Shown piece by piece: positions 1 to 59,488 of a stretch of 59,488 bases of DNA. A model generated the notes under the pieces. It saw nothing but the letters and a program-made list of their open reading frames with translations, was not told the origin of the DNA and did not search any database. Source of the stretch: Prevotella sp. (GTDB lineage: Bacteria; Bacteroidota; Bacteroidia; Bacteroidales; Bacteroidaceae); the NCBI GenBank assembly GCA_017395215.1, contig JAFPVW010000110.1, positions 1-59,488 of the forward strand, given 5' to 3'. The position numbers and the translations under genes are program-made. Every line of letters starts with the position of its first letter. Positions within the stretch are counted from its first letter, which is position 1.

Positions 1-2
1 AC

Positions 3-770
3 CGGCAGTTTGCCGCCGGGAGTGCCGCCGGGCGTGCCGCCGCCCCTCCTTCCGGGAAGCCCCGCTTCTCCAGCGGCCGCGCGCCGCTCTTCGCCCCCTC
101 CTACTGCGACGTGATGCCCATCGAACCGGGCCACCTCGACCAGCAGCGCGCCTACATCCTCAACAACCCGCGCAGCCGCTGGCTGCGCACCCACGACCGC
201 ACCCGCCTGCAGCCCCAATGGGGCGGCATCGACACCGCCCTCACCCCCGCCGCCCTCCGCGGCTACCTGCGCCGCGAGTGCCCGCCTTCCCAAGCCACCC
301 CTGCCGCCCTCGCCGACATAGAGCGCCGCCTGCTTCTGGCAGGCGGAACCGTCGCCTGCAACAGCTACGGCGACCGCGCCCTCCTGCAGCGGCGCCTGCG
401 CCCCGTCGTCTGCCACCGCCGCGACGCCGCCCGCTTCGACGAGCAGCGCCGCCGCTGTCTCGACGAGGCGGCCCGTGGTGCCGTTCTCGTCTCGCCCCGC
501 ATCGCCAAGGGCGAGCAGACCATCCTCGACGAGGCCACCAATCGCGGCTTCCCCGTTATTCTCATTATTGATAATGGCTTCCCTACCATCTACCACCCCT
601 CCGCCGAGCGCATCGCCCTCTGTGCCGACGGCCGTCTGCTCCTCGTCACCCCCTGGCTGTACGAATACCGCCACCAGGACGACCCCATCACCGTCCCCTT
701 CTGCAAGACGATGAACTGCGTGGCCCAGTCCCTCGCCCGCCTCAAGGACTCCTGGTGGCAAAACCCCTGA
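3..770 (+). CDS. Transposase-associated (RAYT-like) protein, 5' truncated
   Basis: The reading frame is open from the first bases of the window to the stop at 768-770, so the gene starts outside the window; the GTG/ATG at 111-116 is internal. Visible residues include an N-terminal stretch with SGRAPLFAPSYCDVMPIEPG, then EPGHLDQQRAYILNNPRSR, and a C-terminal half with GAVLVSPRIAKGEQTILDEA, GFPVILIIDNGFP and a final MNCVAQSLARLKDSWW. I recognise this as a protein common in Prevotella genomes and related to IS200/REP-associated tyrosine transposases. The C-terminal half looks like a Rossmann-type, DprA/Smf-like fold, which is an inference. The catalytic HUH and tyrosine region would lie upstream and cannot be seen. 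Very GC-rich codon use. No obvious neighbour link except the mobile-type virE locus next to it. Confidence 0.6.
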   Translation, partial: RQFAAGSAAGRAAAPPSGKPRFSSGRAPLFAPSYCDVMPIEPGHLDQQRAYILNNPRSRWLRTHDRTRLQPQWGGIDTALTPAALRGYLRRECPPSQATPAALADIERRLLLAGGTVACNSYGDRALLQRRLRPVVCHRRDAARFDEQRRRCLDEAARGAVLVSPRIAKGEQTILDEATNRGFPVILIIDNGFPTIYHPSAERIALCADGRLLLVTPWLYEYRHQDDPITVPFCKTMNCVAQSLARLKDSWWQNP

Positions 771-784
771 CCGCCCCTCCAGCG

Positions 785-805
785 TCTGGCGGTTCTGCCG
801 CCAGA
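785..805. other. Short hairpin after the first CDS
   Basis: An 8-bp perfect stem (tctggcgg / ccgccaga) lies 15 bases after the stop codon of the first gene. No T-run follows on either strand, so a terminator role is weak. Confidence 0.3.
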
Positions 806-868
806 ACAAAGAAAAACCCCGCCCCCTCGCCCCCTTTCGCGCTATCTCACTGACGGAAAAGGAGTTAC

Positions 869-911
869 AGGGGGCAGTATAGCCCGCAAACAGCGCCCCC
901 GAGGTGCCCCC
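869..911. repeat. GGGGGCA-type boxes at the 3' end of virE
   Basis: One gggggca box lies near 869-876. Two inverted boxes (cgccccc 894-900 and tgccccc 905-911) are spaced 11 bases apart, just downstream of the virE stop codon. The same 11-base spacing is seen in three direct boxes upstream of virE at 3197-3229, so related boxes in opposite orientation bracket the gene. Confidence 0.5.
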
Positions 912-927
912 TCGGGAACCCCTGCAA

Positions 928-3000
928 TTAAGATTTCAGCTTGAGGTAATAGCCCAGAATGCCTTTGATTTTGAACCGCTGCCAGCGCAGCTTCTTGATC
1001 GACGCGCTGAGACTGGTGAGGTTAGGCACGTCGGCGGCCTTCAGGTGCTTGCCGAGCTCCTTCTGGATGGCCGTCGTCGTCCAGAACAGCTCCTTCTTGT
1101 GCTGGCCGACCGGCTCGAAGAGCTGCGTGAGCACCTGCTCGGGTGCCGACTCCTGCTGGTAGCGCTGGTTGTGCAGCTGGATGACCCGCTCGTCGTCGTC
1201 GGTGAACCAGTAGACGCAGTCGGGGTCAGACAGTTCGGCCACGGCCTGGGCGTACATCTGCTTGTAGGGTATCGTCCCCGTCATGTCGACGCGCCCCGTC
1301 ACCTCGATGCAGAGGTAGCGGCGCGTGCCGTCGCCCGAGGGCAGCGGTGTCTGGTCGTTGGTGGTGGCGATGAACGAGCAGAGTCGCGGCGTCATCGTGT
1401 ACTGGTCCGAGCGCATGCGGCGCACCTGGACGTACTTCTCGGTCAGCAGGCGCTTGATCTTCGCCTGCTCGCGCTGCGTCTTCGAGTCGTACTCGTCGAT
1501 GTTGACGAGCCACATACGTCCCAGCACGCGCTCCACCTGTTCGGCGTTGTCCATCTTGATGTCCTTCATGTAGTACTCGCGCATCGACGGGGGCAGGATG
1601 TGGTTACAGAACTGCGTCTTGAGGAAGCCCTGCTCGCCGATGAGCAGCGGCACCATCGAGTTGCCGTAGTCGGGGTTGAGGTTCAGGGCCTGAGCCACCA
1701 TTGCCAGCAGCCAGCGGTGGAAGTACTGCGGCCAGCGGTCGTAGTTGGTGGGCAGGCGGCGGGCGAAGTCCTCGATGTAGTTGCTCCGGCCGTCCCAGCT
1801 GCCGCAGGCAGCGAGAAACTCGTGAATGGGGTTGTATTTCTGAACGTGAGCCGACTCGACGTAGGTCTTGATGTCGTTGAACCAGCTCTCGCCGCCCTCC
1901 TTCATCTCCTCGACGACGATGCTCCTCAGCTCGCGGTCGTCGAGCGGCTGCCACTGCTTGAAGCGCAGGTCGTTGGGCCTGAACTCCGTGGTCTGCTTGA
2001 CGGTGTTGAAGCGCAGCTCGTAGCGCCGTGCGAGGAAGTCCTCGATAGAGCGCATGATGCGCTCCCTCTCGTTCATCTGCGACAGGGGCCGGCCGTTGTA
2101 CGGCTTCTTATAGGCATTACGGAAGGTCTTGCGGACGAGGTCGGTGCCAAGGGGCCTGAAGCGTGCGCTCCAGAGTGCGCGCACCACGCAGCCCTCCTCC
2201 GGCAGACAGGCCTTGTGGCAGTAGTCGGCGAGCAGCTGCAGACAGTGCTCAGCACCGTCGGGGGCCTCGTCGACGGCTTTCGACAGACAGGTCTGGAAGG
2301 CCATGCCGATGTGCTCGCGGATATCGTCGTCGGGAAAACCGACGACAGTCCCCTGGTCGTCGGCGCGCGTGCCCGCGTAGGCTCCCAGCGGGTCGCGTGC
2401 GTCGCGCACCACGGGCATGGGCAGCGCCTCGGGGTTGTAGTAGAGCTGCGGGTCGTAGCTCAGCCGGCAGCCGCGCGTGAATCTCTGCTCTTCGACTATC
2501 AGGTCGCACATCACTAATGAGGTGTACAGCCGGGCGGCACTCTCGTGGGCATCGCGCAGGAAGGCGAGGAAATCGTCGGGAGCAGCCGCCGGGCAGTCGC
2601 ACCTGACGACAACCTTCAGCGTCACCCCGCTGACGCCGGCGAAGGCGAGCAGCGTGTAGGGAATCTGACTGACGCGCCGCCGCAGTCCGGCCACCTGTGC
2701 CGTCCCCTGCGGACAGGGCACGTTGAGCAGCAGCAGCCCCGTCAGGGCGGCGGGCTTGTCAAGGCTCCGGCCCGCGAAGGTGGTGCTGAACAGCAGGTAG
2801 GGCAGACGGTTGGCGTCGGCTATCATATAGCGCGGTGCGCCCTGCTGCATGGCTAACCGCGACTGCAGGGCGACTTCGGCTATGCGGTCGGCCATGTCCT
2901 TGGTCTTCGGCGAGCGCATCCTTTCAACGATGGCGCCGAGGTCGGTGGTGACGGGTGTTCCAAAGTTCCCGTTCGTCGTTTTAATCTTCGTAATCTTCAT
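928..3000 (-). CDS. BT4734/VirE-type primase-helicase-like protein
   Basis: 690 residues. The N-terminal part (about 1-230) matches the BT4734/VirE N-terminal, primase-like domain. The centre is the VirE/D5-type P-loop helicase domain, with Walker A GEQGFLKTQF at about 453-462 and Walker B MWLVNIDEYDS near 492-502. The C-terminus (about 620-690, SLSASIKKLRWQRFKIKGI) looks like DUF3874. Such proteins occur in Bacteroidales islands next to HU-like DNA-binding proteins, as here (HU-like gene just upstream, same strand). The expected role is DNA replication or maintenance of a mobile or formerly mobile element; no experiment defines it. A -7 promoter box ends only 5 bases before the ATG, so the mRNA may be leaderless or the true start may be M28. 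The large antisense ORF here is a shadow. Confidence 0.85.
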   Translation of the reverse strand: MKITKIKTTNGNFGTPVTTDLGAIVERMRSPKTKDMADRIAEVALQSRLAMQQGAPRYMIADANRLPYLLFSTTFAGRSLDKPAALTGLLLLNVPCPQGTAQVAGLRRRVSQIPYTLLAFAGVSGVTLKVVVRCDCPAAAPDDFLAFLRDAHESAARLYTSLVMCDLIVEEQRFTRGCRLSYDPQLYYNPEALPMPVVRDARDPLGAYAGTRADDQGTVVGFPDDDIREHIGMAFQTCLSKAVDEAPDGAEHCLQLLADYCHKACLPEEGCVVRALWSARFRPLGTDLVRKTFRNAYKKPYNGRPLSQMNERERIMRSIEDFLARRYELRFNTVKQTTEFRPNDLRFKQWQPLDDRELRSIVVEEMKEGGESWFNDIKTYVESAHVQKYNPIHEFLAACGSWDGRSNYIEDFARRLPTNYDRWPQYFHRWLLAMVAQALNLNPDYGNSMVPLLIGEQGFLKTQFCNHILPPSMREYYMKDIKMDNAEQVERVLGRMWLVNIDEYDSKTQREQAKIKRLLTEKYVQVRRMRSDQYTMTPRLCSFIATTNDQTPLPSGDGTRRYLCIEVTGRVDMTGTIPYKQMYAQAVAELSDPDCVYWFTDDDERVIQLHNQRYQQESAPEQVLTQLFEPVGQHKKELFWTTTAIQKELGKHLKAADVPNLTSLSASIKKLRWQRFKIKGILGYYLKLKS

Positions 3001-3005
3001 GCTTG

Positions 3006-3013
3006 CAAAGTTA
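3006..3013 (-). promoter_or_regulatory. -7 promoter box for virE
   Basis: Reads TAACTTTG on the minus strand, matching the Bacteroidetes TAnnTTTG box. It ends 5 bases before the annotated ATG. No clear -33 box was found at the usual distance. Confidence 0.55.
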
Positions 3014-3110
3014 CACTTATTTATGTAATTTCCCCGCCTCTCCAGCGTTAAAAGAAGTTATCGGCGGGTAAAAAGGCGGCGCTTTCCAGGGAGAGAAGCA
3101 GCGAGTTACG

Positions 3111-3176
3111 ACCGTTTGCGTCCGCGCAAACAACCGTTTTCGCCTACCCAAAAGACCGTTTGCGCACGCTCGAAAT
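3111..3176 (+). repeat. Three 22-bp direct repeats (iteron-like)
   Basis: Units start at 3111, 3133 and 3155. Each begins accgttt(g/t)(c/g)-like: accgtttgcg, accgttttcg, accgtttgcg. The first unit also contains an inverted repeat, gtttgcg-tccg-cgcaaac (3114-3131). Exact 22-base spacing, two helical turns, suggests a protein-binding array. Confidence 0.65.
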
Positions 3177-3196
3177 CAAACGCATAAAAAAACCAA

Positions 3197-3229
3197 GGGG
3201 GCACTATGGGGGCACGTCGGGGGCAGTGT
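3197..3229 (+). repeat. Three 11-bp tandem GGGGGCA boxes
   Basis: gggggca begins at 3197, 3208 and 3219, one helical turn apart. Related boxes occur at 3286-3292 and 3294-3300, and in opposite orientation beyond virE at 894-911. Confidence 0.65.
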
Positions 3230-3304
3230 TTTAAAACCGCCAAACACCCACATTCTATACTAATAATCAGACTGTTACAACGAAAGGGGGCGCGGGGGCA
3301 CGGT

Positions 3305-3925
3305 TCATATCTCAGTATAGATATGGAGCTGACCCATCTTCGACCGCATCAGCTTGGGGTTGTCGCCCTTCGTCCAGGCCTCCAGCACTTTGCGCGCCGA
3401 GTACTGCGTCAGACCGGCACGACTGGCAAAACTGCGGGTGGTGACATAGCCACGCTTCAGGCACTCGGCCAAGGCCTGCTCCAGGTGCTCCGTGTCGCCG
3501 ACCACCGCCTGCGTGTTGGGGTTGGCCAGGCGGCTGAAGCCGTCGAACATCCATTTCCCGATGGCCTCGTCCCAGTGCTTGCCGGGGATGTAGTCGACGC
3601 CGTCGAGCACGACGTCGCTGTCCCTCACCTCGTCGGGATCAGTCACCTCACGCCGCAGCGCGAGCTTCGGGGCGAAGGAGCCGATGGGCGTGTCGATGCG
3701 GTAGCCGCGCGCCATCAGCGCACCGGCGGCCTTCAGGAACTCCCCCATCGCCAGCTTCAGCTCGCCGCTGCGCAGGCAGTGGTGGCGGGCGCAGTAGTCG
3801 TCGACGGCGTCAATACTCAGTTTCATCCCCCGTGCCGGCCTGGCATAGACGATGTTTCTCCCGTCGCTTCCCTTGGCGGGAGTGGGGTGAACTTCATACA
3901 GGAATCCTGCCTTCTTTTTTGGCAT
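3305..3925 (-). CDS. HU-like DNA-binding protein (HU-HIG type)
   Basis: 206 residues from the ATG at 3925. The longer frame to 3958 would start inside the promoter box at 3956-3963, so it was not used. The N-terminus MPKKKAGFLYEVHP and about the first 110 residues resemble the HU/IHF-like HU-HIG family of Bacteroidales; the last 70 residues (RGYVTTRSFASRAGLTQYSA) look like a helix-turn-helix segment. These proteins bind DNA and are often encoded beside VirE-type primase-helicases, as here. It may bind the repeats in the 3001-3304 spacer, but that is only an inference from position. Confidence 0.75.
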   Translation of the reverse strand: MPKKKAGFLYEVHPTPAKGSDGRNIVYARPARGMKLSIDAVDDYCARHHCLRSGELKLAMGEFLKAAGALMARGYRIDTPIGSFAPKLALRREVTDPDEVRDSDVVLDGVDYIPGKHWDEAIGKWMFDGFSRLANPNTQAVVGDTEHLEQALAECLKRGYVTTRSFASRAGLTQYSARKVLEAWTKGDNPKLMRSKMGQLHIYTEI

Positions 3926-3955
3926 AACAGCTGCTCGTTTAGGTGATAATCGCCA

Positions 3956-3963
3956 CAAAGGTA
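3956..3963 (-). promoter_or_regulatory. -7 promoter box for the HU-like gene
   Basis: TACCTTTG on the minus strand, about 30 bases before the ATG at 3925. It supports the shorter start. Confidence 0.55.
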
Positions 3964-4013
3964 CGCTTTTATTTCAAGAAAAACCACTAAAAATACGATT
4001 TTTGCATAAATTA

Positions 4014-4045
4014 TTTGCTTATTTCGTCAAAAATAATTAGTTTTG
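4014..4045 (+). promoter_or_regulatory. Promoter of the giant solenoid gene
   Basis: -33 TTTG at 4014-4017, a 20-base spacer, and -7 TAGTTTTG at 4038-4045. This fits the Bacteroidetes sigma-ABfr consensus. The leader would be about 90 bases to the ATG at 4141. Confidence 0.7.
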
Positions 4046-4140
4046 CAACCATATTATATAATATGAACGCATAAAGGATATGAATACTGCATTTCTGTCG
4101 GCCAAACCTGAAACGAATGAAATTTGACTGATTGAGATAT

Positions 4141-7100
4141 ATGACACAAGATATGAACACGAAGATAATGAGACGAGATATGGAAAAGACATACTACAGT
4201 TCAAGGAAACATAGCACAAAGGAACAGGCCCCGTGTGTGAAAAAGCTGCTGCTAATGCTGCTGGTGATGATCGTGGCGGGAGTCGGCGAGGCGTGGGGGC
4301 AGGACCTCTCGGGGTATTATTATCTCGCTTTCCCCGGTAAGGTCAACACCCCATCAGAAGGCTACAATCCAGCAAGCCCGACAGAAAACTATTACTTGTG
4401 TCCTACAGAAGGCTATCTGTACTACCAAGCCACAAATCAATGTACGCTGACCGATAATGGCCAGCCGTTTCTAACATCCTATACATGCCGTGATGGCATT
4501 TATGAGGCTGACAATGCTGTTTGGACCCTGATTAAACATTCTTATAACGGTCAGGATTACTACTACATCAAACATTCTATTGATGACAAGTATCTGGTAT
4601 TTAACGGTACCGTAGCAGGCAATCGTCTTCGTGCCCACCTTGAAAAAACAACATCTCCTGGTACGAATGCTCTTTTTAAGATAACCGAGGATGCTAATAA
4701 TTCTGGTTATTACTATTTTGCACCCTTCGGTGTGAATAAATATTGGCTGAATCTAACTGAAGGCAACTACCATTCTCTTGTCGGAGAAGAAGGGAAAACT
4801 GACGGTCCTACTGTCAACGGTGTCAAACAGAAAGTCAATGGCACTTTGGGAGGATGGACTGAAGCAAACAACACGAGTCAAGTATATCTTGAAGCCGTTG
4901 CTGTCAACCCTCCTACTTTCACACAGAATGCAGACGGTACGATTGGGATTTCCACGACTACGGCTAACACGACCATCTACTATACCACTGATGGTTCTGA
5001 TCCTAAGACATCCCAAACAAGAAGCACATATTCCAGTGCCATTACACTAACAGACGAGATGGGTACGGCCATCAAGGCCGTTGCTGTTGACGGGAGTAAC
5101 AACAACTCCATGGTCATTACCCTGCCATTGGCTTCTTACACCTACAAAATCGTGAATCGCTCGAACCGGGTGGCCATTACCGCAACGCGCAAGCAGGTTG
5201 TTGGCACAACTTTGAACGGCTACAACTCCATCCCGGAGGACATCCGCAGCCCGTATATCAGTGACGAGAGGATCATTTTCAGTGCAACAAACCATTTCGA
5301 CGAAGAGGACGAGATTAAAAAGACACCGGCCTCAGACACCGGTACTGCCGACATCTACGTCAGCTATACGCTCGACAACCTGACGAGCAAGTTCCTAAAG
5401 CTGAGCGGCACCCGCTCGATGAACGTCACGATGGACGGAGATTATATCTTCAACAGCAGCGGAGCACTAAGCCACGAAGCCACCGATAACAACATCGATG
5501 AGAAAAGCCACTTGTGGCATATCTCCGGTAATGACCCCTACGACGTGCGCGTCCAGAACATCGAGTCGAACGGCTATTTCCACTATAACGCCCCGACGGG
5601 CGGAGCCGCCTCCTCGCCGCTCACGCTGGAGAGCACCGCCAGCAGCTTCATCATCATGGACGGTGACGCCGACGGCGCAGGCATCGCCAACGGCCAGATG
5701 GAGCTGATGGCCGCCACTGGCGACGACAATTACTATCGCGTTGGCCGCAGCGGCAACGACTTCACCGTCAGCACGATAACGGGCCATGACGCCTCGCTCC
5801 AGATACGCGCCTACGCCAACAGCTCGCAGAAGACCTACAACCTCATCGACCGCCTGGGCAATATTATCTTCACCGCCCAGACCAAGTCTGACGACCTGGC
5901 CCTGCCCGCAGAGTTACAGAGCCCGCTGGCTTCTTACCAGTACTGGAACAGGGATGCCTTCCCCGAAGAAATAGTGAATGACGTCTGGAAAGTGAAAGAA
6001 GCCGAGCTGGACGAGGAGGGACAAGTGGTGACACCCGCCCCGACGCCTATCACGAGCCTCTCCCAAGCCGCTGAAGGAAGCGATATCTACGTCACCTACA
6101 CGGTGAAGGACGACATCGACCTCACCGGGGCGAAGGCCTACCGGCTGGAGTACCTCAGCGGCATGAGCTTCAACCAGGAAGACGGCTCGGACGGCATCAT
6201 CGACACACTGTCGCAGGCCGTCTATCCCTACAACAACGGCGACCTGAACCTCTACGTTTACGGCAAGCAGCAGTGGGACAAGCAACTCGCGAGCGGCGCC
6301 TCCACCCGCACCCGCTGGCTCTGGCACTTCGTGAGCAACCACGACGGCGTGGACCTGACGGGCGACGAGATTGACCCCTACCACGTCATCGTGAAGTCCG
6401 AACAGAACCAGAGTATGAAGGTCGATGGCGTCACCTACAACGGCAGCGCCTACCTCTACACCTACAAGCCCGCCGACTATGGCGAGGTGGTGACGGGCGT
6501 CGTCGTCAAACACCCCACCTACACGGGCAGCGACAAGCCCGCCTACGACGCGACGGAGTACATGCTCATCGGCACGTCGCTCAGCGCCATGAAGCTGAAG
6601 ACCTTCAAAACGGTTGAGGGCGAACAGCGGGTGGTGACGTCGTTCGAGCAGTACTGGAAGAACAACCCCACCGTGGAGAAGATTGCCGGCGCCAACCCCG
6701 CCGCCAACAACTCGACGCTGACCGGCAAGGGCTGGCACAGGTACCAGCAGTGGGCCAACTCCGCCCCATGGGGCGGCGGCTCCAAGGTCTGGGGCTTCGG
6801 CGACCACTGGCTGCAGACCATCACGATGGGCACGGGCGAGTTCCGTGCCGAGGAGACGGCCCTCAACCCGCAGGTCATCCTCCTCGACCAGCACGGCTGG
6901 GAGATCATGCGCGTACCGCTGGACAATGTGGTGAAGCTGAAGCAGTTTGACAGCCCGATGGTGAAGGAGTACCACTGGTACCCGACGGCATACAAGTTCC
7001 CCGGCTACCACAAATACGAGGTGAGGAATCCCAAGATTCCCGTCTATATGAAGAATTCTTCCAACAAGTGGGTAGTCACTACCGACAGTATCATCCACAA

Positions 7101-10100
7101 CTCCACGACGCTGACCGACAACCCCTACCTGCATTTCACCGAGCAAGGCTATGCCGAACAGGACAAGAGCGTAAAGAGCGACTTCTACGTGACCTACACT
7201 GTGAAGCCGGAGTATGCCAATGCCTACGGCGGTGCTGCCACCGAGGGTGGCGTCGGGGCATCGCTGTACCTGCTGAAGCAGGGCGACGACTACGCCAAGA
7301 TCAACGGCACGTCGCTCGACACCGCCGGGGCGCCGACGGACATGGAGGACATCCCCCAGGAGATGCAGTGGTACCTGAAGCCCAACTTCAACATCGACGC
7401 CGAGATGGGCTACAACTACAACGGCATCTACGACGAGAAGAGCAAGGACGAGACGGAGGCCGACTACCTGGCCAACGGCCAGAACGGCTTCGACCCCTAC
7501 AACGTGCAAATCCAGAGCTTCGCCAACACGCGGCGCTACTTCACCGTTGACACTGACAACCCGATGCTCTCCGGCGGCACCTGGACGGGTACGACCAGCA
7601 GGCTGACCTTAGAGAACCTCAGCCAGAGGAAGACAGCCACGGGCAACGACCAGACGACGGTGAAAATTACCAACGCCACCTTCATGGTGGTCGACGACGG
7701 CAGCGGCAACATGCTGCTGATGCCCCGCTTCGACAACACGAAGGTGGTGAACTCGCTGACCAGCCCCCAGCTGGCAGCCCCCGGCTCGGCCACCAGCAGC
7801 CTGACCATCGAACTGGTGCCGCAAGTCGTCCACAACTCCAACGAGATCAAGAGCCAAGGCGGCTACTTCGTGCTGGCTCCCGACTTCACCATCAGCACCT
7901 CCGTGGGAAGTGCCGGCGCACCCTTCATGGGCATCATCGACGGCAAGATGAACACCATCAGCGCCAGCACCACGCCCTTAGTGGCCTATGCCGAGAGTGC
8001 CACCATCCGCAACGTGATGCTGAAGGACGTGCAGGTCACGGGCAGCGGCTCCGTCGGTGCCGTCTGCGGAACGGCCAAGGGCTCCACGCGCATCTACAAC
8101 TGCGGCATTCTGCCCAGTTCGCCGGCGTTTACCGACGAGACGTCCACAGTCAGCAGCTCTGACGGCTACTGCGGCAGCATCGTGGGCGAGCTGCAGGGCA
8201 ACGCCCGCGTCATCAACTGCTTCAGCTATGCCACGATTACGGGCGGCACCACCGTGGCCGGCATCGTGGGCTATATCGGCAATACGCAAATCACCCAGAA
8301 CAACGTGTCAACCGTCCCGATGGTGGTCAACTGTATGTTCTACGGCGACATCACCAGCGGCTCACCGAAATACCCGGTCTATGGCGGAGCCATGATCAAG
8401 AACGACGAAACCAACGGAAAGGGCGTCAATCCCTACAACTACTTCCGCAAGAACGCCACGTTCGACAACAGCTACAACAATATTGACAACTACAACCGCT
8501 CATGGCCTGCCGAGGAGAAGAACCTGACCCGCTTCGAGTACTACCGCAGCGTCCTCAACAGCAACAAGAACCTCTGCACCTACTGGATAACCGACACGCC
8601 CTACGGCTCGCAGACCGACAACGACCGCGCACTGATGGCCAAGTGGGTGCTCGACCAGACGATTGCCCCTTACCCCGTCCTGAAGACGTGGGGCTACTAC
8701 CCGTCGGTCATCAACATCGACACCCTCAACCGCGTCAACGCGGAGAAGGAGCTGGAGCGGCGCAGCAATGCCAACGAGTGGGAGGGCAAGAGCTACGGCA
8801 CGCTGCAGGTCACCATTCAGGCAGGCTCGAACAACAGCAGTGCCAGCGCTGTGGTAAGGAACATCACCATCACCGACATGGACACGCTCAACTGCGACTA
8901 CGGCTACTACAAGATCCAGCTGCCCTACTACAACGACGTGTTCGGCAACCCCAATGCCACCACCCACGCCGAGAAATACGGCAACAACTACACCGACAAG
9001 GTGGTGACGGGCTGGAAGATCACCGCCGTCACCGGCGGCACACCCGGAACCTTCGTCGCAGACTGGCAGAATGGTTACAACTTTGCCGACCGCAAATGTA
9101 CCAACAAAGACCTGTACAGCGTCAGTGGCAGGGTGTTTGCCCAGGGCGGCTATTACTATGTGCCTGACAGCGTCACGGCCATCACCATTGAGGCCTATTG
9201 GGGCAATGCCGTTTATCTGGCAAATCGTGGCCGCAGCATCGACCGCGTAAGCCTTACAAAGGCAGGATACAAAGGTGACCAACCATTCGTACCGGCTGGA
9301 ACGATGCCAGACAAATTTCAGGGCACCTATACTGTGTATGGTGACTTGCAGGATGCCATCGGCGCCCTTAGCAACTCAGCCTCTACAGTCTATGACCAGG
9401 CCATCGTCCTGATAGGCAACCATCAGGTGAAGAACGGTAACAATAGTATTGCAGGGTCAAAAAACAATTTCCGCCCATTTACCATTATGAGCGCTGACTT
9501 TGACTTTGACAAAGAGCCAGACTATTGCCTTGAGCTTCAGTTCAGACACAATACAGACCGTCCGGGCATCCAACCTGCACGATTCGACTTCCTGCCTATC
9601 GTGGAACTTGGTCTTGCCGTTCGCCATGACAAGTTGGCCTACGCCATCGGTATCTTCGTGCCCCAAGGACATTTTGAAGTGACCGAGACCGCTTTCTTGC
9701 GCACAACCCAGTTTGAATACGATGCAAACTTAGACCGAAAGGATTCGGAGAGTCCTGTGATTATCAATGGTGGCGAGTACGAATTGTTCAATGTCAGATA
9801 TCATGATGCCAACCGTACCAGTTATTTCCTTCTGGGAGGCAAGGCTTGGATTCATCGCTTCGCCCCGGGTTCTCATCCCAATAAAAGCCAAAACCCCAAG
9901 ACTCGGCATTGCGCTGTGAATGCCATTGGAGGAGAGTATCCGGAGTTCTACCTTTCCGGCATTTACAAACCCAATATTACTGGCAATACGGGTGCTCCTC
10001 ACTGCTATACCAATGGCGGCAAGTTTGGCATGATGGCTGGTGCCGGCTACGACAAGGTTGCCGGCGGCGTCACATTCAAGATTAACCACTCGCTCATCAA

Positions 10101-13100
10101 GGAGTTCTACGGTGGCGGCATCAACGGTTCCAACCCCGTGGGCGGCAACATCGACGTGACCATTGACTACAGTCGCGTCAAGAAGTACTGCGGCGGTCCC
10201 AAGGTGGGCGATATGTCTGGAAAGACGGTCACCACCAGTGCCACCGGCACCACTTTTGACGTGTTCTATGGCGGCGGAAACGGCGGTAACACCTACTACA
10301 GGCAGTTGCAGTTTGACGCAGACAGAAGCTCAAATCTAATAGGTACTTGGACAGGTGATTATAACTGGGGCGGTTTCTCCCCCGTAACGACCACGTTTGA
10401 CGAAGGTACCGACAATAAGGGCTACCACGCCGAATATGAGTTCGAGGTGTTCAACCAGTCAAACGGTGTGGCAGACCAGATTACCCAGCGTGGTTTCATT
10501 AACTGGATTCAGTTTGGCATTACCAAGACGAGCAATGTCACCAACACGCTGACCGACTGTACGGTCAACACCAACTTCTACGGCGGCGGCAATCTGGCCA
10601 ATGTGGATGGTTCCGTCACCTCGACGCTGACCAATACGACCGTTGTCGGCAATGCTTTCGGCGGCGGCTATTCGGCCACCATTCCGACCTTCAGCGTACA
10701 CGACAAGAACTTAGTGTCGTTCCCGACAATGGACTATGCCGGTACCATCACCGACGGCAGCATTGGGTATAAGAAGGATGGCGATGACGTCATCGTCTAC
10801 GAATGGACCAACGACCTGAACGGAATGACTGAGGCAAACAGAAAGAAGTCTCCCACCTACAAGAAGGACGGCAAGTGGTACTGCTACACCTGGAACTCCC
10901 TGAAGGACCTCGGTACGGTGACAGGCAACGTCACGTTGGACCTCAAGGGCAGCTCGCTGGTTGAAGGAAAGATCAACATCGGCAGCGAGACTGAGGAGCA
11001 GGTCGGCGGCGTGTTCGGCGGCGGCGATGCCTCCGGCGTGAAGGGAAATGTGCAAGTGACCATCGAGACCTCCGACCAGAAGGAGGAGGAAGGCTACAAT
11101 GCCTATAACGTGTTCGGCGGTGGCAACACCGCCGACGTGGAGGGCAATACCCACGTGACGCTGACTGACGGCGTGGTCAGCCAGGATGTCTACGGTGGCG
11201 GTAAGGGTCAGACGACCACCGTCACCGGCAACGTGACGGTGAACATCGGCGCGACGAACGGCGACAAGGCCCCTGAGGTGCAGGGCAGCGTCTATGGAGG
11301 CTCGGCCTTAGGTGCCGTGAACGCCACCAAGGATGCCACTACCGGCGCACTGGCCTATACCGACGGCAAGAAAGACTCCGTCAACATCTACCGAGGCACC
11401 ATCAGTGGCAGCGTCTATGGCGGTGGCTTAGGCAGCGTTGAAGAGGACGACAGCATCGCCGCCCAGAACTTCGGTCCGGTGATGGTCACGATGGAAGGCG
11501 GTACGGTGGGCACAGCCGTCTATGGTGGCAGCAATGCCAACGGCGTGCTGAAGCAGACGTCGACGGTGACGGTCAAGGGTGGCACGGTGGGTACGGCTCC
11601 TGCCCGTGCCGACTCCATAGCCAACGTCGTCTTCGGCGGCGGCTTCGGTGAGCCGACGCGCGTTGAGGGCAACGTGCAGGTGAACATCGGCACGTCCGAC
11701 CAGACGACGGGCGGCGCCACCTGTCACGGCAGCGTCTATGGCGGCGGTGCCTTGGGCAACGTGAACGGCTCTACGGAGGTTAACTTGCTGAAGGGCACCA
11801 TCATCGGCAATGCCTTCGGCGGCGGCCTCGGCCGCAAGGCCAAGGCCGACACCACAGCCGTAGCGGCCTTGGTGGGCGGCGACGTCACCGTGCTGCTGGC
11901 CGGCGCGAAGCTGCCGACCGTCGAAGCCGACGGTGCGCCCGTAGCCGGTCAGATCTTCGGCTGTAACAACCTGAACGGCACGCCGCTGGGCCACGTGAAG
12001 GTACACGTGAAGCATACGGTCGGCGTCGAGGGTCAGGAGTTCGACCTGGCTGCCGTCTATGGCGGCGGCAACGAGGCCGACTACAATCCCACAGCCGCCG
12101 ACAGCGTTGTGGTCATCATCGAGGGCTGCGACACGACGAGCATCCGCGACGTCTATGGCGGCGGTAACGCTGCCGCCGTGGCGGCCACCGAGGTATGGAT
12201 CCTCGCCACCGACACGATCGACAACGTGTTCGGCGGCGGTAACGGCGTGCGTGGTGCCGACTATGCGGCCCACGTGGGCTTCCACCGTCTGAGTGCCACA
12301 GAGAAGAGCGACTATGAGAACGGCTCCGGCATGACCCACGTCAAGCTCGTGGGCGGTACCGTCAATAACGTCTTCGGCGGCAGCAACAGCAACGGTGACA
12401 TCCGTGGCGGCTCGAACATCACCATGCCCCAGCGCACGGCCTATCCTGTGCAGGCCGAGCTGACCACTGAAGACTGCCCGCTCAACACCCATAACATCTA
12501 TGGCGGCGGCAAGAACGCCGACATGAGCGGCGGCACGAACATCGTCCTGGGCTGTATGCCCGACGAATGGATCGGCGAAATCTATGCCGGTGCACAGAAC
12601 GCCGACGTAGCCGGCGACGTCAACCTGACCATCACCAGCGGTAAGTTCCACCGCGTCTTCGGTGGCAACAAGGACGGCGGCCAGCTGAAGGGTGCCATCA
12701 CCGTCAATATCGAGGAGACGGGCGACTGCGACGTGCCCATTGTCATCGGCGAGCTTTACGGCGGCGGCAATCTGGCCGGCTACTCCGTCTACGGCTATAA
12801 CGCCGACGGAACGCCCAAGACCAAGGCCACGTTCGATGCAGAGAACGAGGGCAAGGCCGACGACGAAAAGGCCGTGCCCTACGACAAGCCACAGCTGAAC
12901 GTACGCTCGTTCACGAGCATCGGCTCCATCTTCGGCGGCGGCTACCAGGCCATGATGATTGCCGACCCGCAGGTCGACATCAGCGTGGTGAAGGGCAGCC
13001 ATGCCGCCACGGCGTTTGACGCTGACACATTGCGGAACGTCGAAATCAAGAAGATGGGCAACGACGGTCTTATGAAGGATACGCTCATCACCCTCGGCCT

Positions 13101-16100
13101 GCCTGCCCATGAGGCTGGCAAGATCGGTGCCATCGGCCACGTCTTCGGCGGCGGCAACCTGGCCACGGTCGACGGCAGCGCCACGGTGAACATCGGTACG
13201 GAGGAGGAGATCGGCTTCATCACCACACCGGCACATCTCACCGCCAACGCCAATGGCAAATATGCCGTCGAGGGTGCCATCATCACCGGCAACGTCTATG
13301 GCGGCGGACAGGACGCCATCGTCACCGGCGACACAAAGGTCAACATCTGCGCCGTGAAGGACGAGACCACCGACGCCTACGTCAGCGTGCCACAGGGTAC
13401 GGCGGGCGTCACTATCGCGGGTGCCGTCTTCGGTGCCGGCAAGGGTCTGGAGACCGCCGTCGACAGCACGACCATCATTATGGCGGGCGGCAAGGTGGGC
13501 AAGAGCGTCTATGGCGGCGGCGAACTGGGTATCGTCGAGCGCCACACCAGCATCACCATCCTGGGCGGCTCCATCGGCAATGAGAACATCCCGCAAGGCG
13601 GTGCCGTCTATGGCAACGTCTATGGCGGCGGCCAGGGTAATACGGAGGACGTGAAGGCCGGTCTCATCAAGGGTAACACATACATCACCATCAGCGACTC
13701 GGCCAAGATATACCATAATATATATGGTGGCGGTGCGTTCGGTTCGGTGGGCGACTTTGAATACAACGACAACGACAGCATCACCAGTCTCAAGACGGCG
13801 GGCACAGGCGTGGCCAACATCACCATCACGGGCGGTACCATCGGTATCGACGGCCACGAGAACGGCATGGTGTTCGGCTCATCGCGCGGTGAGGTGGCAG
13901 CCCCCGGCTCCATCGACGACCGCCTGGCGTGGGTCTACGACGCCAACGTCGTCATCGGCACTGCCGGGTCGGATGAGGGTCCCCACATCCATGGCTCGCT
14001 CTACGGCAGCGGCGAGAACGGCCACACCGTCCACAACACCTCGGTGACCATCCACAGCGGTTTGATAGGCGACACGATTACGATGGCTGCCGACCCCGCT
14101 GGTCAGGGCGGTGCCAAGTATCCCTACCGTGGCAACGTCTACGGCGGCGGCTGCGGTACCGACAAGTACGACAACAACACGAAGTATAACCTGCTCTCGG
14201 GTGTCGTCCTCGGCAACACGTCGGTCGTCATCGACGGCGGCCGCGTCGTGCGCAATGTCTACGGTGCAGGCTCGATGGGTTCGGTCGTCGACACCACCCA
14301 CGTCACCATCGGCGGCAGTGCCGTCATCGGTGCCGAGGGCAGTGGCGGCGGCTACGTCTATGCAGCGGCCCGTGGCGACGAGGCCCTCAGCGACGCCCAG
14401 CAGGCCCATGTCGGTGCCACGGTGCTCACCGTCAGCGGCGGCACCGTCTGGGGCGACGCCTTCGGCGGCGGCCAGGCCGGTATCGTCAAGGGTGCCGTGG
14501 CCGTCAGTCTGACGGGCGGCACACTGAAGCAGGATGTCTATGGCGGCGGCGCACTGGCCAAGACCAATACGGATTACGATGCCAACGACAACACCAAGAA
14601 GACCTACGTCACGACCGTCACGCTGGCAGGTGCCACCGTCGCCGGCGACCTCTACGGCGGCGGCTTAGGACGGTTGTATAAGGCTGGAACTGCAGGACAG
14701 CCGGCTGTGGAGCCTCAAGGTGAAGAGGGTCAAGATGGCTATGTCCCCGGTTCGCCCGCTATTCCGGCAGTTGCTGAGGAGACAGCCGTCGAGGCCGATG
14801 CCAAGGGTCCCGTGACGGTGACGGTCAGTGACGGCCAGGCCACCCGCGTCTTCGGCTGTAACAACCTCAACGGCTCGCCCAAGGACACCGTGGCTGTCGT
14901 CATCAGCGGCACCGCCACTATTACGGACGCCAGTGCCATCAGCAACGTTTACGGCGGCGGCAACCAGGCAGCCTACAGCGGCACGCGAGGCATCAGCGTC
15001 GCGATGTCGGGCGGCACGGTCGACAACGTCTACGGTGGCGGTCTCGGTGCCTCGGCCGTTGTCCACAACAACACCAATGTCGACATCTCCGGTGGCACGG
15101 TAGGCAACGACGTCTTCGGCGGCGGCAGCCAGGCCGACGTCGAGCACAGCGTTAACGTCAGCGTCCGTGGCGGTACGATTACGCATAACGTCTATGGCGG
15201 CGGCGCCTTGGCTAACACCAATACGGCCAACTGGGATGTTTCCAATGCGACATGGGCCGACGGCAAGACTTCGGCCAGCGATACCACCAAGGTGACGCTC
15301 ACCGGCGGCAAGATCGGCAACGCCTTTGGCGGCGGCCTTGGCAACGACGAGACGGCGGTTTACGTCTACGGCGACGTCAAGGTCATCCTTGACGGTGCGG
15401 CCCTGACAAGCGAAAAAGTGAGCAACCAGACTGTTGCCGGCAAGAACTATCCGTCGATTCCCACAACTGGCTATGTCTTTGGCTCCAACAACTTCAACGG
15501 TTCGCCAAAGGGTGATGTCACGGTAGAGGTGTTCTCTACCAAGCGTGTGGATGGCGGCGACCACGTCACGGGTGAATACGAGGTCCAGGCCGTCTACGGC
15601 GGCGGCAACCTGGCCGACTACCAGCCCGCTCTTGGCAAGCAAACGAAGGTCATCATCCACGGGTGTGACGCAACGAGTATTGAGAAGGTCTATGGCGGCG
15701 GCAACTCGGCCTCCGTGCCCTCCACCGACGTCACCATCTACGGCGCGTTCGACATCGGTTATGCCTTTGGCGGCGGTAATGGCAGTATGCCTGTCCAGAA
15801 CGCCGCCGGTAATTGGCTGCCCAATGCCGGTGCCGAGGTGATGGGCAACTCATATATTTCTGCCAAGGGCGGCCGCATCGGTCAGGTGTTCGGCGGCAGC
15901 GACGCCAAGGGCGACATTCACGGCCATACCACTATCGACACATCGGGCGGCGGCGGCGAGTGCGGACTGGCGCTGACGCGAATCTTCGGTGCCGGCAATG
16001 AAGCCGACGTCGCCGGCGACGTGAACATGATCTTGTCGGGCTGTAGTACGTCCGACTCCGTGCAGTACGTCCACGGCGGTTCCTACAATGCGCATATCTC

Positions 16101-19100
16101 CGGCAACGTCAACCTGACCATCACCAGCGGTATCTATACCAACGTGTTTGGAGGCAACGATGCCCGAGGCAGTATCGGCGGTGCCATCACGGTCAACATC
16201 GAAGAGACCGATGAGTGTAAGCCCATCATCATCAAGAACCTGGTGGGCGGCGGCAACGAGGCTGCCTATCCCGGTACGAAGAAGGACAGCACCGAATACA
16301 AAAACCCAGGCAACATCACGGTGAACATCAAGTCGGCCACCCGCATCGACAACGTCTTCGGCGGCGGCTACAAGTCCGACGTGAGGGGCAACACCACCGT
16401 CAACATCAACATGACGAAGGGTAGCCAGGCGGGCAAGCCGTTCGTGCTTCCCGAAGGCTATACGGGCGATCCCATTCCTAACCTTGTCGGAGGTGTCATC
16501 CGTGATTCGATAGGTACCATCGGCAACGTCTACGGCGGCGGCAACGAGGGTAACGTCATCGGCCAAGTCACGCTGAACATCAACACGACCGACACGGTGC
16601 CCATCTTGAAGCGTAAAGGCGACGTTTACGGGGCTGCATTCATTGATGCCAATGGTGACTCCGTTTATAACTACAAGGGCGAGCTTATATATGATCATGT
16701 AATAGGTTCCCAAGGTCAGGATTCGCTTGTTGCCCGCAAGGTTTCCTACAAGAACGAGACCGTTCTCGGTGCCCACATCACGGGCAGTGTCTTTGGCGGT
16801 GGCAATCTGGCCGTCGTGGGTAAGTACAACGAGGCCAAGGACAGCGTCGAGTATGTCGGTAACACCTACGTGAACATTTGCGCCAAGGGCGTGAAGGAAG
16901 GCAACGACACCGTCTGGCAGGCCGTTGCCCCGGGTGCTGAAGGCGTATCCATCGCGAAGGATGTGTACGGCGGCGGCATGGGTAAGGCCACCTCATTCAA
17001 GTGTCTGACAGCCATGGTGACCGGCAGTACGAATGTGCGTATCGGCAACGGCACGGTCGGCGGCTCCATCTATGGCGGCGGTCAGGTAGGCCGTGTGGAG
17101 CAGAACACGTCGGTGACGATAGGTCTGCCCACAGGAACGAGCACGCCTGAAGTCGGCGGCAACGTCTTTGCTGCGGGCAGGGGTGTCAACACCCACGGCT
17201 ACTCGGCCTTAGTGCGCGGCAACAGTACGGCCGTCATCCAGCGCCGTGCCAAGGTGGGACAGAGCATCTATGGCGGCGGTGAGATGTCCTCGGTGGGACG
17301 CTACACCGTGGTGAACGGCATGCCGGTTTCGCTGAAGGACAACGGCAGCGGTTATTGCACCGTCATCGTCCGCGACAGTGCCGAAGTCGGCCCCAACGGC
17401 ATGACGATGAAGAAGGCGGGCGGCCCCGACTTCTCCGGCAACGTCTTCGGTGCAGGCAAGGGCGTGCTGCCCTACGAAGGCTACCAGGACAACCAGCAGC
17501 CCCAGCAGGTGCTGCCCACCGGCACGAAGTACTTCGCCTCGAAGAAGAGCGTCGGCGATGGCGTGGACTCCACCTACTATGAGTTCATCGAGACGCTGGC
17601 ATTGGCCACCCAGACCTACGTCACCATTGCCGACAAGGCATTCGTCAAGGGCTCCGTCTATGGCGGCAGCGAGAACGGCCACGTGCAGCACGACACGCAG
17701 GTGAGGATTGAGGGCGGCCAGATTGGCTGCGGCAAGGGCACCACCGAGCGCCACCCCGACGCCGTGTGGGTCGACGGCTACACGCCGACCGACGAAAACG
17801 ACTTGGAGTGCGCCAGCTGGGACTACGACGCGTCGAGCGGCGCGCCCTACGACAAGTTCGCCATCTATGAGTCCGGCGGCAAGTACTACTACGACAACAA
17901 CCACACCAAATATGCCGAGGGAGGCGCCCCGACGGCCAAGGACGGCCACACCTACTACGGCAACGTCTTCGGCGGCGGCAGCGGCGTCGTGCCCTACGCC
18001 CCGGGCAAGTGGCACCGTGAGGCCGGCTCCGTCGGCGGCAACGCCAAGGTCATCATCACCGGCGGCCACATCCTGACCAGCGTCTATGGCGGCAACGAGC
18101 AGACCGACGTGGCGGGCAACGACACCATCCTGATGTCGGGCGGCACGCTCGGCGTACCCCGCACCGACAGTCTGATGAAGGCTCACCCCGTCACCTGCTA
18201 CCTCTTCGGAGCGGGCAAGGGCGACCAGCGCATCTTCTTCAACACCTGGACCAACGTGAAGAGCGCCTACGTCGAGGTGTCGGGCACGTCGCGCATCTAC
18301 GGCTCCGTCTTCGGCGGCGGTGAGGACGGCCACGTGCTGGAAGACGCGAAGGTGGTCATCAAGGACGACGGCGTCAGGATCGGCACCACCGGCACCAGCT
18401 ACGTCGACGGCAACGTCTTTGGCGGCGGCCGTGGCTTCTCGGGCGAGGCACTGACGGCAGGCACCGTGGGCGGCAATGTTGATGTGGATATTTCGGGCGG
18501 TACGATGCTCGGCTCCATCTACGGCGGCGGCCGACTGGCCTCGGTTGGCTCGTTCTTCACCAACCCAGACGACCCGCTCTATGGCCAGCTGCAGGAAGAC
18601 GGAACGGGCGAGGGGGCCAAGACCCACGGCCACATCACCGTCAACATCAGCGGCGGCACCATCGGAAACACTGACCTGGCTGCCAATACGCCGGGCATCG
18701 AGCACAGCGGCAACGTCTTCGGCGGCTGTATGGGACGTATTACGCTTCTCGACGGGAGCATCAACCCCATCTGGCCAGAGCTGGCGCAGTCGAAGTTCTC
18801 GACAGTCAACATCAGCCAACCAGAAGGAAAGACCACTCACATCACACGCAACGTCTATGGCGGCGGCGAGTTCGGCAGCGTGCGCGAGAATGCTGCTGTC
18901 AGCATCTCAGCAGGCACCATCGACGGCAACGTCTTTGGCGGCGGCAAGGGCAGTGACGACCATCAGCACCCGACCACCATTGAAGTACACTGGGACAATA
19001 ATACGGCCTATTACACCTACACCCCGATGCAATGGGCCGGCTGCGTGGGCGGCAACACCACCCTCGACATCACCGATGGCGCAGTGAAGAAGAACGTCTA

Positions 19101-22100
19101 TGGCGGCGGCGAGCTGGCCAGCGTGGGCATTATAGACTATAGCGTCGTGCAGGATGAAGCGGGCGAGTTTACATTTAATGGAAAAAAATATAAGCATAAG
19201 GGATTCGTCAAGCACGAGGACATCCGCGAAAGAGCCACAATCAAAGAAAAGGCTTACGGCTTCGCCCTGAGCTGGCCCTATGAGTTCACCTACGTCCCCT
19301 GCAATCCCACGGGACTCATTGGCGGCGAGACTACAGTGACCATTTCCGGCGGCAGAATCGGCACCGGCTGGGACGACGGCACCGGCTACGTCTTCGGCGG
19401 CGGCAAGGGTCAGGTGCAGTTCTCGGGCGTCACCGACATGCACGAGCAGCGCTATACGGAGGCCTTCTGTGCCAACGTGCGCAAGACGACGGTCAACATT
19501 GAATATGATTCCACTCCAGAGGGCATTCCCACAAAGGAAAACAGCCTCCCAGACGCTCAGTTTGTCCTGGGTGCCGTCTATGGCGGCGGCGAGGACGGCC
19601 ACGTCTACGAGGACGCCGCTGTCAACATCACAAAGGGCCTGATCGGCCTGAGCGTCTATGGCGGCGGCAAGGGTATCAACACCTACAAGGGGTATTTGAG
19701 AAATCAAAGTTCAAAGGAATGGGAGACAACGACAAAAGACCTCTACAGCTGGACAGCCGGCAAGGTGTATGGCAACGCCACTGTCACCATGGAGGACGGC
19801 CACGTCATCAACAACGTCTATGGCGGCGGCTACCTCGGCTCAGTGGGCAAGGGTAACTATGCCGGCGGCACCGACGATTACTACCCTGCCGGCTATGGCG
19901 AGACGCTTGACGGCGAGGCCTTGTGGACCAAATCTGGCAATTTTGATCCGAACAGCCCCATCAGCGAGACAAACAAGCCGGCAACGATGGCCGACCACTT
20001 CCTGAGCAGCGGTAACGTCACGGTGACCATTAAAGGCGGCACCGTGGGCACGATGAACGGCCTCTACGGCAATATCGGCGGACTGACGACCCACGGCACT
20101 CCCACGGGCATGGTCTTTGGCGGCAGCCGTGGCCAGGCCGCACAAGATGTAGGGTCGCTCTCACCACGCTACGCCTACGCGCCCGACTTCTTCTTGGGCT
20201 ATGTGAACAATGCCACCGTCACCATCGGCAAGAAGGCTGAAGGCAATACTGCCAGCTCCGGTCCCACCATCTACAGCCAGGTCTTCGGCGGAGGCCGCGA
20301 CGGCCACGTGCGAGGCAGCACGTATGTCACCATTTGGGACGGAACCATCGGCCAGCCCTATGAGGATGCGGCCGGTGTTGATCAAGTAGTGACTGCCGAC
20401 TACCAACGCTACCACCGTGGCAATGTCTATGGCTCCGGTTCGGGCCTGGGCACTTGGGACGGCACACACCACGGCACTTCGTCAGGTTCAGTGACCCGTC
20501 ACACGAGGGTTGACATCCATGGCGGTACAATATATAATAATGTATATGGTGGCGGCGCCATGTCTACCATTGGTCCTCCTACGATTCCGCCCACTGCCGC
20601 TGTAGCCGACTCGACCTGGTCTAAGTGTATAGTCAATATCTACGGCGGAAAAATCGGAAGCGGACAGGAATATGAGGGTGTCTATGCATCTGACTACGAC
20701 AAGTATGGCTACGGCGGCTGCGTCTATGGTGCCAGCCGTGGTGACCGTGGCGGCGACCTGGCAGACCTGGCATCTGGCGAAACCATTGATAAATACGCTA
20801 CGTCCCTATGGACAGAAGTGAACATCATGGGCGGCGCCATCGCCGGCAATGTCTATGGCGGTGGTCAGGGTAGCCAGGTGAAGAAGGACACGGAGGTCAA
20901 CCTCCTGGGCGGCGTCATCGGCCACGATGCCTACGGCGGCGGCCGCGGCATCGCCGCGAAACGCGACGGCACGGGCGGACTGGCTGCCAACGTGGGCGGC
21001 AACGTCACCGTGACGCTGAACAACAACAACAACGGCGCTGAGGCTGACGGCTCGAAAGTCGGCTGCGTCGTCGACCGTATCTTCGGCTGTAACAACCTGA
21101 ACGGCTCGCCCATGGGTAAGGTGACGGTACACGTCTATGCTACGCAGAACAGCGCGAAGTCGAAAATCGAAGAAAAGTTCCCGAAGCGCCTGGAAAACAG
21201 AACCACCCAGATACCGAGGGAATATCTGGGGCTGCTGCTTGACTCGATAGCCAAATGTGGCTATAATGCCAATACCCCGAAGATTGACATGGCTGTCATC
21301 GAGAGGGCGCGGACGACCTACGAGAATTCCAACCCAGGCACAGTCGACTCCGTCAAGGTGAACCTGGCCACCGACAGCGTGCTCATGCAGCTCCATAAGC
21401 TCTACGACGTCCGCGCCGTCTACGGCGGCGGCAACCTGGCTCCCTACGAGGCTGAGAACGACAGCACCCACGTTATCATCGACGGTTGCCAACTGACCAG
21501 CATCTATCAGGTCTACGGCAGCGGCAACGCCGCCTCGACCCCGGCCTGCCATACCATCGTCAACGGAACCTACGAGATTGACGAGCTCTTCGGCGGCGGT
21601 AATGGTAGGGACCCCTACGAGATCGACAGCCTATGGTATGAGAACCCGGGCGCCAACGTGGGCTACAGGAACTACACCCACGTCGAGGGAGGCAGCGGAA
21701 CAAAGGATGACCCCTACAAGGCCAAGGAAAACTCTAACGCCACCGACAAGGAGTTCCGACAGGCCTACTACCGCTACGGCTCGGGCGTGGCCCGCACCGA
21801 CGTCTACGGCGGACGCATCCACAACGTCTACGGCGGCAGTAACGAGAAGGGTAACATCAGCGAGATGGCCCTGTCGGTCTATGAGAAAGCCTCCACCTGT
21901 GAGTCCATCATCGACAAGACCTACGGCGCCGGCAAGAACGCCGAGATCGACGGCGAGGTGCAGATGGTGCTTGACTGCGTCGACTACATGGCCCAGCTCT
22001 TCGGCGGCTCCACAAAGTCCGACGTGAACAGCGACATCTACCTCCGAGTCACCAACGGGCGCTTCGGTCAGGTGTATGGCGGCAACGACCAGAGCGGCCG

Positions 22101-25100
22101 CATCTTCGGCTCCATCACCGTCGAAGTGCAGGAGCAGGGCTGTAAGCCTATCACCATCGGCGAGCTCTATGGCGGCGGCTACCTGGCCGACTACTCCATT
22201 TACGGCTACGACAAGAAGAAAGGCACGCTGCGCACGAAGAAGGAGTTCGAAGATTCGCTGGCCATCTTCAAGGCCAATATGGAGACGTTCTTACGAGATA
22301 TCGCAGTAGACAAGCAAGACTCCGTGCTGAAGGACACGCTCATCCGTGCCGGCCTCTTCGGCTACCCGAAGGACGACCCGCGCGTCAGCATCATCTCGGC
22401 TACGCGCATCGACTCCATCTTCGGCGGCGGCTACCAGGCCACCGTCATAGGAAGCCCCCGCGTCAACGTGAACATGGAGCCGGGCATGGTGACGGCCAAG
22501 TATGTGGAGAAGAACTCCGCTAACTTTAGCGTGGGTCAGCACACCGTCGACGAGCAGACCTATACCGTTACCGGCAAAAGGAACGGTGCCGCCATCCTCG
22601 CCATCGGCACCATCGGCCACATCTGGGGCGGTGGCGACCTGGCCGACGTGCAGGGTGACACCTACGTGGAAATCGGCACGGGACGCTGGATCAAAGAATG
22701 GGATAGCAGTGGCAACGTTGTCGAGGAATCGCTGAACCGCAAGGCGGCCGCCATCACCGGCAACATCTACGGCGGCGGCAAGGGCGAGGCGAAGCCGAGC
22801 GGCGAGGGAGCCTTCAAGTGTCAGGCGGCCATGGTGGGCATCGAGGACGACGGTGTTGCCCATCCCGAAGGCGGCACGAGCGTCATCATCGGCAACGGCT
22901 ACGTGGGCGGCAACGTCTACGGCGGCGGCGAGATTGCCCGCGTCGAGAAGAACACGGTGGTGACCATCGGCCTACAGGGCGGACGTGACACGGTCTCCGT
23001 CGCTGGCAGCGTCTTCGGTGCCGGCAAGGGCGTTGAGACCCACGGCTACTCAGCACTGGTGCGCGGCAACACGACCGTCACCATTCAGGGCAAGGCCAAG
23101 GTGGGCCAGAGCGTCTATGGCGGCGGCGAGTTGGCTTCGGTAGGCCGCTACAACGTGGCCGACTCCATTTACCACGTGCAACATCCTGACGTGGCCGTCG
23201 GTATGCCCTATTCACTGGCCAACAGCGGCAGCGGCTATTGCACCGTCATCGTCCGCGACAGTGCTGAGGTCGGACCTGACAACATGGTGATGTACAAAGC
23301 CAACGGCGAGCCCGACAACACCGGCCACGTGTTCGGTGCCGGCAAGGGTGTAACGCCATTCTTGGGCTACGACGCCGAGCACAAGCCTTGGCGCGTAACG
23401 CCCGGGAACGTGCAGGAATTCTACACCGACACGCTGGCCTACCTGAAGTATGTCGAGACGCTGGGACTGGCCACCCAGACATCGGTCACCATCGGCGGTC
23501 ACGCCTTCGTCAAGGGCGACGTCTTCGGCGGCAGCGAGCAGGGCTTCGTGCAGCATGACACGCAAGTGATAATCCAGGACAGCTGCCAGATAGGCAACGG
23601 CCATATCCTGCTGGTCAACAACGGCGACACTATCGACAACCGTGGCGTCAACCGCCGCTATACTGACGAGGAGTGGAGCGAAGGCAAGCTGATGGGCGAG
23701 CCCCTGTGGACCACCAAGGCGCTGCCCGAGTGCGCCCACTGGCCATACGGCGTGAAAGTCACTGAAGGCGGAGTGACCAAGACGATATATGCCCAGTACG
23801 ATAAGTTTGCCAACCAGACGGGCGACCTGGAGAAGTATCCCGACGGCACATCGACTCGCCACGGCCGGCATAAGGGCTCCGACGGACACACCTTCTTCGG
23901 CAACGTCTTCGGCGGCGGCTCCGGCTACTTCCCCTATGCACCGGGCAAGTGGCACTACGCCTCAGGCTCAGTGGGCGGCAACACCCTGGTTGAAATCACG
24001 GGCGGCCACATCCTGACCAACGTCTACGGCGGCAACGAGCTGACCGACGTGGGCAAGGAGGGCGTCGACACCGTCGGCACCTGTACGGTGAGGATGACGG
24101 GCGGCACCGTCGGCGTGCCCCGCACGCTGGCCCAGATAGCCGCACACCCCCTCACCTGCTACGTCTATGGCGGCGGCATGGGCGACCCGCGCACCTTCTT
24201 CGACAAGCACACCAACGTCAACAATACGGTCATCGAGGTTTCAGGCGGCCACATCTACGGCTCCGTCTTCGGCGGCGCTGAGGACGGCCACGTGCTCAAG
24301 AACGTGAAGATGGACATCAAGCCCGGCGCATGGATCGGTACCTGGGGCACCAGCTACGTCGACGGCAACGTCTTCGGCGGCGGCCGCGGCTTCTCGGGCG
24401 AGGCAGTGACGGCCGGCAATGTGGGCGACAGCGTCGTCATCAACATCACCGGCGGCCGCATGCTGGGCAGCGTCTACGGCGGCGGCCGACTCGGCTCCGT
24501 GGGCTACGACCTGAAGGAAGTCGGCGAGGCCGGCTATGGCAAGCTCTCGGACGACCCGGCCCGAGGCCACGTCGTCGTCAACATCAGCGGCGGCACCATC
24601 GGCAACGACAACGAGTATGTTTACATCGCACCGGACGCCACCACCGAACAGGTGGCTGCGGCCAAGGTGAACATGCCCAACACCCTGCACGGCTCGAACA
24701 ACCGGCTGCTGCACACCAAGGGCGGCAACGTCTTCACCGGCGGCATGGGACGCTTCTACCTGCTCGACGACAGCACCGTCATCGACCACTGGTATGACCT
24801 GGGCAAGGTGAAGAGCACCAAGCTGACCGTCAGCGACAGCGCGCGCATCAAGAGCAACGTCTACGGCGGCTGCGAGCTGGGCTGGGTCAGCGGCAAGCAT
24901 CAGAGCGATGTCGTCGCCGGCACCGACAGCCTGAGCACCGAGATCCTCATCACCGGCGGCACCATCGGCACCGAGGTGGTCGACCAGGACAGCATCCCCC
25001 GCTACACCTACGGCAGCGTCTATGGCGGCGGCCGCGGCAACTCCATGGAGAAGCTGTTTGACAATGAGATTGAGGATGATGTCACCGACAATCCCAAGTT

Positions 25101-27750
25101 CTACGCCGGACGCGTCGTGGGCAGCACCCGCGTCGAGATGCAGGACGGCTTGGTCTTAGGCAGCGTCTATGGCGGCGGCCAGGTGGGTAACGTGGGCATG
25201 GCCTCAAGCTATGGCGAGACGCCCGACAAGAAGCTGTCGGCCAACGTCATCGTCAGCGGCGGCACCATCGGCCGCGACACGGTGATGGTCGGCGACGAGT
25301 GCATCCGCTTCGGCGGCGACGCCATGGGCAACGTCTATGGCGGCGGCAGTGGCGACCGCACCATCGTCCGCTGTGGCATGGTGCTGGGCAACACCAACGT
25401 CAGCATCAGCCAGGCCGAGGGCAAGAAGACCCGCATCTACCATAATGTATATGGTGGCGGCGCCTACGGCACCGTGGGCGACTTCAACTACGTGACTGAC
25501 ATCGACCCGAATACACAGTCCCTCAAGGTTTCTCAGGTGGAAAATCTCCACACCGACAGCACCGGCATTGCTAACGTCACCATCACGGGCGGCGAAATCG
25601 GCATCGACGGCCATAACAACGGCATGATCTTCGGCTCGTCGCGAGGCGACGTGTCGAGCGGCTTCACGCGCGACGACTATATGGCGTGGGCCTACGACAC
25701 CAACGTCAGCATCGGCAACGACGGCGGCGGCTTCGGACCGACGGAGCCGCGCATCCACGGCTCCATCTACGGCGGCGGCGAGAACGGCCACGTGCTCCGC
25801 GATGCCCGTGTCGATGTCCTCAGCGGCTACGTCGGCGACTCCATTACGTATTACGCCTTCAATGGCAACGTCTACGGCGCAGGCTGCGGCACCGACACCA
25901 TCATGGTTGGCGGCATGAAGCGCTACAAGCCGTTGGCAGGCGTCGTACGCGGCAATACCAACGTCAACATCAGCGGCGGTCTCATCACCGGCAACATCTA
26001 TGGCGCAGGCGCCATGGCTTACGTGGGTACGATTTCCAATGAGAATGATACTGCAACAGTAGCGAAGCACATGGACATTGATCAGGCAGGCAAGATCTAT
26101 GGTTTAGGCCTGAGCTGGCCCTACAAGTTTGAGTTTGCCGACACCACCGGTACGGCCACCATCAACATCACCGGCGGCCACATCGGCATCAACGGCACCG
26201 ACGGCGGCGACGTCTATGGCAGTGCCCGAGGCGAGGCCGGCGACCGCTACATCACGGCTCACCATGCCTTCGTCAAGGAGTCCATTGTCAACATCGATCT
26301 GCCCCGGACAGCGAGCGTGGCGGCATTGGACACCTTGAGTGCGCCTTGTATCACCGGCTCCGTCCACGGCAGTGGCGAGGACGGCTACGTCTATGGCGAC
26401 ACCTACGTGACACTGAACAAGGGTCTGATAGGCCACTCCGTCTACGGCGGCGGCAAGGGTAAGGGTACCTACAAGATGACCCTCGACCTGTGGTCGGCTA
26501 CGGGTAAAACAGGAACTTACGACGCCGACATCTACAGTCTCATCTCAGGTAAGGTGATGGGCAATACCTTCGTCACGATGAACGACGGCCATGTGGTCCG
26601 TAACATCTACGGCGGCGGCAACATGGGTTCTGTGGGTAAGGGTAACTATGCAGGTGCCCCCGACGACTACTTCACTGCCGGCTATGGCGAGTTAACCAAG
26701 GATAGCCTTTGGAGCAACACCAATGAATACAGCCAGGCATTCCTCAACAGCGGTAAGACCACCGTCAAGGTGCTGGCCGGTACAGTGGGCAATCCCGACA
26801 AGCTCACGGAGTTAAAGGAAGGTCTGCCCTTGGGCAACGTCTTCGGCGGCAGTCGCGGTGTGGCGGCTCCGAACGTGCCCAACGCCCTGTCGCCACGCTA
26901 CTACTACTGCCCGACCTTCTTCTCGGGCTACGTGAACGAGACGGAGGTCATCATTGGTACTGACAGCACCGACGGTCCTCGCATTCTCTGCTCCGTCTAC
27001 GGCGGCGGTCAGGACGGACACGTGCGCCGCTGGACGGACATCAAGGTCTATAGCGGCGAAATCGGACTGCCCTTCACGGCGGAGAACAAGAGCCTTATGG
27101 GTAAGGACAACATCAACGACTCGCTGTGGCTCTATCGCGGCAACGTCTATGGCGCAGGCTCGGGTATCAGTGAGTTCAAGTACGACTTCAACGATGATGG
27201 CGACTACGACGACAAATACGAAGTGACTGGTGCAAACGGGAAAACCAGCTATCCGGAAAGTGGCTACAGCACCTCTGCCGGCTCCGTGACTTGCTTCACG
27301 AAGGTCGACATCAAGGGCGGCACCATCTACCGCAACGTGGCAGGCGGTGGCTCGCTGGCCAGCGTCGGTCCGCTGAGAATCAATCAGCCGGACTATGCCG
27401 CCATCAAGGGCGACAACCCGAAGGACTGGGGCAAGCAGAGCATGAACGAGGTCATCATCGGTGGTAAGACCGACAAAGGAAAGCTCCTCAAGCCCACCAT
27501 CGGCGAGCGCACCAGCGTCAATGCCGGCTACGGCGGCAACGTCTTCGGCGGCAGCCGTGGTGAGCCCGCCCTCGGCAGTGGCTTCGCCACGTCCATCTGG
27601 ACGAAGGTCTACGTCAAGGACGGTGCCAACATCGTCGGCAGTGTCTTCGGCGGCGGCAACGCCGGTGAGGTGCTGATGGATACCGATGTCCAGATCGGTG
27701 AGCCGAAGGAATCCGCCACCGAGCCTACCGAGCCTACCAATGAGCCTTAG
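4141..27750 (+). CDS. Giant secreted YGGG-repeat solenoid protein
   Basis: About 7,869 residues from ATG 4141 (ATGs at 4153, 4168 and 4180 and a TTG at 4132 are alternatives). A hydrophobic segment at about 36-53, ending AWGQ, is a signal peptide with a long N-region. Next come a trefoil-like region (about 55-250), a chitobiase-C-type Ig-like module (YYTTDGSDPKT, about 260-320), several VNRSN/LIDRLGN modules, a module shared with the second giant gene (about 700-1200), a GLUG-like region (1220-1420), then from about 1,990 a solenoid in which V-Y/F-G-G-G recurs about every 30-100 residues (about 94 by hand count). The solenoid is probably a right-handed beta-helix. It ends TEPTEPTNEP, with no C-terminal sorting tail seen. 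A surface or adhesin role is inferred; no catalytic motif was recognised. A hairpin terminator follows. Confidence 0.85.
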   Translation: MTQDMNTKIMRRDMEKTYYSSRKHSTKEQAPCVKKLLLMLLVMIVAGVGEAWGQDLSGYYYLAFPGKVNTPSEGYNPASPTENYYLCPTEGYLYYQATNQCTLTDNGQPFLTSYTCRDGIYEADNAVWTLIKHSYNGQDYYYIKHSIDDKYLVFNGTVAGNRLRAHLEKTTSPGTNALFKITEDANNSGYYYFAPFGVNKYWLNLTEGNYHSLVGEEGKTDGPTVNGVKQKVNGTLGGWTEANNTSQVYLEAVAVNPPTFTQNADGTIGISTTTANTTIYYTTDGSDPKTSQTRSTYSSAITLTDEMGTAIKAVAVDGSNNNSMVITLPLASYTYKIVNRSNRVAITATRKQVVGTTLNGYNSIPEDIRSPYISDERIIFSATNHFDEEDEIKKTPASDTGTADIYVSYTLDNLTSKFLKLSGTRSMNVTMDGDYIFNSSGALSHEATDNNIDEKSHLWHISGNDPYDVRVQNIESNGYFHYNAPTGGAASSPLTLESTASSFIIMDGDADGAGIANGQMELMAATGDDNYYRVGRSGNDFTVSTITGHDASLQIRAYANSSQKTYNLIDRLGNIIFTAQTKSDDLALPAELQSPLASYQYWNRDAFPEEIVNDVWKVKEAELDEEGQVVTPAPTPITSLSQAAEGSDIYVTYTVKDDIDLTGAKAYRLEYLSGMSFNQEDGSDGIIDTLSQAVYPYNNGDLNLYVYGKQQWDKQLASGASTRTRWLWHFVSNHDGVDLTGDEIDPYHVIVKSEQNQSMKVDGVTYNGSAYLYTYKPADYGEVVTGVVVKHPTYTGSDKPAYDATEYMLIGTSLSAMKLKTFKTVEGEQRVVTSFEQYWKNNPTVEKIAGANPAANNSTLTGKGWHRYQQWANSAPWGGGSKVWGFGDHWLQTITMGTGEFRAEETALNPQVILLDQHGWEIMRVPLDNVVKLKQFDSPMVKEYHWYPTAYKFPGYHKYEVRNPKIPVYMKNSSNKWVVTTDSIIHNSTTLTDNPYLHFTEQGYAEQDKSVKSDFYVTYTVKPEYANAYGGAATEGGVGASLYLLKQGDDYAKINGTSLDTAGAPTDMEDIPQEMQWYLKPNFNIDAEMGYNYNGIYDEKSKDETEADYLANGQNGFDPYNVQIQSFANTRRYFTVDTDNPMLSGGTWTGTTSRLTLENLSQRKTATGNDQTTVKITNATFMVVDDGSGNMLLMPRFDNTKVVNSLTSPQLAAPGSATSSLTIELVPQVVHNSNEIKSQGGYFVLAPDFTISTSVGSAGAPFMGIIDGKMNTISASTTPLVAYAESATIRNVMLKDVQVTGSGSVGAVCGTAKGSTRIYNCGILPSSPAFTDETSTVSSSDGYCGSIVGELQGNARVINCFSYATITGGTTVAGIVGYIGNTQITQNNVSTVPMVVNCMFYGDITSGSPKYPVYGGAMIKNDETNGKGVNPYNYFRKNATFDNSYNNIDNYNRSWPAEEKNLTRFEYYRSVLNSNKNLCTYWITDTPYGSQTDNDRALMAKWVLDQTIAPYPVLKTWGYYPSVINIDTLNRVNAEKELERRSNANEWEGKSYGTLQVTIQAGSNNSSASAVVRNITITDMDTLNCDYGYYKIQLPYYNDVFGNPNATTHAEKYGNNYTDKVVTGWKITAVTGGTPGTFVADWQNGYNFADRKCTNKDLYSVSGRVFAQGGYYYVPDSVTAITIEAYWGNAVYLANRGRSIDRVSLTKAGYKGDQPFVPAGTMPDKFQGTYTVYGDLQDAIGALSNSASTVYDQAIVLIGNHQVKNGNNSIAGSKNNFRPFTIMSADFDFDKEPDYCLELQFRHNTDRPGIQPARFDFLPIVELGLAVRHDKLAYAIGIFVPQGHFEVTETAFLRTTQFEYDANLDRKDSESPVIINGGEYELFNVRYHDANRTSYFLLGGKAWIHRFAPGSHPNKSQNPKTRHCAVNAIGGEYPEFYLSGIYKPNITGNTGAPHCYTNGGKFGMMAGAGYDKVAGGVTFKINHSLIKEFYGGGINGSNPVGGNIDVTIDYSRVKKYCGGPKVGDMSGKTVTTSATGTTFDVFYGGGNGGNTYYRQLQFDADRSSNLIGTWTGDYNWGGFSPVTTTFDEGTDNKGYHAEYEFEVFNQSNGVADQITQRGFINWIQFGITKTSNVTNTLTDCTVNTNFYGGGNLANVDGSVTSTLTNTTVVGNAFGGGYSATIPTFSVHDKNLVSFPTMDYAGTITDGSIGYKKDGDDVIVYEWTNDLNGMTEANRKKSPTYKKDGKWYCYTWNSLKDLGTVTGNVTLDLKGSSLVEGKINIGSETEEQVGGVFGGGDASGVKGNVQVTIETSDQKEEEGYNAYNVFGGGNTADVEGNTHVTLTDGVVSQDVYGGGKGQTTTVTGNVTVNIGATNGDKAPEVQGSVYGGSALGAVNATKDATTGALAYTDGKKDSVNIYRGTISGSVYGGGLGSVEEDDSIAAQNFGPVMVTMEGGTVGTAVYGGSNANGVLKQTSTVTVKGGTVGTAPARADSIANVVFGGGFGEPTRVEGNVQVNIGTSDQTTGGATCHGSVYGGGALGNVNGSTEVNLLKGTIIGNAFGGGLGRKAKADTTAVAALVGGDVTVLLAGAKLPTVEADGAPVAGQIFGCNNLNGTPLGHVKVHVKHTVGVEGQEFDLAAVYGGGNEADYNPTAADSVVVIIEGCDTTSIRDVYGGGNAAAVAATEVWILATDTIDNVFGGGNGVRGADYAAHVGFHRLSATEKSDYENGSGMTHVKLVGGTVNNVFGGSNSNGDIRGGSNITMPQRTAYPVQAELTTEDCPLNTHNIYGGGKNADMSGGTNIVLGCMPDEWIGEIYAGAQNADVAGDVNLTITSGKFHRVFGGNKDGGQLKGAITVNIEETGDCDVPIVIGELYGGGNLAGYSVYGYNADGTPKTKATFDAENEGKADDEKAVPYDKPQLNVRSFTSIGSIFGGGYQAMMIADPQVDISVVKGSHAATAFDADTLRNVEIKKMGNDGLMKDTLITLGLPAHEAGKIGAIGHVFGGGNLATVDGSATVNIGTEEEIGFITTPAHLTANANGKYAVEGAIITGNVYGGGQDAIVTGDTKVNICAVKDETTDAYVSVPQGTAGVTIAGAVFGAGKGLETAVDSTTIIMAGGKVGKSVYGGGELGIVERHTSITILGGSIGNENIPQGGAVYGNVYGGGQGNTEDVKAGLIKGNTYITISDSAKIYHNIYGGGAFGSVGDFEYNDNDSITSLKTAGTGVANITITGGTIGIDGHENGMVFGSSRGEVAAPGSIDDRLAWVYDANVVIGTAGSDEGPHIHGSLYGSGENGHTVHNTSVTIHSGLIGDTITMAADPAGQGGAKYPYRGNVYGGGCGTDKYDNNTKYNLLSGVVLGNTSVVIDGGRVVRNVYGAGSMGSVVDTTHVTIGGSAVIGAEGSGGGYVYAAARGDEALSDAQQAHVGATVLTVSGGTVWGDAFGGGQAGIVKGAVAVSLTGGTLKQDVYGGGALAKTNTDYDANDNTKKTYVTTVTLAGATVAGDLYGGGLGRLYKAGTAGQPAVEPQGEEGQDGYVPGSPAIPAVAEETAVEADAKGPVTVTVSDGQATRVFGCNNLNGSPKDTVAVVISGTATITDASAISNVYGGGNQAAYSGTRGISVAMSGGTVDNVYGGGLGASAVVHNNTNVDISGGTVGNDVFGGGSQADVEHSVNVSVRGGTITHNVYGGGALANTNTANWDVSNATWADGKTSASDTTKVTLTGGKIGNAFGGGLGNDETAVYVYGDVKVILDGAALTSEKVSNQTVAGKNYPSIPTTGYVFGSNNFNGSPKGDVTVEVFSTKRVDGGDHVTGEYEVQAVYGGGNLADYQPALGKQTKVIIHGCDATSIEKVYGGGNSASVPSTDVTIYGAFDIGYAFGGGNGSMPVQNAAGNWLPNAGAEVMGNSYISAKGGRIGQVFGGSDAKGDIHGHTTIDTSGGGGECGLALTRIFGAGNEADVAGDVNMILSGCSTSDSVQYVHGGSYNAHISGNVNLTITSGIYTNVFGGNDARGSIGGAITVNIEETDECKPIIIKNLVGGGNEAAYPGTKKDSTEYKNPGNITVNIKSATRIDNVFGGGYKSDVRGNTTVNINMTKGSQAGKPFVLPEGYTGDPIPNLVGGVIRDSIGTIGNVYGGGNEGNVIGQVTLNINTTDTVPILKRKGDVYGAAFIDANGDSVYNYKGELIYDHVIGSQGQDSLVARKVSYKNETVLGAHITGSVFGGGNLAVVGKYNEAKDSVEYVGNTYVNICAKGVKEGNDTVWQAVAPGAEGVSIAKDVYGGGMGKATSFKCLTAMVTGSTNVRIGNGTVGGSIYGGGQVGRVEQNTSVTIGLPTGTSTPEVGGNVFAAGRGVNTHGYSALVRGNSTAVIQRRAKVGQSIYGGGEMSSVGRYTVVNGMPVSLKDNGSGYCTVIVRDSAEVGPNGMTMKKAGGPDFSGNVFGAGKGVLPYEGYQDNQQPQQVLPTGTKYFASKKSVGDGVDSTYYEFIETLALATQTYVTIADKAFVKGSVYGGSENGHVQHDTQVRIEGGQIGCGKGTTERHPDAVWVDGYTPTDENDLECASWDYDASSGAPYDKFAIYESGGKYYYDNNHTKYAEGGAPTAKDGHTYYGNVFGGGSGVVPYAPGKWHREAGSVGGNAKVIITGGHILTSVYGGNEQTDVAGNDTILMSGGTLGVPRTDSLMKAHPVTCYLFGAGKGDQRIFFNTWTNVKSAYVEVSGTSRIYGSVFGGGEDGHVLEDAKVVIKDDGVRIGTTGTSYVDGNVFGGGRGFSGEALTAGTVGGNVDVDISGGTMLGSIYGGGRLASVGSFFTNPDDPLYGQLQEDGTGEGAKTHGHITVNISGGTIGNTDLAANTPGIEHSGNVFGGCMGRITLLDGSINPIWPELAQSKFSTVNISQPEGKTTHITRNVYGGGEFGSVRENAAVSISAGTIDGNVFGGGKGSDDHQHPTTIEVHWDNNTAYYTYTPMQWAGCVGGNTTLDITDGAVKKNVYGGGELASVGIIDYSVVQDEAGEFTFNGKKYKHKGFVKHEDIRERATIKEKAYGFALSWPYEFTYVPCNPTGLIGGETTVTISGGRIGTGWDDGTGYVFGGGKGQVQFSGVTDMHEQRYTEAFCANVRKTTVNIEYDSTPEGIPTKENSLPDAQFVLGAVYGGGEDGHVYEDAAVNITKGLIGLSVYGGGKGINTYKGYLRNQSSKEWETTTKDLYSWTAGKVYGNATVTMEDGHVINNVYGGGYLGSVGKGNYAGGTDDYYPAGYGETLDGEALWTKSGNFDPNSPISETNKPATMADHFLSSGNVTVTIKGGTVGTMNGLYGNIGGLTTHGTPTGMVFGGSRGQAAQDVGSLSPRYAYAPDFFLGYVNNATVTIGKKAEGNTASSGPTIYSQVFGGGRDGHVRGSTYVTIWDGTIGQPYEDAAGVDQVVTADYQRYHRGNVYGSGSGLGTWDGTHHGTSSGSVTRHTRVDIHGGTIYNNVYGGGAMSTIGPPTIPPTAAVADSTWSKCIVNIYGGKIGSGQEYEGVYASDYDKYGYGGCVYGASRGDRGGDLADLASGETIDKYATSLWTEVNIMGGAIAGNVYGGGQGSQVKKDTEVNLLGGVIGHDAYGGGRGIAAKRDGTGGLAANVGGNVTVTLNNNNNGAEADGSKVGCVVDRIFGCNNLNGSPMGKVTVHVYATQNSAKSKIEEKFPKRLENRTTQIPREYLGLLLDSIAKCGYNANTPKIDMAVIERARTTYENSNPGTVDSVKVNLATDSVLMQLHKLYDVRAVYGGGNLAPYEAENDSTHVIIDGCQLTSIYQVYGSGNAASTPACHTIVNGTYEIDELFGGGNGRDPYEIDSLWYENPGANVGYRNYTHVEGGSGTKDDPYKAKENSNATDKEFRQAYYRYGSGVARTDVYGGRIHNVYGGSNEKGNISEMALSVYEKASTCESIIDKTYGAGKNAEIDGEVQMVLDCVDYMAQLFGGSTKSDVNSDIYLRVTNGRFGQVYGGNDQSGRIFGSITVEVQEQGCKPITIGELYGGGYLADYSIYGYDKKKGTLRTKKEFEDSLAIFKANMETFLRDIAVDKQDSVLKDTLIRAGLFGYPKDDPRVSIISATRIDSIFGGGYQATVIGSPRVNVNMEPGMVTAKYVEKNSANFSVGQHTVDEQTYTVTGKRNGAAILAIGTIGHIWGGGDLADVQGDTYVEIGTGRWIKEWDSSGNVVEESLNRKAAAITGNIYGGGKGEAKPSGEGAFKCQAAMVGIEDDGVAHPEGGTSVIIGNGYVGGNVYGGGEIARVEKNTVVTIGLQGGRDTVSVAGSVFGAGKGVETHGYSALVRGNTTVTIQGKAKVGQSVYGGGELASVGRYNVADSIYHVQHPDVAVGMPYSLANSGSGYCTVIVRDSAEVGPDNMVMYKANGEPDNTGHVFGAGKGVTPFLGYDAEHKPWRVTPGNVQEFYTDTLAYLKYVETLGLATQTSVTIGGHAFVKGDVFGGSEQGFVQHDTQVIIQDSCQIGNGHILLVNNGDTIDNRGVNRRYTDEEWSEGKLMGEPLWTTKALPECAHWPYGVKVTEGGVTKTIYAQYDKFANQTGDLEKYPDGTSTRHGRHKGSDGHTFFGNVFGGGSGYFPYAPGKWHYASGSVGGNTLVEITGGHILTNVYGGNELTDVGKEGVDTVGTCTVRMTGGTVGVPRTLAQIAAHPLTCYVYGGGMGDPRTFFDKHTNVNNTVIEVSGGHIYGSVFGGAEDGHVLKNVKMDIKPGAWIGTWGTSYVDGNVFGGGRGFSGEAVTAGNVGDSVVINITGGRMLGSVYGGGRLGSVGYDLKEVGEAGYGKLSDDPARGHVVVNISGGTIGNDNEYVYIAPDATTEQVAAAKVNMPNTLHGSNNRLLHTKGGNVFTGGMGRFYLLDDSTVIDHWYDLGKVKSTKLTVSDSARIKSNVYGGCELGWVSGKHQSDVVAGTDSLSTEILITGGTIGTEVVDQDSIPRYTYGSVYGGGRGNSMEKLFDNEIEDDVTDNPKFYAGRVVGSTRVEMQDGLVLGSVYGGGQVGNVGMASSYGETPDKKLSANVIVSGGTIGRDTVMVGDECIRFGGDAMGNVYGGGSGDRTIVRCGMVLGNTNVSISQAEGKKTRIYHNVYGGGAYGTVGDFNYVTDIDPNTQSLKVSQVENLHTDSTGIANVTITGGEIGIDGHNNGMIFGSSRGDVSSGFTRDDYMAWAYDTNVSIGNDGGGFGPTEPRIHGSIYGGGENGHVLRDARVDVLSGYVGDSITYYAFNGNVYGAGCGTDTIMVGGMKRYKPLAGVVRGNTNVNISGGLITGNIYGAGAMAYVGTISNENDTATVAKHMDIDQAGKIYGLGLSWPYKFEFADTTGTATINITGGHIGINGTDGGDVYGSARGEAGDRYITAHHAFVKESIVNIDLPRTASVAALDTLSAPCITGSVHGSGEDGYVYGDTYVTLNKGLIGHSVYGGGKGKGTYKMTLDLWSATGKTGTYDADIYSLISGKVMGNTFVTMNDGHVVRNIYGGGNMGSVGKGNYAGAPDDYFTAGYGELTKDSLWSNTNEYSQAFLNSGKTTVKVLAGTVGNPDKLTELKEGLPLGNVFGGSRGVAAPNVPNALSPRYYYCPTFFSGYVNETEVIIGTDSTDGPRILCSVYGGGQDGHVRRWTDIKVYSGEIGLPFTAENKSLMGKDNINDSLWLYRGNVYGAGSGISEFKYDFNDDGDYDDKYEVTGANGKTSYPESGYSTSAGSVTCFTKVDIKGGTIYRNVAGGGSLASVGPLRINQPDYAAIKGDNPKDWGKQSMNEVIIGGKTDKGKLLKPTIGERTSVNAGYGGNVFGGSRGEPALGSGFATSIWTKVYVKDGANIVGSVFGGGNAGEVLMDTDVQIGEPKESATEPTEPTNEP
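6230..7745 (+). other. Module shared with the second giant protein
   Basis: Encodes about 500 residues with direct counterparts in the other giant gene (about 37715-39190 minus strand). Shared strings include GASTRTRW, VTSFEQYW, HGWEIMR, DSPMVK, PGYHKY, NFNIDAEMGY, GFDPYN and LMPRF in the same order. Confidence 0.85.
10104..27660 (+). repeat. YGGG solenoid repeat region
   Basis: About 94 copies of [VIAL]-[FY]-G-G-[GSNC] by hand count, plus about 15 variants (FGAGKG, YGSGENG, FGCNNLNG). Each turn has a typical form: VYGGG-x-G-x-V, then a short V-T/N-I strand, then GG-T/H-I. Copies are diverged in DNA. Confidence 0.85.
15475..21070 (+). repeat. Super-repeat copy 1 inside the giant gene
   Basis: Begins with an FGSNNFNGSP turn and holds in order the YGGGNLADY, FGGNDARG, THGYSALVRGN (17191), GYCTVIVRDSAEVGP (about 17350), PYAPGKWH, GRGFSGE, and LSPRYAYAP (20158) segments, all repeated in the next copy about 5.8-6.8 kb downstream. 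Confidence 0.7.
21073..27750 (+). repeat. Super-repeat copy 2 inside the giant gene
   Basis: Starts with FGCNNLNGSP and repeats the same segment order as copy 1: THGYSALVRGN at 23039, GYCTVIVRDSAEVGP at about 23233, PYAPGKWH at about 23935, GRGFSGE at about 24382 and LSPRYYYCP at about 26887. One stretch of about 29 bases is identical in both copies (from 17353 and 23236). Confidence 0.7.
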
Positions 27751-27780
27751 TCGTTTTTACACGGTTTAACGACTTATATA

Positions 27781-27826
27781 CGCAGAGGACACCGTGCTTT
27801 CATGCTCGGTGTCCTCCGCGTTTTTT
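27781..27826 (+). terminator. Intrinsic terminator of the giant gene
   Basis: A 14-bp stem with one mismatch (27781-27794 with 27807-27820) followed by six T residues. It starts 30 bases after the stop codon. Confidence 0.8.
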
Positions 27827-27923
27827 ACAATGCCCGATATACCGTAACCGCTTAACCGTGTAAATGATCTTCCTGCCCTACACCGTCCTCATGGTTCCCA
27901 GTGTCTAAGGTTTGAAAATAAGT

Positions 27924-27963
27924 AAAGCCCCCGGCCTCCGAATATGCAGAGGCTGGGGGCTTT
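27924..27963. terminator. Hairpin terminator, probably bidirectional
   Basis: A 15-bp stem with one G-T pair (27924-27938 with 27949-27963), with AAA on one side and TTT on the other. It lies between the giant gene and the convergent DUF4143 gene. Confidence 0.65.
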
Positions 27964-28147
27964 ATATGCGGGGCTTTACTCCCTGGTTATGCGTTCTTTC
28001 TCCCCGTTTGCCGCGGGTTTATACAAACAACTCTCCCATAGCGGCAGAAAGTGAGACCTTGCACCTGTCGCAGATGTCGGTAATGGTAGCACCATTGGAA
28101 GAAAACAAAGTTAATGTCGGTACAAGAACATTGTTTTTTTAGGAGGA

Positions 28148-29440
28148 CTAATCTTTCAGGCAACCTAATGGTATAATTTTTACCCCATCAGGACGGGTGT
28201 ATGCCATCTGACCGCCTGTAAGTATTATCAAAAGATCTGGTTCACGGATGGGCATCTGCTTCTCCTTCTCGTTATGCTCGCGGATAAGCCTTTTCAACTC
28301 CAGAAGATGGCTTGCCCCTTCCTCTATCTCGTTGCTTCCCAGTTTGCACTCTATCAAAGCAAAGCGCCCATCTTCAAGATGCAATACGAAATCGGCTTCC
28401 AGACCATATCGATCATGATAATAAGATACATGACTATATAGTCCTTGCGTATAGGCTTTCATGTCACGCACGCACATCTGCTCGAAGATAAATCCGAATG
28501 TTTTCAGTTGTGTGGTCAATGCCTCTGGTGTCAGTCCAAGAAGAGCCACGGCTATTGACGGGTCACAGAATCCTCGTTTGGGTGAGCTTCGGATAACGGT
28601 TTTACTGCGTATCGCTGGGCACCAGGCATCAATGTCTTGAATGACAAACAGACGTTCAAGGGCGTTCACATAGTCATTGAATGTGTCAATACTGCATTCT
28701 ATTTCTTCAGATGACACCACATCTGCAAGCATGGTGGTCTTTTTGACGAGTGATGAAATGTTGCGAGCATACGAACGCAGTATCATCATGGCAAGTTTCT
28801 CGTTCCGGCGTTTTCCGTCGATTCGTGATATATCTTCACTGCAAACTGTGCGAACATAGTTACGGGCTATCAACAACTTAGCTTTTTCCGAACGTGCCAT
28901 GAGAGTGCCCGGCCATCCACCACGACATGCTGCAAATATCAAGTCCTCTATGCTCATCTTTGATTTGCAACCGTCAATATCGTAATTAGGATTGTTGAAC
29001 AATTCCAACAGCGACACCTCACCTGTTGACTCCTTTGATTCCCAAAGGCTCATGGGCAACATGTTCATTTTTGCAATGCGACCGTTTCCCGAATGATGAA
29101 TCTGCGACTTATCTACAGCATTAGACCCCGTAAGGATGAATTGACCTGGTTCGCCACGTTTGTCAACCACCGTGCGGATAGCATCCCATAGGACAGGGGC
29201 ATCCTGCCATTCGTCAATCAATCTTGGAGTGTCGCCGCGAAGCAACAAAGATGGCTTAGACATTGCCGTAGCTAAGTATTCATCACGCATGTCCGTATCT
29301 TGCATTCTAATGGCACTTTTGGCAGCCTGTTCGGCAGTAGTTGTTTTACCACACCATTTTGGCCCTTCTATTAATACGGCACCAAACGCATCAAGAAGGT
29401 CTTTAAGCATGACGTCTGCTGTTCTGTTGAGATATTCCAT
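28148..29440 (-). CDS. DUF4143-type AAA ATPase
   Basis: 430 residues. P-loop LIEGPKWCGKTT near residue 23-34, Walker B-like PRLIDEWQDAP, sensor-like GQFILTGSNA, and a C-terminal nuclease-like DUF4143 domain with GLEADFVLHLEDGRFALIECKLG (the D-x-E-x-K type acidic motif). This AAA-DUF4143 family is common in Bacteroidales; its role is not established. The gene is visibly less GC-rich than its neighbours, which suggests separate acquisition. It stands alone with its own promoter and is convergent to the giant gene. It has no sequence link to the giant proteins. Confidence 0.85.
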   Translation of the reverse strand: MEYLNRTADVMLKDLLDAFGAVLIEGPKWCGKTTTAEQAAKSAIRMQDTDMRDEYLATAMSKPSLLLRGDTPRLIDEWQDAPVLWDAIRTVVDKRGEPGQFILTGSNAVDKSQIHHSGNGRIAKMNMLPMSLWESKESTGEVSLLELFNNPNYDIDGCKSKMSIEDLIFAACRGGWPGTLMARSEKAKLLIARNYVRTVCSEDISRIDGKRRNEKLAMMILRSYARNISSLVKKTTMLADVVSSEEIECSIDTFNDYVNALERLFVIQDIDAWCPAIRSKTVIRSSPKRGFCDPSIAVALLGLTPEALTTQLKTFGFIFEQMCVRDMKAYTQGLYSHVSYYHDRYGLEADFVLHLEDGRFALIECKLGSNEIEEGASHLLELKRLIREHNEKEKQMPIREPDLLIILTGGQMAYTRPDGVKIIPLGCLKD

Positions 29441-29464
29441 ATGTTCCGTACTTCAATTTGGTTG

Positions 29465-29495
29465 CAAAGATAATGTAAACTTTTGGATTATGCAA
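29465..29495 (-). promoter_or_regulatory. Promoter of the DUF4143 gene
   Basis: On the minus strand, TTG at 29493-29495, a 20-base spacer, and TATCTTTG at 29465-29472. It lies about 25 bases before the ATG. Confidence 0.65.
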
Positions 29496-29608
29496 GAAAA
29501 TCTTGTTTTTTGAGGTATTTCATTCGGTGTTTTTGAGGTGTTTTAATCTGTTTATTTGATAATTCTCATTCTGTATTTTTGATTTTGTCACAAACTATTT
29601 TATTACAA

Positions 29609-29643
29609 TGACAGCGACAATGGGTGTACCACTGTCGCTGTCA
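29609..29643. terminator. Hairpin after the second giant operon
   Basis: An 11-bp perfect stem (tgacagcgaca / tgtcgctgtca) 46 bases beyond the stop of the small leftward ORF. No strong T-run, so a moderate terminator candidate. Confidence 0.5.
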
Positions 29644-29689
29644 CTTTTGGTGGGGCGTACTTCTATGAGTGCTTACCTAAGTACAGCCG

Positions 29690-29878
29690 TTAATAATTGT
29701 CGTCATCGAAGTCATCCCAGTAGTCGTCGGACTCGCGGGAGAGGATGCCTCGTTGGCGGGTGACACCTTTTTCTGTCGAATTACCCTGTGCTACTGATAT
29801 TTGCGTCAGCAGCTGGAGCTGACAATCTACCACAATCGCCGTGGGGACTATATAAACTTTCCTCTTCATCATAATCAT
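29690..29878 (-). CDS. Small protein coupled to the second giant gene
   Basis: 62 residues, MIMMKRKVYIVPTAIVVDCQ at the start and an acidic, aromatic end (DDYWDDFDDDNY). Its ATG overlaps the stop of the giant gene (ATGA at 29875-29878), a sign of coupled translation. I recognise the KRKVYIVPTAIVVDCQLQLL pattern as a small conserved Prevotella family, of unknown function. Alternative starts are M3 and M4. No clear cleaved signal peptide, although the first part is mildly hydrophobic. It could be a partner or chaperone of the giant protein; this is only an inference from the overlap. Confidence 0.65.
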   Translation of the reverse strand: MIMMKRKVYIVPTAIVVDCQLQLLTQISVAQGNSTEKGVTRQRGILSRESDDYWDDFDDDNY

Positions 29879-32800
29879 CTCCTTTCTTTCTTTACAACTA
29901 CCTTTCTGCCATTCACAATATAGACACCCGACTTGTAGACCTGCTCCACCTTGCGGCCCTGCAGGTCGTACATGGTATCGTCGGCGTGCCGAGAGCCAAC
30001 CTCAGTAACACCTGTAGCGCCAGTGGTATCAAACTCAAAGAAGATGGCCTTCCTGGAGTTCGGGTTCTCTGCATGTACCTGCTGCACGTAGTAGGCTTTG
30101 TTGTGAGGAATCGGATAGTAAGCATTATTTTCAGAAGCTCTTGGGAAGAAGCCTACACGTCCTGTAGAATACCAGCGGCCGCTATTGGTATCGTAGACCT
30201 CTTCCTTACCGAACACACGAATCTGCGTGTTATTGTCAGAAGTGTCCAGATACTTGCCCTGCAGCACGTTGCCGGTGATAGGCGATGTGTCTGCCTTCGG
30301 TGCATTCCCGGGGATAGTGAACGTCACCTCCTGCATGCCACTCAGCGAGCGGAAGATGACAGGCGTGGCGGCAGGCACCTCCTTATTGCCGTCGGGCGCA
30401 CCCTTATGTTCGTCAAGCGATACGCAAATCAAGGCATACTCCTTAGGGTTATAATAGGTATCGCCATCTTTGCTGACACTATACGCGGCATGATAGTTCT
30501 CGCGATTGCCCCAGAACGGCTCCATGTCGCAAGCGCCAGCCTTCAACTCATGACCATCCTTGTCCAAGCCACCGGCAACACGGATGTCGAACGGCACGTA
30601 GAGCGAGGTGTAAGTATAGGGCAGGTTCTTTTTTAGCGGAGAGTCTTTGACCGGTGAATCTTCAAACCCGTCGTGTCCCTTATTGAGCCTCATCTTGAAC
30701 GGCAGCTCGTTGCCGCCGATGCCCACGGGCTGCAGGTAGAAGCGGGTCTTGAAGAGTCCCGCCTGCTCGTCGAAGCAGTGGTTGGTGCTGGTTCCGTCGG
30801 TACCGGCACAGCTCAGGTAGTCGTAGTGCCTGTCGTTATCTTCGCTCTGCGACTTCAGCTGCATGATGCCCGCGCCGATGTCCTCGTAGCGGCACTCAAA
30901 GCCCTCGCCAGTGCCCAGACCGTTGCCCGTGAGGCTGAGTCCCTGCGTCTTCACGTAGTAGCGGGGATAGTTGGTTACCGCCTCCTCCGTATAGTTGAAC
31001 CAGAAGATGCTGGCCGGGTCGTACTCGGCAGCGGTCAGTGTTTCCACTTTCAGGCCACTGCTTGCCGTTTGCTCGTTTGAGTCAAGATAGCCGCGCACAT
31101 ATCGCCGTTCGTTTTTGTTCTTCTCCCATGTGTAGGGCACGAGGCGGTAGTAGCCCTGCTTCATCTGCACGACGCTGTCCGGCGTATTGATGATGTCGTG
31201 GATGGCGGTCTTTTCCGCGTCGGTAGCCGTGCCGGCATCAATCTTCGCCTTGATGGTGGCGATGCCCACCTTCACTCCGCCTATCTCCACTGTTCCTTTG
31301 CTCACGACATCATACTTCAGCGAGCCCACCATGCCGGCATAGTTCAGATACTCCTTCAGCGTAGAATCCGAGCGGCGTTCCAGTCGCAGGTTGGCCGAGC
31401 TGTTGGCCTTCAGGTAGGCCATCGTCTTTTGAGCAGTAGGAATGATGGCCGCGCTGCCGTTGTAGTTGTTGCCTACATAGCTGCACGCATCGGCAGACAG
31501 TTCGCTGCGCAAGGCCTCCGTATAGACGGGGTGCATCCAGAAGTTGTAGCTGTATGTTCCCGGCATCATCTCGAAGACATCCTGCGTGTCACCGTCGGTC
31601 TGCTCCAACTGCAAGCCGTCGTTGTGGCTGTCGTTGTAGTTCATGACGCTGATGTACTCACTGAACTTGTGGTCGGGGTCGTAGCGGTTGAGCATCTTGA
31701 AGCCGTAGGGGTCGCCGATGACGCACCACTCGAAGTTGTTCAGGTAGAGCTTGGACTGCACCAGCGACTGGCTGACGCGCAGCTTCGGACTGCTGTCGCG
31801 GTAGTACATCTTGCCCTGCTCGCCGCTTCCGGCGGGAACGTGGTTGTTCACCAAGTAGTACCAATACTTGTCGGTGTTACCAACCGTTGCAGTACTCCAT
31901 TTGAATAGAGACTCGTCACGGGTGTAATAGACATCGATGGTAATGGGTTGTGGGACATTACACAGATCCTTTACCACTTCAGTATATCCTGTATCATTAT
32001 ACTTAAACGTGTAATTACAGAATGGCCGCTTCATCACGCTTGGCATGATGTCGACCAACGGAGTGCCTTGGTTGAAGAAGCCAGATACAGTGAAGCTCTC
32101 TGTCTGTCCTGCCATGCTAACATTATTGGCATCCTTACGCAGGGTGTTCTCTCCATAGTGCAGAACCAGTGTGGGGCCATCGATGCCGTAACTTCCCAAG
32201 AATTCGGCAGTCATGGCTTCTGACTTGCTGTTAGGAATGTTCATCACCACATTGCCGCTTGTGTCGTAGCCTACAAAGAGCATCTGGTGGTTGTCATCTT
32301 CTTTCAAGCAGAGCACGGCATAGTCACCGGTAGCATCGTCGAGAATCGTCCATGTGTCATTCGTGGTGTTGGCATCAGGTGAAGCGGCCATCGGTATAAC
32401 CGCATCCGGACTGATGTTGCTCCAGTTGACATACAGGTATTTCCCTTTTAAGATGTTATACAACTTCACGTTGTAGGGTGAACCTATGAGTACCCACTTG
32501 CTTGTACTTGCTGTTTCTTTGTTTTCTGTTGTCGTGGCTGACTCATCGGTAGCAGCTGTTGTATAAGCATACTTGGTGTGGTTCAGGCGGATGAGTACTG
32601 GATCTATATTGTCACCTGTAGCCTCGTTGTATGCCTCTACCGACTCATAGAACGTCGGGGCACCGGCAGCCAGCTCGTAGGGTACGTAGATCTTCAGCTC
32701 TGCATCACCCACGGTAGCCTCGTTGTTGGTATATGCTGTGGTACACGTCGCGTCGCTATACATATTATTATATTCGCAGAAGTGTCGCTTCAGCACCTCA

Positions 32801-35800
32801 GGTATGTCGTCGAGCGTAAACGTTGTCCCCTTCGACACATTCTCCTTCGTGTAGGTTGCAACATTGGTATAGTTTCCACTGCTACCCTCCATAATCGTCC
32901 ATACCACATTGTACTGTGCGACGGCAGGTGTAAGATGCAATGCATAGATCTGGTTTGATGATGCATACAGATCGGGCGACGTATAGACTCTTTGACCTAA
33001 TGAGTAGGTATATCTATCTGCGTCATCGTAGGTAGAGACATCATCCACCAAATAGAATATGTGATTTCCGTCGGTATTCTGCACAACCTCCCAATGCGAC
33101 TTCACAGCATAGGTAGCATCATTGGTGAGTCGAGCTAACATTCCATTTTCAACAGTAGCTACATCTGAAAGAGTCGTATGGACATTCTGAACGCCAAGCG
33201 GAATGCTCTGATAATCATCGCCCGTACCGAGACACGTCAGTTGCAGGTTGTACGGGTCGCCCGTCATATACCAGCGATAGGCATTCGTATCGTCGGCTCT
33301 TGCAGCTTCCAAAGTAGTTTTATCGCAGACAATCGGGAAGTAGTCCTTCTCGTTTGTTGTGGTCTTTGTTCCACAACCGAAGAACTTCAAGGTTTGTGCA
33401 TTCGCATTGTCAAGCACATAAATTTTGCTGAACTGCTCATCGTCAACGGTATAAGTTGCGAAGAACGAACGTGCAAACTGGTCGTTCTTGCCGCCGTAGT
33501 AAGGTAGTCCGGCAAACTCGCCCGTCGAAGGAATAGCATTCGAGAGCGCACCCGTTGCCCAGTCATACGTATGGTAGAACGTGTAGTTGCAGAAAGCATG
33601 GCGGAAGTCTTTGGTGTAGTAGTTTGGATTGCCCGTGTCGCCGCTACGATACAAGTCACCATCGGTTATTCGTGCCGTCGTAGCCCGTGCTGTACCGCCA
33701 GGATTCAGAGGCAGTGCGTATTCCTGATGGTCCACCATATTAGCGATTGCTGTGCTACCCTCCTTGAATACGCGCACCGGCGCAATGAGGTATGTCAACA
33801 GCAGGTAGCCGCCAGTACTGTTATTCATCCAAATGGAGTTGGCATCAGACCAGATGTGTCTGCTTGGATTGTTCTTCATCCTGAGGTCCATCTGCGTGCT
33901 TTGTGTGATAGCGCTATTTACCGGTATCGGCAGATCGAAGACTGCATCCGTCATAGATTCACCACTGAAAACCAAGCTGCTTCCAGTGTTGTCAGTCTTC
34001 ACATTCATACCAGCATAGCGGCTGTAGAGATTGAAACCGTATGGTGTACCTACCAGAGCAAATTGGTGATGACCCTCCTTCACAGGAGTCAGTCCATCGT
34101 TGGGTGCTAACGTATAGCCGTCCGTGCTGTTACCTTTCACCTTCATTACGTATGATGCACTACCGTTGCTGGCATTCATCATGTAGTATTGGTAGTCGCG
34201 CGGCTCGTTACCTGTGCTGAAGACGGGTGCGTCGTCGGCATATTCCCACTTCACAAAGATTGTCTCATTGGCGTTGCTGCTGGCGGTAGTCACCTCGGTG
34301 GTAAGCGTGTTGTCGCTATAGTAGGTGTAGTCACAGTAGCGGCGCTTCATACCTGTAACGGCAAAGAGCTCTGCAAGATTATCGCCTTCAGATACACCAG
34401 TGAAGGTATAGTCGCTAATGTCGCTACTCATACTGTTGCCCTGCGGGTCATACAGGGTGAAGGTAAGCGTCTTGGCATCAGTCTCTTTCACCCATGTCAG
34501 GTCGATACCTTGTGTTGATGAGGCTCCCTTTGATAGTGGCATGTTGTCATCGTTACCGCCTAAATAGAGGTACGGAGCCTGGGCATTGAGCGAACCTTGC
34601 GGACGCAGGAAGAGCTTGCCTGATGTGTTTCCCAAGCCCGTCAACAGTTCGAAAGTGGTCACACTGCCCTCTGCACCATTGGCATATACGTATGCTCTGT
34701 CGTTGTGCACGGCATTGTCGGCAACTCCTAAGTGGCTGCTCATGCCGTGATAACGCTCTACCAGCTGCAGACTGTATGGTGTACCGATGAACGCCCATTC
34801 GCTCTTCTTCATCTCTACGCCGTCTGTATCGCTGGTATCCAGAGTTGTTCGGGTTATGGCAGCAGGAAGGTCTGCCCCTGCTTTCAGGAAATCGTTATCA
34901 TTGGCACTGGCTCTGATACCATACCAGTTAATCTTGCCTTCACCGCTATAGAACGGTTTGATGATGGTGGTATTGGCAGTCTTGGCCGCATCCGTACCCG
35001 ACGGAATCCAGTTGTTGGCATCGAGCGTATAGCTAACGAAGACATCCTTCACACCATCGCTACCATAGCTGTCGGTAATATTGGCTTCGGTAACGGAAGA
35101 AATCTCTGTATTTTCTGCCGCTGCAGCGGCAGCCTCCTTCGTGTAGTAGAACTTCTGTCCACTGGTATATGCCCTTTTGAGGAAGTAGGGTACGAACGCT
35201 GGAACGGTGTTCGCTCCTACACTACTGTTGCGGTAGCCGTGGATGGTTGCCTCCACTTCACCAGCATGTGATGTGCCCGCAGGACCTACGATATGGATAT
35301 CGAGCGGAACATTAAGTTCCTCTACATTGATATATGTTGCCGCGTCGTTGCGGTCACTGCGCAGACGCCAGGTTCCGCCATCGTTGCCAGTATAAGTGAG
35401 GTAACCCGTCTGGTTGGTAGTGGCATCGGTTACATAGATGGCAAGATAATTTGTGGCATTACCTTGTGTGGTTTTACCATACGTAAGCAAGCTATAAACT
35501 GTTGCATTGGCATCGTTGGTTGCGAATGTTGTTTGATATTGTTTGGTGCTATTATTCTCACATCCCAAGTATTGGCCTGTGGCCTTATTGCGTATCTTTA
35601 CATTGTAGGGGTCGCCATTTTCGCTGACAAACTCCCAAGCCCAGGCACGGTCGATAAAGGGCAGCGTGTTGTAATCCACCGTTCCGCCATTATAGCAGTC
35701 CTTCGTCTGGTTGTCCATCTTCCAGCCGTAGTTGTTGTCGGAAGAGTTCGTCTGGCCAGGTGAGAACACTGCGTGCATGGCCTGTGTGTTGTTGGCATTA

Positions 35801-37407
35801 CGACGTATGCGATAAGCAGTACCATCCGTCTTAAGGATGGTCTCGCCATCTGCGGCATTGATGTCGTAGCCCACATAGACGATCTGCTCTGTTTTGCCAA
35901 GGAGAACAGTCTGATTCAATTCCGTTCCGCTGTTTGCTTGTGCCTCAGCAAGCGTAGCATAGTACTTATAGTTCTTTGCGTATGGACTGCGCAACCCTGT
36001 TGACAGCGGGTCACCAGATGTGTTCTCGATGGTGGCTGCACTTACCTGTTCGGAGATAACCTGTCGTCCACTCTTGTCAACAATAGTGAGTGTTACCTTA
36101 GCAGCACCCTCGAAGGTCAGGCGTACGTTATTAGCATCATTGTCGGCCAATGCGGCACTGGTACCATTGGGGCGTAGATAGACTAGTGGAGTCTCGCGAC
36201 TAATGGCGCCCTGCGGGCGTAACAGCGGCATTGGCTTGTATGTTGCATCATCTTTGCTATTGGTATATGCAGCCAACTCCCATGTGCTGATGATGCCATC
36301 GAAGGAGTTGTATAACTGCGGGGTGGCGCTCCAATCATTCTCAGGAATTCCTATATAATAACCACTATTGGCTCGACTCTCCAATCGCAGGGCGTATGGT
36401 GTGCCGTAAATTGCCCAATGGGCTTCGTCAGAAATAGAGTTAGAAAGTCCTATTACTTTCTTCTCGGAATTAACAGCCAAATATGGTGTCGAACTATTGG
36501 CAGGATATTTCACGATGTAGTATGTCTTCGACTCATTGGTGCTCACCACAAACAGGTTCTCTGTGTTCCAGTTAGCATCGAGGTCGTAGCGCACATAGAT
36601 ATTGTATTTACCATTGGTCATGTTCTCGGTCATCGTTGCAGCAACGGGCACAGTGCCAGCAGTGATGGCGTTTTCCTTAGCTGCAGCATTAGCCAGCGTA
36701 TAGTAGTAGGTATGTCCGCTGGTGTATGAGCGCTGCAGGAAGAAAGGCACCTTGTTGGATGCGGGCACCGAAGCGTTGCTTACGTAGCGCCCTGTCAATG
36801 TATACTCTACCGCACCTGCGGCATTCACCACGTTGACGTTGATTTCAGGGAGTTCCTCAATAACGAGTTTAGCATTGTCAACATTGTTGGCCGAGGCATC
36901 AACCCATTTTCCATCATTATTGCCATCATACTGCACGTAGGTTTCAGTATTCAGACCTGCGTATCTCAGCACGGAGTACTCGCTGGTCGGATCGCCGTTC
37001 CAGTAGAGCAAGCAGTATTTCGAAGCATCTGCAACATTTATTTTCTGAAGAACCTGTCCAGCTGGACTTGATTCTGGATTGCGCGCAAGATATTTCCAGT
37101 TTCTTGCAGCTTCAGATGTGATAGTGATGTTATACGGGTCGTCGCCCAACGTCCATAGATAAGTTTTATCAACGAACGGCAGATTGCTGTGGTTGAATTG
37201 GTTTGCTGCAGGTGTAGGACTACCATCAGTTTCTTGGTCGTATGTCTGTTGGTCAGTGCGATAGCGGTACAAGAAATTTGTATATGAAGATGTTGCCTGA
37301 TTACCCCTGAACACAAAATGCAGGAAGACATTGCTCGTACCACTACTGATGGCATATTTCTTTGTCGCTGCCATCTTGTTGATATCTACGGTATAACTTA
37401 CATACAC
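29875..37407 (-). CDS. Second giant repeat protein, 3' part after frameshift
   Basis: 2,510 residues from a GTG that is not a real start: the frame continues upstream as STRGTGDLSVAQEN and aligns with the end of the upstream gene if one base is added near 37463. Joined, the gene has 4,733 codons including stop. The protein is a string of paired modules: an Ig-like unit (IVDKSGR, RSPYAKNYKYY, VYVGYD) followed by a beta-rich unit with W-x-L-x-G-x-P-Y-x-L. About eight such pairs can be seen. The end, MYDLQGRKVEQVYKSGVYIV with NGRKVVVK, is a type IX secretion-like C-terminal sorting tail. A cell-surface or secreted role is inferred. The 62-residue ORF follows with a 4-base overlap. Confidence 0.8.
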   Translation of the reverse strand: MYVSYTVDINKMAATKKYAISSGTSNVFLHFVFRGNQATSSYTNFLYRYRTDQQTYDQETDGSPTPAANQFNHSNLPFVDKTYLWTLGDDPYNITITSEAARNWKYLARNPESSPAGQVLQKINVADASKYCLLYWNGDPTSEYSVLRYAGLNTETYVQYDGNNDGKWVDASANNVDNAKLVIEELPEINVNVVNAAGAVEYTLTGRYVSNASVPASNKVPFFLQRSYTSGHTYYYTLANAAAKENAITAGTVPVAATMTENMTNGKYNIYVRYDLDANWNTENLFVVSTNESKTYYIVKYPANSSTPYLAVNSEKKVIGLSNSISDEAHWAIYGTPYALRLESRANSGYYIGIPENDWSATPQLYNSFDGIISTWELAAYTNSKDDATYKPMPLLRPQGAISRETPLVYLRPNGTSAALADNDANNVRLTFEGAAKVTLTIVDKSGRQVISEQVSAATIENTSGDPLSTGLRSPYAKNYKYYATLAEAQANSGTELNQTVLLGKTEQIVYVGYDINAADGETILKTDGTAYRIRRNANNTQAMHAVFSPGQTNSSDNNYGWKMDNQTKDCYNGGTVDYNTLPFIDRAWAWEFVSENGDPYNVKIRNKATGQYLGCENNSTKQYQTTFATNDANATVYSLLTYGKTTQGNATNYLAIYVTDATTNQTGYLTYTGNDGGTWRLRSDRNDAATYINVEELNVPLDIHIVGPAGTSHAGEVEATIHGYRNSSVGANTVPAFVPYFLKRAYTSGQKFYYTKEAAAAAAENTEISSVTEANITDSYGSDGVKDVFVSYTLDANNWIPSGTDAAKTANTTIIKPFYSGEGKINWYGIRASANDNDFLKAGADLPAAITRTTLDTSDTDGVEMKKSEWAFIGTPYSLQLVERYHGMSSHLGVADNAVHNDRAYVYANGAEGSVTTFELLTGLGNTSGKLFLRPQGSLNAQAPYLYLGGNDDNMPLSKGASSTQGIDLTWVKETDAKTLTFTLYDPQGNSMSSDISDYTFTGVSEGDNLAELFAVTGMKRRYCDYTYYSDNTLTTEVTTASSNANETIFVKWEYADDAPVFSTGNEPRDYQYYMMNASNGSASYVMKVKGNSTDGYTLAPNDGLTPVKEGHHQFALVGTPYGFNLYSRYAGMNVKTDNTGSSLVFSGESMTDAVFDLPIPVNSAITQSTQMDLRMKNNPSRHIWSDANSIWMNNSTGGYLLLTYLIAPVRVFKEGSTAIANMVDHQEYALPLNPGGTARATTARITDGDLYRSGDTGNPNYYTKDFRHAFCNYTFYHTYDWATGALSNAIPSTGEFAGLPYYGGKNDQFARSFFATYTVDDEQFSKIYVLDNANAQTLKFFGCGTKTTTNEKDYFPIVCDKTTLEAARADDTNAYRWYMTGDPYNLQLTCLGTGDDYQSIPLGVQNVHTTLSDVATVENGMLARLTNDATYAVKSHWEVVQNTDGNHIFYLVDDVSTYDDADRYTYSLGQRVYTSPDLYASSNQIYALHLTPAVAQYNVVWTIMEGSSGNYTNVATYTKENVSKGTTFTLDDIPEVLKRHFCEYNNMYSDATCTTAYTNNEATVGDAELKIYVPYELAAGAPTFYESVEAYNEATGDNIDPVLIRLNHTKYAYTTAATDESATTTENKETASTSKWVLIGSPYNVKLYNILKGKYLYVNWSNISPDAVIPMAASPDANTTNDTWTILDDATGDYAVLCLKEDDNHQMLFVGYDTSGNVVMNIPNSKSEAMTAEFLGSYGIDGPTLVLHYGENTLRKDANNVSMAGQTESFTVSGFFNQGTPLVDIMPSVMKRPFCNYTFKYNDTGYTEVVKDLCNVPQPITIDVYYTRDESLFKWSTATVGNTDKYWYYLVNNHVPAGSGEQGKMYYRDSSPKLRVSQSLVQSKLYLNNFEWCVIGDPYGFKMLNRYDPDHKFSEYISVMNYNDSHNDGLQLEQTDGDTQDVFEMMPGTYSYNFWMHPVYTEALRSELSADACSYVGNNYNGSAAIIPTAQKTMAYLKANSSANLRLERRSDSTLKEYLNYAGMVGSLKYDVVSKGTVEIGGVKVGIATIKAKIDAGTATDAEKTAIHDIINTPDSVVQMKQGYYRLVPYTWEKNKNERRYVRGYLDSNEQTASSGLKVETLTAAEYDPASIFWFNYTEEAVTNYPRYYVKTQGLSLTGNGLGTGEGFECRYEDIGAGIMQLKSQSEDNDRHYDYLSCAGTDGTSTNHCFDEQAGLFKTRFYLQPVGIGGNELPFKMRLNKGHDGFEDSPVKDSPLKKNLPYTYTSLYVPFDIRVAGGLDKDGHELKAGACDMEPFWGNRENYHAAYSVSKDGDTYYNPKEYALICVSLDEHKGAPDGNKEVPAATPVIFRSLSGMQEVTFTIPGNAPKADTSPITGNVLQGKYLDTSDNNTQIRVFGKEEVYDTNSGRWYSTGRVGFFPRASENNAYYPIPHNKAYYVQQVHAENPNSRKAIFFEFDTTGATGVTEVGSRHADDTMYDLQGRKVEQVYKSGVYIVNGRKVVVKKERR

Positions 37408-37418
37408 ATTCTCCTGTG

Positions 37419-40400
37419 CTACGGAGAGGTCGCCAGTTCCACGAGTGGAAGCATCGGAGGCATGGCTAATGTACTGTGGAACTGATATGCCGATACCATC
37501 GGACTCTTCAACGCATCAGGAACTTTGAGACCTACGCCATCAGTAACCGTCATCTGCAGGGCATCGTTGCCGCTGTTGTCGATGATATGGTAGGTGACGG
37601 GGGTCGTCAGCTGCGTAGTCTGCGCATTGGTGGCATCGTAGGCACTGAGCGTCGCCGGGTCTGCCAGCGTAGCGAAGTCGTCAACCACCTGCTCGTGCTG
37701 GAAGCGTGGCATCAGTCGCATGTTGCCATACTGATCCTGCACCGCCATGAAGGTGGCGTTGGTCACAGCCAGCGTCTTGTTGTCGTAGCCTGTCGGCGTT
37801 ATCTGTGTAGATACAGCTGCCAGACTCAGCGAACTGCCATTACCCGTCCACGCGCCGCTGTTGAGCGCTGCGGTCGAGGCGTTTGTGGTGAAGTAAGTAG
37901 AGCTGTTGACGTTCTGTATCTGCAAGTTGTACGGGTCGAAGCCGTTGCTGCTATTGGTGTTATACAGGGTTTCAAGAGTCGTTTTATCTTTCTCCCCGTC
38001 ACTGCCAGTGGTATAGAGGTAGCCCATCTCCGCATCGATGTTGAAGTTGGGCCTCAGATACCAGCGGTCGGCATCTGCCACCGTAGATGTGCTCTCGATA
38101 GCAGTGCTGTTAGCCTTGGCATAGTTGCTGCCCTGCTGCAGCAGGAAGGAAGATGCCGATGTTCCTGCCTCCGTTGCTGCACCGGTATAGCTGTTGGCAT
38201 AGTCGTCTGCCACTTCGTAGGTAACGTAGAGGTCGGTGAGGGCACCGCCGCTGGTCACCTCCGGGTAGTTGGCCAGCGAGGTGATGGTCTCAGAGCTGTT
38301 GACGAGCGTCAGACCTGTAATCTTTGTCTTGTCGCTGGTCAGATAGGTGATGTCATACTTATGGTAGCCCGGCACCTTGTGGTCAACGTTGCGGGTAGAG
38401 TAGAACTTATAGTTCTTCACCATCGGGCTGTCGTACTTGCGCAGGGCTTCCTGCACGGTAGCGTAGTCGTCATCGTCATGCTCCACGATGGGCTGGCGCA
38501 TAATCTCCCAGCCGTGGTTGTCCAAGAGCACGAGCACACCGTCGATGTTGGTCTCCACGATGTCCAAAGAGCCGTCGCCTACATTGACGGTCATATACCA
38601 GTGGTCGTCATACAGGTAGTCCTTAGAGTAATCTTTTCCATTGATGTTATATTTTGCGCCAGTCCAGTTTGCGGCATTGACCCATGTCTTATAGTTGTGC
38701 CAGCCAAAGCCGATCAGCGTAGAGTTGTTTGTTTCCACGACAGTTGAGTTCTTGGTACCGCCAGATGCCACCTGTGCCGTCGGGTTGTTACGCCAGTACT
38801 GCTCAAATGAGGTTACGGTGCGGCGTTCCGTCGTCGATGCATCGGTAATGGTGCTTGAGGTCATCAGTTTGTATTTCAGCCCATCGGTACCACTTCCGTT
38901 CAGAATCATGTAGTCGGTGGGCATAATCTGAGATCCGTTGCCTCCCTCCAAAGTCCTGTCGTCATCGGTCACGTTGTTGGTGACTACCTGATTGATGGTA
39001 CTATTATAATAGGTACGCAGGTATGAATAGTGGTTGGTGTTATCTGTGTTGTCAGTGTGTGAACTCTGCCATGAGGTAATGTACACATGGTAGGGGTCGT
39101 TTTTCGGACTGACAAGGTACCACGGCCAGCGCGTGCGAGTAGAGGCACCGTTGTCCTTCTGGTCTAAGTAGCGCTGGTGGGAGTACATGTATATCGGACC
39201 GTCGCCGTTGGTGTAGGGGTAGATGAGCGTGTTCGCAGGCGTGGCGGTGGCATTACGGTTGTCGCTGCCATCCTCCAAGTTGTATGCGGCACTGGTCTTG
39301 AACTTCAGCATGTACATCTTGCCAAACTTCGAGGCATCGCGAACCAATGGATTGGCATCATTGTTGTCACGATGAACCCTATTCTGCATCAGCGAGTTAG
39401 CATCATTGTTGAGGCTGCTGAACTTGTAATTACCATTCGAATCTTTACCATTCAAATCGATGGCATCGCTGACGGTGTAGCCCACATAGACGGTGGTGCC
39501 TGTGTAGGTGTTCCAGTCCACCTGGTTGTAATCGTCGGCAGCCTCTGCGCTTGCCTTACCCGCTACTGTTCCTTCGTAATACTTATAGGTTGTTACGAGC
39601 GGACTGCGGTAGGCATTGCCGAATGGGTCTCCGTTGCGGTTGGTCAGAGTGTTAACAGTCGTAATGCGGCTTGCCGGAACACTGGCTTCGGTCAGCAGTT
39701 CGTTGCCGCCCTTGTCGATGAGCGTCAAGGTGTAGCTGCTGTTCTTCGGGGACAGTTGCTTTATCGATGCAGTAATGGTGAGCTGTTGGCTGAGCTGGTT
39801 TTCATCAGTGGAGTATAATGGTGATGCATCGTTATTATCAACGATAGCCTTTGCACGGAAGTTAAACAGACCTTCCGCACTGGGTGTGAATGGATAGGTC
39901 AAGGTTACCACGCCATTCTCGTCCTTGGTGGCTCCTTCCGCATTGGTGCCGCTGTAGGCAGTGCCTACTACCGTCCATGTGTCGGTAGCGGTTTCCTGCT
40001 CAATGGCAAAATAGGTTACACTCTTTTCCCCATCGGGAGTGGCTGTTGCCGTCAGTGTCACTTGCTGGTCAACGTATGTGGTGTTGCTGGTTGACGAGAG
40101 TGCCAGTGTGGCTGCAACCGTGCTGGAGCCTTTGTAGTCATACTGGAGAATGCGGCAGTTCTGGTTGTCAGTTGGATTAAGCGAAGTTGAGTTGGCATAG
40201 AGGAAGAAGTATGGTGCCTCACCGCTGAAGCTTCCAAACGGATTCAAGGCGGGCTTTGTTCTATAGTTAGTATTAATTTTTGTATTGTTAATATCCCTCA
40301 TTTCCCAAACCGTAGCAAATTCATTGCTCTCCGTCTGCATCTTTGCCGTAGCAGCGCTGTTTCCAGTGAGCGCCATGCTTGCTGCAGCAAAAAGTCCTTC

Positions 40401-43400
40401 GTTGTTGCTGTCTCTGTTGACCAGTTTCAGGGCATAGGGTGAGCCGAAGAGTGCCCAGTGCGAATTGTTGGCTGTGGTGCTTGTTTCGGCATTACTTCCT
40501 GCACTGCCGATGTTGTGCTCGTCTGAAGTGCCAGCATTGAGGTAGTTATTAGTATTGCAGAAGCGGATGGCATACCAGTACTGAGTGGTGTTGTTACTAA
40601 CCTTAAACAGGTTGTCGGTACCCCAATCCGTGTCAAGGTCGTATTTCATATAGACATTATAGTTGCTTGCAGCAATCTTGTCGGCATCGACAGCCGTCGA
40701 ACCGTCAGCAGTGATGGCATCGGTACAGGCGGCATCATAATAAAACCTTTGGTTGCTGGTGTAGGTGCGCGTAAGGAAGAATGGGGTGAATGACGGCATG
40801 GCTGCCCCACTCTTGTAGTAGCCGTGCAGGGTACACTCGGTATTGCCAGAGTTGTCGATGACGTTAATGTTCAGTGATGGCAATTCTGTTATCTTCAGTT
40901 TTCCTGCCTCACGCTGGGGGTCCAAGCGCCATCCGCCATCATTGTCGCCATTGTAATAGACGTATTTGTCCTGTATTCTATTGTACAGAGCATAATAGCC
41001 TGCTGTCGTGTTGCCGCCATAATAGACAATGCTAAATGGGGTGGCACTGGCTTCACTGGTTGCCAGATGCTCTATTCTTCCATCATTGCTGGTGGACGAC
41101 TGGTCGATATAACGTCCTGAGCCGACTCCTTGAATCTTGATGTTATAGGGGTCGTCACCCAGATACCACATGAATGAATTGTCTATAAAGGCAAGTGTGG
41201 CAGCACTGATGCCGTCATTTCCGTTTTGTGCATCCAAATTCTCTCCGCGAAGCCACCAGAGGTTGTCGTAGGTATGGCTTTCTATCGTTCGATATACGGC
41301 ATGCATGTACTTGTTGCTGACGTTGTAGATGGCGAACTTCTTGTTTGCATTGAACTCGTCGGTCTTCACATCGTAGCCCACATACACCGTAGATTGAATC
41401 CATTCGGAAGTTTCGGTGAGGTTGGTGCCGCTGTTGGCCTGTGCCTCGGCAATGGTGTTGTAGTATTTGTAGTTGTTAGCGAAAGGACTGCGGTAGGCGT
41501 TGGGCAGCGGGTCAGTGATGAGACTGCCACTTGCCACGGTGGTGGTCATGGCTACGTTGCCGCTTTTGTCGATGATGTTGAGCGTGTAGGTGTCAATATT
41601 ATCGACAACGGTGACGGTGATGACTTCTGACGTGCCATCGTTTAGGGTCGCGTCGTTGGCCACTGCCTTGAAATAATAGGTGCCGGCAGAACCTGGGGTG
41701 AAGGTATAGGAAACCTTCTCGGTATTGGATGTTGCCAAAGCATCACCACTGACGGTTCCTGCGTCATCGTTGCACTGGTAGATTTTTATGCCGGTGTAGT
41801 TGCTGCCACCATGCTGAGTGGCGTTGGCCGTAATGGTAATGCTGTTGCCTGTCTTGATGGATGCCGTGGTGCCTGCCGATGCGGCGATGGCAGCAGTTGG
41901 TGCCTGCGGCTCCAGGCTTCCCGTCTGCACGAAGTAGATGTAGTCTATCCATCGTGAGCCGGTATTAGTGTTGTCGGTGGTCAGGGTGATGGCCTGCCCG
42001 TCGGCCGTCACATCAAACTCCGCTGTGGTCAGCTCGGTAACGGCATTGTTGGTGGCACTGCTGCTGCTGACCGTGGCCGCTTGCGTGCCATCGACAAGGA
42101 GGTTGTAGGTGTAGGTGCCCTGGCTTTTATAGGTTTCGCCATAACCTATCACAGCCTTGTACTTGCCGCGAGGCAGGGCTGAGGTGACGGTGGCGGTGTT
42201 GCCGCTGACGAGGTTGCCCGCCATGCCGCCGGAGCCGAGGGCCATAGCCCAGTAGCGTCCGTGGCTGGTCTGCGCCAGGTCGAGGTCGGCACCGAGGACG
42301 GTCATGCCCGTCATGTCCTCACCTTCCACCACGAGGATAGCCTTCGGGATGAAGTTGTTGGCGCTTACCGCCAGCGACGAAAGGCTCTTCTCGCTGTAGC
42401 TGATGGCCGAGGGTGTTTCTGTGGTGGTGATGGTCTGTGCATAGTTGGGTCGGCTGCTGTTGGCTGCCACCTCGTAGAGTTTGTCGCCGCTGACGATGTA
42501 GCGGGGTACGGCAAACGACTTGCTGCCGTCGGTGTCGGTCTTGATGGTGGCAAGGGTCGGGCCTGTTGTGCCGTCAAGCGATGAACCCACTGTAAGGTCG
42601 TGTTTGGTTGTCGCATTGAGTTGAGACGTGTATGAGGTTCCGTCCCACAGTTGGCTGATGAGATACTCTAAGTCGCGCTTGACAAACTCATTGGTCTGGT
42701 CGTCGCGGTAGATGGCCATCAGCTGGTTGATGTGGTCGGTGATGCTCGTCTCTAAACCGATATTCATGGTATAGCCGATGCCGCTGCCTCCGTCAGTAGC
42801 ATAGCCGCCGGTGACGGGCACGGTCTTGCCGCTTGCCGTGGAGAAGGTGGGTGCTCCTGTGCCCGTGAGTCCGGGGATATTCAGCGTCAACTCACGATAC
42901 TGGTTCTTGTTGTAGGTGGGCACCTGCACGTCGAAGGTGAGGTAGCCGCCACTATATACGACTTTCTCAATCTTCAGGTTGTTGTAGATGTGGTAGTACT
43001 CCCACACCTCGTCGGCAGAGCCTACCCAGGCTTTGTCCGTCACGTTGGCAGTGCGCAGGTGTTTTTTTATCTCGTCGCCCAAGCCGTGGGTACCGCCGAT
43101 GACGATGTTGTCGCCGGTAGCGCTGTTGACCGTACTCATCCATGAACTCTCGTTACCCTGGAAGAAGGTGCGGGCATAGCCGCCCGTGGGCTTGCTGCTG
43201 AAGGTAGTGGGCATGGTTCCAAAACCTGTAGAGGTCCAGTCGGAACGGGTGGCTGCCCAGACGTTCAAGGCCTTGCTCTGGAAGGGGTATTCGGAGGTGC
43301 TGTTCTGGAAGATGTTCCAGCAGATACCGCTGTTTGCACTGCCTGCGGCAAGGTAGTTGTGGTTGCCGTTGGGCTCCACCATCACCTTCAGGCCAATGCC

Positions 43401-44072
43401 CACCTTCGTAGCCCACTGGGTGTTGTTGGCGGTCATGGCGGCGGAGATAGCTGACACAGAGCTGATGTCATCCACGTCGTGCTGGGCAAAGCTCCAGCCC
43501 GTGCGCAGCATCAGCTTGGCATCGTAAGCGTCAATCTTGTCGTATTGCGATGTACCGTCCGACTTCAGCAGATAAGGCATGATGGCTGAGGTCATGCGGT
43601 AGCGTTGCGTCTTGCCTACGTTGTCGGTGTAGGTCATCGGCTGGTAATCTTCCGGATTGCTGCTCTCGCCCTGCATGTAGTACTTCTTGTAGGGCGCGGC
43701 AAGGAAGTCTGTGCCACCGGGCTGTATGCCTACGTCCACGTTGGCGTTGATGTTGGGGTAGCCGTTCACCTCAGCCCAGTTGTTGGTCAGCTCGGTCTTA
43801 CCCATGTCGTCGCTGGTGATGACCAGCGGGAACGTTTTGTTGTACTTCACGCGGGCCATCTGGGGCACACCCTTGCCGGAGCCTGTTTCTCCTGCGTCGG
43901 CATCGTAGCCCGTTGCGGGAATGCTGACGGTCACGGTCTCATAGCCTGTTACGTCGGCCTGTGCATAAACCACGGCACTCCTGGCTGACATCGCCAGCAG
44001 GAGCAGCATTCCGATTACTCTCATCATAACACTTTGTTGACTCTCGTTTCTATACTTCATTGTCGTGTTCAT
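37419..44072 (-). CDS. Second giant repeat protein, 5' part, NodB-like N-terminus
   Basis: About 2,217 residues from ATG 44072 (a GTG at 44084 is possible). A signal peptide ends near VVYAQ. Next comes a region resembling polysaccharide deacetylases (VITSDD, H202-like FAQHDVDD, then DEVWEYYHIYNNLKIEK), an about 145-residue carbohydrate-binding-like sandwich (VVEGEDMTGM), an Ig-like module, then repeated IDKSGN/RSPFANNYKYY/VYVGYD modules. Residues about 1,630-2,125 match about 700-1,200 of the first giant protein. The frame ends in LATSP after a one-base loss near 37463. The NodB function is inferred from partial motifs, and the usual H-x3-5-H pair is not clear. It is transcribed from 44121-44128. 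Confidence 0.8.
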   Translation of the reverse strand: MNTTMKYRNESQQSVMMRVIGMLLLLAMSARSAVVYAQADVTGYETVTVSIPATGYDADAGETGSGKGVPQMARVKYNKTFPLVITSDDMGKTELTNNWAEVNGYPNINANVDVGIQPGGTDFLAAPYKKYYMQGESSNPEDYQPMTYTDNVGKTQRYRMTSAIMPYLLKSDGTSQYDKIDAYDAKLMLRTGWSFAQHDVDDISSVSAISAAMTANNTQWATKVGIGLKVMVEPNGNHNYLAAGSANSGICWNIFQNSTSEYPFQSKALNVWAATRSDWTSTGFGTMPTTFSSKPTGGYARTFFQGNESSWMSTVNSATGDNIVIGGTHGLGDEIKKHLRTANVTDKAWVGSADEVWEYYHIYNNLKIEKVVYSGGYLTFDVQVPTYNKNQYRELTLNIPGLTGTGAPTFSTASGKTVPVTGGYATDGGSGIGYTMNIGLETSITDHINQLMAIYRDDQTNEFVKRDLEYLISQLWDGTSYTSQLNATTKHDLTVGSSLDGTTGPTLATIKTDTDGSKSFAVPRYIVSGDKLYEVAANSSRPNYAQTITTTETPSAISYSEKSLSSLAVSANNFIPKAILVVEGEDMTGMTVLGADLDLAQTSHGRYWAMALGSGGMAGNLVSGNTATVTSALPRGKYKAVIGYGETYKSQGTYTYNLLVDGTQAATVSSSSATNNAVTELTTAEFDVTADGQAITLTTDNTNTGSRWIDYIYFVQTGSLEPQAPTAAIAASAGTTASIKTGNSITITANATQHGGSNYTGIKIYQCNDDAGTVSGDALATSNTEKVSYTFTPGSAGTYYFKAVANDATLNDGTSEVITVTVVDNIDTYTLNIIDKSGNVAMTTTVASGSLITDPLPNAYRSPFANNYKYYNTIAEAQANSGTNLTETSEWIQSTVYVGYDVKTDEFNANKKFAIYNVSNKYMHAVYRTIESHTYDNLWWLRGENLDAQNGNDGISAATLAFIDNSFMWYLGDDPYNIKIQGVGSGRYIDQSSTSNDGRIEHLATSEASATPFSIVYYGGNTTAGYYALYNRIQDKYVYYNGDNDGGWRLDPQREAGKLKITELPSLNINVIDNSGNTECTLHGYYKSGAAMPSFTPFFLTRTYTSNQRFYYDAACTDAITADGSTAVDADKIAASNYNVYMKYDLDTDWGTDNLFKVSNNTTQYWYAIRFCNTNNYLNAGTSDEHNIGSAGSNAETSTTANNSHWALFGSPYALKLVNRDSNNEGLFAAASMALTGNSAATAKMQTESNEFATVWEMRDINNTKINTNYRTKPALNPFGSFSGEAPYFFLYANSTSLNPTDNQNCRILQYDYKGSSTVAATLALSSTSNTTYVDQQVTLTATATPDGEKSVTYFAIEQETATDTWTVVGTAYSGTNAEGATKDENGVVTLTYPFTPSAEGLFNFRAKAIVDNNDASPLYSTDENQLSQQLTITASIKQLSPKNSSYTLTLIDKGGNELLTEASVPASRITTVNTLTNRNGDPFGNAYRSPLVTTYKYYEGTVAGKASAEAADDYNQVDWNTYTGTTVYVGYTVSDAIDLNGKDSNGNYKFSSLNNDANSLMQNRVHRDNNDANPLVRDASKFGKMYMLKFKTSAAYNLEDGSDNRNATATPANTLIYPYTNGDGPIYMYSHQRYLDQKDNGASTRTRWPWYLVSPKNDPYHVYITSWQSSHTDNTDNTNHYSYLRTYYNSTINQVVTNNVTDDDRTLEGGNGSQIMPTDYMILNGSGTDGLKYKLMTSSTITDASTTERRTVTSFEQYWRNNPTAQVASGGTKNSTVVETNNSTLIGFGWHNYKTWVNAANWTGAKYNINGKDYSKDYLYDDHWYMTVNVGDGSLDIVETNIDGVLVLLDNHGWEIMRQPIVEHDDDDYATVQEALRKYDSPMVKNYKFYSTRNVDHKVPGYHKYDITYLTSDKTKITGLTLVNSSETITSLANYPEVTSGGALTDLYVTYEVADDYANSYTGAATEAGTSASSFLLQQGSNYAKANSTAIESTSTVADADRWYLRPNFNIDAEMGYLYTTGSDGEKDKTTLETLYNTNSSNGFDPYNLQIQNVNSSTYFTTNASTAALNSGAWTGNGSSLSLAAVSTQITPTGYDNKTLAVTNATFMAVQDQYGNMRLMPRFQHEQVVDDFATLADPATLSAYDATNAQTTQLTTPVTYHIIDNSGNDALQMTVTDGVGLKVPDALKSPMVSAYQFHSTLAMPPMLPLVELATSP
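37455..37470 (-). other. Frameshift site splitting the second giant gene
   Basis: The upstream frame reads STLA then MPPMLPL to a stop. Adding one base after the GCC codon gives STLA-x-ASDASTRGTGDLSV, which continues in frame for 2,500 residues. No slippery heptamer is visible. Confidence 0.8.
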
Positions 44073-44120
44073 ATTATCCACCACTGTAATCTCTTGTAGT
44101 TACACTGCTGTTATCGGCTG

Positions 44121-44128
44121 CAAAGTTA
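44121..44128 (-). promoter_or_regulatory. -7 promoter box of the second giant gene
   Basis: TAACTTTG on the minus strand, about 49 bases before the ATG at 44072. No clear -33 box was seen; an A/T-run lies upstream. Confidence 0.5.
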
Positions 44129-44202
44129 AGAAAAAAAAAATGAAACAGAAAAGAAATCCCCCATTATTTTGCGCCCAGGGTGTATCTGTATTGATTATTA
44201 AG

Positions 44203-44248
44203 CAGTTAAGGGTAGTGTCATTTCAGCCAATGACACTACCCTTAACTG
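44203..44248. terminator. 20-bp perfect hairpin
   Basis: A 20-bp perfect stem (44203-44222 with 44229-44248) and a 6-base loop, with the core cagttaagggtagtgtcatt. It lies between the MFS gene and the second giant gene. There is no clear T-run, so it may be a terminator or a small repeat element. Confidence 0.5.
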
Positions 44249-44301
44249 TTTGATAAGAAGAATGACACCACGGAAGGTAGGGGAATAGGGGGATGCCCCG
44301 C

Positions 44302-45747
44302 CTACTCCAACACGATGGGCTTGTACTTCGGTACGAGCGTCTTCATGATGCACCAGCCAATGAGGTAGGCCACGGAGCAGATGCAGAAGACAATCATGTA
44401 GGCGGCAGGCTTGCCCTCGAAGCCGAAGAAACTGAAGGCACTGCCTTGAGCGGCGGCCCAGTCAAAGAACTCACCCGACCCCAGGTTGATGGCAAAGGAG
44501 CCCAGACCGCCGGCCATAGAGCCGATACCGGTGATGGTGCCAATGGTCGACTTGGGAAACATGTCGCCAATGGTAGAGAAGAGGTTGGCCGACCAAGCCT
44601 GATGGCCGGCACCGAGCAGACCGATGAGGATGGCGGGCCACCAAGGGCTGATGGTGCTCATAGGCTGTGCCAGCAGTCCCAGCAGGGGGAAGCAGGCAAA
44701 TATAAGCATAGCACGCATACGTCCGAGGTAGGGATTCATGCCGCGCTTCTCGACGAAGTATGTCGGCAGATAGCCACCGCCGATGCTGACAACCGTCACG
44801 ATGAGATAGAGCGTGAAGATGAGTGCTATACCCATGCCGGAGTCAGAACGATAGCCCTGCTCGCTGAAGTAGGCAGGTGCCCAGAAGAGGAAGAACCACC
44901 ACACGCCGTCGGTGAGCAGCTTGCCAACAATAAACGACCACGTCTGCTTGTACTTGAAGCAGTCGAAGAAGGGGATGACCTTCTCCTCCTTAGGCTCCTG
45001 CTTCTGCTGCACAGCGGCTATATCAGTATCCTGCTCGATGTAGTTCAGTTCAGCCTGGTTCACGTACTGGCTCTTGTGAGGCTTGTCGTAGTAGTAAATC
45101 CAGAGGCCCATCCACAGGAATCCCAGCACACCGATGACGATGAAAGCCATCTCCCAGCCCCACGCACGGGCCAGCAGAGGAATGGTAAGCGGTGCGACAA
45201 GGGCGCCCACTGAGGCGCCGCTGTTGAAGATGGACGTAGAGAAGGCACGGTCTTTCTTCGGGAAGTACTCGGCCGTCACCTTGATGGCGGCGGGGAAGTT
45301 GCCGGCCTCACCAAGGGCGAGCACCATGCGGCAGAAGAGGAACAGGTACATCGAGATTGTGGCCAGTGCCACGGCAGCGTCGCCAGTGAGCTGTCCAAGT
45401 TCGGCAATCGTGCTGTAGCCCTCAATCTTCATTGCCACCCAGCCGCAGCCGGCATGCAGACAGGCTCCCAGCGACCATACAAAGATGGCGATAAGATAGC
45501 CTTTCTTGGTTCCCATCCAGTCGATGAACTTTCCAGCAAAGAGGTTGGCAATGGCATAGAATACTGAGAAGAAGGCAGTTATTTTACCGTAGTTAGCATC
45601 GGTCCAGTGGAATTCTGGGGCGATGAAGTCCTTCCAGGTGAGCGACAAGACCTGACGGTCGAGATAGTTGACGGTCGTTGCTAAGAAGAGCAGCGCACAG
45701 ATGACCCAACGGAAGTTGGACATTTTGGTGGTTTGTACAGGTGTCAT
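44302..45747 (-). CDS. MFS transporter, hexuronate (ExuT-like) type
   Basis: 481 residues from ATG 45747. The first 17 codons of the longer frame come from the palindromic element and were not used; M26 is another possible start. It has about 12 membrane segments and the motif NYLDRQVLSLTWKDF near the N-terminus, with DWMGTKKGYLIAI between helices, typical of the anion:cation symporter branch (ExuT-like hexuronate transporters). It lies downstream of kduI on the same strand, so hexuronate uptake fits. The exact substrate is not proven. It has no nearby regulator. Confidence 0.8.
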   Translation of the reverse strand: MTPVQTTKMSNFRWVICALLFLATTVNYLDRQVLSLTWKDFIAPEFHWTDANYGKITAFFSVFYAIANLFAGKFIDWMGTKKGYLIAIFVWSLGACLHAGCGWVAMKIEGYSTIAELGQLTGDAAVALATISMYLFLFCRMVLALGEAGNFPAAIKVTAEYFPKKDRAFSTSIFNSGASVGALVAPLTIPLLARAWGWEMAFIVIGVLGFLWMGLWIYYYDKPHKSQYVNQAELNYIEQDTDIAAVQQKQEPKEEKVIPFFDCFKYKQTWSFIVGKLLTDGVWWFFLFWAPAYFSEQGYRSDSGMGIALIFTLYLIVTVVSIGGGYLPTYFVEKRGMNPYLGRMRAMLIFACFPLLGLLAQPMSTISPWWPAILIGLLGAGHQAWSANLFSTIGDMFPKSTIGTITGIGSMAGGLGSFAINLGSGEFFDWAAAQGSAFSFFGFEGKPAAYMIVFCICSVAYLIGWCIMKTLVPKYKPIVLE

Positions 45748-45756
45748 AATTAAAAA

Positions 45757-45902
45757 GCCTCCCCAAGCCCCTCCAAAGGAGGGGATGTTTAGATACATAA
45801 CTGGGGTATTATTCTAAAGATTAAACATTAATTATTTATTTTCAGCCATGAAGCCTCCTTGTCTATTCAGACATCCCCTCCTTCGGAGGGGCTTGGGGAG
45901 GC
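45757..45902. repeat. Palindromic element between kduI and the MFS gene
   Basis: 32-bp arms (45757-45788 and 45871-45902) are inverted repeats with one difference. Each arm has an inner short hairpin (cccctcc...ggagggg). Total 146 bp, ending one base before the kduI stop codon. Its G-rich arm lies 9 bases before the MFS ATG. Confidence 0.8.
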
Positions 45903-46904
45903 CTAACGGATGTCTATTACGGGAATGTTGTCCTTGTCGTTATAGTAAAGGTTCTCGCCGGCCATGCCCCAGATGAAGGTGTAGTAATAGGTACCGGCAG
46001 CGGCATGCATCGACCACTCGGGCGACATGATGGCCTGCTCGTTGTGGAGCCAGACGACACGGCTCTCCTCAGGCTGTCCCATGATGTGGGCGATGGTCTG
46101 CTCCTGAGGCAGGTTGAAGTAGTAGTAGGCCTCGATACGGCGGCCGTGGGTGTGGGGCGGCATGGTGTTCCACGCAGCACCGGGGTTGAGCTGCGTCAGG
46201 CCGAGCTGCAGCTGGCAGGGGCCCTCCTCAAGCACGTCGTTGACGATGAGCTTGTAGACGGTGCGGTTGTTGCACTCCTCAAGCGAGCCGACAGGGCCCC
46301 AGACGGCGGCCTTCAGCGAACCCTTGCGGCCGTCGAGGGTAATCCATTGCGTCTTGAAATGCTGATGGGCGGTGGCCGAGTTCAGGTAGAACTTGGCGGG
46401 ATTCTTGGCATCCTTCGAGCGGAACTGCACCTTCTTGTTCACATCCTTGTCCTTAGCAATGTGGCCACGGCCGATGTAGAGGGCCTCCTTGGGTGAAAGG
46501 GCGTACTCCTTACCATCGACGATGACCACGCCGTCGCCCGCGCCGCAGTTGACGACGCCAAGCTCACGGTTGTACATAAAATACTTCTCCTTGATGGTGT
46601 TGTCGACGTCGAGGCCCAGCTCCCAGAAGTTCTCCAAGGTCAGCGTGGTGTTGACGGGCATCGCCCCACCGAAGATGAAGCGGTCGTAGTGGGAATAGGT
46701 GAGCAGGATGGAGTCGGCAGCCATCACCTTCTCCATCACGAAACGGTCGCGGAGCAGCGGCGTGTCGTAGTGTTTCACATCCTCGGGATGACAGGCCGTC
46801 TGGAACTTCACGTGCTGAACGCCAACATACCTGTCGGCTTCCTGCGCCTGGGCAGAAAGCGTGAGGGCCAAAGCCCCCGCAATGGTTAGAATTGCTTTTT
46901 TCAT
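45903..46904 (-). CDS. kduI: 5-dehydro-4-deoxy-D-glucuronate isomerase with signal peptide
   Basis: 333 residues from ATG 46904. The KduI family is seen from [40 protein letters not shown], and the metal-site [13 protein letters not shown] near 249-257, with [13 protein letters not shown] near the end. KduI converts 5-keto-4-deoxyuronate to 3-deoxy-D-glycero-2,5-hexodiulosonate in pectin or glycosaminoglycan use. The first 20 residues, [20 protein letters not shown], look like a signal peptide, so this copy may be periplasmic. The permease gene ends 10 bases upstream, and the MFS gene follows, giving a small uronate cluster. KduD is not in the window. Confidence 0.9.
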
Positions 46905-46914
46905 TGTCTTGTTT

Positions 46915-48282
46915 TTATTTGTTGTTCTTTTCTTCTTTAACGATGCGCATGCGGTTCCAGATGACCATGCCGATGGTGATGGCAGTGAGGACAGCGGCAC
47001 CAATCCACTTCAGGTAAGCCACACACTTGTAGATGACCCAGCCGAAGAGCGAGGAGGCGAAGTCGAGGGCACCACCCTCGAAGCCGGCGGGAATGTCGGC
47101 GGCCTTGTCGCCCGTCTGCTCGAAGACGGTGTGGGCAGCCTGCGTAAAGGCGGGCGCCATGTCGGTGACGAAGTAGAGGCCGATGGCCAGGGCTACCAGT
47201 CCGATGATGAACGTCTTGACGACATTACCCTTCGTGAACGGCAGCACCACGGGGAACAGGTAGAACATACCAGCCAGCGAGGCCAGCGGCAGGAACTGGT
47301 TGCCGGGCAGGATGACGGCCAGGCCCAGGGCCACGGGGATGAGCAGCAGCGAGACGACGAGCGTCGTCGGGTGACCGATGACCACGGCGGGCGACATGCC
47401 GATATACACCTTCTTGCCGTTGAACTTGCGCTTCACCACCTCCTGCGTCTTCTCGGCGATGGGCTTCAGACCCTCGATGAAGAGCGAGGTGATGCGGGGA
47501 ATCAGCTCCATGACGGCACCCATCGTGACGCCGAGGAACAGGACTTTCTTGATGTCCATCTGTGCCAGCACGCCGATGAGCGCGCCAACAATGACGCCGA
47601 GCACGAGCGGCTCGCCGAGCACGCCGAACTTCTTCTTCAGTCCGTCGGCATCGATGTTCAGGCGGTCGAAGCCGGGAATCATGTCGAGCAGCTTACCGAT
47701 GCCCAAGGCGAAGGGCACGAAACTCTGGCAGAAGGGCTGCGGGATGCTGATGCCCTGCCACTCAGGGTAGTACTCCTGGAAGCGGTCGGCGGTGAGGTCG
47801 GCCATGACCAGCGTCACGATATAACAGACGATGGCGGCGAAGTAGCCCCACAGCAGGCTCTCGTCCATGACGAAGTAGGCTACGGCGCCGATGAAGGCGA
47901 AGTGCCAGTAGTTCCATAGGTCGATGTTGACCGTCCTGGTGCAGCCGGTGATGAGCAGCAGGAAGTTCACGCCCAGACAGATAGGAATGATGAGTGCGCC
48001 GACAGCGGTGTTGTAGGCCACGGCTGCAGCTGCAGGCCAGCCCATGTCGAAGACCTTCAGCTGAAGGTCGTAGAGCTGTGAGATGTCACTAAGCGGCCCA
48101 CCGAAATTGGTGGTCAACAGAGCCGTCACAATGCCCAGACCCACAAAACCGACACCTACATAGAGGCCCGACTTCAGCGAGCGTCCGAACTTCAGACCGA
48201 TACACAGACCGATGATTGTAAAGAGAATAGGCATCATTACCGACGCCCCCAAACTGATAATGTAACTGAATACTTGTTCCAT
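46915..48282 (-). CDS. Galactitol-type EIIC-like permease
   Basis: 455 residues, about 10-12 membrane segments. The N-terminus ([39 protein letters not shown]) and MVLTLPRIT-like [20 protein letters not shown] match the PTS galactitol EIIC (GatC) family. No EIIA, EIIB, HPr or EI gene is visible in the window, so it may work without phosphotransfer. It begins an operon with kduI (10-base gap). The substrate is probably a uronate or sugar alcohol by context; not proven. Confidence 0.75.
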
Positions 48283-48323
48283 TTTATTGATTAGTTTTGT
48301 TTGTTTTAGCGCAGAATACGGTG

Positions 48324-48353
48324 CAAAAGTACTAAAATAATTTTAAATAGCAA
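48324..48353 (-). promoter_or_regulatory. Promoter of the permease-kduI operon
   Basis: On the minus strand, TTG at 48351-48353, a 19-base spacer, and TACTTTTG at 48324-48331, about 42 bases before the ATG. Confidence 0.65.
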
Positions 48354-48374
48354 CAGAAATTAAAAGAAATTGTG

Positions 48375-48382
48375 TAACTTTG
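48375..48382 (+). promoter_or_regulatory. -7 promoter box of the M6 protease gene
   Basis: TAACTTTG about 32 bases before the ATG at 48415; no clear -33 box. Confidence 0.5.
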
Positions 48383-48414
48383 TGCCCTCATATTTGCTAT
48401 CATAACTATAATTT

Positions 48415-49941
48415 ATGACAAAGACAATTCTGACGACAGCCCTGGCGCTGCTTTTCATACTCACTACGGCTACGGCTGACTCGGTACACCGCGGACCGGG
48501 ATGCTGGCGCACACACACTGCCCGCCAGAAAGCCGCCGCACGTCTGGCTACGCAGAAGCCGACCGACTCGGACATACTGACCAACTACCGTGGACAGAAG
48601 AAAGGGCTGGTCATTCTGTGCGAGTTCACCGACAAGAAATTCCTCGATGCCCACGACCGCGACAAATACAAAGACATCCTCAACACGCATGGCTATGCCA
48701 CCAACGAGGGGTTCCGGGGCAGCGTCTCCGACTACTTCCGCGACCAGTCGGCAGGACTCTTCGAGCTGAACTTCGACGTGGTGGGGCCGTTCACCACGAA
48801 GAAAGACTACAAGTACTACGGCAAGAACGACGCAGACGGTCTTGACCTCTATCCGCATGAGATGATCATCGAGATGTGCAAGGCCGCCGACCCGGAGGTA
48901 AACTATGCCGACTACGACTGGGACGGCGACGGCTTTGTCGACGAGGTGTTCGTGGTCTACGCCGGCAAGGGCGAGGCCGACACCAACCAGGAGAGCACCA
49001 TCTGGCCACACATGTGGACACTGACAGAGGCCCAGGATGCGACCCTGACCTTGGACGGCGTAGAGATCGACGTCTACGCCTGTGCCAACGAGCTGAAGTC
49101 GTCGGGACGCATCAACGGCATCGGCACGTTCTGTCACGAGTTCTCACACTGCTTAGGGCTGCCCGACTTCTACGACATCTACTACAGCGGGGAGTTCGGC
49201 ATGGACGACTTCGACGTGATGTCGGGCGGCAGCTACGGCGGCAACGGCTTCTGCCCCGTGGGCTACACAGCCTACGAGAAGATGGCCTGCGGCTGGCAGC
49301 AGCCCATCGTGCTTGGCAGCGAGGACGTAACGGTGGACAGTCTGAAGCCCATGAGCGAGCACGGCAACACCTACATCATCTACAACGACGCCTACCCCGA
49401 CGAGTACTACCTGATAGAGAACCGCCAGAAGAAGGGCTGGGACGCCGACTACCCCGACCAGGGACTGCTCATCACCCACGTTGACTTCGACGAGGATGTG
49501 TGGTACAACAACATTCCCAACAGCGTCATCTCAGACAAGGACGCCATCAAGGACGGTCTGACCTGCGGCAACGACCACCCGCGCATGACCATGTTCCATG
49601 CCGACAATGACGATAAGTATCTGGCCTCCGACCTCTACCCCTGGTACCGCAGCGACTCGCTGACGGCAACCTCGAAGCCCGCCGCCACGCTCTACCACAA
49701 GAACTCGGCCGGCACAAAACTGATGCAGGGGGCCATTCTCTGCATCAGGCAGAACAGCGGCGGCACCATGGCCTTCAGCTACCGCGCCCCGAAGCAGCCG
49801 GTAGCCGACGGCATCACCGAGGTGACCGGCCGCCGTCGCAGCGGGACGGTATACACCATAGACGGACGTGCCGCAGGGACGGCACTGCAGTCCCTGCGAC
49901 ACGGTATCTACATCGTCGGCGGCAAGAAGGTTGTCCGCTGA
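48415..49941 (+). CDS. Secreted M6-family metalloprotease
   Basis: 508 residues. Signal peptide about 1-21. The zinc motif HEFSHCLGLPD is at 241-251 (H241, E242, H245), with a downstream Met-turn-like FDVMSGGSYGGNGF. An earlier VILCEFTDKKF and YFRDQSAGLFELNFDVVGPF are typical of M6 peptidases. The end, TVYTIDGRAAGTALQSLRHG and IYIVGGKKVVR, is the same type of C-terminal sorting tail as on the second giant protein. It should be exported and surface-attached or released. It stands alone, divergent from the uronate operon. Its substrate is unknown. Confidence 0.9.
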   Translation: MTKTILTTALALLFILTTATADSVHRGPGCWRTHTARQKAAARLATQKPTDSDILTNYRGQKKGLVILCEFTDKKFLDAHDRDKYKDILNTHGYATNEGFRGSVSDYFRDQSAGLFELNFDVVGPFTTKKDYKYYGKNDADGLDLYPHEMIIEMCKAADPEVNYADYDWDGDGFVDEVFVVYAGKGEADTNQESTIWPHMWTLTEAQDATLTLDGVEIDVYACANELKSSGRINGIGTFCHEFSHCLGLPDFYDIYYSGEFGMDDFDVMSGGSYGGNGFCPVGYTAYEKMACGWQQPIVLGSEDVTVDSLKPMSEHGNTYIIYNDAYPDEYYLIENRQKKGWDADYPDQGLLITHVDFDEDVWYNNIPNSVISDKDAIKDGLTCGNDHPRMTMFHADNDDKYLASDLYPWYRSDSLTATSKPAATLYHKNSAGTKLMQGAILCIRQNSGGTMAFSYRAPKQPVADGITEVTGRRRSGTVYTIDGRAAGTALQSLRHGIYIVGGKKVVR

Positions 49942-49944
49942 CGG

Positions 49945-52554
49945 TCAGTCCTGGAAATACACTTTCTTGACGCGCCCCGACACGCCCGTGAGCACCTCAT
50001 AGGGAATGGTGTCGGTCAGGTCGCTGAGCACGGTGACGGGCAGGCTGCTGCCGAAGATCTCGACGCTGTCGCCCTCGTGGCAGTCGATGCCGGTACAGTC
50101 TATCATAGCCACGTCCATGCAGATATTCCCCACATACTCAGCCCGCTGGCCGTTTACCAGGCAATAGCCGTGGCGGTTTCCGAGGTGGCGGTTCAGTCCG
50201 TCGGCATAGCCGATGGGGATGGCCCCTATGAGCGAGTCGCGGTCGAGCACGGTGCGGCGGCTGTAGCCTACGGAGTCGCCCGCCTTCACGTGGCGCAGCT
50301 GCAGGATGGTGGTCTTAAGTGTGCTCACGGTACTCAGCATCTCATTGTTACGCGGATTCACGCCGTATAGCCCAATGCCCAGTCGACACATGTCCATCTG
50401 CCGCTGGGGGAAGTGCTCAATGCCGGCTGAGTTGTCCATGTGGCGCAGAATCTTGTGGCTGAAGGCTGCCTGCAGCCGGCGGCTGCCCTCATCGAACAGC
50501 TGGAACTGACGGGCCGAGAAGTCGTCGAACGAATCGCTGTCGCTGCCCACGAAGTGTGAGAAGACCGAGCGCGGAATCACCGCCTGCTGATGTTTCAGAC
50601 GGTCAATCAAAAGGTCTATTTCAGACCCACCCCCCAGCCCCTCCCTGTGAGGGAGGGGAGTAGATACTCCTTCAGCAGCTTTATCACCTACAGGGAACAC
50701 TCCTTCATTTGCATTTTCGCCTGCAGGGTAATCACTCCCCTCCCTCACAGGGAGGGGCCTGGGGGTGGGTCCGACATTAAAGCCCAGGCGGTGCATGCCC
50801 GTGTCGAGCTTGATGTGTACGGGCCAGCCGGTGATGCCCTCCTTGCGGGCGGCCTTGATCAGCGCGTCGAGCAGGCGGAAGGAGTAGACCTCGGGCTCCA
50901 AGTCGTAGTCAAACATTGTCTTGAAGGCCGTCATCTCGGGGTTCATCACCATAATGTTCGCCGTGATGCCCGCCTTGCGCAGCGTGACGCCCTCGTCGGC
51001 CACGGCCACGGCGAGATAGTCGACGCGGTGGTCCTGCAGCGTCTTGGACACCTCGACGGCGCCGGCACCGTAGGCGTCGGCTTTGACCATACACACCATC
51101 TTCGTCTCCGGCTTCAGGAACGAGCGGTAGTAGTTCAGGTTGTCGACCACGGCATTGAGGTTCACCTCGAGGATGGTCTCGTGGACTTTCTGCTCCAGCT
51201 GCTCGGTAATGCGCTCAAAGCCGAAGCGGCGCGCGCCCTTCAGCAGGATGAGCTCGTCGTGGAGCTGGGCGAAGACGGGACTGGCGAGGAAGTCGTCGGT
51301 GGTGGCGAAAAAGGATTTTTCGCCCACAAGGAAGGTGTGGGAGTGGGCGGAGATGGCATCGCCGATGCCGATGAGCTTGGTGACGCCGCGCTTCATGCAG
51401 AGGTCGTTCACCTGACGGTAGAGTTCGTCGGGCTGTTCGCCACTCTGGTAGATGTCGCTCAGGATGAGGGTTCTCCTGGCCGTGGGCTGCTGTTGGCGAC
51501 GGTTCATGAAGTCAAGGGCGATGGCCAGCGAGCTGATGTCGTTGTTGTAGGAGTCGTTGATGATGGTACAGCCGCGCTGCCCCTGCTTCACCTCCAAGCG
51601 CATGGCCACAGGCTCCAGACCGGGCATGCGCCCGGCAATCTGCTCGGGGGTCAGTCCGAGGTGCAGGGCCGTGGCCGCGCAGATGATGCTGTCGTCGATA
51701 CTGGCCTCATCGATGAAGGGAATGGTATACTCGCCTTGCGTACCTTTATATATATAGGTGACATGGGCTGACTGCGCATTCAGGGTAATCTCCTTGACGA
51801 AGAAGGGCGCCTGACTGTCGGTGCGCGACCAGCCGATGCGCTCGCCCCGGTAGCCGAGGCGACGTATGCAGCGGCTCACGATGTTGTCGTCCATCGGATA
51901 GACGAGGGCCCCGGTGTCGTGCATCAGTTCCAGCTTCTCCAAGCACTTCTCCTCCAGCGAGCGGAAGTTCTCCTGATGGGCACTGCCTAAGCAGGTAAGT
52001 ACGCCGACGGTGGGCTGGATGATGTCGTGGAGTGCCATCATCTCGCCCGGCTGACTGATGCCCGCCTCGAAGATGGCCACCTCAGTCTGCTCGCTGAGGA
52101 GCCAGACAGACAGCGGCACGCCTATCTGCGAGTTAAAGGAGCGCGGCGAGCGCACGATCTTCTGCGACGGCAACAGCAGCTGGTAGAGCCACTCCTTGAC
52201 CATCGTCTTGCCATTGCTGCCGGTGATGCCGACCACGGGAATCGAGAACTCGTCGCGATGGCGCTCGGCCAACCGCTGCAGGGCGGCTAACGACGACGGA
52301 ACCTTCAGGAAGTTGGCATCAGACTGCGGATGCTCGGGCACCTGCTCCACCACGAACGAACGGACGCCGCGACGGTAGAGGTCGTCGATGTAGCGATGGC
52401 CGTCATTGCGCTTGGTGCGCAGGGCGAAAAAGAGCGTTTCCTCAGGAAAACACAGCGAGCGGCTATCGGTCAGCAGCCACCGCACATTGGCGTCGTGGTC
52501 GCCGTAGCGGCGGGCGCCTACCAATGTAGCTATTTTTTCTATAGAATAAGTCAT
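49945..52554 (-). CDS. murF: MurF-alanine racemase fusion
   Basis: 869 residues. The N-terminal half is MurF (UDP-MurNAc-tripeptide:D-Ala-D-Ala ligase) with P-loop ITGSNGKTMVKEW. The C-terminal half is Alr, with the PLP lysine motif MVKADAYGAGAVEVSK and SVGYSRR plus IPIGYADG. The fusion is common in Bacteroidetes and links D-Ala supply to its use in peptidoglycan. Between about 595 and 643 there is an extra, low-complexity segment (PTPRPLPVREG ... STPLPHREGLGGGS) which comes from a palindromic element inserted in frame. It lies between LDTGMHRLGFN and the EIDLLIDRLKHQQAV helix. The gene has its own promoter. It is 3 bases from the convergent protease stop. Confidence 0.95.
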   Translation of the reverse strand: MTYSIEKIATLVGARRYGDHDANVRWLLTDSRSLCFPEETLFFALRTKRNDGHRYIDDLYRRGVRSFVVEQVPEHPQSDANFLKVPSSLAALQRLAERHRDEFSIPVVGITGSNGKTMVKEWLYQLLLPSQKIVRSPRSFNSQIGVPLSVWLLSEQTEVAIFEAGISQPGEMMALHDIIQPTVGVLTCLGSAHQENFRSLEEKCLEKLELMHDTGALVYPMDDNIVSRCIRRLGYRGERIGWSRTDSQAPFFVKEITLNAQSAHVTYIYKGTQGEYTIPFIDEASIDDSIICAATALHLGLTPEQIAGRMPGLEPVAMRLEVKQGQRGCTIINDSYNNDISSLAIALDFMNRRQQQPTARRTLILSDIYQSGEQPDELYRQVNDLCMKRGVTKLIGIGDAISAHSHTFLVGEKSFFATTDDFLASPVFAQLHDELILLKGARRFGFERITEQLEQKVHETILEVNLNAVVDNLNYYRSFLKPETKMVCMVKADAYGAGAVEVSKTLQDHRVDYLAVAVADEGVTLRKAGITANIMVMNPEMTAFKTMFDYDLEPEVYSFRLLDALIKAARKEGITGWPVHIKLDTGMHRLGFNVGPTPRPLPVREGSDYPAGENANEGVFPVGDKAAEGVSTPLPHREGLGGGSEIDLLIDRLKHQQAVIPRSVFSHFVGSDSDSFDDFSARQFQLFDEGSRRLQAAFSHKILRHMDNSAGIEHFPQRQMDMCRLGIGLYGVNPRNNEMLSTVSTLKTTILQLRHVKAGDSVGYSRRTVLDRDSLIGAIPIGYADGLNRHLGNRHGYCLVNGQRAEYVGNICMDVAMIDCTGIDCHEGDSVEIFGSSLPVTVLSDLTDTIPYEVLTGVSGRVKKVYFQD
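50625..50770. repeat. Palindromic element inside murF-alr
   Basis: Two near-identical inverted arms of about 37 bp (50625-50662 and 50734-50770) and a unique centre, 146 bp in total. It is read as protein in frame. Each arm contains cccctccct...agggagggg. Related to the elements at 45757, 55321 and 56164. Confidence 0.8.
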
Positions 52555-52577
52555 ATCCTTCTTTGTTTTTCAGCATG

Positions 52578-52609
52578 CAAAGTTACGCCATTTCTTTGAG
52601 ACGTCCAAA
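52578..52609 (-). promoter_or_regulatory. Promoter of murF-alr
   Basis: On the minus strand, TTTG at 52606-52609, a 20-base spacer, and TAACTTTG at 52578-52585. The leader is about 20 bases. Confidence 0.75.
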
Positions 52610-52636
52610 CGTTTCATGCTTTTTCTTGTAGACTTT

Positions 52637-53344
52637 TTATCTTCTACGCTTCTTGTGCCACCTCTGCGTGGCCGACCCGAATATATCGAAATCATCAATG
52701 TGAGATATTTCCGGCATGCCGCACCCCATCTCACCCACAACCGTAATGACGTCGAAACGGCAGGGGTTATCAATCTTTCGATACTTGATGTAGTGATTCA
52801 TAGCAAGCCTCAGATGATGTCTCTTTCCGGCATCTATAGCCTGCAAAGGGTCACCGAAGTCCCTGTTGCAGCGGGTCTTTACTTCTACAAAGACGATGGT
52901 TTCGCCGTCCTGTGCTATAATGTCGATGTCGCGGTGAACAGAATGCCAGTCACGCTCCAGAATGACGTAGCCCTTCTCTCGCAGGTAGGCAGCAGCAAGT
53001 TCCTCACCCCAGATACCCAACTGGAGATGTTCTGGTCCTTCTGCAGACTGGTCCTGGCGTTTCTCATCCTTGCTGATCAGCGCCTGACACTTCTCGAAAG
53101 CGCTTCTTACCCATCCTTCCTCGTCGGGAACGCGGGGAAGCATTCGCTCAAGGGCCAGGAGTATCTTCTTCGCCTCGTCAGCCTTCCCTTCTTCAATACG
53201 TTTCTTCAGCACATCCGTTGCCGTCCAGAACATAGCGAGAGATGTATACGGGCCCTTATCCGCAGCATATAATTGGCGGATAGCCTCATAAGCCTCTTCT
53301 ATTCTGCCCTGTTTACGCAGACGAAACACTTCATCGACGGTCAT
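52637..53344 (-). CDS. yraN: TPR-like N-terminus fused to YraN-family nuclease-like domain
   Basis: 235 residues. About 1-95 is helical, TPR-like (VDEVFRLRKQGRIEEAYEAI, MFWTATDVLKKRI). About 108-235 is the YraN/UPF0102 domain: LGIWGEELAAAYLREKGY, RDIDIIAQDG and FVEVKTRCNRDFGDP, which carry the acidic D-x-D and E-x-K residues of restriction-like nuclease folds. The usual YraN protein is only about 120 residues, so this is a fusion with a TPR-like protein known in Bacteroidales. The gene is 3 bases after GSCFA, last in the yfhO-fkp operon. Function unknown. Confidence 0.85.
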   Translation of the reverse strand: MTVDEVFRLRKQGRIEEAYEAIRQLYAADKGPYTSLAMFWTATDVLKKRIEEGKADEAKKILLALERMLPRVPDEEGWVRSAFEKCQALISKDEKRQDQSAEGPEHLQLGIWGEELAAAYLREKGYVILERDWHSVHRDIDIIAQDGETIVFVEVKTRCNRDFGDPLQAIDAGKRHHLRLAMNHYIKYRKIDNPCRFDVITVVGEMGCGMPEISHIDDFDIFGSATQRWHKKRRR

Positions 53345-53347
53345 AGT

Positions 53348-54196
53348 CTAATGATAACGGTTGAGCAGGGCATCGACCTTGGCGCGGGTCTCAGCCATGA
53401 ACTGACGATACTCAGGGCTGTCGGGGTTGAACGGACGGTGGGCAAGGGCGGCCTTCAGCGGTACCCACTCGCGGAGAAACTCCTTGGCGCGGGGCGAGAA
53501 ACAGCTGTCGACGAGTCGCTCCCAGATGTACTCGACAGCCTGCGATGACGGATGGAGCATGTCGTCGGCATAGAAGCGATAGTCGCGCAACTCGTCCATC
53601 ACGATTTCGTAGGCGGGAAAATAGGTGACGGTGAACGTTGAGCGTTGAACGGTGAACGGTGAGCGTTGAACGGTGAACGGTGAACGGTGAACGTTGAACG
53701 TTGAAATGACGTGGTCAACTGCGAGCAGGAGGGTGGCTTTTGAGAGCTGGCTCTCATGATAGCCGTACTTGCGGTAGCGGATGGGACTGACAGTGAGGAC
53801 GATGTGGACATCGGGGCGACGACTACGGAGCAGGTCTATGGCGCGGCAGAGGTAGTCGGCACACTCATCGACCGTCAGTTGCTCCTCCTGGAAGAGCGCG
53901 GCGGGGCGCTTCTGGCAGTTGTCGACTATCTCGCCCGTCTCCTTCAGGCGGTAGACGTGGTTGGTGCCGAGGGTGATGAATACGATACGCGGTGCTCCCT
54001 CGTAGCGCTCAATGGTGTGCAGCACGGAGGCGGGGTTGTACATCGTGCCGTAGGGATTGACGGTGGCACGGAACTGCTCGTCCTGAAAGCGGCGGCCAAT
54101 GCTGTCGGCAAAGCAACTGCCCACAAAGAGCATTTCCTCGCGCGGCTCTATCTGGAAGGGAACCTTGGGAACATCAACTATGGTCCTAAACTCCAT
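53348..54196 (-). CDS. GSCFA-family protein
   Basis: 282 residues from ATG 54196; the longer upstream frame is a shadow of fkp. The start overlaps the fkp stop (TGATG). Near the N-terminus is MLFVGSCFADSIGRRF, the family's GSCFA motif; near the end is FYADDMLHPSSQA, an SGNH-hydrolase-like D-x-x-H pattern, so an esterase-like role is possible. Residues about 166-189 are a 7-residue repeat (SPFTVQR) encoded by the 7-bp tandem array at 53631-53700, absent from other family members as I know them. A change of one unit would shift the frame. Confidence 0.85.
   Translation of the reverse strand: MEFRTIVDVPKVPFQIEPREEMLFVGSCFADSIGRRFQDEQFRATVNPYGTMYNPASVLHTIERYEGAPRIVFITLGTNHVYRLKETGEIVDNCQKRPAALFQEEQLTVDECADYLCRAIDLLRSRRPDVHIVLTVSPIRYRKYGYHESQLSKATLLLAVDHVISTFNVHRSPFTVQRSPFTVQRSTFTVTYFPAYEIVMDELRDYRFYADDMLHPSSQAVEYIWERLVDSCFSPRAKEFLREWVPLKAALAHRPFNPDSPEYRQFMAETRAKVDALLNRYH
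53631..53700 (+). repeat. Heptamer tandem array inside the GSCFA gene
   Basis: Ten consecutive 7-bp units of the form G(G/T)TGA(A/G)C, with degenerate units at both ends (53625-53630, 53701-53707). Three units equal seven codons. Confidence 0.85.
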
Positions 54197-56871
54197 CAGC
54201 TTCTGCTTATTTGTAATCCCGTCTTCGAGAGCGTCATGTCGACGAAGCGGGCATTCGGGGCGAGGCGGTTCTCGTTGAGAACGGTCTTGATACGGGCAGC
54301 AGCCTCGGGGTCCTTGGCCACCATATAGAGGAAGCCGCCGCCACCGGCGCCGGGCAGTTTGTAGCCCAGGCAGAGGTCGTCGACAAGGGCGGTCAGCGCA
54401 GCCACCTCGGGCGGGTTGGTGCCACTGTCGAGCAGCTGGTTCTGCTGCCACGTCTTGCGCACAAGCAGTCCCATCTGCCTGAAGTCCTGCCGCTGGATAG
54501 CCTCGTACATATCCATCGTATGCTGCTTCATCTGGCGCAGCAGGAGCAGCTGGTCGTGCTCGTTGAGGAACATCCGGCGCACAATCTCGGCCAGTATCTT
54601 CTTGGCCGTACGCGTAATGCCTGTATAATATAATAGGTGGCACTGCTGGTACTCGGGCTGCGTGTACAGACCGTCGGGGAGCCAGCGCACCAATGGGTTC
54701 TGATTGAAGCCGCTGGTGGTCAGCAGCAGTTTGACGCCGCCAAGCACGCCGCCAAACTGGTCCTGCCAGCCGCCGCCGGTGGTGAGCATCTGTTCGAGGA
54801 TGAGCGTGCGGTAGCCTATCTCGTTCTTGTCCCAGCCCAACTGGCAGAAGTCGTTAAGGGCACCGAGCACGGTGGCGGCAAGGATGCTCGACGTGCCGAG
54901 GCCGCTGCCGGCGGGAACGGCTGACAGCAGGGTCAGCTCGATGCCGCAGCCGAAGGCTTCGAGCTGGGAGCGGAGCGAGGACTGCGGCACCGCCGCAGCA
55001 CAGCCGACACCAGTGGGACAGCCGAAGCCTGCGAGCGTCAGGGCAGCCTTGGGGATGGAGAAGGGCGAGCCCACCTTCTTGTAGTCGGAGAGCTGCTCGT
55101 TGGTCGCCACGACCTCGGTGGCTCCGAGGTCGATGCTGCGCAGGACGACGTGCGGCTCGCGGCAGGGCTTGACGTAGCACTGCAGCGGCGGCTGGCTGTT
55201 CAGTTCGATAGCGAGGTTGACGACATTGCCGCCTTCCATCAGGCAGAAGGGCGGCGTGTCGGTCCACCCGCCGGCAATGTCGATGCGCACGGGAGAGCGG
55301 GCCCAGACTATCTGGTCGGGGAAAGCCTCACCCCCGACCCCTCTCCAAAGGGAGAGAGGAGTGATTACTCTGCTGCTGATACTGCCGTTAAGCATTTTAC
55401 TCCCCTCTCCCTTTGGAGAGGGGCTGGGGGTGAGGCTTTCCCGCAACAGCCCAAACGCCAGCTCGCTGTCGCCACGGAACATGGCATCGTGGATGCGCGT
55501 CATCAGCGGGGCATCGGCAGGCAGGGGCGGCGGCAGGGGAATCTGTTCCTGGCAGAACTGCTCGGCAGCATCGGCCAGATCGAGCTGATAGAAGACGGAG
55601 TGCTGCCAGTTCTTGGCCAGTGCGGGCCAGTTCTCGCGCTGGAAGTCGCGCCGCTGCGCAAACAAACGGTGCAGGTTGGCACGCTCGGCTACGGCATTGC
55701 TGTCCACAGGGTCGTCGATACGGTAGCGGCGCACCTCGTAGTCGCTGTCGCCAACGGGCACGACATCGATGCACTCGCCCGGCTCCAACGTGATGTTCCA
55801 GTCGTTGCGGGGCACACCGGTGATGACGTGGTCACGGCTAAGATGCCAGCTCTTGGGCACGTGAGAGTTCTCTATCCAGATATTGGTATTCTCCTCGGTG
55901 AACGTCACCTCAGTCACGGCGTTCTGCACGAAGATGTTGGGATGCGGCTTGCGGTCGAGGTGCATGATCTGGCGCTGGTCGCTCACCAGGTTCTGCAAGG
56001 CAAGCGTCGACGAAATCATCTCGCGCGACGTGCCGAAATGATAGAACTCGCCGCCCGTCAACGGCAGGATGGCCACACTCAACTCCCGCAGCTCCGCATC
56101 ATCAATCGTCGGGTCAGTACCAAGCGAGCAGCCAAACTCACCGTACAAATCGTATGGAGTAACCACTCCCCTCCCTTCAGGGAGGGGCTGGGGGTGGGTC
56201 TTCTGGGTCTGCTGGGTCTTTTCCATCAGCGCTTTCACCGCCCGGTCGCTCAACAGCCACACGCCGACATCGGTCAGGTAGTAATGGTCTTTCTGCAGTT
56301 CGTTGAGCGTCTTCACCGAAGGCTTCTGCAGCATCTGCTTCAGCACGGTCGGCGAGGTCCGGCTACTGACGAACACCCCGTGATTTTTGGCCGTCGAGGC
56401 GGGAAGCCACAGACCGTAGCACACCACGTCGGCATCGGGGATGGTCGGCAGGGGCTGCGTGGCGCGCACACAGACATCGCCGCTGACCACCATCGTGTGG
56501 ATGGTGTCGGGCGCCATCGCCATCATCTGCCGGTAGAGTGGCAGCTGCAGGTCCATCAGCGTCTGCGACAACCGCTGGCCGCGCTCCCAGCGCAATACAG
56601 GGACGGGCATCAGGATTTTTCCGCTGACGGCATACGACGGCAACCGCCGACTCTGTCCGCCGGCGTGAACCAGGATGCGCTTGTCCTTCGGCAGCCAGTC
56701 GTCGAACTGGTCATCGCCGCAGGCCTGCTGCAACAGCCACGCCGTGCCGCCACCACTGCCGAGGCGGTGGCCCACAGGGTCGCAAGTGCAGAAAAACTCG
56801 TCGCGGCTCAGGCCGGTAATATCGTGGAAGCAGTCCACCACGTTGGGTGGCAGCGAAAGCAATATCTTCAT
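54196..56871 (-). CDS. fkp: Bifunctional L-fucokinase / GDP-fucose pyrophosphorylase
   Basis: 891 residues. The N-terminal half is the guanylyltransferase (CDPVGHRLGSGGGTAWLLQQ, RILVHAGGQSRRLPSYA). The C-terminal half is a GHMP kinase (WARSPVRIDIAGGWTDTPPF, PAGSGLGTSSILAATVLGAL, GYKLPGAGGGGFLY). This enzyme turns free L-fucose into GDP-fucose for surface polysaccharide and glycoprotein fucosylation. It is shorter than the B. fragilis Fkp that I recall (949 residues) in the central linker but carries two in-frame palindromic inserts, at about 478-517 and 225-236, in non-conserved linkers. It is 4 bases after the yfhO-like gene and overlaps the GSCFA start. Confidence 0.95.
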   Translation of the reverse strand: MKILLSLPPNVVDCFHDITGLSRDEFFCTCDPVGHRLGSGGGTAWLLQQACGDDQFDDWLPKDKRILVHAGGQSRRLPSYAVSGKILMPVPVLRWERGQRLSQTLMDLQLPLYRQMMAMAPDTIHTMVVSGDVCVRATQPLPTIPDADVVCYGLWLPASTAKNHGVFVSSRTSPTVLKQMLQKPSVKTLNELQKDHYYLTDVGVWLLSDRAVKALMEKTQQTQKTHPQPLPEGRGVVTPYDLYGEFGCSLGTDPTIDDAELRELSVAILPLTGGEFYHFGTSREMISSTLALQNLVSDQRQIMHLDRKPHPNIFVQNAVTEVTFTEENTNIWIENSHVPKSWHLSRDHVITGVPRNDWNITLEPGECIDVVPVGDSDYEVRRYRIDDPVDSNAVAERANLHRLFAQRRDFQRENWPALAKNWQHSVFYQLDLADAAEQFCQEQIPLPPPLPADAPLMTRIHDAMFRGDSELAFGLLRESLTPSPSPKGEGSKMLNGSISSRVITPLSLWRGVGGEAFPDQIVWARSPVRIDIAGGWTDTPPFCLMEGGNVVNLAIELNSQPPLQCYVKPCREPHVVLRSIDLGATEVVATNEQLSDYKKVGSPFSIPKAALTLAGFGCPTGVGCAAAVPQSSLRSQLEAFGCGIELTLLSAVPAGSGLGTSSILAATVLGALNDFCQLGWDKNEIGYRTLILEQMLTTGGGWQDQFGGVLGGVKLLLTTSGFNQNPLVRWLPDGLYTQPEYQQCHLLYYTGITRTAKKILAEIVRRMFLNEHDQLLLLRQMKQHTMDMYEAIQRQDFRQMGLLVRKTWQQNQLLDSGTNPPEVAALTALVDDLCLGYKLPGAGGGGFLYMVAKDPEAAARIKTVLNENRLAPNARFVDMTLSKTGLQISRS
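55321..55440. repeat. Palindromic element inside fkp
   Basis: Inverted arms of about 43 bp (55321-55363 and 55398-55440), with a unique centre of about 34 bp; 120 bp, or 40 codons, in frame. It encodes LTPSPSPKGEG and ITPLSLWRGVGGEAF. Confidence 0.85.
56164..56199. repeat. Half copy of the palindromic element inside fkp
   Basis: One arm only: a short hairpin (cccctccc ttca gggagggg) followed by ctgggggtgggt, as in the murF-alr element. It encodes HPQPLPEGRGVV in a loop. Confidence 0.75.
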
Positions 56872-56875
56872 AGCG

Positions 56876-59374
56876 CTACTGTGCGGGCTTCATCTTGCGA
56901 TACGACAGGAACAGTGCCAGCAGCACGAGCAACACAAGTACGCCTAAAGAGGCATAAGCTATGGTCTCGGTGGTGTCGAGCGACTTGGGGAAGAACGACA
57001 GCACCACCTTATGCTGTCCGGGACTGACGGTGAGGGCGCGCAGCACGTAGTCAACGCGGCCAACCTCAACCGGCTGGTCGTCGACGGTGGCAGTCCAGCC
57101 AGGATAGTAGATTTCGGAGAACACCACTACCCCACCACGAGCTGACGTCACGTCGTAGGTCAGCTGGTTGGGCTCATAGGCTGTCAGGGTGACCAGGGCG
57201 GCCGAGTCGGCAGCCTGCTCGGCGACGGGCTTCAGCAGTTCGCGGAACTTGGCATCGGCCACAGCCTCGTGGCGCAGGTCGAGCTTGCCGAGGGCATCGA
57301 GCTCCTGGTTGGCATTGTCGACAAACTTCACTGAGTTGACAAACCAAGCATTGCCGAATCTATACGGATTCTCCACAGGCACGGTCTTACCGTCCTGCAG
57401 CGGCAGGATGAAGTACTTGGTGTTGAGCATGTTGAGCACGGGATAGACGGAGTCGCCTTTCACCAGCGTCATGTCGCCGGCAGCCTCAGCCACGGCGGCA
57501 AAGGTCTGCTGCATCTCGGGTGAGATGTACGCCTCGATGAGTTCCTGGTAGCGGCGCAGCTTGGCGGCGTGGTAGCCACCGATAGACTTATGGTAGTAGG
57601 ATGTCTCGTTCTCGTTGAACGTGTTCGAGGCGAGGTTCAGCACGCGGTAGTCGAGCGACTTGTCGGCGAGGATAATCTCGTCGGTCTCGGTCTTGGGCTG
57701 CGCCTGCTCACGCTCGTACTTGGGCACGAACATCGCATCGTTCAGGTAGCGCTTGTTCACCGTCCAGAGGTCGATGAGACAGAGTGCCAGCAGCAGGCCG
57801 GCCAGGGTAACAGCCTTCAGCTTGCGTGCCATGAAGAGCACCAGGCAGACGGTGCCGATAAAAATAATAATGAACGAGCGCATGGCATCGCTGGTGAACA
57901 TCGCACGGCGCATCTCCGACAGGTTGGCCAACAGCGGGTTGAGCTGGTCGGCAGGGAACTGCGACAGGGCCTGCATCTCGCTGGAGGAGACGTAATTGCC
58001 AAAGAACACGTCGGGCATCGCCCAGAACAGCAGGGCTACGCAGCCCGTGAGGGCGAACGAGGCGACAACGGCCTTCCGCAACTTATCTGTCTTCACCTCT
58101 CCGCTCACCACTTCCTTCAGTGCCAGCATGGCCAACAGGGGAATAGTGAATTCGGCGATGACGAGGATGGAGGCCACGGTACGGAACTTGGCGTACATCG
58201 GCATATAGTCGATGAACAGGTCGGTCAGGCCCATGAAGTTCTTACCCCACGACAGCATGATGCTCAGCACCGTTGCCGCCAGAAGTGCCCACTTCATCGG
58301 GCCCTTGACGATGAACAGGCCCAGCACGAAGAGGAAGAGCACGAAGGCACCCACGTAGACGGGCCCTGACGTGCCGGGCTGCTCGCCCCAGTACTGGCCT
58401 ATCTGCTGGTAGATGCCGATGTAGTTGTTGTCGGCGTGCTTCATCGCCGTCTTGTTCATCGCCAGCGGCTGCGAGGCACCGCCCTTCACGTTGGGCACGA
58501 GGAGCGTCCAGGTCTCGCCGATGCCATACGACCACTGGGTGATATAGTCGCGCTCCAGTCCGCTCGAGGTCTGGTTGGCATTGTTCTCCTTCACCAGCTC
58601 ACTCTTGCCGCGCATCGACTCCTTCGAATACTGCCACGTGTGGTAGAGGTTCGAGATATTGACCATCACGCCCACCAGACCGCCTACCATGCAGACGGCC
58701 GTGGCCTTCAGGAAGCGCGACATCTGCTTCTGGCGAATGGCCTCGACCAGGTAGGCCAGTATCATAAAGAAGATGACAAACAGATAGTAGTACGTCATCT
58801 GCACGTGGTTGGCATTGACTTCGAAGGCCGTGAAGAGCGCCGTCATAATCAGTCCCCAGAGGTACTTGCCCCTATAGGCCAGCACAATGCCCGCTATCAG
58901 CGGCGGCAGGTAGGCCAGCGCCCACACCTTCCAGATGTGTCCGGCGGCAATGATAATAAGGAAATACGTGCTGAAGGCCCACATCACCGAGCCCAACGCC
59001 GCCAGATACCAGCGGAAGTCGAAGGCGCGCAACAGGAGGTAGAAGCCCAGGAGGTAGACAAACACATACCAGACATTCTCGGGCAGCCACAGGTGGTAGG
59101 CATTGACAACCTTTCCCAACAGAGTGGTGCTGTTGTACGCGGGTGCCGACTGGTAGGTAGGCATACCGCTGAACAAGGCGTTGGTCCAGCGGGTACGCTC
59201 ACCCGTGCGCTGATAATACTCATGCTGTTCCTGTCCGGCTCCCACGCCTGCCGAGGCATCGTGACGGTAGAGGATGCGCCCCTCCGTGTCGGCGGGGAAG
59301 AAATAGGCGAAGGCCAGGACGGCAAACAACAATACGGCCACAATATCGGGCACGAGTTTCTTCAGTGTAGTCAT
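56876..59374 (-). CDS. YfhO-like multipass membrane protein
   Basis: 832 residues from ATG 59374; the upstream part of the longer frame lies in the promoter region. About 12-14 membrane segments (VAVLLFAVLAFAYFFPADTE at the start, LLVLLALFLSY at the end), with a large non-membrane C-terminal part that contains NVSPGQHKVVLSFFPKS-like TVSPGQHKVVL, the YfhO family pattern. Bacillus and Listeria YfhO members act in glycosylation of teichoic acid; the Bacteroidetes role is unknown. It heads the operon with fkp, GSCFA and yraN. Its co-transcription with fkp suggests a role in glycan transfer, which is an inference. Confidence 0.85.
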   Translation of the reverse strand: MTTLKKLVPDIVAVLLFAVLAFAYFFPADTEGRILYRHDASAGVGAGQEQHEYYQRTGERTRWTNALFSGMPTYQSAPAYNSTTLLGKVVNAYHLWLPENVWYVFVYLLGFYLLLRAFDFRWYLAALGSVMWAFSTYFLIIIAAGHIWKVWALAYLPPLIAGIVLAYRGKYLWGLIMTALFTAFEVNANHVQMTYYYLFVIFFMILAYLVEAIRQKQMSRFLKATAVCMVGGLVGVMVNISNLYHTWQYSKESMRGKSELVKENNANQTSSGLERDYITQWSYGIGETWTLLVPNVKGGASQPLAMNKTAMKHADNNYIGIYQQIGQYWGEQPGTSGPVYVGAFVLFLFVLGLFIVKGPMKWALLAATVLSIMLSWGKNFMGLTDLFIDYMPMYAKFRTVASILVIAEFTIPLLAMLALKEVVSGEVKTDKLRKAVVASFALTGCVALLFWAMPDVFFGNYVSSSEMQALSQFPADQLNPLLANLSEMRRAMFTSDAMRSFIIIFIGTVCLVLFMARKLKAVTLAGLLLALCLIDLWTVNKRYLNDAMFVPKYEREQAQPKTETDEIILADKSLDYRVLNLASNTFNENETSYYHKSIGGYHAAKLRRYQELIEAYISPEMQQTFAAVAEAAGDMTLVKGDSVYPVLNMLNTKYFILPLQDGKTVPVENPYRFGNAWFVNSVKFVDNANQELDALGKLDLRHEAVADAKFRELLKPVAEQAADSAALVTLTAYEPNQLTYDVTSARGGVVVFSEIYYPGWTATVDDQPVEVGRVDYVLRALTVSPGQHKVVLSFFPKSLDTTETIAYASLGVLVLLVLLALFLSYRKMKPAQ

Positions 59375-59488
59375 AACTTGCAAGTTTTTTACGTTTCTGC
59401 GTGCAAAGGTACGAAAATTTTCGTACCTTTGCACGCAGAAACGTAAAAAACTTGCAAGTTATGACTACACTGAAGAAACTCGTGCCCG
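59347..59488. repeat. Perfect 142-bp inverted repeat at the window end
   Basis: The sequence from 59347 to 59417 is exactly reverse-complemented in 59418-59488. It includes the first 28 bases of the coding region of the YfhO-like gene and its promoter. No unpaired loop. Confidence 0.95.
59404..59411 (-). promoter_or_regulatory. -7 promoter box of the YfhO-like operon
   Basis: TACCTTTG on the minus strand, about 30 bases before the ATG at 59374. The -33 region is replaced by the mirror copy. Confidence 0.55.

Follow-up and report, generated by a model that had tools for sequence, protein, structure and literature searches.

Palindromic elements within and between genes of the window

The window, by which we mean the whole stretch of 59,488 nucleotides of Prevotella sp. 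analysed here, carries three palindromic doublets and a lone half element (Table 1). One doublet lies between two genes; the other copies lie in frame in murF-alr and in fkp, which, judging by its Pfam domains and a solved relative (5yys), encodes L-fucokinase/fucose-1-P guanylyltransferase. The preliminary description had named four copies at these places, three of them translated in frame. Both statements were confirmed, and an independent inverted-arm search of the window found the arms again, with repeats of them near 56168-56202. As single-stranded DNA the A-, B- and C-type doublets folded with energies of -40.2, -52.6 and -51.1 kcal/mol, respectively, and for each doublet none of 200 dinucleotide shuffles was equally stable. 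The fold of the 47-nt half copy in fkp was unremarkable alone, with 11 of 200 shuffles as good. The interior of the murF-alr doublet contains a 33-nt tandem duplication (50666-50738). An origin as an RNA family was not supported, the sole match (mir-2366, over the fkp hairpin) falling below the gathering score and being taken as chance. The murF-alr element, searched alone, had no match in plasmid or phage collections.

Table 1 Palindromic elements of the window and the genes that carry or adjoin them
Feature	Position	Strand	Context
A-type doublet	45757..45902	.	Fills the intergenic gap between a KduI-domain gene and an MFS transporter gene; arms 45757-45800 and 45859-45902
KduI-domain gene	45903-47003	-	Adjoins the A-type doublet
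murF-alr host gene	49945..52554	-	869 aa; Pfam Mur_ligase_M, Ala_racemase_N, Ala_racemase_C
B-type doublet	50624..50772	.	In frame in murF-alr, in a loop of the alanine racemase domain; arms 50618-50661 and 50734-50777
fkp host gene	54196..56871	-	891 aa; Pfam fucose pyrophosphorylase and GHMP kinase domains; solved relative 5yys
C-type doublet	55318..55443	.	In frame in fkp; arms 55312-55362 and 55399-55449
Interior of the C-type doublet	55361..55400	.	Inverted relative to sibling L033
Lone half element	56156..56202	.	In frame in fkp, read as THPQPLPEGRG

Copies across the genome and at orthologous sites

The preliminary description had proposed a genome-wide search of the arms, and this revealed many other copies. 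The half motif GGAGGGGCYKGGGG, allowing at most one mismatch, occurred at 73+73 places (146), compared with 4+4 (8) for the reversed pattern used as control. Each half consists of a C/G-rich hairpin whose outer tail is rich in G, and two inverted halves around a short interior form a doublet, mostly about 70-180 bp here; length modulo 3 was uninformative for genic against intergenic doublets, because the boundaries as drawn shift with subtype. In the stretches fetched around 100 listed of the 146 motif places, minus C203 and C210, 60 of 79 structured elements lay in frame within long ORFs, and in the sibling species 44 of 72 did so within ORFs. This is the stricter set; a looser one of 91 elements includes other palindrome types or chance matches (window 816, L156 1000, L177 1720, L200 1078). 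Most copies examined in this genome are therefore intragenic, which goes beyond the preliminary description, and Pfam domains were present in 28 of the 30 element-carrying ORFs scanned. Certain reading frames run through the doublet without a stop, which allows it to lie within a gene and to be translated as an insert in a loop. The ORF test was unsafe for G266, because high GC gives long chance ORFs. Similar doublet interiors were found at unrelated genes, such as dapB and metG (86% over 49 nt). In B/B doublets the two arms of one element were 2.79 edits apart, compared with 4.34 ± 0.29 for reshuffled arms, none of 1000 reshufflings being as close.

The murF-alr doublet was missing from all 80 orthologues; in one of them, L046, this loop holds a different half element. 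At the fkp doublet site, 3 of 61 aligned relatives (L033, L036 and L088) carry doublets, and the fkp half copy is common to L033, L034 and L037 among the 58 relatives covering its site. The A-type intergenic doublet is shared with sibling L033 and, as a doublet, absent from 10 of 11 aligned relatives; an unrelated half occupies this site in L038. In the orthologue alignment each of the three in-gene sites is a loop whose length varies, and relatives carry other translated repeats in these loops. The empty site of L259 is rich in G and similar to an element end. Comparison of empty with filled sites gave no consistent target duplications, the sites being variable loops. According to the preliminary description, the same segments in distant orthologues, or a lack of further copies, would have spoken against the family. 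Neither was found, and its central claim, that palindromes of one family have inserted both intergenically and, in frame, within enzymes, as in Rickettsia, is supported: orthologues lack the murF-alr segment and most lack the fkp segments.

One element has been rearranged in place. The interior of the fkp doublet is identical to the reverse complement of its counterpart in sibling L033 (identity 1.00, compared with 0.40 in direct orientation), and both orientations are open for reading. Among 14 doublets compared between the two genomes, 12 were the same, 1 had diverged and only that of fkp was inverted, which speaks against frequent inversion.

DUF559 genes between inverted palindromes

A second finding beyond the preliminary description is that genes for DUF559 (PF04480), a Vsr-like nuclease family, are bracketed by the same kind of inverted palindromes. 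Among 11 widely spaced inverted pairs, 3 enclose DUF559. A half lay within 450 nt of 21 of 30 congeneric DUF559 loci, compared with 0 of 49 untruncated Y1 loci and 430 of 5000 random windows; for inverted pairs the corresponding figures were 11/30, 0/49 and 9/5000. These 30 DUF559 loci are the subset that the search retrieved out of more than 100 matches listed, L334 having been misplaced in this count and scored as a miss, and the Y1 control leaves out truncated loci, including L129, the only Y1 locus with an element. Inverted arms also bound DUF559 at 16 of 22 loci of other Bacteroidota families and at 6 of 6 loci of sibling genomes; this count used 28 of 30 loci, leaving out the fragments L386 and L389, and a few of its scores of at least 20 rest on long imperfect alignments. 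The nuclease-bearing units fall into 20 host-locus groups among 30 loci, with DUF559 in frame with ABC, helicase, epimerase, SpoU, YgbB, AA_kinase and RNase_H domains of host proteins. The proteins match the family above its cut-off and carry catalytic-type residues (E, D, E, D and H, invariant in 16/16), and a DUF559 protein matched 3hrl at 3.4e-20.

Nuclease and palindromes also go together across genomes. DUF559 exceeded the family cut-off in 62 of 100 genomes, and motif count rose with DUF559 count (rho 0.56) and with genome size (rho 0.31), uncorrected for relatedness. A DUF559 match was present in 18 of 45 genomes without the exact motif and lacking in 11 of 55 motif-bearing genomes. Distances between nucleases correlated with distances between their arms (r 0.56, n 17, 0/5000) in a Mantel test at arm scores of at least 14, restricted to one unit per host locus because orthologous units inflate the correlation. 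DUF559 units of sibling G100 have A-, B- and D-type arms at their ends, and in L341 the arms are C-type. Bounding by inverted repeats is shared by Y1 genes (27/47), which weakens the case for DUF559, though the repeats there are of other sequence. In the window's own genome (85% complete) the only DUF559 match, L345, has arms of another subtype with a low arm score of 17. Comparison of doublet interiors with DUF559 units revealed no nuclease remnant, only short end-proximal stretches being shared (10/63; Y1 control 0), and the idea that doublets are simple internal deletions of DUF559 units is thus unsupported.

A candidate mobiliser and its relation to known repeats

The window elements are best read as non-autonomous relatives of a palindrome-bounded DUF559 unit. 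We put at roughly 0.65 the probability that this dispersed family has as its autonomous form a DUF559 gene between two halves, whose nuclease moves doublets in trans. Judged from sequence, the small DUF559 nuclease is the best candidate for spreading the repeats. The nuclease (Vsr-like, PD-(D/E)XK) would recognise its cognate hairpin and cut donor or target DNA, and repair synthesis would copy the element into the cut site. Doublets would be moved in trans, as MITEs are, and single halves may stem from insertion of one half or from decay of a doublet. The arms could afterwards be kept alike, and the interior flipped as in fkp, by template switching between them, and the host enzymes presumably tolerate the inserts.

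The inverted-doublet structure resembles that of REPINs, which in Pseudomonas are moved by a Y1 transposase (RAYT, TnpA-REP), going by part of PMC3116915, and this genome does contain two Y1 genes with NHxH and YIHQNP motifs; they resemble subclass 2.6, described in part of PMC6006769 as found mostly in Bacteroidetes. A RAYT as mobiliser is nevertheless the least probable explanation, as neither flanking sequence, presence nor copy number supports it. Each of the two own Y1 genes lies between palindromes of another kind, and the element occurred at 1 of 32 Y1 loci (L129) and at none of 27 further loci. No PF01797 match was present in two congeners, both 99% complete, that have 45 and 40 motifs, and motif number was not significantly tied to Y1 number in the 100 genomes (rho 0.18, p 0.07, uncorrected for relatedness). 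It is similarly very unlikely that the repeats lack dedicated mobility and that their spread and remodelling in tolerant loops are due to recombination and hairpin-driven template switching. The fkp inversion, the likeness of arms, the further translated repeats that relatives carry in these loops and the G-rich empty site would all fit such a process, but it does not readily account for doublets that are alike over their full length, interior too, at unrelated genes, nor for nuclease-bearing units at so many host loci.

A less remote, though still unlikely, alternative is that DUF559 is cargo, captured between copies or kept for repair or defence, while another, unseen enzyme moves the palindromes. 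Repair-type roles are possible for Vsr-like DUF559 proteins, according to part of PMC12907096, the doublets hold no nuclease remnant, and the arms of the one DUF559 unit detected in this genome do not match. Against this stand the co-variation of nuclease and arm sequences over 17 host loci and the recurrence of the DUF559-palindrome association in other families.

Rickettsia has been known since 2000 to carry protein-coding palindromes, and we know of no identified mobiliser for them. Like the RPEs, which also occur in Wolbachia, the present elements lie in frame in protein genes and are absent from orthologues. The available parts of PMC2229807 and PMC10969869 describe RPEs as palindromes of ~100-150 bp in many copies, translated in frame in unrelated, often conserved proteins, and name no mobiliser. 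Compared by description, RPEs differ in sequence and host phylum, and the elements here have a doublet of two hairpin halves and a linked nuclease gene. REPs and REPINs likewise comprise pairs of inverted short hairpins as singlets and doublets, with a cognate nuclease-type gene bounded by palindromes (parts of PMC3116915 and PMC6006769), and here too two inverted halves form the hairpin. However, the gene linked here is DUF559, not Y1, and the elements are mostly intragenic, whereas REPs are mostly intergenic (part of PMC3733652). That source also describes intragenic REPs (Opitutus, R. conorii and others), single and double, which encode 20-30 aa in frame inside known proteins; these are GTAG or CGTC tagged and a minority of copies. 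No such tag was consistent here: among 105 halves, the 14 nt on the inner side of the hairpin contained GTAG 2 times, its complement CTAC 18 times and CGTC or GACG 4 times, the outer side being judged from the consensus alone. The elements thus behave like RPEs and resemble REPINs, but lack consistent tags and are unlinked to RAYT (Y1) genes.

The terminal inverted repeats are shared with the putative autonomous element, as in MITEs. A weak match (E 0.085) to the mobile intron protein 3r3p, presumably I-Bth0305I, recalls Vsr-like homing endonucleases, small nucleases in an apparently mobile setting. Unlike these, the DUF559 units have palindromic ends and many nuclease-free copies; no intron was seen at them, and no intein domain was among the Pfam matches listed. 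In one open-access library searched, we found no description of this family in Bacteroidota, nor of DUF559 linked with palindromes.

The odds are about even that these units form a distinct class of bacterial mobile element, whose Vsr-like DUF559 gene, flanked by cognate palindromic ends, inserts into host proteins in frame or into the gaps within operons, preserves the frame or provides a new start, and gives rise to many translated nuclease-free copies across Bacteroidota. If so, it would be a non-Y1 counterpart of the RAYT-REP system and a candidate mobiliser for protein-coding palindromes, a question that becomes directly testable since the comparative set in Bacteroidota points to one nuclease. 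Selfish-looking DNA is seen here to furnish core enzymes with many extra loops, and in fkp a palindrome inside a gene has flipped, altering the encoded peptide with the frame still open.

Structure and genic location of the palindromic elements

All four places at which the preliminary description had put palindromes were borne out in the window sequence, where the arms were found independently. Each half of the element is a hairpin of the form CCCCTCC-loop-GGAGGGG, or a variant of it, with a G-rich tail on the outer side and a weakly conserved inner flank terminating in ACT; a simple four-run G-quadruplex pattern was fitted by 62 of 110 halves. A doublet consists of two such halves in inverted orientation; folding gave one long hairpin for each of the window doublets (3/3). 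The host genome (3.6 Mb, 211 contigs, completeness 85%; the window is contig C57) held 146 motif places versus 8 for the reversed control, and the exact motif was present in 55 of 100 sampled congeneric genomes (range 0-120 places per genome). The genomes compared are mostly metagenome assemblies, and the closest named murF-alr loci are from assemblies of uncultured Prevotellaceae and Prevotella. Contigs C10, C13, C26, C37, C39, C183 and C191 of the host genome terminate less than about 200 bases from an element, as would be expected where repeats break a short-read assembly; with contigs breaking at elements, copy counts in this genome are probably too low.

Among 91 pattern hits in the sequence surrounding the listed places, 70 were in frame within the longest ORF (minimum 190 aa). 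Under a stricter hairpin definition, 60 of 79 elements in the host genome and 44 of 72 in the sibling species G100 were in frame in such ORFs; random 100-nt windows were wholly inside them in 1690 and 1659 of 2000 cases. An open frame was kept in 601 of 5000 random doublet insertions, and by our own arithmetic about 38% of doublets would be genic if frame were the sole filter, compared with 39 of 63 observed. Pfam domains were detected in 28 of 30 scanned ORFs bearing elements, with types including MetH, DsbD, DapB, Mfd, MetG, MurD, FeoB, AcrB, GltB and PyrG (names read from domain sets); several inserts lay in a linker or expanded a domain match from inside. Single ORFs at L170, L171 and L199 carry two or three elements, some near-tandem. 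Outside the genus, 12 of 14 sampled halves in genomes G455 and G418 were not within long ORFs and 9 of 10 in G266 were, but high GC in the latter yields long ORFs by chance; genic preference there may differ from that within the genus. C/G-rich doublets of high similarity were also seen in distant Bacteroidota genomes (L283-L302).

In-frame REPs inside ORFs have been described from Opitutus, Rickettsia and others, the majority of REPs being intergenic (PMC3733652), and REPINs are reported as extragenic (PMC3116915). Protein-coding Rickettsia palindromic elements have been reviewed (PMC2229807, PMC10969869), and coding palindromes are described from nematomorph mitochondria (PMC6649704). The window also holds another translated repeat and very long ORFs (table).

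Other features of the window
Feature	Positions	Size	Content or context
GGTGAAC tandem repeat (7/21 nt)	53624-53705	11.9 copies	in frame of GSCFA-domain gene 53348-54643 (-)
Very long ORF	4132-27750	7872 codons	first 3000 codons: Fn3-associated and chitobiase C-terminal domains
Very long ORF	29875-37407	2510 codons	no Pfam match
Very long ORF	37419-44084	2221 codons	Pfam polysaccharide deacetylase domain

Insertion history and dispersal

The murF-alr doublet was missing in 80/80 orthologues; the loop there, following the peptide TGMHRLGF, is variable and holds a different half element in one relative (L046). The fkp doublet was present in 3 of 61 relatives (L033, from the sibling species, L036 and L088, the last with a different interior), and the fkp half copy was common to L033, L034 and L037 among 58 covered relatives. 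At the intergenic site, compared in 11 relatives, the doublet was found in L033, an unrelated half in L038 and neither in 9. A clear filled/empty pair was given by the sibling locus L208 versus L259, the empty target being itself G-rich. No consistent target duplication was observed at the filled and empty sites compared. In relatives (L033-L112), the element-holding loops of murF-alr and fkp bear other translated repetitive peptides, such as the ENSDNS, ANGADE and VRSENTP types, and so appear to be sites where in-frame repeats of various kinds can land. A single site in three species (L176, positions 755-877, L206 and L270) carries doublets with unrelated interiors, which suggests that elements there have turned over or inserted more than once.

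Arms of B/B doublets were closer within than between doublets (2.79 vs 4.34 ± 0.29 edits, n = 33, 0/1000 shuffles). Relative to L033, the window carries the interior of the fkp doublet in the opposite orientation, with both readings open; of 14 doublets compared, this was the one such case. Both this flip and the likeness of the arms would be accounted for by template switching across the hairpin. Interiors at unrelated genes were alike for dapB/metG (86% over 49 nt) and L143/L188 (79% over 53 nt); this recurrence shows that doublets are dispersed as wholes.

Association with DUF559 rather than Y1 genes

Genes between widely spaced inverted halves were searched for in stretches of three genomes. 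Of 11 inverted pairs, 3, all of them in the sibling, enclosed an ORF of some 120 codons resembling DUF559, and the family (PF04480, a Vsr-like nuclease and candidate mobiliser) was confirmed at these places; 62 of 100 congeners had a PF04480 match. Of 30 DUF559 loci, 21 had a half within 450 nt and 11 had an inverted pair; the corresponding counts were 0/49 for Y1 (RAYT-type, PF01797) transposase genes and, among 5000 random windows drawn from element-rich stretches, 430 and 9, respectively. Motif-free alignment of flank against flank scored at least 20 at 21 of 30 DUF559 loci versus 0/300 random windows, and also in 27 of 47 Y1 genes, with palindromes of their own. Across the 100 genomes, kinship uncorrected, motif count correlated with DUF559 count at rho 0.56, versus 0.18 for Y1 count and 0.31 for genome size; DUF559 was found in 17/17 genomes with at least 10 motifs versus 45/83 others, likewise uncorrected. 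By host locus, the 30 loci fall into 20 groups; with one unit taken per host locus, distances between nucleases were correlated with those between arms (r 0.56, n = 17, 0/5000). Inverted arms were present at 6/6 DUF559 loci in three sibling genomes and at 16 of 22 in other Bacteroidota families.

Y1 as mobiliser found no support in flanks, presence or copy number. Both Y1 genes of the host genome (L031, L032) are bounded by other palindromes; these RAYT-like genes carry their own, of TCACACGGGGACAGTCCCC-type and AATTGGGGTCGGTTCCGGT-type. Two Y1 locus sets, of 32 and 27, held 1 element in total, and PF01797 had no match in two congeners of 99% completeness that carry 45 and 40 motifs. Y1 was present in 13/17 genomes with at least 10 motifs versus 51/83 others.

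Units of G100 with A-, B- and D-type arms match the window family, and the L341 unit has C-type arms resembling the fkp copy. The sole DUF559 match of the window genome has arms of another subtype and is flanked by two genes which we take, from their sequence, to be korA and korB. Doublet interiors and DUF559 units have sequence in common near the ends only.

DUF559 units within host frames

The catalytic-type residues of DUF559 were invariant in 16/16; its best solved relative is 3hrl, and the mobile intron protein 3r3p is a weak one. A single open frame contains DUF559 together with an ABC domain on each side in L342, with helicase AAA domains in L346 and with an epimerase domain in L358. 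In-frame junctions link DUF559 to SpoU methylase (L335), YgbB/IspF (L352), amino-acid kinase (L349) and RNase H (L350). In our reading of L346 and L358, the host protein frame resumes past the right half. At the operon units L330, L332, L333 and L337, we read a short terminal frame that begins at an ATG, crosses the right half and enters the next gene, as if the unit re-supplied that gene's start.
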